A stretch of 64,000 nucleotides of DNA, from positions 4,743,925 through 4,807,924 of the forward strand of contig NC_034015.1 of the NCBI RefSeq assembly GCF_000346465.2, given 5' to 3'. How positions within the stretch are numbered: the first letter of the stretch is position 1; the number at the start of each line of letters is the position of its first letter. Under the pieces are notes generated by a model. The model saw nothing but the letters and a program-made list of their open reading frames with translations, was not told the DNA's origin and ran no database searches. Source of the stretch: Prunus persica. Its lineage: Eukaryota > Streptophyta > Magnoliopsida > Rosales > Rosaceae. Shown in pieces: positions 1 through 64,000 of the stretch. The position numbers and the translations under genes were made by a program.

Positions 1-955
1 AAAACATGGGGAACACCATAATATGGTGGGAGGAGTCATTTGGTGAGTTTTGAGCGAAATCCAATGGCTAAAACTATGCAGTACACCAACCACTCCATTT
101 CAGAACGAACTTCGTACGAACCTGAATTATCCAATTTGATAACCAATCGATATCCAAATGAATCCAAAACTTGTGGAACATCATTATCTTGTCAAATACC
201 CAAAACTTGTGGAACATCGATATCGAATTGAGTCCAAAGGAGTCATTTGGTCGGTTTTGAGTGAAGTCCAATACCCAGAACTATACAATGCACCAACCAC
301 TCCATTTCAGAAAGAACTTCGTACGAACCTGAATTGTCCAAATTCATAGACCAATCGATATCGGATTGTGTCCAAAACTTGGGGAACATCATAATGTTGT
401 GGGTTTTGAGTGAAACCCAATCTCTAGAACTATACAACACCCCAACCACTCCATTTCAAAACGAACTTCGTATGAACCGGGATTGTCCTACACCAACTTG
501 AGGATCATCGTAATATATGGTGGGAGGATTGTCTGGTGAATTTTGAGTGAAATTCAATGGCTAAAACTATGCAATACACCAACCACTCCATTTCAGAAGG
601 AACTTCGTACGAACCTGAATTGTCCGATTTCATGGACCAATCGATATCGGATTGAGTCCAAAACTTGGGGTGCATCAAAATTTTGTGGGAGGAGTCATTT
701 CGTGAGTTTTGAGAGAAATCCAATGGACAAACCAATGCAATATACCAACCACTCCATTTCAGAACGAACTTCCTACCGATCGGTATCGGATTGAGTCCAA
801 AACCTGGGGAACATCATAATATGGTGGGAGGAGTCATTTGGTGAGTTTTGAGTGAAATGCAATGACTAAAACTATGCAATACACCAACCATTCCATTTCA
901 TAACGAACTTGATACGAACCTAAATTGTCCAATTTCAGGTACCAATAGATATCGA
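1..955 (+). repeat. 166-bp satellite array, block 1 (sense)
   Basis: About six tandem monomers of a 166-bp satellite. Landmarks in each monomer are GTGGGAGGAGTCATTTGGTG, then CAATACACCAACCACTCCAT, then GAACGAACTTCGTACGAACC, then GGACCAATCGATATCGGATT, then AAAACTTGGGGAACATCATA. One monomer near 150-245 is rearranged: a short piece containing AAAACTTGTGGAACATC is doubled and the next part of the monomer is missing. The array runs off the left edge of the window. There is no coding content; the short open frames are by-products of a stop-poor monomer. Confidence 0.95.
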
Positions 956-970
956 TTGGTCCATGAAATC
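940..970. other. head-to-head satellite inversion junction
   Basis: The array changes strand here. Sense sequence runs to CCAATAGATATC and continues directly as antisense monomer GATATCGATTGGTCCATG. The two arms share the palindrome GATATC, which is the centre of a dyad present in every monomer. No foreign DNA lies at the junction. An inversion or palindrome-mediated template switch is the simplest reading; an assembly join between two arrays is the alternative. Confidence 0.85.
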
Positions 971-3900
971 GGACAATTCAGGTTTGTATGAAGTCCGTTC
1001 TGAAATGGAGTGGTTGGTGTCTTGCATAGTTATAGAGATTGGATTTCACTCAAAACCCACCAAACGACTCCTCCCACAATACTATGATGTTCCCCACCTT
1101 TTCGACTCAATCCGATAACGATTGGTCCAAGAAATTGGACTACTATTCATGTTCATATGAAGTTCATTTTTTAATGGAGTGGTTGGTGTATTGCATAGTT
1201 TTAGCCATTGGATTTCACTCAAAACACACCAAATCACTCCTCCCAAAAAATTATGATGTTCCCCAAGTTTTGGACTCAATCCGATATCAATCGGTCCATG
1301 AAATCAGACAATTCAGGTTCGCACAAAGTTCGTTCTGAAATGGAGTGGTTGGTGTATCGCATAGTTCTAGTGATTGGATTTCACTGAAAACCCCCCAAAT
1401 GACTCCCCTCACTATTTATGATGTTCCCCAAGTTTTGGACTCAATTCGATATCGATTGGCCCATGACATCGAACAATTCTGAGTCGTACGAAGTTCGTTC
1501 TGAAATGGAGTGGTTTGGGTATTGCATAGTTTTTGGGATTGCATTTCACTCAAAACCCACTAAATGACTCCGACCACCATATTATGATGTTCCCAAGTTT
1601 TGGACTCAATCCGATATCGATTGGTCCACGAAATTGGACAATTCAGGTTCGTACGAAGTTCGTTTTGAAATGGAGTGGTTGGTGTATTGCATCGTTCCAG
1701 GGATTGGATTTCACTCAAAACCCACCAAATGACTCCTGCCACCATATTATTATGTTGCCCAAGTTTTGTACTCTATCCGATGTCGACTTGTCCATGAAAT
1801 ACGACAACTCAGGTTCGTACGAAGTTTGTTCTGAAATGGAGTGGTTGGTGTATTGCATAGTTCTAGAGATTGGATTTTACTCAAAACTCACCAAATGACT
1901 CCTCCCACAACATTATGATGTTCCCCAAGTTTTGGACTCAATCCGATATTAATTGGTCCATGAAAGTGGACAATTCAGTTTGTGCGAAGTTCATTATGAA
2001 ATGGAGTGGTGTATGTCTTGCACAGTTATGGAGATTGGATTTCACTCAAAACCCACCACATGACTCCTCCCACCATACTATGATGTTCCCCACTTTTTCG
2101 ACTCAATCTGATAACGATTGGTCCAAGAAATTGGACTACTATTTATGTTCGTATGAAGTTCGTTCTTTAATAGAGTGGTTGGTGTATTGCATAGTTTTAG
2201 CCATTGGATTCATTCAAAACTCACCAAATCACTCCTCCCAAAAAATTGTGATGTTCCCCAAGTTTTGGAATCAATCCGATATCAATTGGTCCATGAAATC
2301 GGACAATTCATGTTCGTACAAAGTTCGTTCTGAAATGGAGTGGTTGGTGTATTGCATAGTTCTAGTGATTGGATTTCACTGAAAACACACCAAATGACTC
2401 CTCCCATTATATTATGTTGTTCCCCAAGTTCTGGAGTTAATTCGATATCGATTGACCCATGAAATCGGACAATTCAGAGTTGTACGAAGTTTGTTCTGAA
2501 ATGGAGTGGTTTGTGTATTGCATAGTTTTCGAGATTGAATTTCACTCAAAACCCACCAAATGACTCCGACCACCATATTATGATGTTCCCCAAGTTTTGG
2601 ACTCTATCCGATATCGACTGGTCCATGAAATCGGACAATTCAGGTTCGTACAAAGTTCGTTCTAAAATGGAGTGGTTGGTGTATTGCAGAGTTCTACAGA
2701 TTGGATTTAACTCAAAACTCACCAAATGACTCCTCCCAGAACATTATGATGTTCAACAAGTTTTGCACGCAATGCTAAATTGATTGGTCCCTGAAATTGG
2801 ACAATTCAGGTTCGTACGAAGATCGTTTTAAAAGGAAGTGGTTGGTGTATTGCATAGCTCTAGAGATTGGATTTCACTCAAAACCCACCAAATGACTCTT
2901 GCCACCATATTATTCTGTTCCCCAAGTTTTGGACTCTATCCGATGTTGACTTCTCCATGAAATACGACAACTCAGGTTCGTGAAGTTCGTTCTGAAATGG
3001 AGTGGTCGATGTACTGCATAGTTCTAGAGATTGGATTTTACTCAAAACTTACCAAATGACTCCTCCCACAACATTATGATGTTCCCCAAGTTTTGGACTC
3101 AATCCGATATCAATTGGTCCATCAAAGTGGACAATTCAGTTTTGTACGAAGTTTAGTCTGAATTGGAGTGGTTGGTGTCTTGCATAGTTCTAGTGATTGG
3201 ATTTCACTCAAAACCCACCAGATGCCTACTCCCACCATATTATGATGTTCCCCACATTTTCGACTCAATCCGATATCGATTGGTCCAAGAAATTGGACTA
3301 CTATTCATATTCGTATGAAGTTCGTTCCATAATGGAGTGGTTGGAGTATTGCATAGTTATAGCGATTGGATTTCACTCAAAACTCACCAAGTGTTTCATT
3401 CATTAACATTATGATGTTCCCCAAGTTTTGGACTCAATCCGATGTCGATTGGTCCATGAAATTGGACAATTCAGGTTCGTACGAAGTTCGTTATAAAACG
3501 GAGTGGTTGGGGTATTGCGTAGTTTTAACCATTGGATTGTACTCAAAACTCACCAAATGACTCCTCCCACCGTATTATGACGTTCCACAGCGTTTGGACT
3601 CAATCTGATATCGATTGGTCCATGAAATGGGACAATTCATTTTTGTGCGAAGTTCGTTCTAAAAAGGCGTGGTTGGTGTGTTGCAGAGTTTTAGCCATTG
3701 CATTTCACTCAAAACTCACCAAATGACTCCTCCCACAACAATATGATGTTCCCCAAGTTTTGGACTCAATCCGATTTCGATTGGTCCATGAAATTGGACG
3801 ATTCATGTTCATACGAAGTACATTCTGAAATGGAGTGGGTGGTGTATTGCATAGTTTTGGAGATTCGATTTCACTCAAAACCCACCAGATGACTCCTTCC

Positions 3901-6900
3901 ACTATATTATGATGTTCCCCAAGTTTCAAACTCAATCCGATATCGATTGGTCCTTGAAATATGGCAATTCAGAGTCGTATGAAGTTCATTCTGAAATGGA
4001 GTAGTTGGTGTATTGCATAGTTTTAGAGATTTGATTTCACTCAAAACCCACCAGATGACTCCTCCCACTATATTATGATGTTCCGTGAGTTTTGGACTCA
4101 ATCCGATATCGATTGGTCCAAGAAATCAGACAATTCAGAGTTGTACGAAGTTCGTTCTCAAATGGAGTGGTTGGGGTGATGCATTGGTTTTGCCCTTGGA
4201 TATCGCTCAAAACTCACCAAATGACTCCTCCCACTATATTATGATGTTCCCCAAGTTTTGGACTCAATCCCACATCGATTGGTTCTTGAAATTGGACAAT
4301 TCAGGTTCGTACGAAGTTCGTTTTGAAATAGAGTGGTTGGTGTATTGCATTATTTTACCCATTGGATTTCACTCAAACCTCACCAAATGACTCCTCCCAC
4401 AACATTACGACGTTGCCCATGTTTTGGACTCAATCCGATATCGATTGGTCCACGAAATTTGACAATTCAGGACCGTACGAAGTTCGTCATGAAATGGAGT
4501 GGTTGGTGTATTCTATAGTTCTAGAGATTGGATGTCACTCAAAACCCATCACATGACTCCTCCCACCATATTATGATGTTCCCCAAGTTTTGGACTTAAT
4601 CTGATATCGATTGGTCCATGAAATTGGGCAATTCAGGTTCATAAGAAGTTCATTCAGAAATGGAGTGGTTGGTGTATTGCATAGTTCAAGATATTGTATT
4701 TCACTCAAAACCCACCAAATGACTCCTCCCATAATTTTATGACGTTCCTCAAGTTTTGGACTCAATCTGATATCGATTGGTCCATGAAATCGGACAATTC
4801 AGGTTCGTACGAAGTTCGTTCTGAAATAGAGTGGTTGGTGTATTGCATTGTTTTAGCCATTGGATTTCGCTCAAAACTCACCAAATGACTCCTCCCACAA
4901 CATTATGATGTTCCCCAAGTTTTGGATTCAATCCGAAATTGATTGGTCCATGAAATTGGACAACTCCGGTTCGTACGAAGTTCCTTCTGAAATGGAGTGG
5001 CTGGTGTATTATATAGTTTCAAAGGTTGAATTTCACTCAAGACCCACCAAATCACTCCTCCTACAATATTATGATGTTCCCCAAGTTGTGAACTCAATCT
5101 GATATCGATCGGACCATGAAATCGGACAATTCAGGTTCGTACGATGTTCCTTCTGAAATGGAGTGGTTGATGTGTTATATAGTTTTAGAGGTTGGATTTC
5201 ACTCAAAACTCACCAAATCACTCCTCCCACAATATTATGACGTTCCCCATGTTTTGGGCTCAATCCGATATCGATTGGTCCAAGAAATTGGACCATTCAT
5301 GTGCGTATGAAGTTCGTTCTCTAATGGAGTGGTTGGTGCATTGCATAGTTATAGCGATTGAAATTTACTCAAAACACAACAGATGACTACTCCTACCACA
5401 TTATGATGTTCCCCAGGTTTTGGACACAATCCGATATCGATTGGTCCATAAAAATGGACAATTCAGGTTCGTACGATGTTCGTTAAGCAATGGAGTGGTT
5501 GGTGTATTGCATAGTTTTAGGCATATGATTTCACTCAAAACTTAACAAATGACACCTCCCACCATATTATGATGTCCCCTAAGTTTTGGATTCATTCCGA
5601 TATCGATTGGTCTATGAAAATGGACAATCCAAGTTCGTAAGATGTTCGTTCTGAAATAGAGTGGTTGGTGTATTGTATAGTTCTAAAGATTGATTTCAAT
5701 AAAAACCCACCAAATAACTCCTCCCACAATATTATGATGGTCCCCATGTTTTGGACTCAATCCTATATCAATTGGTCCATAAAATTGGACAATTCAGGAT
5801 CGTACGAAGTTCGATCTAAAATGGAGTGGTTGGGGTGTTATATAGTTCTAGAGGTTGGATTTCACTCAAAACCCACCACATGACTCCTCTCACCATATTA
5901 TGATGTACCCCAAGTTTTGGACTCAATCCGATATCGATTGGTCCATGAAATTGAACAATTCAGGTTCTATGAAGTTCGTTCTGAAATGGAGTGGTTGGTG
6001 TATTGTATAGTTCTAGAGATTGAATTTCACTCAAAATCCACCAAACGACTCCTCCCACAATATTGTGATGTCCCCAAAGTTTTGGGGACAATTCAGGTTC
6101 GTACGAAGTTTGTTATGAAATGGAGTGGTTGGTGTATTGCATAGCTTTGGCAATTGGTTTTCACTCAAAACTCACCAAATGACTCCTCCCACAACATTAT
6201 GATGGTCCCCAAGCTTTGGACTCAATCCAATATCGATTGGTACATGAAATTGGACAATTCAGGTTCGTACGAAGTTCGTTATAAAATGGAGTGGTTGGTG
6301 TATTGCGTAGTTTTAGCCATAGGATTTCACTCAACACTCACCAAATGACTCCTCCCAACATATTACAATATTCCCCATGTTTTGGACTCATCCAATATCG
6401 ATTGGTCCATGAAATCGGTAAATTCAGGTTCGTACGAAGTTCGTTCTGAAATAGAGTGGTTGGGGTAGTGAACCATTCTAGAGATTGGATTGCTCTCAAA
6501 ATTCACAAAATGACTCCTCCCACAACATTATGATGTTCCCCAAGTTTTGGACTCCATCCGATATTGATTGGTCCATGAAATTGGACAATTCAGGTTCGTA
6601 CGAAGCTCGTTCAGAAATGTTGTGGTTGGTGTAGCGTATAGTTCTAGAGATTAGATTTCACTCAAAACCCACCAAATGACTCCTCCCACAATATTATGTT
6701 GTTCCCCACATTTTGGACTCAATCCGATTTCGATTGGTCCATGAAATCGAACAATTCAGGCTTGTCCGAAGTTCATTTTGAAATGGTGTGGTTGGTGTAT
6801 TGCGTGGTTTTGGCAATTGGATTTCACTCAAAACTCACCAAATGACTCCTCCCACCATGTTATGATGTTTCCCAAGTTTTGGACTCCGTCCAATATTGGA

Positions 6901-8021
6901 CCATGGTCCCTGAAATTGGACAATTCAGGTTCGTACGAAGTTCGTTATGAAATGGAGTTGTTGGTGTATTGCATAGTTGTAGAGATTGCATTTCACTCAA
7001 AAGCGACCAAATGACTCCTCCCACAATATTATGATGTTCCCCAAGTTTTGGACTCAATCCGATATCAATTGGTCCATGAAATTGGACAATTCAGGCTCGT
7101 ATGAAGTTCGTCCTGAAATGGAGTGGTTGGTGTATTGTATAGTACTAGAGATTGTATTTCACTCAAAACCCACCAAATGACTCCTCCCACTGTATTATGA
7201 TGTTCCCCAAGTTTTGGACTCAATCCGATATCGATTGGTCCACGAAATTGGACAATTCAGGTTCGTACGAAGTTCGTTATGAAATGGAGTGGTTGGTGTA
7301 TTGTATAGTTCTAGGGATTGAATTTCACTCAAAACCCACCAAATGACTTCTTCCACAATATTATGATGTTCCCGAAGTTTTGGACTCAATCCGATATCAA
7401 TTGGTCCATGAAATAGGACAATTCAGGTTTGTACGAAGTTTGTTATGAAATCGAGTGGTTGGTGTATTGCATAGTTTTAGCCATTGGAGTTCACTCAAAA
7501 CTCACCAAATGACCCCTCCCACCATATTATGATATTCCCCATGTTTTGGACTCAATCCCATATCGATTGGTCCACGAAATCGGACAATTCAGGTTCGTAT
7601 GAAGTTCGTTCCATAATGGAGTGGTTGGTGTATTGCATTGTTTTAGCCATTAGATTTCTCTCAAAATTCACAAAATGACTCCTCCCACAACATTATGATG
7701 TTCCCCAAGTTTTGGACTCCATCCGATATCGATTGGTCCATGAAATTGGACAATTCAAGTTCGTACGAAGCTCGTTCTGAAATGTTGTGGTTAGTGTATT
7801 GCATAGTTCTAGCGATTGAATTTCACTCAAAACCCACCAGATGACTCCTGCCACCATATTATGATATTCCCAAGTTTTACAATCAGTCCAATATGGATTG
7901 GTCCATGAAATTGGACAATTCAGGTTCGTACGAAGTTCGTTCGGAAATGGAGAGGTTGGTGTATTGCATAGTTCTAAAGATTGGATTCACTCAAAACTCC
8001 CCAAATGACACCTCCCACTGA
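956..8021 (-). repeat. 166-bp satellite array, block 2 (inverted)
   Basis: About 42 monomers of the same satellite in the opposite orientation (GGATTTCACTCAAAACTCAC, then CAAATGACTCCTCCCAC, then CCCCAAGTTTTGGACTCAAT). The 166-bp spacing is regular. A second monomer class, carrying CAAGAAATTGGACTACTAT in place of the usual CATGAAATTGGACAATTCA, appears near 1130, 2140, 3290 and 5290. The block ends at the assembly gap, so its true right boundary is unknown. Confidence 0.95.
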
Positions 8022-8789
8022 NNNNNNNNNNNNNNNNNNNNNNNNNNNNNNNNNNNNNNNNNNNNNNNNNNNNNNNNNNNNNNNNNNNNNNNNNNNNNNN
8101 NNNNNNNNNNNNNNNNNNNNNNNNNNNNNNNNNNNNNNNNNNNNNNNNNNNNNNNNNNNNNNNNNNNNNNNNNNNNNNNNNNNNNNNNNNNNNNNNNNNN
8201 NNNNNNNNNNNNNNNNNNNNNNNNNNNNNNNNNNNNNNNNNNNNNNNNNNNNNNNNNNNNNNNNNNNNNNNNNNNNNNNNNNNNNNNNNNNNNNNNNNNN
8301 NNNNNNNNNNNNNNNNNNNNNNNNNNNNNNNNNNNNNNNNNNNNNNNNNNNNNNNNNNNNNNNNNNNNNNNNNNNNNNNNNNNNNNNNNNNNNNNNNNNN
8401 NNNNNNNNNNNNNNNNNNNNNNNNNNNNNNNNNNNNNNNNNNNNNNNNNNNNNNNNNNNNNNNNNNNNNNNNNNNNNNNNNNNNNNNNNNNNNNNNNNNN
8501 NNNNNNNNNNNNNNNNNNNNNNNNNNNNNNNNNNNNNNNNNNNNNNNNNNNNNNNNNNNNNNNNNNNNNNNNNNNNNNNNNNNNNNNNNNNNNNNNNNNN
8601 NNNNNNNNNNNNNNNNNNNNNNNNNNNNNNNNNNNNNNNNNNNNNNNNNNNNNNNNNNNNNNNNNNNNNNNNNNNNNNNNNNNNNNNNNNNNNNNNNNNN
8701 NNNNNNNNNNNNNNNNNNNNNNNNNNNNNNNNNNNNNNNNNNNNNNNNNNNNNNNNNNNNNNNNNNNNNNNNNNNNNNNNNNNNNNNNN
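8022..8789. other. assembly gap (768 Ns)
   Basis: A run of N. It lies between antisense satellite on the left and non-satellite DNA followed by sense satellite on the right, so an orientation switch is hidden in or next to it. Any open frame across it is meaningless. Confidence 1.
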
Positions 8790-9125
8790 CAAACCACTCA
8801 TTTTGAAACAACAAGTATGTGACGACAGAAGGTCTATCTCTGTCTCTCTCATACATGTAATCACGTTACGTTCGGACCCAGGGGCACACACTCTCACACA
8901 GAGGTGAAGGGTATGTGACTCAGCTAGTAATGTTGAGCTATACGCCTAAGCACCACTCAATCCAGACACATCTTAATTATTTGTCATACAAATTTGGGCA
9001 GGAAGAATTTCAGTCCGCAGCAATGCAAATGAAGTTGGAAACCAGCGTAGAGCACGGGATTATGGGCAACAAGAATGACAAGGCATGTGATGAGTGACGA
9101 ACCAGCATTTGCAGACATGCAAGTT
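8790..9125. other. unassigned non-satellite sequence
   Basis: About 335 bp without the satellite monomer. It contains a TCTCTGTCTCTCTCATACATG stretch followed by ordinary mixed-composition sequence, and returns to satellite at about 9130. The longest open frame is about 60 codons with no recognisable motif. I see no tRNA, rRNA or known domain. It could be the right end of a mobile element whose left part is in the gap, but no terminal repeat or target duplication can be seen because the left side is missing. Confidence 0.4.
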
Positions 9126-9129
9126 AGAC

Positions 9130-10173
9130 ACCATTCCATTTCGTTAGGAACATAAATCCTCCACCCAATCGGTTAGAAAAGAACTTCGTAAGAACATAAA
9201 TAGTCCAATTTCTTGTCCCAATCGATATTGGATTGAAACCAAAACTTGGGGAACGACATTATATGGTGGGAGGAGTCATTTGATGAGTTTGGAGCGAAAT
9301 CCAATGGCTAAAACTATGCAATTCACCAACCACTCCATTTCAGAACGAACTTCGTACGAACCTGAATTGTCCGACTTCATGGACCAATCGATATGGAATT
9401 AAGTCCAAAAGTTGGAGAACATCATAATGTTGTGGGAGGAGTCATTTCGTGAGTTTTGTGTGAAATCCAATCTCTAGAACTATGCGATACACCAACCACT
9501 CCATTTCTGAGCAAACTTCGTACGAACAAGAACTATCCGATTTCATGGACCAATCGATATCGGATTGAGTCCAAAACTTGGGGAACACCATACTATTGTG
9601 GGATGAGTCATTTGATGAGTTTTGAACGAAATTCAATGGCTAAAACTATGCAATACACCAACCACTCCATTTCAGAACGAACTTCTTACGAACCTGCATT
9701 GTCCGATTTCATGGACCAATTGATCTCGGATTGACTCCAAAACTTGGGGAGCGTGATAATATAGTAGGAGGAGTCATTTGGTGGGTTTTGAGTGAAATTC
9801 AATCTCTAGAACTATGCAATACACCAACCACTCCATTTCATTACGAACATAAATACACCAACCACTCCGTTAGAAAAGAACTTCGTACGAACATAAATAG
9901 TCCAATTTCTTGTCCCAATCGATATTGGATTGTAACCAAAACTTGGGGAATGTCATTATATGGTGGGAGAAGTCATTTGATGAGTTTGGAGCGAAATCCA
10001 ATGGCTAAAACTATGCAATTCACCAACCACTCCATTTCAGAACGAACTTCGTACGAACCTGAATTGATTGACTTCATGGACCAATCGATATGGAATTGAG
10101 TCCAAAAGTTGGAGAACATCATAATGTTGTGGGAGGAGTCATTTGGTGAGTTTTGTGTGAAATCCAATCTCTA
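9130..10173 (+). repeat. 698-bp higher-order unit, two copies at the block edge
   Basis: The stretch at about 9130-9475 recurs at about 9828-10173. Shared oddities include GTTAGAAAAGAACTTCG, the variant GTTTGGAGCGAAATCCAATG and the later variant GTTTTGTGTGAAATCC. The offset is about 698 bp, which is four monomers plus a 34-bp insertion that doubles the ACCACTCC/GAAC part of a monomer. Both copies carry the insertion, so it predates the duplication. Confidence 0.7.
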
Positions 10174-13100
10174 GAACTATACAATACACTAACCACTCCA
10201 TTTCAGAACGAACTTGGTACAAACCTGAATTGTCCGATTTCCAGGACCAATCAATATCGGATTGAGTCCAAAACATGGGAGCATAATAATATTCTAGGAG
10301 AAGTCATTTGGTGGGTTTTGAGTGAAATCCAATCTCAAGAACTATACAATACACGAACCACTCCATTTCAGAACGAAGTTCTTACCAACCTGAATTGTTC
10401 AATTTCATGGACCAATCGATATCAGATTGATTCCAAAACTTGGGGAACATCGTCATATGGTGGGAGGAGTCAATTGGTTGGTTTTGAGGGAAATCCAATC
10501 TCTAGAACTATACAATACACCAACCACTCCATTTCAGAACGAACTTCGTACGAACCTCAATTGTCTAATTTCATGGACCAATCGATATCGGATTGAGTCC
10601 AAAACTTGGGGAACAACAAAATATTGTGGGAGGAGCCACGTGGTGGGTTTTGAGTGAAATCTAATCTCTAGAGCAATACAATACACAAACCACTCCCCTT
10701 CATAACGAACTTCGCATGAACCTGAATTTCCCAATTTCATGCACCAATTGATATCGGATTGAGTCCAAAACTTGGGGAACATCATAATATTGTGGGAGGA
10801 GTCATTTGGTGGGTTTTTTAGTGAAATCCAATCTCTAGAACTGTACAACACACCAACCACTACATTTTCAGAACGAACTTCACACGAACCTGAATTGTCC
10901 TGAATTGTCCAATTTCATGGACCAATCGATATCAGATTGAGTCAAAAACTTGAGGAACATCACAATATAGTGGGAGGAGTCAGTTGGTGGGTTTTGTGTG
11001 AAATGCAATTGCAAAAACTACGAAATACACCAACTACTCCATTTCAGAACAAACTTCGTTCGAACCTGAATTGTCCGATTTCATGGACCAATCAATATCG
11101 GATTGAATCCCAAACTTGGGAAACATCATAATATGGTGGGAGGAGTCATTTGGTGAGTTTTGAGTGAAATCCAATTGTTAAAACTATGCAACACACCAAA
11201 CACTCCATTTCAGAACGAATTACGTACGAACCTGAATTGTCCGATTTCAGGGACGAATCGATATCGGATTGAGTCCAAAACTTGGGGAACATCATAATAT
11301 GGTGGGAGGATTTATTTGGTGGGTTTTGAGAGAAATAAAATCTCTAGAACTACACAATACACCAACCACCCCATTTCATAAGGAACTTTGTACGAACATG
11401 AATTGTCCAATTTCATGGACCAATAGATGTTGGATTGAGTCCAAAACTTGGGGAACATCATAATATAGTGGGAGGAGTCATTTGGTGGGGTTTGAGGGAA
11501 CTCCAATCTCTAGAATTATACAACACACCAACCACTCCATATCAGAACGACCTTCGTACGAACTTGAATTGTCCCATTTCATGGACCAATCGATATCGGA
11601 TTGAGTCCAAAACTTGGGGAGCACCATAATGTTGTGAGAGGAGTCGTTTGGTGAGTTTTGAGAAATATCCAATTACGAAAACTATGCAATACACCAACCA
11701 GAATTTCGTACGAACCAGTTTTGAGAAATATCCAATATCCATTTCATAACGAACTTCGTACGAACCAGAATTGTCCGATTTCATGGACCAATCGATATCG
11801 GATTGAGTCCAAAACTTGGGGAACATCATAATATGGTGGGAGGTGTCATTTGGTGTTTTTTTTGAGTGAAATCCACTCTCTATAACTATGCAATACACCA
11901 ACTACTCCATTTCAGAACGAACTTCGTACGAACTTTAACTGTCCAATTTCATAGACCAATCAACATCGGATTGAGTCCAAAATTTGGGCAACATCATAAT
12001 GTTGTGGGACTAGTCATTTGGTCACTTTTGAGTGATATCCAATTGCCAAAACTACGCAATACACCAACCACTCCATTTCAGAACGAACTTCGTACGAACC
12101 TGAATTGTCCGATTTCATGGACCAATCGATATCGAATTGAGTCCAAAACTTGGGGAACATCATAATATTGTGGGAGGAGTTATTTGGTGGGTTTTGAGTG
12201 AAATACAATATCTAGAACTATACAATACACCAACCACTCCAAAAACCACTCCATTTCAGAACTTACTTTGTACGAACTTGAATTGTCTAATTTCATGGAC
12301 CAATCGATATCGGATGGAGTCCAAAATCTGAGGAACATCATAATATAGTCAGAGGAGTGTTGTGTTGGCTTCTTAGTGAAATCCAATCTTTAGAGCAATA
12401 CAATACACAAACTTTTCCATTTCATAATGAACTTCGTATGAACCTGAATTTCCCAATTTCATGCCCCAATCGATGTTAGATTGAGTCCAAAACTTGGGGG
12501 ACATCATAATGTTGTGGGCGGAATCATTTGGTGAGTTTTGAGTGAAATCCAAATGCCAAAACTATGCGTTTCACCAACCACTCCATTTCAGAATGAACTT
12601 CGTATGAACCTGAATTTCCCACTTGCATGGAACAATCGATATCGGATTGAGTCCAAAACTTGGGGAACATTGTAGTATTGTGGGAGGAGTCATTTGGTGG
12701 GTTTTTAGTGAAATCAAATTTCTAGAACTATACAACACACCAACCACTACATTTCAGAACGAACTTCGCAGGAACCTGAATTGTCCAATTTCATGGACCA
12801 ATCGATATCAGATTGTGTTGAAAACTTGGGGAATAGCACAATATAGTGGGAGGAGTCATTTGGTGGGTTTTGAGTGAAATCCAATTGCAAAAACTATGAA
12901 ATACACCAACCACTCCATTTCAGAACGAACTTCGCACGGACCTGAATTGTCCGATTTCATGAACCAATTGATATCGGATTAAATCCAAAACTTGGGTATC
13001 ACCATAATATTGTGGGAGGAGACATTTGGTGGGTTTTTAGTGAAATCCAACCTCTAGAACTATACAATTCGCCCACCACTCCATTTCAGAACGAACTTCG

Positions 13101-13695
13101 TACGAATCTAAATTGTCCAATTTCATGGACCAATCTATATCGGATTGAGTCGAAAACTTTGGGAACATCACAATATAATGGGAGGAGTCATTTGGTGGGT
13201 TTTGAGTGAAATCCAAATGCAAAGACTATGAAATACAGCCACCACTCCATTAGAGAACAAACTTCGTACGAACATGAATAGTCCAATTTCTTGGACCAAT
13301 CGATATCTGTTCGAGCCCAAAAGTTGCGGAACATCACAATATGGTGGGAGGAGTCATGTAGTGAGTTTTGCGCGAAATCCAATGTCCAAAACTACGAAAT
13401 ACACCAACCACCCCATTTCAGAACGAACTTTGTACGAACCTGAATTGTCCGATTTCATCGATCAATCGATATCGGATTGAATCCAAAACTTGGGGAACAC
13501 CGTAATATGGTGGAAGGAGTCATATGGTAAGTTTTGAGCGAAATCCATTGTCAAAAACAATGATGGGTGGAGTCATTTGGTGAGTTTTGAATGAAATCCA
13601 ATGGCTAAAACTATGCAATACACCACCCACTCCATTTCATAACGAACTCCGTACAAACCTGAATTGTCCAATTTCAAGGACCAATCGATATCGGA

Positions 13696-13756
13696 CTTTT
13701 TTTTTGGGGGGGAGGGGGGGAGGGGCAGAGCAGTTAAAGAATGAACCAACCCAAAG
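13696..13756 (+). other. G-tract insertion inside a satellite monomer
   Basis: The monomer is broken after CGATATCGGAC by a T-run followed by G-tracts (G7-A-G7-A-G4) and about 30 bp of non-satellite sequence ending at AACCAACCC. The satellite then resumes at GGAGTCATTTGGTG. About 30 bp of monomer is replaced. The four G-tracts could form a quadruplex. Sequencing error at the homopolymers is possible, but the following unique bases argue for a real insertion. Confidence 0.7.
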
Positions 13757-14389
13757 GAGTCATTTGGTGACTTTTGAGTGAAATCCAATGGCTAAAACTA
13801 TGCAATACACCAACCACTCTATTTCATAACGAACTGAATTGTCCAAAATCCTGGAACAATCGATAGCGGATTGATTACAAAACTTGGGGAACATCATAAT
13901 ATGGTGGGAGGAGTCATTTGGTGACTTTTGAGTGAAATCCAGTGGCTAAATCTATGTAATACACCAACCGCTGCATTTCAGAACAAACTTCATACGAAGC
14001 TGAATTGTCCAATTTCATGGACCAATCGATATTGGATTGAGTACAAAACTTGGGAAACATCATAATATTGTTTGGGGAGTCATTTGGTGACTTTTGAGTG
14101 AAGTCCAATGGCTTAAACTACGCAATACACTAACCACTCCATTTCATAACGAACCTGAATTGTCCAAAATCCTGGACCAATCGATATCGGATTGATTCCA
14201 AAACTTGGGGAACAACATAATATGGTGGGAGGAGTCATTTGGTGACTTTTGAGTGAAATCTAATGGCTAAATCTATGTAATACACCAACCACTCTATTTC
14301 ATAACGAACTTCGTACGGACCTGAATTGTCCAATTAAATGGACCAATCGATATCGGATTGAGTCCAAAACTTGGGGAAGACCGTAATAT

Positions 14390-15260
14390 GATGGGAGGAG
14401 TCATTTGGTGAGTTTTGAATGAAATCCAATGGCTAAAACTATGCAATACACCACCCACTCCATTTCATAACGAACTTCGTACGAACCTGAATTGTCCAAT
14501 TTCATGGACCAATCGATATCGGATTAAGTACAAAACTTGGGGAACATCATAATATGATGGGTGGAGTCATTTGGTGAGTTTTGAATGAAATTCAATGGCT
14601 AAAACTATGCAATACACCACCCACTCCATTTCATAACGAACTTCGTACGAACCTGAATTGTCCAATTTCATGGACCAATCGATATCGGATTGAGTCCAAA
14701 ACTTGGGGAACATCATAATATGATGGGAGGAGTTATTTGGTGGGTTTTGAGGGAAATCCAATGATAAAAATATGCAATAAACCAACCACTCCATTTCATA
14801 ACAACTTCGTACGTACCTGAATTGTCCAATTTCATAGGCCAATCGATTTCGAATTGAGAACAAAACTTGGGGAACATCATAATATGATGGGTGGACTGAT
14901 TTGGTGAGTTTTGAATGAAATCCAATGATTAAAACTATGCAATACACCACCCACTCCATTTCATAACGAACTTCGTACGAACCTGAATTGTCCAATTTCA
15001 TGGACCAATCGATATCGGATTGAGTCCAAAACTTGGGGAACATCATAATATGATGGGAGGAGTCATTTGGTGGGTTTTGAGAAAATCCAATCTCTAGAAC
15101 TATGCAATACACCAACCACTCCATTTCATAACGAACTTTGTACGAACCAGAATTGCCCAATTTCCTGGAACAATCGATATCGGATTGAGTCCAAAACTTG
15201 GGAAACATAATAATATGTTGGGAGGAGTCATTTGGTGGGTTTTGGGTGAAATCCAATCTC
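14390..15260 (+). repeat. local dimeric higher-order repeat (332 bp)
   Basis: Monomers marked by TGATGGGTGGA and ATACACCACCCACTCC (near 14560 and 14890) alternate with monomers marked by TGATGGGAGGAGT and TTTGGTGGGTTTTGAG (near 14725 and 15055). The offset is 332 bp, or two monomers. Similarity between copies is visibly higher than to neighbouring monomers, which indicates recent local amplification. Confidence 0.65.
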
Positions 15261-17599
15261 TAGAACTATACAATACACCAACCACTCCATTTCAGAACGA
15301 ACTCGTAAGAACCTGAATTGTCCAATTTCGTGGGCCAACCGATATAGGATTGAGTCCAAAACTTGGGGAACATCATAATATTCGTGGAGGAGTCATTTGG
15401 AGGGTTTCGAGTGAAATCCAATCTCTAGAACTATACAGTACACCAACCACTCCATTTTAGAACGAACTTCGTATGAACATGAATTGTCCAATTTCATGGA
15501 CCAATCGATATCAAATTGAGTCCAAAACTTGGGGAACACCATAATATATTGTGGGAGGAGTCATTTGGTGGGTTTTGAGTTAAATCCAATTGCCAAAACT
15601 ATGCACTACCCCAACTACTCCATTTGAAAACGAACTTCGTACGAACCTGTATTGTCCAATTTCATGGACCAATCGATATCGGTTCAGTCCAAAACTAGGG
15701 GAACATCATAATATAGTGTGAGGAGTCATTTGGTGAGTTTTGAATGGAATCTAATGGCTAAAACTATGCAATACACCAACCACTCCATTTCAGAACGAAC
15801 TTCGTACGAACCTGAATTGTCCAATTCCGTGGACAATTCGGTATCGGAATGTGTGCAAAAGTTTGGGAACATCATAATATGGTGGGAGGAGTCATTTCGT
15901 GAGTTTTGAGTGAAATTCAAGTGCCAAAAGTATGCAATACACCAACCGATGCATTTCAAAACGAACTTCGTACGAACCTGTATTGTCCAATTTCTTGGAC
16001 CAATCGATATCAGATTCAGTACAAAACTTGGGGAACATCATAATATGATGGGAGGAGTCATTTGGGGACTTTTGAGTGAAAGCCAGTGGCTAAAACTATG
16101 CAAAAAACCAACCACTCCATTTCAAAACGAACTTCGTACGAACCTGAATTGTCCAGTTTCATGGACCAATCGATATCGGATTGAGTCGAAAACTTAGGGA
16201 ACATCATAATATGGTGGGAGGAGTCATTTGGTGAGTTTTGAGTGAAATCCAATGGCTACAACTATGCAATACACCAGCCACTCCATTTCAGAATGAAATT
16301 CGTACGAACCTGAATTGTCCAATTTCATGGACCAATCGATATCGGATTGAGTTAAAAACTTGGGGAACATCATAATATGGTGGGACGAGTGATTTGGCTT
16401 GTTTTGAGTGAAATCCAATCTCTAGAACAGTACAATGCACCAACCTCTTCATTTCGTAACGAACTTCGTACGATCCTGAATTGTCTGATTTCGTTGACCA
16501 ATCGATATCGGATTACGTCCAAAACTTGGAGAACATCATAATATGGTGGGAGGAGTCACTTGGTGAGTTTTGAGTGAAATCCAACGGCTAAAACTATGCA
16601 ATACACCAACCACTCCGTTTCAAATCGAACTCCGAGCGAACCTTAATTGTCCAATTTCATGGACCAATCGATATCGGATTGAGTCCAAAACCCGAGGAAC
16701 AACATAATATGGTAAGAGGTGTCATTCGGTGGGTGCCGAGAGAAATCCAATCCCTAGAACTATGCAAGACACTAACTATTCTACTTGAGAACGAACTTTG
16801 TACGAACCTGAATTGTCCAATTTCATGGACCAATCGATATCGGATTGAGCCTAAAACTTGGGGAACATCATAATATGGAGGGAGGAGTCATTTGGTGGGT
16901 TTTGAGTGAAGTCCAATCTCTAGATTTATGCAATACACCAATCACTCCATTTCAGAAAGAACTTCGTACGAACCTGAATTGTACGATTTCATGGACCAAT
17001 CGATATCGGATTAAGTCCAAAACTTGGGGAACGTCATAATATGGTGGGAGGAGTTATTTGGTGAGTTTTAAGTGAAATTCAATCTCTAGAACTCTGCAAT
17101 ACACCAACCATTCCATTTCATAACGAACTTCGTACGAACCTTAATTGTCCAATTTCATGGACCAATCGATATCGAATTGAGTCCAAAACTTGGGGAACAT
17201 CAAAATGTTGTGGGAGGAGTCGTTTTGTGGGTTTTGAGTGAAATCCAGTGGCTAAAACTAAGCAATACACTAACCACCCCATTTCAGAACGAACTTCAAA
17301 CGATACAAAATTGTTCGATTTTAAGGACTAATCGATATCAGATTTAGTCCAAAACTTAGGGAACATCATAATATGGTGGGAGGAGTCATTTGGTGAGTTT
17401 TGAGAGAAATCCAATGGCTAAAACTATGCAATACCCCAACCACCCCATTTCATAATGAACATCGTATGAACATGAATTGTCCAATTTCATGGACCAATCG
17501 ATACCGGATAGAGTCCAAACTTGGGGAACATCATAATATAGTGGAAGGAGTCATGGGCTGCGTTTTCAGTGAAATCCAATTCGCAGAACTATGCAACAC

Positions 17600-18830
17600 A
17601 CCAACCACTCCATTTCATAACGAACTTCGTACGAACCTGAATTGTCCAATTTCGTGGACTAATCGATATGGGATTGAGTCCAAAACTCGGGGAATATCAT
17701 AATATAGTGGGAGGAGTCGTTTTGTGAGTTTTGAGTGAAATCCAGTGGCTATAACAATGTAATACACGAACCACTCCATTTCAGAACGAACTTCGTACGA
17801 ACCAGAATTGTCCGATTTCAAGGACCAATGGATATCGGATTGAGTCCAAACCTTAGGGAACATCATAATATAGTGGGAGGACACATTTGGTGGGTTTCAA
17901 GTGAAATCCAATCTCTAAAACTATGCAATAAACCAACCATTCCATTTCAGGACGAACTTCGTACGAACCTGAATTGTCCAATTTGATGGACCAATCGATA
18001 TCGGATTGAGTCCAAAACTTGGGGAACATCATAATATTGTGGGAGGAGTCATTTGGTGGGTTTTGAGTGAAATCCAATCTCTAAAACTATGCAATAAACC
18101 AACCATTCCATTTTAGAACGAACTTCGTACGAACCTGAATTGTCCAATTTTATGGACCAATCGATATCGGATTGAGTCCAAAACTTGGGGAACATCATAA
18201 TATGGGTGGCAGAGTCATTTGGTGAGTTTTGAGTGAAATCCAATGGCTAAAACTATGCAATACACCAGCCACTCCATTTTAGAATGAACTTCATTTGAAC
18301 CTGAATTGTCCAATTGCATGGACCAATCGATATCGGATTGAGGCCACAACTTGGGGAACAACATAACTTAGTGGGAGGAGTCATTTGGTGGGTTTTCTGT
18401 GAAATCTAATCCCTAGAAATATGCAATGCACCAACCACTCCATTTCATAACGAACTACGCACGCACCTGAATAGTCGAATTTCATTGACAAATCGATATC
18501 GGATTAAGTCCAAAACTTGGGGAACATCATAATGTTGTGGGAGGAGTCGTTTTGTGAGTTTTGAGTGAAATCCAGTGGCTATAACAGTGCAATACACCAA
18601 CCACTCCATTTGAGAACGAACTTTGTACCAACCCGAATTGTCCGATTTGAAGGACAAATTGATATCGGATTGAGTCCAAACCTTAGGGAACATCATAATA
18701 TCGTGGGAGGAGTCATTTGGTGGGTTTTAAGTGAAATTCAATCTCTAGAACTATGGAATACACCAACCATTCCATTTCTGAACGAACTTTGTACAAACTT
18801 GAATTGTCCAATTTGATGGACCAATCGATA
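17600..18830 (+). repeat. local pentameric higher-order repeat (830 bp)
   Basis: The monomer pair around 17700-17880 (GGAGTCGTTTTGTGAG, AATCCAGTGGCTATAACA, GTCCAAACCTTAGGG) recurs around 18530-18710 with the same private variants. The offset is 830 bp, five monomers. I see only two copies. Confidence 0.65.
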
Positions 18831-21800
18831 TAGGATTGTGTCCAACACTTGGGGAACATCATAATATGGTGGGAGGAGTCATTTGGTGAGTTTCGAGTGA
18901 AATCCAATGGCTAGCACTATGCAATACACCAACCACTCCAGTTTTTAATGAATTTCGTACGAACCTGAATTATCAAATTTCATGGACCAATAGATATATG
19001 ATTGAGTCCAAAAGTTGGGGAACATCATAATATCGTGAAGGTAGTCATTTGGTGAGTTTTGAGTCAAATCCAATGGCTACAACTATGCAACACACCAACC
19101 ACTGCATTTCATAACGAACGTCGTACGAACTTGAGTTGTCCTATTTCATGGACCACTTGACATCTGATTGGGTCCAAAACCTGGGGAACATCATAATATG
19201 GTGGGAGGTGCCATTTGGTGTGTTTTGAGTCAAATCCAATGGCTAAAACTATGCAACACACCAACCCCTCCATTTCATAACGAACTTCATACGAACCTGA
19301 GTTATCTAATTTAATGGACCAATTGATATCGGATAGAGTCCAAATCCTAGATAACATCATAATATGGTGGGAGGTATCATTTGGTCGGATTGAGTCCAAA
19401 ACTAGGGGAACATCATAATGTTGTGGGAGGAGTCATTTGGTGAGTTTTGAGTGAAATCCAATTGCCAAAACTATGCAATACACCGACCAATCCATTTTAG
19501 AACGAACTTCGTACAAACTTGAATTGTCCGATTTCTTGGAACAATCGATATCAGATCTAATCCAGAACTTGGGGAACCTCATAATATTGTGGAAGGAGTT
19601 ATTTGGTGGGTTTTGAGAGAAATCCCATCTCTAGAACCATCCAACACACCAACCACTACATGTCAAAATGAACTTCGTACGAACCTTAATTTTCCAATTG
19701 CATGGAACAAACGATATCAGATTGAGTCCAAAACTTGGGGAACATCATAATGTTGTGGGACTAGTCATTTGGTGAGTTTTCAATGAAATCCAATTGCCAA
19801 AACTATGCAATACACCAACCAATCCATTTCAGAACTATCTTCGGACGAACTTGAATTGTCCGATTTCACGGACCAATCGATATCGAATTGAGTCCAAAAC
19901 ATGGGGAACATCATAATATTGTGCGAGGAGTCATTTGGTGGGTTTGGAGTGAAATCCAATCTCCAGAACTATACCATACACCAAACACTTCATTTCACAA
20001 CGAACCTGAATTGTCCTATTTCAAGGACCAATCGATATCGGATTGAGTCCAAAACTTGGAGAACACCATAATATATGGTGGGAGGAGTCATTTGGTGAGT
20101 TTTAATTCAAAACCAATCTCCAGAACTACGCAATACACCAACCACCCCATTTCAGAACGAACTTCGTACGAACATGAATTGTCCAATTTAATGGACCAAC
20201 CGATATCGGATTCAGCCCAAAACTTGGGGAACATTATAATATGGTGGGAGGAGTCATTTGGTGAGTTTTGAGTGAAATCCAACGGCTTAAACTAAGCAAT
20301 ACACCAACCACTCCATTTCATAAAAAATTTCATACGAACCTGAATCGTCCAATTTCATGGACCAATCGATATCGAATTGAGTCCAAAACTTGGGGAACGT
20401 AATAATATAGTGGGAGTAGTCATTTGGTGGGGTTTGAGTGAAATTCAAACTCTAGAACGATGCAATTTCCGCCCATCCAATTTCATAACGAACTTCGTAC
20501 GTACCTGAATTGTCCAATTTCATGGACCAATCAATATCGGATTGAGTACAAAACTTGGGGAACAACACAATGTTGTGGGAGGAGTCATTTGGGAGTGAAA
20601 TCCAATTGCCAAAACTATGCAATACACCAACCACTCCATTTCAGAACGAACTTCGTACGAACCTGAATTGTCCAATTTCATGGACCAATCGATATCAGAT
20701 TGAGTCCAAAACTTGAGGAACATCATAATATTATGGGAAGGGTCATTTAGTGGGTTTTGAGTGAAATCCAGTCTCTAAAACTATATAATACACCAACCAC
20801 TCCATTTCGGAATGAACCTGAATTGTCCAATTTCGTGGACCAACTGATATCGGATTGAGTCCAAAACTTGGGGAACATGACAATATGGTGGGAGGAGTCA
20901 TTTGATGAGTTTTGAGGGAAATCTAGTGGAAAAAACTATGCAATACACCAACCACTTTATTTCAGAACGAACTTCGTCCGAACCTGAATTGTCCAATTTC
21001 ATGGCACAATCGATATCGGATTGAGTCCAAAACTTTTGGAACATCATAATGTTGTTGGAGGAGTCATTTTGTGAGTTTTAAGTGAAATCCAATGGCTAAA
21101 ACAATGCAATCCCCCAACCACTCCATTGCAGAACGAACTTCGTACGAACCTTAACTGTCCGATTTCATGGACCAATCGATAGCGAATTGAGTCCAACACT
21201 TCGGGAACAACATAATTTGGCGGGAGGAGTCATTTGGGGAGTTTTGAGAGAAATCCAATGTCTAAAACTATGCAACACCAACCACTCCATTTCAGAAAGA
21301 ATTTCGCACGAACTTGAATTGTCCAATTTCATGGACCAATCAATATCGGATTGAGTCCAAAACTTGGGGAACATCATAATATGGTGGGAGGAGTCATTTG
21401 GTGAGTTTTGAGTGAAATCCAACAGCCAAAACTATGCAATACAGCAACCACAACATTTCAATCAATATCGGATTGAGTCCAAAACTTGGGGAACATCATA
21501 ATATGGTGGGAGGAGTCCTCTGGTGAGTTTTGAGCAAAATCCAATTGCCAAAACTATGCCATACACCAACCACTTCATTTCGGAACTAACTTCGTTCGAA
21601 ACTGAATTGTCCGATTTCATGGACCAATCGATATCGTATTGAGTCCAAAACTTGGGGAACACCATAATATTGTGGGAGGTGTCATTTGGTGGGGTTTGAG
21701 TGAAATCCAAACTCTAGAACTATACAATACACCAACCACTTCATTTCATAACGAACTTCGTACGAACCTGAATTGTCCGATTTAATGGACTAATCGATAT

Positions 21801-24800
21801 CGGATTGAGTCCAAAACTTAGGGTAGATCAGAATTTTATGGGAGGAGTCATTTCGAGAGTTTTGAGTGAAATCCAACTGCCAAAACTATGCAATACACCA
21901 ACCACTCTATTACAGAACGAACTTCGTACGAACATGAATAGTCTGATTTCTTGGACCAATCGATATTGGATTGAGCCCAAAACTTGAGGAACATCATCAT
22001 ATTGTGGGAGGAGTCATTTGGTAGGTTTTGAGAGAAATCCAACGGCCAAAACTGTGCAATACACCAACCACTCCATTAGAGAACGAACTTCATACGAATA
22101 GGAATAGTCCAATTTCTTGGACCAATCGATATTGAATTGAGCCCAAAACTAGAAAAGCAACATAATATGGTGGGAAAAGCCATTTGGTGAGTTTTGAGCA
22201 AAATTCAATGTCCAAAACTACGCAATAAGCCAACCACTCCATTACAGAACGAACTTCGCATGAACATGAATTCTCCAACTTGGGGAACACCATAATATTG
22301 TGGGAGGTGTCATTTGGTGGGGTTTGAGTGAAATCCAAACTCCAGAACTATATAATACACCAACCACTTCATTTCATAACAAACTTCGTACGAACCTGAA
22401 TTGTCCGATTTAATGGACTAATCGATATCAGATTGATTCCCAAACTTGGGGAACATCATAATATCGTGGGAGGAGTCCTTTGCTGAGTTTTGAGTGAAAT
22501 CCAATACACCAACTACTCCATTTCATAACGAACTTCGTACGAACCTGAATTGTCCAATTTCATGGACCAATCGACATCGGATTAAGTCCAAAACTTGGGA
22601 AACCTCATAATATCGTGGGAGGAGTCATTTGGTGGGTTTTGAGTGATATCCAATCTATAGAACTATACAATACACCAACCACTCCATTTCTGAACGAACT
22701 TCGTATGAACTTGAATTGCCAATTTCAAGGATCAATCAATATCGGATTGAGTCCAAAACTTGGGGAACATCATAATACAGTGGGAAGAGCCAATTGGTTT
22801 GTTTTGAGTGCAAGCCAGTAGGAAAAACTATGAAATACACCAACCACTCCATTAGAGAACGAACTTTGTACGGACATAAATAGTCCAATTTCATGGATCA
22901 ATCGATATCGAATTGAGTCCAAAACTTGGGGAACATCATAATATAGTGGGAGGAGTCATTTGGTGGGTTTTGAATGAAATCCAATCTCTAGAACTATGCA
23001 ATACACCAACCACTCCATTTCTGAACAAACTTCTTACGAACCTGAATTGTCCAATGTCATGGACCAATCGATATCGGATTAAGTCCAAAACTTGGGGAAC
23101 ATCATAATATGGTGGGGGTAGTCATTTGGTGAGTTTTGAATGAAATTCAATGGCTAAAACTATGCAATACACCACCCACTCCATTTCATAACGAACTTCG
23201 TAACAACTTGAACTGTCGGTTTTCATGGACCAATCGATATCGGATTGAGTCCAAAGCTTGGGGAACCTTATAATATTGTGGGGGGAATCATTTGGTGGGT
23301 TTTGAGAGAAATCCAATCTCCAGAACTTAACCACACCAACCACTACAATTCATAACAAACTTCGTACGAATCTGAATTGTCCATTTCAGGGACCAATCTA
23401 TATCGGATTGGGTCCAAAACATGGGGAACATCGTAATATGGTGGGAGGATTCATTTGGTGAGTTTTGAGTGAAATCCAATGGCTAAAACTGTGCAATACG
23501 CCAACCACTCCATTCCAAAAAGAATTTCGTACGAACCTGAATTGTCCAATTTCATGGACTAATCGATATCGGATTCAGTCCAAAACATGGGGACCAACAT
23601 AATATAGTGGGAGGAGTCATTCAGTGGGTTTTGAGTGAAATTCAATCTCTAGAACTATGATATACACCAACCACACCATTTCAGATCAACTTCATACGAA
23701 CCTGAATTGTCCTATTTCATGCACAAATCGATATCGGATTCAGTCCAAAACTTGGGGAATATCATAATGTTGTGGAAGGAGTCATTCGATGAGTTTTGAG
23801 TCAAATCCAATGGCTAAAACAATGCAATACACCAACCACGGCATTTCATACCAACTTCATACGAACCTGAATTGTAAAATTTCATGGACCAATCGATATC
23901 GGATTGAGTCCAAAACTTGCGGAACAACATAATGTTGTGGGGGGAGTCATTTGGTGAGTTTTGAGTGAAATCCATTTTCCAAAATTATGCAATACACCAA
24001 CCACTCCATTTCAGAACGAAATCGTACAAAACCGAATTGTTCGATTTCATGGACCAATCGATATCGGATTGAATCCAAAACTTGGGGAACATCGTAATAT
24101 TGTGGGAGTTGTCATTTGGTGAGTTTTGAGTGAAATCCAATTGCCCTAACTATGCAATACACCAACCACTCCATTTCAGAACAAACTTCATACGAACCTG
24201 AATTGTCCAATTTCATGGACCAATCGATTTCAGATTGAGTCCAAAACATGGGAAACAGCATAATGTTGTGGGAGGAGTTATTTGGTGGGTTTTGATTGAA
24301 ATCCAATTTCTACAGCTATAAAATACACCAACCACTCTTTTTTAGAACGAACTTTCGTACGAACTTGAATTGTCCGACTTCATGGACCAATCGATATCGG
24401 ATTGAGTCCAAAACTTGGAGAATATCATAATGTGGTGGGAGGAGTCATTTGGTGAGTTTCGAGTGAAATCCAATGGCTAATACTATGCAATACTCCAACC
24501 AGTCCTTTTTATAACGAACTTCATACGAACCGGATTTGTACGATTTCGTGGACCAATTAATGTCGGATGGAGTCCAAAACTTGGAGAACATCATAATATG
24601 GTGGGAGGAGTCATTTAGTGAGTTTTGAGTGAGATTCAATGGCGAAAACGGTGCAACACACCAACCAGTCCATTTCATAACGAACTTCATACGAACCTGA
24701 ATTGTTCCATTCCATGGACCAATCGATATCATATTCAGGCCAAAACTTGGAGAACATCATAATATGGTGGGAGGAGTCATTTGGTGTGTTTTGAGTGAAC

Positions 24801-25494
24801 TCCAATCTCGAGAACTATGCAATACACCAACCACTCTATTTCATAACGAACTTCGTACGAACATGAATTGTCCAATGTCATGGACCAATCGATATCAGAT
24901 TGAGTCCAAAACTTGGGGAACATCATAATATTGTGGGAGGAGTCATTTGATGGGTTTTGAGTGAAATCCAGTCTCTAGAACTATACAATACCCCAACCAC
25001 TTTATTTCAGAACAAACTTCATACGAACTTGAATTGTCCAAATTCATAGACCAATCGATATCGGATTGAGTACAAAACTTGGGGAACATCATAATGTTGT
25101 GGGAGGAGTCATTTTGTGATTTTTGAGTGAATTCCAATGGCTAAAACAATGCAATACACCAGCCACTCCCTTTCAGAACGAACTTCGTACGAACCTGAAT
25201 TGTCTGATTTCTTGGACCAATCGACATCGGATTTAGTCCAAAACTTCGGGAACATCATAATATTGTGGGAGGAGTCATTTGGTGGGTTTTGAGTGAAATC
25301 CAATAGCAAAAACTATGAAATACACCAACCACTCCATTAGAGAACGAACTTCGTACGAACATGAATAGTCCAATTTCTTGGACCAATCGATATCGGATTG
25401 AGCCCAAAACTTGGGCAACATCATAATATAGTGTGAGGTGTCTTTTGGTGGGATTTGAGTGAAATACAAAAGCAAAAACTATGAAATTCACCAA

Positions 25495-25680
25495 CCACTC
25501 CATTATAGTCCAATTTCTTGGACCAAACGATATCGGATTGAGCCCAAAACTTGGGAGGAGTCATTCGGTGGGTTTTAAGAACTTGAATTGTCCGTTTTCA
25601 TGGACCAATCGATATCAGATTGAGTCCAAAACTTGGGGAACATCTTAATATTGTGGGACATTCGGTGGGTTTTAAGTGAA
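25495..25680 (+). repeat. cluster of truncated satellite monomers
   Basis: Several short monomer fragments are joined here: CATTATAGTCCAATTTCTTGG lacks about 35 bp of the monomer, AACTTGGGAGGAGTC lacks the GAACATCATAATATGGTG part, GGTTTTAAGAACTTGAATTG lacks about 75 bp, and GTGGGACATTCGGTGG lacks a few more. Several joins sit at 2-5 bp of shared sequence, as expected for microhomology-mediated deletion. Confidence 0.65.
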
Positions 25681-27239
25681 ATCTGATCTCTAGAACTATA
25701 CAATACACCAACCACTCCATTTCATAACGAACTTCGTACGAACCCGAATCGTCCGATTTCAGGGACAAATCGATATCGTATTGAGTCCAAAACTTGGGGA
25801 ACATCATAATGTGGTGGGAAGAATGATTTGGTTGGATTTAGAGTGAAATCCAATCAATAGAACTACAGAATAAACCAACCACACCATTTCAGAACAAACT
25901 TTGTACGAACCTGAATTGTCCAATTTCATGGACCAATCGTTATCAGATTGAGTCCAAAACTTCGAGAACATCATAACATTGTGGGAGGAGTCATTTGGTG
26001 GGTTTTGAGTGAAATCCAATCTCTAGAACTATACAATACAAGAACCACTACATTTCATAACAAACTTCATACAAACGTGCATTGTCCAATTTCGTGGACC
26101 AATCGATATCGGATTGAGTCCTAAACTTGGGGAACGTCATAATGTTGTGGGAGGAGTCATTTGGTGGATTTTGAGTGAAATCCAATCCCTAGAACTATAC
26201 AATACACCAACCACTTGAATTTGGAACGAACTTCGTACGAACCTGAATTGTCAAATTTCATGGAACAATCGATATCGGATTGAGTCCAAAACTTGGGGAA
26301 CATCATAATGTTGTGGGAGAAGTCATTTGGTGAGTTTTGAAAGAAATCCAATTGCCAAAACTATGCAATACGTCAACCACTCCATTTCAGAACGAACTTC
26401 GTACGAACCTGAAGTGTACAATTTCATGGACAAATCAATATCGGATTGAGTCCAAAACTTGGGAACATCATAATGTGGTAGGAGGAATGATTTGGTTGGA
26501 TTTGAGTGAAATCCAATGTCTAGAACTATACAATACACCAACCACACCATTTCAGAACGAACTTCGTACGAACCTGAACTGTTTAATGTCATGGACCAAT
26601 CGATATCGGATTGAGTCCAAAATTCGGGGAACATCATAATAGATGGTGGGAGGAGTCATTTGGTGAGTTGTGAATGAAATCCAATGGCTAAAACGGTGCA
26701 ATACACCAACCACTCCATTAGATAACAAACTTTGAACGAACATGAATAGTCAAATTTCTTGGACCAATCGATATCGGATTGTGCCCAAAACTTGGAGAAC
26801 TGCATAATAAGGTGGGAGGAGGCATTTGATGAGTTTTGAACGAAGTCTAATGGATAAAACTGTGCAATACACCAACCACTCCATTTCGTAACGAACTTCA
26901 TACAAACCTGAGTTATCCGATTTCAAGCACCAATCGATATCGAATTGTGTCCAAAACTTGGGGAACATCATAATATAGTGGGAGGAGTCATTTGGTGGTG
27001 TTTGAGTGAAATCCAATCTCTAGAATTGTACAATGCACCAACGACTCCATTTTAGAACGAACTTCGTACGAACCTGAATTGTCCAATTTCAGGGACCATT
27101 CGATATCGGATTGAATCCAAAACTTGGGGTACAACATAATGTTGTGGGACCAGTCATTTGGTGAGTTTTCAGTGAAATCCAAATGCCAAAACTATGCAAT
27201 TCACCAACCACTCCATTAGAGAACTAACTTTTTATGAAC

Positions 27240-30200
27240 ATGAATAGTCCAATTTCTTGGACCAATCGATATCGGATTGTGCCCAAAACTTGGCGAGCAT
27301 CATACTATAGTGGGATCAGTCATTTGATGAGTTTTGAACGAAATCCAATGGATTACACTATGCAATACACCAACCATTCCATTTCATAACGAACTTCATG
27401 CGAACCTGAATTGTCTAATTTCATGGACCAATCGATATCGGATTGAGTCTAAAACTTAGGGAACATCATAATATAGTGTGAGGAGTCATTTGGTGGTTTT
27501 TGCGTGAAATCCAATTGCCAAAACTGTGCAGTACACCAACCACTCCATTAGAGAACGAACTTTGTACGAACATGAATAGTCAAATTTCTTGGACCAATGG
27601 ATATCAGATTGAGTCCAAAACTTGGGGAACATCATAATGTTGAGGGGGGAGTCATTTGGTGAGGTTTGAGCAAAATCTAATTGCCAAAAGTAGGCAATAC
27701 ACCAACCATTCCATTTCAACAAGAATTTCGTTTGAACCTGAATTGTTCGATTTTATGGACCAATCAATATCGGATTGAGTCGAAAACTTGGGGAAAATAA
27801 TAATATTGTGGGAGGAGTGATTTGGTGGGTTTTGAGTGAAATCCAATCTCTACAACTATGCAATACACCAACCACTCTATTTCATAAAGAACTTCATACG
27901 AACATGAATTGTCCAATTTCATGGACCAATCGATATCGGATTGAGTCTAAAACTTGGGGAACATCATAATATAGTGTGAGGAGTCATTTGGGGGTTTTTG
28001 GGTGAAATCCAATCGCCAAAACTATGCAGTACACCAACCACTCTATCAGAGAACGAACTTTGTACGAACATGAATAGTCAAATTTTTTGGACTAATCGAT
28101 ATCAGATTGAGTCCAAAACCTGGGGAACATCATAATGTTGAGAGGGGAGTCATTTGGTGAGTTTTGAGCAAAATCTAATTGCCAAAAGTAGGCAATACAC
28201 CAACCACTCCATTTCAAAATGAATTTCGTTTGAACCTGAATTGTCCGATTTCATGGACCAATCAATATCGGATTGAGTCGAAAACTTGGAGAACATAATA
28301 ATATTGTGGGAGGAGGAGTTATTTGGTGTTTTTTGAGGGAAATCCAATCTGTAGAACTACACAATACACCAACCACTCCATTTCAGAAAGAACTTCGTAC
28401 GAACCTGAATTGTCCGATTTAATGGACCAATCGATATTGGATTGAGTCCAAAACTTGGGGAACATCATAATGTTGTGCGAGGAGTCATTTGGTGACTTTT
28501 GAGTAAAATCCAATCTCCAAAACTATGCAATACACCAACCACTCCATTAGAGAGCGAACTTTGTACGAACATGAATAGTCAAAGTTCTTGGTTCAATCAG
28601 TGTCGGATTGAGTCCAAAACTTGGGGAACATCATAATATTGAGGGAGGAGTCATTTGGTGAGTTTTGAGCAAAATCTAATTGCCAAAAGTAGGCAATACA
28701 CCAACCACTCCATTTCAAAATGAATTTCATTTGAACCTGAATTGTCTAATTTCAAGGACCAATCAATATCGGATTGAGTCGAAAACTTGCGAAAAATAAT
28801 AATATTGTGGGAGGAGTCATTTGGTATGTTTTGAGTGAAATCCAATCTCTACAACTATGCAATACACCAACCACTCTATTTCATAACGAACTTCATACGA
28901 ACCTGAATTGTCCAATTTCAAGGACCAATCGATATCGGATTGAGTCTAAAACTTGGGGAACATCATAATATAGTGTGAGGAGTCATTTGTTGGTTTTTGA
29001 GTGAAATCCAATCTCTAGAACTATACAATACACCAGCCACTCCATTTCAGAACGAACTTCGAACGAACCTGAATTGTCCAATTTCATGGCCCAATCGATA
29101 TCGGATTGTGTCGAAAACTTGGGGGACAACATAATATTGTGGGAGGATTCATTTGGTGGGTTTTGAGTGAAATCCAATTGCCAAAACTATGCAACACACC
29201 AGCCAGTCCATTTGAAAACGAACTTCGTACGAACCTGAATTGTCCAATTTCATGGACCAATCGATATCGGATTGAGTCCAAAACTAGGGGAACATCATAA
29301 TATAGTGTGAGGAGTCATTTATGAGTTTTGAACGAAATCCAATGGATAAAACTATGCAATACACCAACCATTCCATTTCATAACGAACTTCGTACGAACC
29401 TAAATTGTCCAATTTCATGGACCAATCGTTATCGGATTGAGTCTAAAACTAGGGGAACATCATAATATAGTGTGAGGAGTCATTTGGCGGTTTTTGGGTG
29501 AAATCCAATTGCGAAAACTGTGCAGTATACCAACCACTCCATTAGAGAACGAACTTTGTACGAACATGAATAGTCAAATTTGTTGGACCAATCGATATCA
29601 GATTGAGTCCAAAACTTGGTGAACATCATAATGTTGAGGGGGGGAGTCATTTGGTGAGTTTTGAGCAAAATCTAATTGCCAAAAGTTTGCAATACACCAA
29701 CCACTCCATTTCAAAACGAATTTCGTTTGAACCTGAATTGTCCGAATTCATGGACCAATCGATATCGGATTGAGTCGAAAACTTGGAGAACATAATAATA
29801 TTGTGGGAGGAGTCATTTGGTGTTTTTTGAGGGAAATCCAATTTGTAGAACTATACAATACACCAACCACTCTATTTCAGAACGAACTTCGTACGAACCT
29901 GAATTGTCCGATTTCATGCACCAATCGATATTGGATTGTGTCCAAAACTTGGGGAACATCATAATGTTGTGGGAGGAGTCATTTGGTGACTTTTGAGTGA
30001 AATCCAATTGCCAAAAGTGTGCAATACACCAATCACTCCATTAGAGAGCGAACTTTGTACGAACATGAATAGTCAAATTTCTTGGTTCAATCGATATCGG
30101 ATTGAGTCCAAAACTTGGGGAACATCATAATGTTGAGGGAGGAGTCATTTGGTGAGTTTTGAGCAACATATAATTGCCAAAAGTATGCAATACATAAAGC

Positions 30201-30640
30201 ACTCCATTTCAAAATGAACTTCGTACGAACCTGAATTGTCCGATTTCATAGACCAATCAATATCGGATTGAGTCGAAAACTTGGGGAAAATAATAATATT
30301 GTGGGAGGATTCGTTTGGTGGGTTTTGAGTGAAATCCAATCTTTACAACTATGCAATTCACCAACCACTCTATTTCATAACGAACTTCATACGAACCTGA
30401 ATTGTCCAATTTCATGGACCAATCGATATCGGATTGAGTCTAAAACTTGGGGAACATCATAATATAGTGTGAGGAGTCATTTGGTTTTTTTTGAGTGAAA
30501 TCCAATCTCTAGAACTGTACAATACACCAGCCACTCCATTTCAGAACGAACTTCGAATGAACCTGAATTGTCCAGTTTGATGGACCAATAGATATCGAAT
30601 GGAGTCCAAAACTTGGGGAACACCATAATGTTGAGGAAAG
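27240..30640 (+). repeat. trimeric / nonameric higher-order repeat
   Basis: A class-B monomer (CATTAGAGAACGAACTTTG then GAATAGTCAAATTTCTTGG) recurs at about 27573, 28072, 28572, 29568 and 30067, i.e. every 498-500 bp or twice that. The intervening monomers keep fixed order: one with GAGTCTAAAACTTGGGG and ATATAGTGTGAGGAGTC, one with TTTTGAGCAAAATCTAATTG and CCAAAAGTAGGC. One unit near 29070 is substituted, so blocks also repeat at about 1,494 bp (nine monomers; for example 28319 and 29813, 28651 and 30145, 28983 and 30477). Confidence 0.8.
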
Positions 30641-30980
30641 AGTCATTTTGTGAGTTTTGAGTGAAATCCAATGGCTAAAACAATGCAATACACCAACCAC
30701 TCCATTTTAGAACGAACTTCGTATGAACGTGAATTGTCCGATTTCATGGGCCAATCGATATCAGATTGAGTCCAAAACTTGGGGAACAACATAATATAGT
30801 GGGAGGAATTATTTGGTGATTTTTTTGTGAAATCCAATCTCTAGAACTATGCAATACACCAACCACTCTATTTCAGAACGAACTTCATACGAACCTGAAT
30901 TGTCCAATTTCATGGACCAATCGATATCGGATTGTGTCCAAAACTTAGGGTACATCATAATATAGTGGGAGGAGTCATTT

Positions 30981-33756
30981 TGACAGGACCCGACCCGAAT
31001 TTTACTTTGGAATCCGAGCTGAACCCTGTTCGTGTCCGACACTTGGCGGGTGCTGGGCACAATGACTAAATTGTCCTTCTAGTTAAAATTCAAGTTTATT
31101 ACAAGTTCAACTTCTACCGAAAATTCGGCAAAGTCTCCCCTGCAATTTGATCATTTCCCAGAATTTCCACCTGTTAAAAGCATAAATATACATATCCCAA
31201 CTGCCAGCATGCTTCCAATTTAAGATCCAAACAATTCTGATAAACTAAACGGCCTCAGGCCACACAGAAAGTCTTAGGGCAAATCATCAAAGAAACTAAT
31301 TCGGGAATATACAACAGAATAATTTGATTTCAAAAGAAAAGTCTATATAAGAGGGAGAGTGGAGCGGAGTGTGGAATCTGCCCGGTGGGGGCGCTCTGGT
31401 GCACGTCTATTGCCTAGGGCGCAAAACATTCAAAAATGTGAGTGGACAAAAATAAAGGTCTAGAAAATAGCATATGAACATACTTACCCCACTGTAAAAA
31501 TAATTATGCAAAACTGAATTTTCCTCTTCATTATATTCGTACTAAAATCAATTCATTCACATATTTATATACGTATATGCCAATCATACACAAGGTTAAT
31601 AAAACTCTCTTAAAAGAATTGAATTCAATTTAAAACTACCACCTAGGTGTACCCTTTTAATTCTGTCCATTCCTAATATCCGTCAATTCCCGATAATCCG
31701 TCAATTCCTGATAATCCGTCAATTCCCCTGGCAGGTCTTGGTGACACAAAGTCAACCCGAGCCGCAAACTGGCAGAATTCAAGGGACCGTAATCAGCCTG
31801 ATTCGCATTCCTGGCTCCCACGGTCCCGGGGCCCCCAAAACTCGTGAGGCAAATGTCAAGCGCGCTGACAAAACTGAAGGCAACCTGGATGTCCGTGGAC
31901 ATCGTCATATCCGAAGGTAACATATATCGAAGGCAACCTGTTTCTATAATTGGGTACCTAAGGCGGATTAAGAAAATATAAATTTTTTGAAAGATCTGAT
32001 ATTGAACTAAATTTTTGTTAAATCTAGAACTCTGCTACCATTTATCTGATATATATCTCAATCTTTACTTATCATATCTTTTTAGCATATTCAACTAAGC
32101 AGCATATAAATAAAAATATTTAACTTCAACAAATCATGCTAGGAAAACCATAATCAATAGAACTTATTCAAGATCAAATAATGAAATTCATTTGCATAAA
32201 ATCATTTATAAAACAAAAGTCCACTCACTCCTGGTCCGAGCTAGCTGGACCTCCTGAAGGTCTCGCCTGGAGGTCTGCCTGGTCCTGGGTGCCTGATTAT
32301 ACCACCATGAATATTTAATTAATAAAACTACTCGGTATAAGTATTTTATTAAAATCCTGACCCCCAGCTCCTAGAAGTGCGTGCACTAACTTTAAAGTCA
32401 TTCTTATGCCCATTTAAGCATTTCGGATGGTTAGAGCTGTCTTAAAAGACCCGAGACTCACTAAGCGAAAAACTTCCATATTGGTCAATCCGGGACCTCG
32501 TGGGGTCCACGACCTCCAATTACCAATCCGAGAGTTCCTATAAGTTCCTCACATTAAATAACCATGTCCTACAAGTTTGGTCCAAATCGGACGGTCGGAT
32601 TGCTCACGATCATACGATCGGATGGTTATTGTTTACCTTAATCTTTGAAATATTAAATTGGAGTATTCGGGACTCCGATTCTCAATCCGTGAATTCCTAC
32701 ACGATCCTATAGGTGTCTAGATTAACATATTTGAAAAAATGAAGTTGATCCAACGGTCAGGATGTATCAAACCCGGATAACGCCTAATATGAGATGTCCG
32801 ACCAATGACCAAACGATAACCAAGTTGAAATCCGAGCATACCGTCATGCTCAGGACGACGTGGAAAACATTCTAGGACAAAAACCTCACATTGACACCTC
32901 GGTGACGCGCCGCCACCACCGGCTGTTGCTTTGAGCAATTTTTCGGTAATTGGAAAAGTCCAAACTGCCGGCCAATAATCACACCTAAGGATTAAGCACA
33001 TCAAGGGGAGTAACTTTATACCTTGGCTTGACAATCAATTCCATCTCTAAACCCCTCGAACAAAGCTTTCTGTCACTTGAAAACCTAGAAAATTTAGTTT
33101 CAAAATCAATGAAATTGGAATGGATTCATGTTAGGTTTTCGAGGGACAACACAAAGGGAAGGTAGGAGAGTAGTTTAGGTGTAATTACCTGAGCTATGGC
33201 AGTTGGAATCTGCCGAAAAATACCCCAAAATTTACTGTTTTGAAACAGCCCATTTTTTAGCTCACTTTGGCTCGAATTTTGGCTTTAATTTCCTTAGATT
33301 TGGGAATGCAAATTGGTATAGATGTGTAGAGGAGAGAGAGACGAAGAGAATGGATTCAAAATCGTGGTCGTAGGCAGCCAGATGTGGCCGAAATCTTCGT
33401 CTGAAGCCACGGAGGTCGTGGCTGGCCTGAACAGAGAGGGGAGAGAAAGAGGTCTGTCTGCGTGAGAGGAGAGGGAGAGGTTTCAGCTTTTTAAAAAAAA
33501 ATCTGACTTCGTAAAAATTACGATTATGCCACTGAGCTTCTTTTGATCATCATTTCTTCGTTACAACACCGATTTGAGTCCACTGCGTGTCTACAGACTC
33601 GTATAGCCGTGCTCTACGCAACGGTTCAACAAAAATGTCCAAATTCCTCCCCGAACAAAAGTCAACTTTTTAACTAATGAAACATTCTAGGGGCAAAATA
33701 GTCTGTTCTCAGAATAAATTGATAATTCAAAATTAATTAAGGATCTGGTTATTACA
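30981..33756 (-). mobile_element. solo LTR of a Ty3/gypsy element, reverse orientation
   Basis: Begins TGACAGGACCCGACCC and ends GGTTATTACA, so on the minus strand it reads TGTAATAACC...GGGTCGGGTCCTGTCA, the same termini as the LTRs of the gypsy element at 34868. A 5-bp target duplication CATTT flanks it (30976-30980 and 33757-33761). Removing the insert and one CATTT restores an uninterrupted satellite monomer. At 2,776 bp it is much longer than the 1,203-bp LTR of the other element. It contains a short tandem repeat around AATCCGTCAATTCC (31675-31730) and about 0.7 kb (roughly 32300-33060) with no counterpart in the other copies. No internal region remains, so LTR-LTR recombination is inferred. 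Open frames inside it have no domain. Confidence 0.9.
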
Positions 33757-34867
33757 CATTTGGTGGGTTTTTTGTGTGAAATCCAATCTCTAGAACTATG
33801 CAATACACCAACCACTCCATTTCATAACGAACTTCGTACGAACATGAATTGTCCAATTTCATGGAACAATCGATATCAGATTGAGTCCGAAACTTGGGGA
33901 ACATCGTAATATAGTGGGAGGAGTCATTTGGTGGGTTTTGAGTGAAATCCAATCTCTTGAACTATGCAATACGCCAACCACTCCATTTCATAAAGAACTT
34001 CGTACGTACCTTAATTGTCCAATTTCATTGACCAAAACTTGGGGAACATCAGACTATTGTGGGATGAGTCATTTTGTGAGTTTTGACCAATGGCTAAAAC
34101 AATCCTATACACCAACCACTCCATTTCAGAACGAACTTCGTACGAACCTGAATTGTCCGATTTCATGGACCAATCGATATCAGATTGAGTCCAAAACTTG
34201 GGGAACATCATAATATTATGGGAGGAGTCATTTGATTGGTTTTGAGTGAAATCCAATCTCTAGAACTATACAATACCCCAACCACTCTATTTCAGAACGA
34301 ACTTCATACGAACCTGAATTGTCCAAATTCATAGACCAATCGATATCGGATTGAGTACAAAACTTGGGGAACATCATAACGTTGTGGGAGGAGTCATTTT
34401 GTGATTTTTGAGTGAATTCCAATGGCTAAAACAATGCAATACACCAGCCACTCCCTTTCATAACGAACTTCGTACGAACCTGAATGGTGGGAGAAGTCAT
34501 TTGGTGAGTTTGGAATGAAATCCAATGGCTAAACCTATGCAATACACGAACCACTCCATTTCAGAACGATCTTCGTACGAACCTGAGTTGTCCAATTTCG
34601 TGGACCAATCGATATCGAATAGAGTCCAAAACCTGGGGAACATCATAATATGGTGGGAGGTGTCATTTGGTGGGTTTTGAGTGAAATCTAATCTCTAGAA
34701 CTATGCAATATACCAACCACTGCATTTCAGAACGAACTTCTTATGAACCTTAATTGTCCAATTTCTTGGAACAATCGATATCAGATTGAGTCCAAAACTT
34801 GGGGAACATCATAATGTTGTGGGAGGAGTCATTTGGTGAGTTTTGAGTGAAATCCAATTGCCAAAAC
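33757..34867 (+). repeat. 166-bp satellite array, block 4 (sense)
   Basis: About 1.1 kb of satellite between the solo LTR and the gypsy element. Three monomers near 34030, 34083 and 34485 carry internal deletions. The pair at about 34170-34480 closely matches the pair at about 24890-25200 (shared variants include CAATACCCCAACCACT, CCAAATTCATAGACC, GAGTACAAAACTTGG and CACCAGCCACTCCC). Confidence 0.95.
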
Positions 34868-35153
34868 TGTAATAACCCAAACCTAAATTAATATTTAATT
34901 AGTAATTTATTAAGAGGAAAAGACAATGTTGCCCTTGGAATAATTTATTAAAGAAAAGTTGACTTTTTGACCTAGAAGGGATTTGATACTTTCACACACA
35001 CCATTGCGTAGAGCATGACGAAACGAGTTCGTCGACACGAAGTGGGCTTGAATCGGAGCTTTAACGAAGGAAATACGGTTAAAATACTCCGAGGGGCAAA
35101 ATGGTAATTTGAAAAAACTTAGATTTTAAAACCTCATTCTCTCTCTTCTCCCT

Positions 35154-35204
<51 letters not shown>

Positions 35205-36070
35205 CCGATCGTGCCTCCTCCCTATCAAAACAGCAGCAACGGTTTTTCTGTCACCACCGCTTCCTCCGGTCACCATTCGAGGTGGCGTTGGTCCCAAAAT
35301 AACCGGCTGGTCTCCCACTTCCAACCCCAGCCAAGCCCCGCCGCCAGCAGCCGCGAGTATCGACGGAAATTGCATAAAATTCGGTGGTTTTTCCTGAATT
35401 TTCAAACCTCTCGTTCTCTCTCATTTCTCCTCCAAATTTGACGAGTAAGATATGGATTTATACCTCTTTTCCATGCTCTAGCTGATGGTTGGGTAGGATG
35501 GCATCGATTTTGGACGTACGTAGCTTGAATTTCAAATTGGAATTCGGCCGATTTTGGGATCTCGATTCCGGCCACTTCCGGTCAGTTTTTGGGGTTAGTA
35601 TGTTCATATACTATTTTCTAAACTTTATTTTCGGGTCCACTCAATCTTTTTAATGTTTTGCGCCCCCAGGTAGTAGGTGTGCACAGGGATCCACCACCGG
35701 GCCGTTTTTCACCTTCCGCGCTTCCCTTTTTGATGTAGGACTTTTGTTTTGTAAAAGGATTGACTCCTTTGTAAATTCTTAGTAGTCGCTCTGATAATTT
35801 GCCCTAGACTTAGAATTGTTGGAATGTATATATACGTATGCTGGCAGTTGGTTGTATATATATATACTTGTTTGGCTGGTGTAAATGTTTTGGTATTGAT
35901 CAAGTTACAAGGGAGACTCTGCCAATTTTTCGGTAGGAGCCAACCTTGTTATTTTATCATGCTTGGTATAAAAGGGCAATTACGTCATTCGTGCCCGACA
36001 TCCGCCAGGTGTCGGACGTGCACAGGGTCCGGCTCGAATTCCAAAGTAGAATTTGGGTCGGGTCTTGTCA
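34868..36070 (+). repeat. 5' LTR of the gypsy element
   Basis: 1,203 bp from TGTAATAACCCAAACC to GGGTCGGGTCTTGTCA, with canonical TG...CA ends, followed three bases later by the primer-binding site. It contains a TC microsatellite (35157-35200) and TATATATA stretches at about 35826-35870. The region CGCCCCCAGGTAGTAGGTG near 35665 recurs in the 3' LTR. The shared termini link it to both solo LTRs in this window. Confidence 0.92.
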
Positions 36071-36073
36071 ACT

Positions 36074-36086
36074 TGGTATTAGAGCA
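36074..36086 (+). promoter_or_regulatory. primer-binding site (initiator tRNA-Met type)
   Basis: TGGTATTAGAGCA, three bases after the LTR end. It matches the TGGTATCAGAGC consensus complementary to the 3' end of plant initiator tRNA-Met except for one C-to-T change, which would be a G-U pair with the tRNA. Confidence 0.88.
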
Positions 36087-36163
36087 TTAGGTTTCATTTC
36101 CTGTAGACTTTGCACTTTGTGCATTCCCGTTTTTCTGAATATCTGTTTCTTGTGATCGTAAAT

Positions 36164-37268
36164 ATGGGCCCTAAGCGTGGTGGTGTCCGTAAAGGGACAA
36201 GACAGTCGTCCCGACAAAAGGGATTGGATTCCCAGCTCGAGCAGGAGGAAGTTCCTGTTCCTGTACCGGTACCTGAACCGGTAGAGCAGTCCGTTGTTGG
36301 AGGCCTGTCAGGAGCCGTACCTGTTGTGCCTACTATGCTGGGAGATCCCAACTTCCAGCAGACTTTGAAGTTGCTGACTCAGGCTTTATCCAGTATTGGG
36401 CAGTCCAGAGATCCCTCCCTGGGATATGCTGATCAAGCTAAGAGGATTAGGGCCACTGATTTTGATGGTGATGGTAACCCAGTGGTACAACGGTAGCTGA
36501 GGAATGGATAGAAAGGATGAAGCGGATCGTGGAGGTCATGGCTGTTCTACAGAACTGCAGGGTTACTCTGGCTACCTTCTTTTTGATCAAAAATGCCAGA
36601 CATTGGTGGGACTCGGTTAAGAGGAGATATCGGGATCCTTTAGTCATTACGTGGCAAGTATTCAGAGCCGCATTTGACAGTCAGTACTATCCACAAGCCT
36701 ACCAGAATGTGAAGATGGAAGAGTTTTTACAGTTGGAACAGGGGATAATGACAGTATTAGAGTACGAGAAAAAGTTTAATCATTTGTCTAAATATTGTCT
36801 TCCACTGGTGGAGGATGAAATCAAGAAGTGTCAACTTTTCACTATGGGGCTAAAGGCTACCTCGTGATGTGGTGATGTCTACCTCGTTGATTGAGAGCGG
36901 CCAGATGATGGTCAGAACACGGGGTGAACCCCGTAGGTAACAGTTTGATATGGGTGGTCCTAGTCAGGGATCATCTAAGAGAGGTAGTTACAGTTCTGGA
37001 TCATCTAGTGGCCGCAACTACGGAGGATACCGACCTGGATTCAGTTCCAGTGGAGGGAAGTGGCAGTTCTGGGAACCGCTCCGGGGGTAGTGCAGCTAGA
37101 GGTACTGGGAGACAGTTGCTGTCAGTATCTGGTAGGAGGAGTTGCCCCCAATGTGTCAAGTGTGGTAGGTACCATTCTGGGACTTGCCAGCAGGGCACTA
37201 CTAGATGTTATTATTGTGGACAATCTGGACATTTTAGAAAGGATTGCCCGCTGCTCCTTCAGAATAGA
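36164..37268 (+). pseudogene. gypsy gag (broken), ending at the CACTA insertion
   Basis: Encodes the capsid/nucleocapsid polyprotein of the retrotransposon. The first ATG after the primer-binding site (36164) opens MGPKRGGVRKG. The capsid region follows, with ARHWWDSVKRRY and EFLQLEQG, which are typical of plant gypsy Gag. A CCHC zinc knuckle is clear: CYYCGQSGHFRKDC (37206-37247). The frame is broken several times: at about 36490 an 8-bp insertion (GGTACAACGGTA where GGTA is expected), near 36860, near 36935 (stop TAA), and near 37055. The 3' end is cut by the CACTA element right after the codons for QNR, and the reading frame resumes at 53220 beyond it. Non-functional. Confidence 0.9.
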
Positions 37269-37297
37269 CACTACTACAAAAAGTGAAAAAGACGACC
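37269..37297 (+). repeat. CACTA 5' terminal inverted repeat
   Basis: CACTACTACAAAAAG followed by TGAAAAAGACGACC. The reverse complement of the other end reads CACTACTACAAAAAAG then CAAAAAGACGACGG, so the arms match over about 29 bp with one single-base indel and a few substitutions. Confidence 0.93.
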
Positions 37298-38938
37298 AGA
37301 AAACAACGACGGTCTAAGTGAAAACCGTCGTGGTTTTTAAAAAGACGACGGTTCTAAAAACACCGTCGTGTAATACAACCTTAGACAACTAAAAAATGGA
37401 GAATCAAATGGCTGTTCAAAAACAACGACGTACCTAATTAAACAACCGACGTCTATTTGAAACAGATTTCCGCAGTGTAAAATCAATGCCAACAAAGAAC
37501 GGCAGAAGTTATGAATCGACCGACGTAGAAAGTAAAGACGACGATTTCAATAAAAACCGATGTTTTTACTCATAAAATAACACGACGAGGTTTTCGTATA
37601 AGACGCCGTATAATTACAAACAAATCCACGGCTTTAAAATACAAAATATCGCCGTATTAAATTAATGTACAACGACGGAAAATATAAATATATCAACGTC
37701 ATTCTCATATAGTTCTACGACGTTATCTTTAAATCGTACAATAAAATTTAACGTCGTATTTATTCATTTTATACGTCGTACCTTTAATTTAAACCGTCGT
37801 CTTAATAAGAATTTTTGTTAACAATTTTTTTCTTTGATTTTCTCATCCTACGTCGGTAGATCTACTTAATGACAAGAATTGAAATAACCACGACGGTTTA
37901 TATAGAAAACCGCCGACATAATCAGATTTGTCTGAGATCCTAAGGGTTACGAAATCTTACCAGATGGAACTCTGTTCCACATCATAATCTTAACAGATGA
38001 CACAGATTTGCAATCAGAGAGACAATTTTTTGGAAGTTGATAATGTGTGTGCGTTTGTGTATCTACAAATATTATACCTAACGTCGTTGCAAATTTGCAA
38101 TCAGAGAGACAATTTTCAACGACGGTTATATTATACCTAACGACGTTTAAAAAACAAATCAATGTCGCTCAACAAATATATTACGTCGTCTTAGTCTTAC
38201 TTAAGACGACGAAAAATGACGACAGTAATACAAAAACAGTCGTTGTTTTTATATTCTTATTTTATTTAAATCTGTCATCCAAAAAAGAAACTTTACATAT
38301 TACAGAACATTAATTTCCTTCATTTTAAATTTCCTCCGGAAAAAAAAACTCTATTTATAACGCCACTGTAATTGAAAAATAAACTGAAAGGTCACGGGAA
38401 AAAAAATTCTATTCATAATTTAAAAATTCAAATCCACGTCGGTTATATTAAACCTAACGACGTTAAATGAAAAGATTCCACATCGCAAAACAAATATTGC
38501 GTCGTGTTAGTTAAAAACGACGGCATAACAAAAAACCGTCGTTGTTTCAAACTGAATTAATTTAAAATTTATTCGGGAAAGCAAAATCTATTTATAATTT
38601 CCTCGGGTTAGTAATATTGCGTCGTGTTAGTTTACAAATTCTAGAACATTAATTTCCCTCATTTTAAATTTCCTCGGGAAAGAAAAATCTATTTATCACG
38701 CTTTGTAATTGAAAACTAAAACTGAAAGAATTCGGGAAAAAAAACTCTATTTATAATTTAAAAATAAAATCCACGTCGGTTGTAGTACACTTAACGACGT
38801 TTAACAAAATAATCTACGTCGGTATTATAAATCTACCGCCATCTTACCTTAATATAGACGACGAGAAAAGACGACGGTAGAACAGAAAACCGCCGTTGTT
38901 TCAGTTTCTTTAACAGTTGGTCCTTTATCTTTCTGCAG
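37298..38938 (+). repeat. CACTA 5' subterminal region with ACGACGG-type motifs
   Basis: About 1.6 kb of AT-rich DNA with dozens of short CG-containing motifs in both orientations: ACGACGG, CCGTCGT, ACGTCGT, ACGACGT. In En/Spm elements, repeated subterminal motifs bind the TNPA-type protein; a similar role here is inference. A duplication of about 250 bp is included: about 38305-38560 and 38644-38890, offset 339 bp (both begin GAACATTAATTTCC, and both contain ATCCACGTCGGTTGTA- or ATCCACGTCGGTTATA-like cores). No gene is seen. Confidence 0.85.
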
Positions 38939-38939
38939 G

Positions 38940-39370
38940 ACTTGTATAGTTCAAAGCATTGACAATGTCTTCATCATATCTCCCAGCAAATACTGATTCG
39001 ATTGCTCATGCTTTAGAGGCCATCTGAAGCCATTTCTATTCTTTATCGCATTCTTGAAACCCATCTTCTTCTTCTGAAGCTCTACGGATAAAGGAAGAGG
39101 CTATCACAAATCTGACGGATCTTCTTAGCCAAGAAAATCAAGCAGATTTCCCTGAGAAGCGAACTTTCCTTCGACAGCGAGTGGAGGCCAGGCTTGCATC
39201 TCTTTTGATGGAAAGCAAGGAGTATTCAGAAGCACTAAGTGTCCTATCAGGCTTGATCAAGGAAGTGAGAAGGCTAGTTGACAAGCTTCTTCTTGTGGAC
39301 ATATATTTGATGCGAGTAAGCTCAATTTATCTTTGAGAAAGACATCCAAATTATTGTCTTTGAGACGTGA
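38940..39370 (+). pseudogene. RPN6: captured fragment of RPN6 (26S proteasome lid subunit)
   Basis: Translating in pieces gives segments that match plant RPN6 (PSMD11, non-ATPase subunit 11 of the 19S lid). The start MSSSYLPANTDSIAHA is at 38965. EAISILYRILE follows in a second frame from 39026, and EALRIKEEAITNLTDLLSQ then EKRTFLRQRVEARLASLL and KEVRRLVDKLLLVDI in a third frame (39076-39312). The stretch SKLNLSLRK then continues in another frame. About 80 residues expected between the QEN and EKRTFLRQ segments are missing. It has an early TGA (39025) and at least three frame changes, so it cannot make a proteasome subunit. It is host DNA carried within the 5' part of the transposon, a transduplicated gene fragment. 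Identification is from memory of the protein family. Confidence 0.85.
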
Positions 39371-39399
39371 GAGACTGAGAGAGGAAGAACTTGGAACCC

Positions 39400-39780
39400 T
39401 AAATGTAAACCGAAAATGAATGAAAGCGACAAATTTATAGAATAAATTTTTAAAACCAACGGCGGTCCTTACAAAAAAACCGTCGTTTAAATTGTAAAAT
39501 CAACGTCGGTATGATCGACGTATATTACAGAAATCCACGTCGGTACATTAATAAAAATGACGTGTTAAATAATCTACCATGACGCGAGTTATTACTTATG
39601 TACTTTAATTTTAGAGTTTACTACGACGGTACCTACAACACTACTGTCGTATTTATTTACCACGTCCGAAGTTAAATGTACCGTCGTATTTTGTAATTCA
39701 TACGTCGTAGTTATATGTAACCGCCGTATTATTTTTTTGAAATGGTTTTATATGTAAGCAACTTTTCGTCTACCTGACAT
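39400..39780 (+). repeat. further CACTA ACGACGG-motif region
   Basis: The motif field resumes after the RPN6 fragment (ACGGCGGTCC, ACCGTCGTTT, CACGTCGGTA, CTACGACGGTACC). There is no coding sequence. It lies upstream of the leader of the first transposon gene. Confidence 0.75.
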
Positions 39781-40824
39781 ACACATGCGCTGTTTCCAAA
39801 CCCGATTAAAAATTTCAATCTTCCAGAGAAAACTTTTAGACTTTTTTCCTTGTCAGAGCACTGTCAGAGTATCTCATCGTCTTCCTCTCGTCTTCTTCGT
39901 CCTCTCTGAACTTAAACATAATCTTCCTCTTGCTTTCATTGCACGCAAAAGGTAAGCTTTCATTTTCACTATTTTGGTTGCTGTTTTGCATGCTCATACG
40001 TTTTTTGTTTGAAAAATCTTTTTACCTTTTTTCTGGCCAAAATCATTTTACTTCTTTCCAAGTTCGATAAAATATACAGACAAAGAGGGAAAGTTTCCAA
40101 CTTTGAAGACAACTACCTCAACTAAATAAGACGACGGTAGCTTCTTATTTACGTGGTTAAATATGTAGACCACGACGGTTCGTCAGTCGTTCTAGCGTCG
40201 TCTGAAAATTGACAAAGTTGTTTTTAAAATTATAGTCTTTTTTTTATTTGCTTGTTTAATTGCAGGTTTGATTTCTCTGAACAATGGTTTTTGTTTTTTC
40301 CTAATTTGATAAAATATAAAGAAAAAGAAAGTAGGGTTGGTATCTAATATAGACGACAGTATCTTATTGTTTTACGTCGTGTGAATGTTAATACCACGAC
40401 GTCATATTAAAATACCGTCGTCTATATAAGATTCCAAAACTTTCTTTCTTGGCCTTGTATTTTATCAAATTAGAAAACAAAAACCATGGTTCAGAAAAAT
40501 CAAATCTGCAATCAAACATTCACAGAGAAAGAAAGAAGGGTTTCGGATCCTTATATAGACGACGGTATATTACTAATGACGTCGTGTGAACATCAATACC
40601 ACGACGTTATATAAATATTTCGTCGTTTATAGTTAATTATCACGTCGTTTATAGTTAATTATTTCGTCGTTGTTTAATTACCTTGGTTTTAAACATTTAT
40701 TACGTCTGAGATTATTTCATTGCATCGTTTAAAATCATATCATACATCGTATTTTATTAATAACCGTCGTTTGTGTTCTTAATCTTTTCCTGAAATATTT
40801 TCACTTGCAGTTTTGTCTGTAAAA
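39781..40824 (+). promoter_or_regulatory. putative leader and leader intron of the first CACTA gene
   Basis: A pyrimidine-rich stretch (39840-39930) resembling a plant 5' UTR ends at CGCAAAAG followed by GTAAGC (donor at 39952). The likely acceptor is CACTTGCAG at 40802-40810, 14 bases before the ATG at 40825. The implied intron of about 859 bp contains many ACGACGG/ACGTCGT motifs. Splice sites are inferred by eye. Confidence 0.6.
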
Positions 40825-43330
40825 ATGGTTTCTCACCAAGACCAAAGTAAGGATTCTGGCTCTAAGAAAAATGGAGGTAAGGAGCTTGGAATGGTACTTC
40901 CTCAAGTGAAGCCTTCGAAGAAGATGAAGTTTGCTTCATCATCTGCTGAGACAGAACCAACCAGCACGACAACAATCTCTGATGATTCAAAGTCTGGTCG
41001 AGGTATGAGCACAATGCCTCGTGTTGTGAAGAGAAAACTTCAGAAACTGAGGCCAATTGTTGAGTACAATAAAAGGGGGAAAGGAATTGGCCAAGCACAT
41101 AGTGAGATGCAGTCCTACATTGGTGTGTTGGCACGCTCCAGAGTTCCACTTGTGGACATGAAATGGGCTCAAATCCCCAAGGATATAAAAGAGCAGATTT
41201 GGGAAGCAGTTGACATTGCTTTTGTGGTAGGTCAAGGGGGCAAGAACTCTGTGTTAGCTTCTGCTGCCAAGAAATGGAAGGATTTCAAGTCTACACTAAC
41301 GAGGCATTATATCCTTCCATACACCAATGACAGGGAGAGATTAAGCCAACCCCCTGAAACATATAAATTCATAGAGAAAGCACAATGGGATGCCTTTGTA
41401 GCTTCAAGGTTATCCAAAGATTTTGAGTCTGTGCATTCTCAACATGCACAGATTAGGGAGAAACTTGAGTACAATCATCGATTGTCTCGAAAAGGATATG
41501 CTGGTTTGGAGGATCAATTGGAGGAAACCATGCCTGGGGTAGAAATTGATCGATCTACCTTATGAAAGAGAGCTAGACAGGACAAACATGGTAACATCCC
41601 GGATCCAAAGGTGGCAGAGAAAGAAAAATTAATTGTAAGCCTACTCACTCTGTTTTAAATTTTTATTAAACTGTGAATAATTCTTATTACGTCTTATGTT
41701 ATATTTTGCGTCGTGTGAATGATATTACCACGTCGAAATTTTTTAAAAAACGTCGTTAAAGGTCTAAATCAGGAATCACTACTCTGTTTTCTGTAATTAT
41801 AGCATAAGATGTCGGTGGTTCATTTTCGCGTCGTTTGTATTGAATTACTACGTCGAAATGTTTTAAACAAGGTCGTTAAAGGTGTGAATATTGAATCATC
41901 CCTCTGTTATATGTAAATAAAGCATAAGACGTCGGTGGTTTATTCATTTCGTCGTTTTAAAAAACTAACCACGTCGGTATAACTACCGTCGTGATAAATT
42001 ATAATAACGTCGATTTATATGTTATTGCGTCGTGTGAAATTATATAATACGTCGTTTGTATATAAATAACCGTCGTGTGTTTTTGTTCTTACTTTTTTAT
42101 ATATCTTTGTTTTAGGATGAATTGCAAAAACAAGTCTCGGAAGGCAAAGTCACTGTATCTGGTAGCAATGATGTGCTGACCATGGCTTTGGGCCCCGAGC
42201 ATCTAGGCAGAGTGAGAGGAGTAGGTGCTGGGATCTCACCAAGGCAATATTTCAATTTACCCAAACCACAGAGAGTGAGCTTTGACGACCGTTTGAAGGA
42301 CAGTTTAAGAGTTCTCCTTCAAGAAGAGACGAAAAAGATGGAAGCTAAGGCAAGGGAAGAGGCTTTAAGGATGGAGGCTAGAACGAAACAATTGGTAGAG
42401 GCTGAGAGGGAGCATTTCCTGAGTCAGCTTTCCCAATTAATTTCCAATTTTGATCCAAGCATGCTTAAACCCAGAATTAGCCAAAGTCCCAAAAATCCAA
42501 TGTCTGACAAAGCAAGCTGCTCTGGAGGTGATGTGAGATCCCTACATTTTGAGGATGATACTGCCAAAAATGGGAAACATCAGGAAGAAAAGGTAACATA
42601 TCTGAACTTTGAATTCTCTGTTTTTTTTAAAACCATTAGACGTCGTTATTATTAATAAAACCGTCGTTTGAAATACATACCACGACGATTTTAAAAATAA
42701 ACCGTCTTTTGTATTTCAATACCACATCGTATTTAGTTTACTTGTTTTACACGCCATTAAACGTCGTTATTTTTAAAACTTTGTGGTTTTTAGACGACGG
42801 AGTTAGTCATTCCCGACGTAATAGATGAAGAGAAGAAAGAAGAAAAACAAGATGAAAAGGAGAAAGAAGATGACGACCAGGTATGTTCACATAACTTTGC
42901 CTTTTTTATTTGTTTTTCAAAATTCCAGACGTCTATATTTTTCTTTAAACCGTCGTTTGTTTACAACTTAGACGGCGGAATTTTTTTTAAGACGTAATAA
43001 ATTATTCACCACGACGGTTTTTTCACCGTCGTTTAAATTCTTTTCAGACGACGTTTTATTCCTTAAACCGTCGTTTTTATTGAATTACCACGTCATTTTT
43101 TTTATTTCTTTAAACAGGTTATTAAAGTTGTTGATTATTCAAATATGGAGGCGCCATCTTCTTTAAAATCCCTTTGTCGTTATGTGGAAATGACACTCGT
43201 GCGTCAGGATAAGACCCTGCACTTTACAATTGATAAGGAGGTGTTTGGTCTAGAGCGCGATACCTTCCTCCTGCCTGAAGATATTACACAATTTGCAGGC
43301 ATGGAAGAAATAGGAGCCACTGTCATTGCT

Positions 43331-43714
43331 GTATATATGAGGTTTGTCATTCTAAAATAATACGTCGTTGGTTTATTTATTGCGTCGTCTTAACTAACTA
43401 ACCACGTCGTTAGTATGTACCGTCGTGATAAATATATTATAACGTCGTTGTCTATTTCAGTACGTCGTGTGAAATTCTATAATACGTCGTTTTGTTATAC
43501 ATAACCGTCGTGTGTTTTTTTTGTATATATGAGGTTTGTCATTCTAAAATAATACGTCGTTGGTTTATTTATTGCGTCGTCTTAACTAACTAACCACGTC
43601 GTTAGTATGTACCGTCGTGATAAATATATTATAACGTCGTTGTCTATTTCAGTACGTCATGTGAAATTTTATAATATGTCGTTTTGTTATACATAACCGT
43701 CGTGTGTTTTTTTG
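43331..43714 (+). repeat. 192-bp tandem duplication spanning a splice donor
   Basis: 43331-43522 is repeated almost exactly at 43523-43714. The unit starts GTATATATGAGGTTTGTC, the last bases of exon 4 plus its GT donor, and contains several ACGTCGT/CCGTCGT motifs. The copies differ at a few positions, for example ACGTCGT to ACGTCAT. The second donor lies in what is now intron. Confidence 0.9.
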
Positions 43715-43757
43715 TGCTGACTTGTTTATATTATTTTATATATTTAGGTACTTACAC

Positions 43758-45864
43758 TGACAGGACCCGACCCAATTTCCGCTTTGGAATCCGAGTCGAA
43801 TCCTGTGCGTGTCCGACATCTGGCTAATGTCGGGCACAAAAGACCTTTTTACCCTTCTCGTTTCAAATTCTTTCCAAATTTCCCTTAGACTTCTGCCGAA
43901 AATTCGGCAGAGTCTCCCCTATATTTTGACAAATCCCAAATTCTTCCGCCTGTTAAACAGTCAATAAATTCACACCAACTGCCAGAATATCTCAAGTAAC
44001 CATTCTCAACTCTAGTTTCTCAATTTCAACTAGATATCAGAGTATTTTCTAAGGCTTTCGAGGTTTCAAGGATTTTCTTCAAAACTCTACCTTTCTTGAT
44101 GGCGCGGAAGCTATGTATGCCCGGTGGTGGATCCCGCATACTTCTACGGCCTGGGGGCGTAAAACAGATTGAAAATGTGAGTGGACAAAAATAATGTTCT
44201 TGAAAACAATTTTTATAAGCATAATAACCCCCATAACAATAACTTGATAAGTAAGGCTAAGGTTCACCTGTGTTTAATATAAGGTTTTCATCTGAAAATA
44301 AATATAATCGTAAGCCTATAGCTTCGTAACACTGAACAATTATATAAAGATACAAAAGGCGCAAATATCAAAGTAACTGGTTTGAAATAGTTGAAAATCA
44401 TAACTGAATAAAAGAGTTGAAAATCCTTTGAAAATACCACCTACTTGTACCCCTGTCATAACCGTCAATTCCCCTGGCAGGTCTCGGGCGCCACGCAGTC
44501 CACCCGAGCCGCAAACTGGCGAAATCAGGGGACTATGATCAGCCTGATCTTGCCGGCAGATTCCTCGATGACACCAAGTCAGCTCGAGTCGCTCTGGCAG
44601 GATGCAGGGGACCGTAGTCAGCCTGATCCGCAATCCTGGCAGGTCTCGGGGACACAAAGTCAGCCGAGCCGCAATCCTGGCAGGTCTCGGGACACCAAGT
44701 CTGCCGAGCCGCAAATCCTGGCACTCACGGTCCGAGCGTCCCCGTAACTCGTGAGGCAAAGTCAAGTGCACTGACATAAACTGAAATCGGACTGGATGTC
44801 CGTAGACATCGGTCCAACTCTGGGTAATCACCATAAATAAATGGGTACGAGGTGGTTTTAAAATAAATTCCTTTAGAAAAATCTGATTAATAACTGAAAT
44901 CTCAAATTGTGCTGCTATTTCATCTGCCATAAGCCTCAAAATCTGTTTTCTATAACTCTTAAGCATGTAAAAGTAAGCAGCACACAACTCATAGAACTAT
45001 TTCTGTATTAATCATGCTCGGAAACACAATAAAGCTTACTCAAGATCAAATAAGGAATTTAGTCAAATAAACCCGTTTATAAAAACTCTTTTATATAAAA
45101 TCAATATAAAATCACTTATAAAATCTTATTTATGGAAAACCTCTGGAAAACCTCTATATAACTCATTTATATAAAATAATTCATGAATGAAAGTCCACTC
45201 ACAGATGGTCCGAGCTACTTTGACCCTTCGAAGGTCTCTTTTGCAATCCTGTCGGGCTCCTGGTGCCTTACTCGACCGATTTGGTGGAAAATTGAAGGAG
45301 AAAATCGAGCTGCAAGTTCGGGTGGTTTCGGACGAATCTCCGTCGAAAAACATGGTTTTTCGATCAACTCCGAGCAGCCCAAGGGTGGAGGTCGGTCAGG
45401 TTTTGACGGCGAGAGGGAGGCGGACCCGATGGTACCCACGGCGGAGATCAGCTCGGCATGTGGTGGCCGGGCCGTCGCCGAGAAGGCGAAGGGTCGCACG
45501 GCCAAGTCGCGCGGAAGGAGAGAGAGAGGAGAGAGAGAGAACTGACGAGGGAGAGGAGAGAGAAAGATATAAAAATCTGACTTTTTGACCAAATTACCGT
45601 TTTGCCCTTCGCGGTTTTTAGACCATATCTTCTTCGTTACAGCTCCGATCCGGGTCTACTCCGTGTCCACGAACTCGTTTCACCGCGCTCTACGCAATGG
45701 TGTAAGCGGAATGCCCAAATTCTTTCTCGACTAAAAAGTCAATTTTCCCCCTATTAAATAATGCGAGGGCAAAATAGTCTTTTCGCTAGAAGATATTTTC
45801 CTTACTTTTTAGATATTTTCTTTCTTTTTAGATATTTTGTTTTGGTTTGTTTTGGGTTCTTACA
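43758..45864 (-). mobile_element. solo LTR inserted in a CACTA protease exon
   Basis: Starts TGACAGGACCCGACCC and ends GGGTTCTTACA; on the minus strand it reads TGTAAGAACCC...TGTCA. It is flanked by the 5-bp duplication TACAC (43753-43757 and 45865-45869). Length is 2,107 bp. It belongs to the same family as the solo LTR at 30981 and the gypsy LTRs. A minisatellite of about 45 bp around CCTGGCAGGTCTCGGG lies at 44630-44720. It splits an exon ten bases after its start. No internal region remains. Open frames of 120-215 codons inside it have no domain. Confidence 0.92.
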
Positions 45865-46810
45865 TACACGATATTTTGAAACGAGCAAATATGTGCAGCA
45901 TGGTTGGCTTTATCGATCCTGCTACAGTTAGTGCCAGCTCTGGCACAATAGCTGACAGATCACGCCTACTAGCAGCTCGACTTCAGAGGACTGACGGTGA
46001 ACAGATTTTCCTGATGCCTTACAATCCAGGGTTAGTCTCCTTAACAGGATTTTGTTTTTATGATTTTCAATAAATGACAGCGTATAAACTAACCACGTCG
46101 GTGTTTTATTTTATTGAGTCGTTTGAAACTACTAGCCACGTCGGTAGTTATATATCGTCGTGATAAATGTATAATGTCGTCGATTGCTACTTTATTTCGT
46201 CGTGTGAAATATTATAATACGTCGTTTTTGTAAATAACCGTCGTTTTTATATTAATTTTGTGCAGCCGTAATTGGATCTTGCTGATTGTAAGAGCAAAGA
46301 GAGAAACCGTCTATTTTCTGGATCCTCTGCCAGGAAATCGTGTGGTCGATGAAGAGGCCAAAAACATCGTGAACAGTGCTATAAAAATTTATAATTCTCA
46401 CATAGCCAGACCAGGCCGTAAGGCAGTAATTTGGAAAACTCTGTCAGGCACACCAAAGCAACCCAGCAGTGTCGAATGCGGGTATTATGTGATGCGCTTC
46501 ATGAGGGACATCATCATGGATCCTTCCTTGGGGTTTGAGAAGAAGGTAAGAAGAAATTACCTTCATACATTTTACGTCGTTTTTTGTATTATCAACGACG
46601 GTCATGTAAAATTACCGTCGTTGAATAGATATAGTACGTCGGTTATGAAAAATATCGTCGCCTGTGATTGAATTTCTTTTTATTTATAAACCCTAATAGT
46701 CATTGTTTATGCAGTATGCCAAGGGAAAACAGGAAGCGCCATACCCCCAAGAAGCAATTGATGAAGTTCGGAATGAATGGGCAGAGTTTGTTTGCCTTAA
46801 CCTGAAATAG
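45865..46810 (+). pseudogene. Ulp1-like (C48) protease part of the CACTA gene
   Basis: The 3' half of the accessory gene, after the solo LTR. The region HDILKRANMCSMVGFIDPA begins the domain. Exon 5 ends at 46030 (YNPG) and exon 6 opens with RNWILLIV. The catalytic set of Ulp1 enzymes is His, Asp, Gln, Cys. Here Asp is in YFLDPL (46321), Gln precedes PSSVECGYY by the usual six residues, and Cys is in ECGYYVMRFM (46477). The residue expected to be His before Trp is Asn (AAT, 46270). Exon 7 encodes EVRNEWAEF and stops at 46808. Family members cleave SUMO-like proteins; activity here is unlikely. Confidence 0.82.
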
Positions 46811-47500
46811 GGGAATTATTGAACACTTGATATTTATGTATAATGTACAGATTTTGTCTATAATATATAATGTAAAAATTTGTTGAGGTTTTCTTAAATA
46901 AAAAAAAAACAAACATACAAATTGCCTAACCGACGTGTAATACTTTTCCAACGACCTAATAAAGTCAAAAACCGTCGTTTTTTGTTGTTTCGTTTTAAAC
47001 AAATCCGACGTAAAAGGATATTTAGACGACGTTCTTTGAACAATTGAGTCGTTTATGGTTTACAACGTCTTCAATTTCTTAAGGGTTCAGGGTAGTACTT
47101 TGTAACGACAGCGGTTAAGTCGTGGAATATATATTTTACGTCGGATAGTTAAATATCCGCCATGGTTTCTCATTTAAACGACGTCATTTTAACAACTTAG
47201 TCGTCTATTACAATTTACAACGTCTACAATTTATTAACACCGACGTGGTTTGTTGTTGTGATAAGAATATTTTATTATTTTTATATCAAAATATTCAAAA
47301 TAAATTTAAAATAAATCAGAAAAATGCAAAGTCAACTCCTATGAAGTCATTGATATATTTTCTTCCCCCTAAACCTTGAAAAAATTCATTTTAACTAACA
47401 AAAATTTAAAATGACCATCCAAAACAAAATTGTTTTGATGAGTCATAAAATCACTTCTAGTTTTATATTTGGCTCTTATTCTTATACTTCTAACCCTGAA
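46811..47500 (+). repeat. intergenic CACTA region with ACGTCG motifs
   Basis: The 3' flank of the accessory gene begins with an AT-rich stretch suited to polyadenylation (AATAAAAAAAAAAC near 46895). ACGACGT/CCGTCGT motifs follow at about 46930-47250, then 250 bp of motif-poor AT-rich DNA just upstream of the TNP2 leader. No gene is seen. Confidence 0.7.
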
Positions 47501-48251
47501 CCCTAAAATTTTCAGATTTCGCGCAACATAACATTCGCTCTCTCACTTCTGCTCTAATTAAAAGTTGCACTCTCCAGGCTCCGTTGAATCTGTGAGCTCG
47601 TCCAACCTGTAAGTACAAACCCTATCTTCCCCTTGTAAATTCATTGAATGATATTAGGTTGTTTTGTTAAAGGGTTTTAGGTATATGCTTTGAGATCTGT
47701 TAATAATGTGTTTATAGGTATGGGTTCATGGATTTTCTGTTTAATGGGTTCATGGATTTTCTGTTTAATGGGTTCATGGATTACATTATCTGTTATGTTG
47801 AATTGGGAATGGATTTAATTTTGTCGGATCTTTTAATCACCCTATGTTATGTTGAATTGGGAATGGATTTATTGTTTTCATGCTTGGTTTCATGTATATG
47901 TTGGTTTCTTGCTTGGTTTCATATATATGTTGTGTTCTTAATGGGTTTTGGGTTCTTGAAAATAAACTGAGACACGACGCCTTTTTAGGCATACGACGAC
48001 GATTACACGACGGTTTATGAAAAAACCGTCGTTGTATTACTTATACACGACGCTTTTTTCATAAACCGTCGTTTGTATTACTTATATTAGACGACGTCTG
48101 TTGAAAATCCGTCGTCTATATATGCCAAATACGTCTGTTTTTGTTTAAAACCCGTCGTCTCTGTTGTGTATTACTTGCTATTAGATCTTTGTATAATCTG
48201 CTATAGTGATGGTCATTGCCTGTATTTTCACTTTATTATAGATAATAGGTT
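47501..48251 (+). promoter_or_regulatory. putative leader and leader intron of the TNP2 gene
   Basis: A leader-like stretch ends TCCAACCT followed by GTAAGT (donor 47609). The acceptor is TTATTATAG at about 48241 (or AATAG at 48248), just before ATG 48252. The intron of about 630 bp holds a 24-bp tandem repeat (about 47720-47785, unit ATGGGTTCATGG then ATTTTCTGTTTA), a related duplication of GTTATGTTGAATTGGG, and a cluster of ACGACGG/CCGTCGT motifs (47970-48160). That cluster includes a perfect 10-bp-arm hairpin at 48007-48032. Confidence 0.6.
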
Positions 48252-51200
48252 ATGGTGCCGGAGATGGATAAGTCATGGATGCACTCGGATAGAAGATCGA
48301 AGGCATATGAGTTTGGGGTGGAAGCATTTTTGAACTTTGCTGTAGAAAATCTTCTAACTACAACACATATCCGTTGTCCATGTGTTAAATGTGTTAATTT
48401 GAAGTTGTTTGGGGTTGGAATTATAAGGGATCACTTATACTTTAATGGAATTGACCAAAGCTAAAGAATTGGACATTTCACGGAGAACCTTGGGAAGCAA
48501 CTACTAATGCTAGTACAAATGTTGAAGAAGATGATGGCCATAGTAGGTACAGTTTTGTGTCTGAAGAAATTGATATGGATGATAATGATTTTGGTGATTT
48601 TGGTTCCGATCCGTATGAGTTTGCCAATGTGATTGGGGATGGAGATCAACCAGTGTACCCTGGTTGTAGAAAGTACACGAAGTTATCGGCATTAGTGAAG
48701 TTGTATAATTTGAAGGCAAAACATGGGATGAGTGATGTCTGTTTTACAGAATTATTGATACTTCAAGGCGATTTGCTTCCAGAAGGAAATACAATACCAA
48801 CCTCTATGTATGAGGCTAAAAAGACTTTGTGTGCATTGGGGCTGAGTTATGAGAAAATGCACGCATGCCCCAATGATTGCATCTTGTATAGGAAGGAGTA
48901 TGAGGATTCAACTAATTGTCCTACTTGTGGTATCTCAAGGTGGAAGGAAGGCAAAGATTCAATCTTGAAAGAGGGTGTGCCAGCGAAGGTGGTGTGGTAT
49001 TTTCCTCCAATTCCAAGGTTTAAAAGGATGTTTCAATCACATGAGACAGCTAAGAGTTTGACTTGGCATGCTGCTAGAAAATCAATTGACGGTCAGATGT
49101 CTCATCCGGCGGATTCCCCGTCTTGGAAACTTCTTGATGATAAATGGCCTGAGTTTGGTAATGAGCCGAGAAACTTGAGATTGGCTCTTTCATCTGACGG
49201 GTTCAATCCCCACAGTTCTCAAGTAGTAGATATAGTTGTTGGCCGGTTATCTTAGTTACATATAATCTCCCTCCATGGCTGTGCATGAAACGAAAGTTCA
49301 TGATGTTAACCTTATTGATTTCCGGTCCTAAACAACCCGGAAATGATATAGACGTCTACTTGGAGCCTTTGATTGATGATTTAAAATCTTTGTGGGATGG
49401 GATTAGAGGAGTGTATGATGCACATAATGGAGAATATTTTACACTCAGAGCTGCATTAATGTGGACAATTAATGATTTCCCCGCCTATGGAAACTTATCT
49501 GGTTGTGTTGTTAAAGGATATAAGGCTTGTCCAATATGCGGCGATGATACACCTAGTCACAGGTTGAAAAATGGCCACAAAATTTGTTACATTGGGCATA
49601 GAAAATGGTTACCAATCAATCATCCATATAGGAGGCAACGTGCAGCTTTTAATGGGAAACCTGAATATGGCATACCTCTGGAGCCATTAACCGGAGAAGA
49701 AGTGCTGCATATGGTTGAAAATTGTGACAGAGTTTGTTGGAAGAAGAAATCAATATTCTTTGATCTCGAGTATTGGAAATACCTTCCTGTGAGGCATGCC
49801 CTAGATGTTATGCACATTGAGAAGAATGTTTACGATAGTATTATTGGTACATTGCTGGAGATCCCTGGAAAAAATAAAGATGGGATTGCTGCTCGATTAG
49901 ATTTATTGAACATGGGGGTCAAAACTGATTTGCAACCCGAGTATGGAGAAAGACGTACTCGTTTGCCTCCTGGGCCTTGGAATTTGTCAAGAGCAGAGAA
50001 AAGAGAGGTTTGCAATTCTTTCTATGGTATGAAGGTCCCTGAAGGTTATTCTTCAAATATTAAAAATCTTGTATCTTTACAAGATTCAAGACTTCTTGGC
50101 CTTAAATCACATGATTGTCATACCTTAATGCAACAATTGCTCCCTGTGGCAATTCGTTCTGTTTTGGAGAAGCCTGCAAGGTATGCAATAACTCGTTTGT
50201 GCTTCTTCTTCAATGCTATATGTGCAAAGACTGTTGATGTTTCCAAGCTAGATAAGTTGGAAGAAGATGTAGTAGTTACTCTGTGTTTGCTTGAGAAGTA
50301 CTTTCCCCCTTCATTCTTTGATATTATGGTTCATCTAGTAGTACATCTTGTCAGAGAAGTTCGTCTATGTGGGCCAGTATATTTTAGGTGGATGTATCCG
50401 TTTGAAAGATATATGAAAGTGCTGAAGGGGTATGTTCAGAATCGTACTCGTCCCGAAGGTTGCATTGCTGAGCGGTATATAGCTAAAGAAGCGGTAGAGT
50501 TTTGTACTCAGCATTTATCTGATGTTAGTACAGTTGGAGTGCCTTCAAGCCAAAAGATGGGACTTTCAAAGCCATTATCAGGTTGCACAGTGAGCGTAGT
50601 TGATCAAGACCTGTTGAATCAAGCACATCTATATGTCTTGGAGAATACGGAGGAAGTCCTACCTTATATCGAGTACGTATGAGTTTTATTCTTTAAGTTT
50701 CCATTTTAAATTATTTCTTATGTTTATCTTCTATATTTGGGACCGTAATGCTTGAACTTTTCGTGTCATGTAGGCAACATATGATCCACATCAAGACTGC
50801 TTATCCAAAATTTAGAAAGAGAACAAAGTGGCTGCAGGATAAGCACAATAGCACTTTCATTCAATGGCTACGCTTCAAGGTATATGTTGTTGAATAACAT
50901 ATTTCTCTTTTAATTTTCTTCTTATTTCTATGTCAGATTGAATTAAGATATATGATTAATTTGCAGGTTCAAAGTGAACTTGAGGAAGACAATCATGGCG
51001 TATCAGAAAATTTAAGGTGGCTAGCAGCTGGTCCAAACATGGCAGTGCCATTATATAGGAGCTATCTTATTAAAGGTATTAAATTCAATATCAAGGCACA
51101 AGATGATGTGCGGACAACTCAAAATAGTGGAGTTTATTTACTTGCACATACCATGCAAGTTGCTAGTGCCAAGGATAAAAACCCAATTCTCTCAAATATG

Positions 51201-51611
51201 GGTTTCTATGGTGTCATTCAAGAAATTTGGGACCTTGACTACCAAAAGTTTACAATCCCAGTCTTTAGGTGTGATTGGATAGATAGTTCTGGTCTTGTAG
51301 TCAACGAACTTGGATTTACCCTTGTAGATTTGAGTAAAATTGGACATAGGAATGACCAATTTGTTTTGGCTTCTCAAGTCAAACAAATATTTTTTGTTGA
51401 CGACCCGATGCATCGTGGTTGGTCGGTAGTGTTATCAATGCCTAATAGAGAATATAATGATGTTATTGGTGATGAAGTCTTAGGTGATGTGATAATTGAG
51501 TGTGAGCCATTTACTAGAGGGATGCCAAATGTTGACACATTTGATGAACTGGTGGGTGAGTTAGGCGGTCAAAATATTCGAGATGGGTGTGAAGATATAT
51601 GGATTGAATGA
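48252..51611 (+). pseudogene. TNP2: CACTA TNP2-type transposase (TNPD-like), two frameshifts
   Basis: Catalyses cut-and-paste transposition in En/Spm elements. Exons 48252-50672, 50774-50879 and 50967-51611 have GT/AG borders; allowing for two missing bases they total 1,057 codons. Visible domains in order: Transpos_assoc (KSWMHSDRRSKAYEFGV, RCPCVKC); the cysteine motif CPNDCILYRKEY..NCPTCG; the Transposase_21 core (VVWYFPPIPRFKRMF, LALSSDGFNPHS, PWLCMKRKFMMLTLLISGP, GYKACPICGDD, HALDVMHIEKNV); a DUF4218-type region (YFPPSFFDIMVHLVVHLVRE, YMKVLKGYVQNRTRPEG); and in exon 3 a DUF4216-type region (YGVIQEIWDLDY, DPMHRGWSVVLSMP). Lesions: a one-base deletion creates TAA at 48462, and another near 49222 leads to a stop at 49253. 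Otherwise the frame is clean, so loss of function is recent or is partly sequencing error. Confidence 0.93.
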
Positions 51612-53189
51612 TGCTTATGTAATTGGCAGTGTATGACATTAATTTTGTAATACATTGTAATGTGATTTCTTCACTTTCTACGTTCAAATAAAACACGACG
51701 TTATTGTGAACCAGTTATTCAGCATATTTACCGACGTCTTAAAGCAACGTAACAATGAAGAACCACGACGCTATTGTGAAGCAATTATTCAGGATATCAC
51801 GTCGGGGAAGGATTAAGAACCCCCATGTAATTCAAAATAACACGACTCCAATCCCATAATACCGACGTCTAAAAAACGAGATATATAATCTGAACGTTAA
51901 AAAATACGACGTCATCATACATTTTCCACGTCGCAAGTTCTTTTATAAACGAAGAGGAACGAAATGAATTCCGACGGTAATTCATTATAACCGCCGTCTA
52001 ATATCAATGAAACGACGTTATTTGTAATACGGCTCTCATCATAATCAATGCCGTCTATATGTTCTGTAATACGGCTCTCATTTATTTGGAACCGACGTTG
52101 TTTAGAAGTTCAACGTCGTCTATATTAATAAGTGCGTCGTGAGTAATGAATACATATAAATACAACGTCGACAATATAAATGCCACCGACGTTGTTTCAC
52201 ATTCAACGTCAACTATATAAATACATACGTCGTAAATAATGACACTGACAACTATTTCCACGTCATCTTTTTTAGAAAAATCGAAGTGGAAAATTTATTT
52301 CACGACGGTTGTTTGTAAATAAGAGACGTAGTAGATTTCAATAACGTCGTCTTCTCATGTATTTAAAGACGTCATATTTTTTCTTGTCGTGAAAATTATA
52401 TTTAACGGCGTAGTGTTTTAGTTGTCGTCGTTGTATGTCTATCTTGTGGCCTTGTTCTTTTAATATGTGTCATATTTTTCCTTTTTAACGACGGTGATTT
52501 GTTTGAGTTGGTCGTCTATTCTCATCCTCGACTATTTTTTAGAACTTTAGCAGACTAAACACGTCTGTTTTTATTTGTTTTCGACGTTGTTGTATTTAAC
52601 AACGTCTAATATTTATCGTCGTTGTTTGTTTCTGAAAATAGGAAGTATAAATTTTGTAATACGACTCTCATATATTTGTAACCGACGTTGTTTCGTTGTT
52701 CAACGTCTACTCTATAAATACATACGTCGTAAATAATGACACTGACAACTATTTCCACGTCATCTTTTATAGAAAAATCGAAGTGGAAAATTTATTTTAC
52801 GACGGCTCTTTTTATATAAGCGACGTAGTAGGTATAAATAACGTCGTCTTCTAATGTATTTAAAGACGTCATATTTTTTATTGTCGTGAAAATGATATTT
52901 AACGGCGTTTTATTTTAATTTTCGTCGTTGTATGTCTATCTTGCGGCCTTGTTTAGTTAATATGTGTCATATTTTTCCTTTTTAACGACGGTTTTTTTAG
53001 AGAGTTGGTCGTCTATTCTCATCCTCGACTGCTTTTTTAGATCTTTTGCAGTTCAAAGACGTCGTTTTGTATTTGTTGATGACGTTGTATATTGTAACAA
53101 CGACGGTGATTTAGCGTCGTGGTTTATGAGGGAAAAGATGACGGTGGATTCCACGACCATTGAAAAATCGAATACACGACGGTGATTTA
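51612..53189 (+). repeat. CACTA 3' subterminal region
   Basis: About 1.6 kb filled with ACGACGT, ACGTCG, CCGACG and CGTCGT motifs in both orientations, the mirror of the 5' side. A duplication is included: about 52184-52560 and 52682-53045, offset about 497 bp. The two copies share AATAATGACACTGACAACTA, AAATCGAAGTGGAAAATTT and GTCGTCTATTCTCATCCTCG. No coding sequence is seen. Confidence 0.85.
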
Positions 53190-53219
53190 CCGTCGTCTTT
53201 TTGCTTTTTTGTAGTAGTG
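53190..53219 (-). repeat. CACTA 3' terminal inverted repeat
   Basis: CCGTCGTCTTTTTG followed by CTTTTTTGTAGTAGTG, the inverted partner of the arm at 37269. The AGA target duplication follows immediately. Confidence 0.93.
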
Positions 53220-53222
53220 AGA

Positions 53223-54436
53223 GAGACCACAGCTGCATCGACTCCGGGGACAGGTATTCAGGGTAGATCATAGGGGACACCACTGTTTATGGAGGCTTCG
53301 TCCAGTGGTGGGGCCTAGACCAGTGTAGCTAGCCAAGGCAGTAGTTAGCAAAGGGGATGTGGTGGACGTTCCAGGGCCATAGGCAGAGTGTACAATATGT
53401 CCTAGCATGAGGCACATGCATCACCTGATGTAATTACAGGTATTTTACAGATTTTTGGAATCCCTGCTAGAGTTTTGATTGACCCTGGAGCTACACACTC
53501 GTTTGTCACACCTAGTTTTGCCCACAATGCCAATGTAAGACTTTCAGCTCTGTAGAACGAACTGGCGATCTCTGTACCTACTGGAGAGATTTTTAGGATA
53601 GGTATAGTGTATCGAGATAGTATAGTGATGGTGGGAGATGTGTTTCTGGAGGCAGATTTAATTCCTTTGGGAATGGTTGACTTGGATGTCATTTTAGGGA
53701 TGGATTGGTTGGCCAAACATCGTGCCTTAGTAGATTGCTTCAAGAAAGAAGTTGTATTCAGTAGTCTCGGATGCCTTGAAGTAACTTTTTATGGTGAGCG
53801 CAGAGTGCTTCCATCTTGCCTCATTTCAGCTATGACGGCAAAACGGTTGCTCATAAAAGGGTGCTTAGGATATATAGCGCATGTAATTGATACCAGAGAT
53901 AATGGGCTGAGATTGGAAGATATTCCAGTAGTACAGGAATTTCCAGATGTATTCCCCGAGGATCTTCCTGGATTACCTCCTCATCGGGAGATCGAGTTCA
54001 TTTTTGAGCTCGCCCCAGGAACGAATCCTATTTCTCAGGCACCGTACAGAATGGCGCCAGCAGAGTTGAGGGAGTTAAAAACTCAGTTGCAGGAGCTGGT
54101 AGATAAGGGTTTCATCCGACCTAGTTTTTCTCCTTGGGGTGCTCTAGTGTTATTTGTTAAGAAGAAGGATGGCACCATGAGGTTATGCATTGACTACATG
54201 CAGCTGAACAAGGTCGCCGTGCGGAATAGATATTCATTGCCTCGTATTGATGATTTGTTCGATCAGCTGAAGGGTGCCAAGGTATTTTCTAAGATTGATT
54301 TGAGGTCTGGATATCATCAGTTACGGGTTAGAGAGGAGGATGTGCCTAAAACAGCTTTTCCAATGAGGTATGGGCACTATGAGTTCCTGGTGATGCCATT
54401 TGGATTAACTAATGCGCCAGCTGCATTTATGGACCT
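53223..54436 (+). pseudogene. gypsy pol, part 1: protease and N-terminal reverse transcriptase
   Basis: Continues the gypsy polyprotein after the CACTA insertion. The protease active-site motif is DPGATHSF (from 53481; DSGATHSF in the family, so Ser is replaced by Pro next to the catalytic Asp). [10 protein letters not shown] and [14 protein letters not shown] lead into reverse transcriptase with [41 protein letters not shown] (followed by Met where Arg is usual), [12 protein letters not shown] and [10 protein letters not shown]. In-frame stops lie at 53268 and 53553, and frame is lost around 53270-53400. A one-base deletion at about 54436 ends this frame at MDL-stop; the next part continues one frame over. 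Confidence 0.92.
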
Positions 54437-56818
54437 ATGAATAGAGTGTTTCGACGTTACTTAGATCGCTTCGTGATTGTGTTCATAGATGACATTCTGG
54501 TGTATTCTAAGAGTCAAAAGGCACATATGAAGCACTTAGACATTGTGTTGAAGACTCTGAGAAGGAGGCAACTTTATGCGAAATTCAGCAAGTGTCAGTT
54601 TTGGTTAGACAGAGTTAGTTTCTTAGGGCACGTGATCTCTGCAGAGGGCATTTATGTTGATCCCCAAAAGATTGAAGCAGTAGTGAATTGGTTACGACCA
54701 ACGAGTGTTACTGAGATACGAAGTTTTCTTGGGTTAGCCGGGTATTACCGTCGCTTCGTGGAAGGGTTCTCCACCATAACGGCTCCTCTCACTTATTTGA
54801 ATAGGAAAAGAGTTAGGTTTGAATGGTTAGATAAGTGTGAGGAGAGTTTCAACGAACTCAAGACCAGGCTGACCACTGCTCCGGTTTTAGCACTTCCGGA
54901 TGATAGTGGGAACTTCGTTATCTACAGTGATGCATCTCAACAATGACTTGGATGTGTGCTGATGCAGCATGGTAGGGTGATTGCTTATGCTTCTAGACAA
55001 CTTAAGAAGCATGAGTTGAATTATCCTGTTCATGATTTGGAACTTGCTGCAGTAGTTTTTGCCTTAAAGATTTGGCGGCATTATCTTTATGGGGAAACAT
55101 GCCAGATCTTTATAGATCACAAAAGTTTAAAGTATTTATTCACCCAGAAGGAATTGAATTTGAGGCAAAGAAGATGGTTAGAGTTGATAAAAGATTATGA
55201 CTGTACCATCGAGCATCAACCAGGAAGAGCTAATGTTGTCGCGGATGCACTCAGTAGGAAATCGTCGGGATCTGTAGCTTATCTCCGAGGGAGGTATTTG
55301 CCATTGATGGTAGAAATAAGGAAGCTCAGAGTTGGGCTAGGTATGGATAATCAGGGAACACTGTTAGCTACTCTCCATGTGAGACCAGTGCTAGTAGCAC
55401 GAATACTCGGAGCTCAATCCGAAGATCCTTTGATTTGCACGCTACGAGTGGAGGTTGAGAATGGCGATAGAACTAATTGTTCAGTAAGAAATGATGGAGC
55501 ATTAGTGGTAGGTAACAGGTTATATGTCCCTAATGATGAAGTTTTAAAAAGGGAGATTCTTGAGGAGGCCCATGAGTCAGTTTTTGCAATGCACCCTGGA
55601 AGCACAAAAATGTATCATACTCTGAGAGAGCACTACTGGTGGCCTTTTATGAAGAAAGAAATAGCATAGTATGTCAGAAGGTGTCTAATTTGTCAGCAAG
55701 TGAAAGCTGAGCGGCAGAAACCATCAGGGTCATTGCAACCACTTCCAATTCCTGAATGGAAGTGGGAGCGGATTACGATGGATTTTGTGTTCAAGCTTCC
55801 TCGAACACAGAGTAAGCATGATGGAGTGTGGGTAATCGTGGATCGACTCACCAAGTCTGCTCATTTTTTGCCGGTGAGAACAAATTATAGTTTGAATAGA
55901 CTGGCTAAGATTTTCATAGATGAAATAGTGAGACTTCATGGAGTACCATTATCCATTGTTTCATATTGAGATCCACGGTTTACATCCCGTTTTTGGACAA
56001 AATTAAATGAAGCTTTTGGAACCCAATTGTAATTTCGTACTGTATTTCACCCCTAGACAGATGGTCAGTCTGAGAGGACAATTCAGACATTAGAAGATAT
56101 GTTAAGAGCGTGTGCACTTCAATTTCGGGGTGATTGGGATGAGAAGTTACCACTTATGGAGTTTGCTTATAATAACAGTTATCAAGTGAGTATCAGAATG
56201 TCTCCATTTGATGCCTTGTATGGAAAATAGTGTAGAACTCCATTCTATTGGGATGAAGTGAGTGAACACAGACTGGAAGTATCTGAGGATGTTGAACTGA
56301 CCAAGAAACAAGTGAAAATAATTAGAGAACGACTCCAGATAGCCCAGGACCGACAAAAGAGTTATGCGGTCAACAGAAGAAAAGACCTTTAGTTTGAAGT
56401 TGGAGACTGGGTATTTTTGAAATTATCACCTTGGAAAGGTGTAGTGAGATTTGAGAAGCGGGGAAAACTAAGTCCTCGCTGTATTGGACCTTATGAGATT
56501 GTAGAGCGTGTGGGTCCAGTAGCTTACATGCTTGCTTTGCCTGCAGATCTATCACGATTACATGATGTTTTCCATGTCTCCATGCTCCGAAGGTAAATTT
56601 CCGACCCTTCCCATGTTTTAGAGGAGCAACCAGTAGAATTGGAGGACAATTTCACTTATGTGGAGCAACCAGTTCAAATCTTGGATTGGAAAACGCAAAT
56701 GTTGCGATCGAGAGAGATTCCACTTGTGAAGGTTTTATGGAGGAGTCATAATCTGGAAGAGGCTACATGGGAACTCGAAGACCAAATGCGAGAGCAGTAC
56801 CTTCACCTCTTCGAGTGA
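54437..56818 (+). pseudogene. gypsy pol, part 2: RT, RNase H, integrase, chromodomain
   Basis: One continuous frame with eight internal stops and no further frameshift. RT catalytic box FIDDILVYS (54482). RNase H with [20 protein letters not shown] and VVADALSRK. Integrase zinc-binding [17 protein letters not shown] plus CLICQQVK; catalytic core starts at MDFVFKLPRTQ, with DPRF, TDGQSERTIQTLEDMLRA and MEFAYNNSYQ visible. The C-terminus (VGPVAYMLALP, LHDVFHVSMLRR, then VKVLWRSHN and EEATWELED) resembles a chromodomain. Stops: TGA 54944, TAG 55667, TGA 55967, TAA 56030, TAG 56054, TAG 56228, TAG 56390, TAA 56594. The normal end is TGA 56816. Confidence 0.93.
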
Positions 56819-56851
56819 CAGGTGTGTAAATTTCGAGGACGAAATTTTTAT

Positions 56852-56864
56852 CTGGGGGGTAGGT
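56852..56864 (+). promoter_or_regulatory. polypurine tract
   Basis: CTGGGGGGTAGGT directly before the 3' LTR, preceded by TTTCGAGGACGAAATTTTTA, a context common in plant gypsy elements. It is the expected plus-strand priming site. Confidence 0.85.
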
Positions 56865-57148
56865 TGTAATAACCCAAACCTAAATTAATATTTAATTAGT
56901 AATTTATTAAGGAAAAAGACAATGTTGCCCTTGGAATAATTTATTAAAGAAAAGTTGACTTTTTGACCGAGAAGGGATTTGATACTTTCACACACACCGT
57001 TGCGTAGAGCATGACGAAACGAGTTTGTAGACACGAAGTGGGCTCGAATCGGAGCTTTAACGAAGGAAATACGGTTAAAATCCTCCGAGGGGCAAAATAG
57101 TAATTTGAAAAAAACAGATTTTAAGACCTCATTCTCTCTCTTCTCCCT

Positions 57149-57201
<53 letters not shown>

Positions 57202-57876
57202 CCGATCGCGCCTCCTCCCTGTCAAAACAGCAGCAGCAGTTTTACCGCCGCCACCGCTTCCTCCTTGCCGCCAGCAGCAGCAAGTATCGCCGGAAATTGC
57301 AGAAAATTCGGTGGTTTTTCCCGAATTTTCAAACCACTCGTTCTCTCTCATTTCTCCTCCACATTTGACGAGTAAGATATGGATTTTTACCTATTTTCCA
57401 TGCTCTAGCTGATGGTTGGGTAGGATGGCATCGATTTTGAACGTAGGTAGCTTGAATTTCGAATTGGAATTCGGCCGATTTTTGGATCTCGATTCCGGCC
57501 ACTTTCGGTCAGTTTTTGGGGTTAGTATGTTCATATGCTATTTTCTAAACTTTTTTTTTGGGTCCACTCACACTTTTTAATGTTTTGCGTCCCCAGGCAA
57601 TAGGTGTGCACAGGGATCCACCACCGGGCAGTTTTCCACCTTCCGCGCTTTCCTTTTTGATGTAGGACTTTTGTTTTGTAAAAGGATTGACTCTTTTGTA
57701 AATTCTTAGTAGTCGCTCTGATAATTTGCCATAGACTTAGGATTTACCTGTTGGAATGTATATATACGTATGCTAGTAGTTGGTTGTATATATATATACT
57801 TGTTTGGCAGGTGTAAATGTTTTGGTATTGATCCAGTTACAAGGGAGACTCTGCCGATTTTTCGGTAGGAGTCAAT
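56865..57876 (+). repeat. 3' LTR of the gypsy element, truncated
   Basis: Begins TGTAATAACCCAAACC and follows the 5' LTR through the TC microsatellite (57151-57198) and the TATATATA stretch. It stops matching after TTTTTCGGTAGGAGTCAA, about 130 bp before the LTR end. The GGGTCGGGTCCTGTCA terminus is missing. Relative to the 5' LTR it lacks a block of about 70 bp in the CCACCGCTTCCTCC region. Confidence 0.88.
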
Positions 57877-58265
57877 TTGAAAACCGGCTGAATACCCCAA
57901 AAACTAACCGGAAGTAGCCGAACACGGAGGCCGAAAACTGGCCGAATTCCAATTTGAAGACCGAGCTAGTTACGGTCAAAATCGATGCAAACCTACCCAC
58001 CCATCAGCTAGAGCATGGAAAATAGGTAGAAATTCATACCTTACTCGACAAATTTGGAGAAGAATTGAGGGAGAATGAGCGGGTTGAAGTTTATGTCAAA
58101 ACCGATCGGTTTCTGCACCGGCGGTTCCACGGGCGAAGAGCGATCAGAAAGGGCAGAGGAGGTGGTGGCGGTTCGAACAAGACCGGTCTTGTGGCCGGTG
58201 GTGCTCCGTGGTGGTGACGGCGCCACAAAAGCTAATCGGGGAAAGGGAGTTCGCGACGGGGGGGA

Positions 58266-58296
<31 letters not shown>

Positions 58297-58587
58297 CTGA
58301 GGGAGAAGAGAGAGAATGAGGGTTCTTAAAACTCTGATTTTTCCTAATTACCATTTTACCCCTCGTGATATTTTAACCGTATTTTCTACGTTAAAACCCC
58401 GATACGAGTCCACTTCGTGTCTACGAACTCGTTTCGTCGTGCTCTATGCAACGGTGTATGTGGAATTGTCAATTTTCTTTTCTATCAAAAAGTCAACTTT
58501 TCGTTAATAAATTATTCCAAGGGCAAAATTGTCTTTTTCTCTGAATAAATTACTAATTAAATATGAATTTAGGTTTGGGTCATTACA
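57877..58587 (-). repeat. inverted partial LTR fused to the 3' LTR
   Basis: The sequence is antisense LTR: it ends TTTAGGTTTGGGTCATTACA, i.e. TGTAATGACCCAAACC on the minus strand. It includes a GA microsatellite (about 58266-58315) and the antisense of CATGCTCTAGCTGATGG (near 58005). It represents roughly the first 700 bp of a diverged LTR of the same family. There is no internal region. The outer edge passes straight into satellite with no matching target duplication on the far side of the gypsy element. Confidence 0.85.
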
Positions 58588-61500
58588 TGAATTTTTCAAT
58601 TTCATGGACCAATCGATATTGGATTGTGTCCAAAACTTGGGGAACATCATAATATGGTGAGAGAAGTCATTTGGTGACTTTTGAGTGAAATCCAATGGCT
58701 AAAACAATGCAATACACCAACCACTCCATTTCATAATGAACTTCGTTTGAACCTGAATTGTCTAATTTCATGGACCAATCAATTTCGGATTTAGTCCAAA
58801 ACTTGGGGAACGTCATGATACGGTGAGAGGAGTCAATTGGTGAGTTTTGAGTGAAATCCAATGGCTAAAAAACTATGCAATACACCAACCACTCCATTTC
58901 AGAACGAACTTCGTACGAACCTGAATTGAACAATTTCATGTACCAATCGATATTGGATTGAGTCCAAAACTTGGGGAACGTCATAATGTTGTGGCGGGAG
59001 TCATTTGTTGGGTTTTGAGTGAAACCCAATCTCTTGAACTGTACAATACACCAGCCACTCCATTTCAAAACGAACTTCGTACGGACATGAATTGTCCAAT
59101 TTCATGGACCTATTGATATCGGATTGAGTCCAAAACTTGGGGAACACCATAATATGATGGGAGGAGTCATTTGGTGGGGAGTCAATTGGTGGGTTTTGAG
59201 TGAAATCTAATCGAAACAACTGCGCAATACACCAACTACTCCATTCAGAACGAACTTTGTACGAACATGAATTGTGCGATTTCATGGACCAATCGATATC
59301 GGATTGAGTCCAAAACATGGGGAACATCATAATATAGTGGGAGGAGTCATTTGGTGAGTTTTGAGTGAACCCCACTTGACAAAACTATGCAATACACCAA
59401 CCACTCCATTAGAGACCGAACTTCGTACGAACATGAATAGTATAAACATCATAATATGGTGGGAGGAGTCATATGGTAAGTTTTGAGAGAAATCCAATGG
59501 CTAAAACAATGCAACACACCAACCATTCCATTTCAGAACGAACTTCGTACGAACTTGAATTGTCTGATGTCATGGACCAATCGATATCGGATTGAGTACA
59601 AAAATTGGGAAACAACATAATATGGTGGGAGGAGTCATTTGGTGAGTTTTGAGTAAAATTCAATGGCTAAAACAATGCAACACACCAACCACTCATTTCA
59701 AAACGAACTTCGTACGAACCTGAATTGTCCGATTTCGTGGACCAATCGATATCGGATTGAGTCCAAAAATTGGAGAACATCATAATCTTGTGGGAGGAGT
59801 CATTTGGTGGGTTTTGAGTGAAATTCAATCTCTATTACTATACCATATGACAACCACTCCATTTCATAACAAACTTCGTACGAAACGGATTTGTCCGATT
59901 TTGTGGACCAATCGATATCGGATTGAGGCCAAAACTTGGGAAACATCATAATGTTGTGGGAGGAGTCGTTTGGTGTGTTTTGGGTGAAATCCAACAGCAA
60001 AAACTATGAAACACACCAACCACTCCATTAGAGAATGAACTTCGTACAAATATGAACAGTCCAATTTCTTGGACCAATCGATATAGGACTGGGCCCAAAA
60101 CTTGGGAAACATCATAATATGGTAGGAGAAGTCATTTGGTGAGTTCTGAGTGAAATCCAATGGCTAAAACTATACAACACACCAACCACTACATTTCTTA
60201 ATGAACTTCGTACGAACCTAAATTGTCCAATTTCAAAAACCAATCGATATCGGATTGAGTCCAAAACTTGGGGAACATCATAATGTTGTGGGAGGAGTCA
60301 TTTTGTGTGTTTTGAGCGAATTCCAATGGCTAAAACAATGCAATACACCGACCACTCCATTTCAGAACGAACTTTGTATGAACCTGAATTGTCTGATTTC
60401 ATGAACCAATCAATATCGGATTGAATCCAAAACTTGGGGAACATTATGATATGATGGGAGGAGTCAATTGGTGAGTGTTGCGTGAAATCCAATTGCGAAA
60501 ACTATGCAATACACCAACCACTCCATTTCATAACGAAGTTCGTAAGAACCTGAATTGTCCGATTTCTTGGACCAATCGATATCAGATTGCGTCCAATACT
60601 TGGGGAACATCATAATATTGTGGGAGGAGTCATTTGGTGGGTTTTGAGTGAAATCCAATCCCTAGAACTGTGCAATACACCAACCACTCCATTTCAAAAC
60701 CAACTTCGTACGAACCTGAATTGTCCAGTTTCACAGATCAATCGATATCGGATTGAGTCCAAAAACTTGGGGATGATCATAATGTTGTGGGAGTAGCCAT
60801 TTGTTGAGTTTTGAGTGAAATCCAATTGCCAAAACTATGCAATACACCACCCACTCCATTTCAGAATGAACTTTGTACGAACCTGAATTGTCCAATTTCA
60901 TGGACCAATCGATATCGGATTGAGTCCAGAACTTGGGGAACATCATAATATAGTGGGAGGAGTCATTTGGTAGGGTTTGAGTGAAATCTAATCTCTAGAA
61001 CTATACAATACACCAACCACTCCAATTCAGAACGAACTTCGTACAAACCTGTATTGTCCAATTTCACAGATCAATCGATATCAGATTGACGCCAAAACTT
61101 GGGGAACATCATAATGTTGTGGGAGGAGTCATTTTGTGAGTGTTGAGTGAATTCCAATGGCCAAAACAATGCAATACACCGACCACCCCATTTAAGAACG
61201 AACTTCGTACGAACATGAATTGTCCAATTTCATGGACCAATCGATTTCGAATTCAGTCCAAAACTTGCGGAACATCATAATGTTGTGGGAGAAGTCATTT
61301 GGTGGGGTTTGAGTCAAATCCAATCTCTAGAACTATACAATACGCCAACCACTCCATTTCAAAACGAACTTCGTACGAACCTGAATTGTCCAATTTCACG
61401 GATCAATCGATATCGGATTGAGTCCAAAACTTGGGGAAGATCATAATGTTGTGGGAGGAGCCATTTGTTGAGTTTTGAGTGAACTCCAATTGCCAAAACT

Positions 61501-64000
61501 ATGCAATACACCACCCACTCCATTTCATAACGAACTTCGTACGAACCTGAATTGCCCAATTTCAGGGACCAATCGATATCAGATTCAGTCCAAAACACGG
61601 GGAACATCATAATATGGTGGGAGGAGTCATTTGGTGACTTTTGAGTGAATTCCAATAGCTAAAACAATACAATACACCAACCACTCCATTTCAGAATGAA
61701 CTTTGTACGAACCTGAATTGTCCGATTTCTTGGACCAATCAATATTGGACTGAGTCTAAAACTTAGGGAACATCATAATATGGTGGGAAGAGTCACTTGG
61801 TGAGTTGTGAGCGAAATCCAATGGCTAAAACTATGCAATACACCAATCACTCCATTTCAGAACAAACTTCTTACACACCTGAATTGTCCGACGTCCTGCA
61901 CCAATAAATATCGGATTGAGTCCAGAACTTGGGCAACATCATAATATAGTAGGAGGAGTCATTTGGTGGGTTTTGAATGGAATCCAATCTCTAAAACTAT
62001 ACAATACACCAACCACACCATTTCTGAACGAACATCATACGAACCTGAATTGTACAATTTCATAGACCAATCGATATCAGATTGAGTCCAAAACTTGGGG
62101 AACATCATAATGTTGTGGGAGGAGTCATTTGATGAGTTTTGAGTGAAATGCAATTGCCAAAACTATCCAATACCCCAACCACTCCATTTAAGAATGAAAT
62201 TCGTACGGACCTGAATTGTCCGATTTCATGGACCAACCGATATCAAATTGAGTCCAGAACTTGGGGAACATCATAATATAGTGGGAGTAGTCATTTGGTG
62301 GGGCTTGAGTGAAATCCAATCTCTAGAACTATACAATACACCAGCCATTCTATTTCGGAACAAACTTCGTACAAACTTGAATTGTCCAATTTCACAGACC
62401 AATCGACATCGGATTGAGTCCAAAACTTAGAGAACATCATAATGTTGTGGGAAGAGCCATTTTGTGAGTTTTGAGTAAAATCCAATTGCCAAAACTATGC
62501 AATATACCAACCACTCCATTTCAGAACGAACTTCGTACGAACCTAAATTGTCCAATTTCAAAGGCCAATCGATATCGGATTGAGTCCAACACTTGGGGAA
62601 CATCATAATATTGTGGGAGGAGTCATTTGGTGGGGTTTGGTGAAATCTAATCTCTGGAACTATACAATACACCAACCACTCCATTTGAGAACGAACTTCG
62701 TAAGTTCCTGAATTGTCCAATTTCAGAGACCAATCGATGTCAGATTCAGTCCAAAACATGGGGAACATCATAATATTGTGGGAGGAGTCGTTTGGTGAGT
62801 TTTGAGTGAAATTCAATTGCCAAAACTGTGCAATACACCAACCACTCCATTTCACAACGAACTTCGTACGAACCTAAATTGTCCAATTTCATGGACCAAT
62901 CAATATCGGATTGAATCCAAAACTTGGAGAACCTCATAATATTGCGGGAGGAGTCATTTGGCGGGTTTTGAGTGAAATCCAATCTCTAGAACTATACAAT
63001 ACACCAATCATTCCATTTCAGAAAAAACATCGTACGAACCTGAATTGTCCGATTTCATCGACCAATAGATATCGGATTGAGTCCAAAACTTGGGGAACAT
63101 CATAATATTGTGGGAGGAGTCATTTGGTGGGTTTTGAGTGAAATCCAATCTCTAGAACTATATAATACACCAACTACTTCATTTCAGAACGAACTTTGTA
63201 CGAACTTGAATTGTCCAATTTCATGGACCAATCGATATCAGATTGAGTCCAAAACTTTTGGAACGTCATAATATATGGTGGGAGAAGTCATTTGGTGAGT
63301 TTTGAATGAAATCCAATGGGTAAAACTGTGCAATACACCAACCATTCCATTATAGAACTAACTTCGTTCGAACCTGAATTGTCCAATTTCATGGACCAAT
63401 CGATATTGGATTGAGTACAAAACTTCGGGAACATCATAATTTACTATGAGTAGTCATTTTGGTGGCTTTTGAGTGAAATCCAATCTATAGAACTATACAA
63501 TACACCAACCACTCCATTTGAGAATGAACTTCGTACAAACCTGAATTGTCCAATTTCTTGGACCGATCGATATCGGATTGAGTCCAAAACTTGGGGAACA
63601 TCATAATATATGGTGGGAGGAGTCATTTGGTGAGTTTTGAATGAAATCCAACGGCTAAAATTGTGCAATACACCAACCCTTCCATTTCAGAACAAACTTC
63701 GTACGGACCTGAATTGTACAATTTCAGGGACCAATTGATATCGGATTCAGTCCAAACCTGGGGAACATCAAAATATTGTGGGAGGAGTCATTTCAGGGGT
63801 TTTGAGTGAAATCCAATCTCTAGAACTATACAATACACAAACCACTCCATTTCAAAACGAACTTCGTACGAACATGAATTGTCCTATTTGATGGATCAAT
63901 CGATATTGGACTGAGTCCAAAACTTGGGGAATGTCATAACGTTGTGGGAGGATTCATTTGGTGAGTTTTGAGTGAAATCCAATTGGCAAAACTATGAACG
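58588..64000 (+). repeat. 166-bp satellite array, block 5 (sense)
   Basis: About 32 sense monomers, continuing past the right edge. It starts in mid-monomer (TGAATTTTTCAATTTCATGG), about 50 bp out of phase with the monomer left at 34867, so some satellite was lost when the LTR junction formed. A duplicated GGGGAGTCAATTGGTGGG join occurs near 59175-59200, and a short monomer lies near 59440. Confidence 0.95.
60690..61560 (+). repeat. local tetrameric higher-order repeat (664 bp)
   Basis: Private variants TTTCACAGATCAATCG or TTTCACGGATCAATCG, GATCATAATGTTGTGGGAG, GCCATTTGTTGAGTTTTGAG and ATACACCACCCACTCC near 60735-60870 recur near 61400-61520. The offset is 664 bp, four monomers. Confidence 0.65.

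Follow-up and report, generated by a model that had tools for sequence, protein, structure and literature searches.

A fragment of the proteasome-lid gene RPN6 carried by a high-copy CACTA transposon family of Prunus persica

Bot1, a CACTA transposon of Brassica oleracea, carries a piece of an S-locus gene. It is a high-copy family like the one described here, with about 1,500 copies (credited to Alix et al. 2008) and with gene proliferation to its credit in the available part of PMC4828432, and it differs from our family in donor gene and plant family. Pack-CACTA elements likewise hold captured coding DNA between CACTA termini; they are non-autonomous and, as far as the available text on these Pack-TYPE elements goes (PMC8903248), mostly of low copy number in rice and maize. 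In the CACTA elements of Chenopodium, host gene fragments lie in the 5' region upstream of ORF1, the same arrangement as at our locus; in contrast to the latter, whose single fragment occurs at several hundred places, close to the word count of the transposase, the portion of PMC8978399 consulted holds no comparable fragment copy count. The rice miR820 CACTA element contains a host gene piece with exon and intron sequence, as does ours (with a putative intron), but its donor is a methyltransferase gene and it has five copies in Nipponbare according to the part of PMC3459959 at hand, whereas here the donor encodes a proteasome subunit. ULP-carrying CACTA families of grapevine share with our family a Ulp1-type domain and, unlike it, have no RPN6 piece described in the accessible sections of PMC2528002. 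For Prunus, a transposon review from 2026 (PMC13359793) treats CACTA insertions near fruit and dormancy genes; the part seen names peach PpYUC11 and PpeDAM6 as sites of non-autonomous CACTA insertions (about 2.6 kb), and it contains neither the word 'proteasome' nor an RPN6 capture. CACTA gene capture and the idea of a conflict between silencing and the donor gene are already known, and a published report of RPN6 capture by CACTA was not found in the open-licence literature.

The window, i.e. the whole 64,000-nucleotide stretch of DNA that was analysed (C7:4743925-4807924), was compared with a genome of 227.5 Mb in 192 contigs. It contains a CACTA element with the following features:

37269..53219, plus strand: CACTA (En/Spm) transposon with CACTACTACAAAAA termini, 15,951 bp long with its nested 2.1-kb insert
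37269..37296, plus strand: left terminal inverted repeat, compared with the right end
53192..53219, minus strand: right terminal inverted repeat, compared with the left end
37266..37268, no strand: left target site duplication AGA, 3 bp
53220..53222, no strand: right target site duplication AGA, 3 bp
40813..41565, plus strand: element ORF without Pfam match
42122..42655, plus strand: element ORF without Pfam match
43758..45860, no strand: nested multi-copy repeat of about 2.1 kb with relatives elsewhere in the genome
46258..46671, plus strand: Peptidase_C48 (Ulp1) ORF of the element (PF02902, E 6e-10)
48557..49255, plus strand: tnp2 transposase, first part (PF02992, E 1.3e-14)
49285..50682, plus strand: tnp2 transposase, second part, and DUF4218 (PF02992, E 7.6e-58; PF13960, E 3.9e-43)
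50952..51611, plus strand: DUF4216 ORF (PF13952, E 6e-16)

The inverted CACTA termini at 37269 and 53219 are alike at 25 of 28 terminal bases. Words of the CGNCG type occur 5-13 times per 500 bp near both ends and 2-13 times per 500 bp between 37000 and 40500, compared with a mean of 0.17 in the 87 bins outside the element. Its termini, 3-bp target site duplication, tnp2 and subterminal motifs place the element in the CACTA superfamily. A 3-bp duplication (ATT) also borders L026, the sole fetched copy with both ends inside the fetched stretch. The host site appears to be a retrotransposon, Ty3-like by our reading: a zinc-knuckle ORF reaches the left end of the element, and about 0.4 kb past its right end starts an ORF that encodes protease and reverse transcriptase domains. 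The ubiquitin-like-protease domain that the first-pass annotation had ascribed to the element is indeed encoded, by the Peptidase_C48 ORF; for a functional tie between this Ulp1 domain and the RPN6 piece we found no evidence.

The nested 2.1-kb insert is apparently private to the window copy and outside the family structure; it is missing from 18 of the 19 other copies, and the 19th (L029) does not span the site. Relatives of the insert are about 80-99% identical over 1.5-2.1 kb (best 40 of 2081 candidates scored). Its flanks show a near-duplicate of 9 bases, 8 of which agree by eye, and a scripted search for an exact 9-bp duplication around it found none. Upstream of tnp2, at about 47461-47466, the window lacks roughly 530 bp present in 15 of the 19 other copies compared; this stretch is also missing in L017, and L011, L026 and L029 are uninformative. 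L029 (C1:17338780-17348779) apparently comprises two copies of the CACTA family, one inserted in reversed orientation in the other. ORF-like repeated stretches (NDSSHHIMMFPKFW... and similar; 1533-2382, 9731-10596, 14567-15256, 59001-62855) resemble a repeat, tandem or dispersed, that surrounds the nested transposons.

The RPN6 piece is located in the 5' non-coding region of the element, upstream of and on the same strand as the first ORF, and is composed as follows:

38908..38938, plus strand: putative tail of the RPN6 5'UTR intron, ending in TCTTTCTGCAG, first half diverged (alignment to the donor, L010)
38939..38964, plus strand: end of the RPN6 5'UTR, from the putative exon start to the ATG (positions 4598 and 4624, respectively, of the sense-strand donor locus)
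38965..39340, plus strand: codons 1-182 of RPN6, interrupted by a gap (about 53 codons, between codons 63 and 119) and by three small deletions, one of 8 bp and two of 1 bp
39138..39154, plus strand: deletion junctions within the RPN6 piece (alignment to the donor; junction word counts)

In a phmmer search of PDB, the joined window translation matched, in two stretches, Rpn6 of the spinach 26S proteasome (8amz_Q, E 1.9e-32); the 6 distinct sequences matched include RPN6 entries of animals and yeast, which rank lower. With blastn, the piece aligned to the host RPN6 gene in two segments, one of 231 bp (91.3%) and one of 190 bp (95.3%). This agrees with the annotation of an N-terminal fragment of plant RPN6, the details of which needed revision. 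The fragment had been placed at 38940..39370, where the RPN6 match lies; its borders shift to about 38908-39340. Instead of some 80 residues, about 53 are missing (codons 63-119; 128 + 31 = 159 donor bases, a split that depends on the alignment), and altogether 169 bases of the donor coding sequence have no counterpart in the window, in runs of 8, 1, 128, 31 and 1. The broken frames described at first are present as shifts and stops, but a single frame covers most of the piece: it is lost over a short stretch that shows stops, owing to the 8-bp and one 1-bp deletion, and again at the end, owing to the other 1-bp deletion, and the start codon shares one frame with about 50 codons past the gap. 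Likewise, CGNCG fields do flank the piece as proposed, but these motifs are dense across most non-coding parts of the element, well beyond its ends. A word at the 3' capture border (CTTTGAGA, 39331-39365) is repeated 27 bp further on, possibly a trace of microhomology.

The host genome contains one place with the RPN6_C_helix family, on the minus strand of C1 (13 candidates, 13 scored). Here, within C1:28340500-28349500, a 427-aa open frame yields a 422-aa RPN6 from the first ATG, so that the search for a donor led to one intact gene on another chromosome; a word from the donor stretch that is deleted in the captured piece likewise has 1 genome place, the donor. Homology starts upstream of the acceptor-like TCTTTCTGCAG, crosses the ATG and stops at codon 182. 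As to the intron status of the donor, its coding sequence is a single open frame, and therefore the absence of introns from the captured coding sequence is uninformative on the source; a 5'UTR intron is suggested by splice consensus in the donor alignments, with 11-31 nt of homology upstream of the putative acceptor. The captured acceptor-like sequence is TTTCTGCAG; of 41 copies, 38 have an exact TTTCTGCAGGACTTG and 37 an exact start codon context. Because the first part of the homology is read as the end of the 5'UTR intron, the captured source was probably genomic DNA and not cDNA.

A search with 451 bp of DNA gave at least 41 matches, and 40 of these, the window among them, were close to full length, at 99-100% (best 40 of 697 candidates scored). 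Word counts point to a much larger family: the core word of the RPN6 piece has 671 places (the donor included by sequence), the deletion-junction word 610 within 3 mismatches and a tnp2 transposase word 576, with 0 places for each backwards-pattern control. A word over the window-type 3' border, which cannot match the copies that have a one-base deletion there (some do), occurs at 375 places. Among 100 junction matches listed, 63 were exact, 31 had one mismatch, 2 had two and 4 had three; the latter four have CTTCAGATTTCC and are of the type that retains a further 25 bp of donor sequence. This type seems to be the commoner one, since junction matches beyond those listed must have three mismatches (if they are ordered as it looks) and since it accounts for 14 of the 17 tnp2-chosen loci that carry the fragment (L045 being placed in the window type by finer alignment). 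In the tnp2/DUF4218 region, 62 of the 91 best-scoring genome places have a single open frame of 811-812 aa (rows counted by hand).

The fragment and the transposase travel together. On C1, 70 of 91 listed tnp2 sites (7 further sites past the last listed core are excluded) are preceded on the same strand, at a distance of 4-16 kb (median 9,087 bp), by an exact core, compared with 3/91 in an orientation-flipped control, and a listed tnp2 site follows downstream of at least 71 of the 100 cores listed for C1; both values are lower bounds because only exact cores are listed. Most carriers checked thus also hold transposase sequence, in contrast to Pack-CACTA elements, in which transposase is lacking; the window element itself has tnp2. 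All 19 copies chosen by the fragment have the piece embedded in co-linear element sequence, and at least 18 of them align from the first base of the element. Sixteen of the 19 yielded the 5' terminal word, which adjoins 15 different trinucleotides. Among 20 loci chosen by tnp2, the piece was present in 17; L048 and L052 lack it, apparently through larger deletions, L034 has no element sequence in the fetched stretch, and a pre-capture relative of the element was not among these 20 loci, which held only apparent deletion cases. The proposal that the RPN6 piece moved with a CACTA element is therefore borne out by the element's ends and target site duplication, by the donor on C1 and by these loci, and other family copies carry it as well; the RPN6 match is clear, and the fragment was not found in the same place without a surrounding CACTA element. 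At C5:6012778-6012918 a partial second RPN6 piece (141 bp, 88%) adjoins a full fragment copy and could be a local duplication.

The two large deletions, of roughly 100 and 31 bp, recur in 41 of 41 aligned copies, from which we infer a single capture event. The 8-bp deletion was found in 40 of the 41, the remaining copy being uninformative, and one of the 40 (L036) lacks the region in a finer alignment. The mean distance was 4.9% to the donor and 1.1% between copies (15 copies, 4 chosen by junction word and 11 by tnp2, with L036, L039, L040, L043, L044 and L049 left out), and capture therefore looks older than most of the amplification, as judged from these alignments. The established facts, i.e. 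the element, its donor, the shared lesions, the copy number, the co-location with transposase and a decay that looks neutral, are best explained by a transduplicate that was captured by an ancestor of the CACTA family and amplified as a passenger, with no strong function in its own right, a reading to which we assign a probability of roughly 0.87. The ancestor would have taken up host RPN6 DNA from the putative 5'UTR intron end through codon 182, and this DNA would have landed in the 5' non-coding region, among the motif fields and upstream of the first ORF. The piece would then have lost about 103, 31, 8 and 1 bp during or soon after capture, and one broken version would have multiplied along with the element. 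Later decay would have differed between sublineages, with the window type losing 25 bp more, another losing the start codon and single copies losing the first half. Such further losses are seen in L039, L040 and L043, where the ATG region is replaced, and in L036, which lacks the first half together with the acceptor. Single capture, the genomic source and the passenger status are the inferred parts of this reading, and against the last of these is that the fragment is somewhat less variable than the right flank (0.097 versus 0.153 changes per site, with 19 of the 35 copies plus the window chosen for a near-identical fragment), which is unpredicted for a purely neutral passenger. Further points against the reading as a whole are the missing pre-capture relative among the 20 transposase-chosen loci and the short stretch of 11-31 nt, with its splice consensus, from which the intron would be read.

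An excess of C-to-T changes is a trace that methylated DNA tends to leave. In 35 copies (the 41 minus the rearranged L036, L039, L040, L043, L044 and L049), the fragment shows 24 C-to-T type changes at 172 C/G sites versus 5 transitions at 241 A/T sites, and the right flank 23 at 111 C/G sites versus 3 at 209 A/T sites. At CG and CHG sites, there were 8 C-to-T changes at 44 sites in the fragment versus 17 at 54 in the flank, corresponding to 8/40 and 17/49 of all changes (Fisher p 0.16, kinship ignored). The fragment does not look spared from methylation, because C-to-T change there is much like that in the flank, and we regard the idea of such sparing as unsupported.

The element might be protected by what it carries: small interfering RNAs, derived from transcripts or Pol IV products of several hundred copies, would match RPN6 mRNA, and the host would have to balance silencing of the family against an essential single-copy gene, a camouflage or hostage situation. 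This model is already published (PMC13317346, section 11, and PMC8978399, both as far as the available text shows), and several of our observations suit it. Each of the 41 copies has 72-139 positions with a 21-mer identical to the donor transcript, and the longest run identical to the donor is 48-89 nt, with 89 nt in 31 of 41 copies; small RNAs of the family, if made at the fragment, would thus match RPN6. In addition, one RPN6 donor faces a core word with 671 places, and open transposase frames are frequent. However, the C-to-T footprint (8 at 44 versus 17 at 54) does not indicate a fragment spared from methylation, the window holds no inverted RPN6 copy, and the piece folds ordinarily. While small-RNA effects on RPN6 are possible given these identities, we consider the model unlikely as an explanation of the locus. 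Quite unlikely, too, is the extension that perfect RPN6 exon matches of up to 89 nt at several hundred sites made silencing costly and so helped the family to expand and to keep many transposase frames open. A hairpin or miRNA origin was rejected: blastn of the window against the host RPN6 gave no inverted copy, and the window piece, with a fold z of 0.66 and 69 of 100 shuffles folding at least as well, is not a fold-back precursor of the miR820 type.

A role in expression of the element, for which the piece might, for example, provide a splice acceptor and a start codon or keep motif fields apart, would fit the location of the piece, ahead of the first ORF and in its orientation, and the preservation of TTTCTGCAGGACTTG and of the start codon context in 38 and 37 of the 41 copies, but recent copies would retain such sites without selection; moreover, the ATG region is replaced in L039, L040 and L043, the acceptor is gone from L036 and the whole piece from L048 and L052, six exceptional loci that were all chosen by a downstream transposase match, and we find such a role distinctly improbable. 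Insertion of an RPN6 cDNA or retrocopy in place of genomic DNA is compatible with the donor's intronless coding frame, which is uninformative in this respect; against it stand the homology upstream of the putative acceptor and the end of the piece inside the coding sequence, with no poly-A tract following it in the alignment to the donor, which makes this origin very improbable. The idea of a coding role, in which the piece would yield or contribute to an RPN6-like protein disturbing the proteasome lid, can draw on the start codon and the roughly 50 codons in the same frame past the gap. However, stops and frame shifts occur in the window and in the translated copies, and the majority sequence of the copies differs from the donor by 11 nonsynonymous and 4 synonymous changes, a share in line with the 75.7% nonsynonymous changes expected at random; a protein-coding role is ruled out on these grounds as nearly as we can tell, and is close to refuted.

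We therefore favour the passenger captured once by an ancestral CACTA element. What this family contributes is a large and clear-cut case: a single donor gene, what looks like one capture, copies in the several hundreds and numerous open transposase frames, which together make the conflict model directly testable with small-RNA and bisulphite data. With its copy number and its donor gene, the family is a good test case for silencing by captured DNA.
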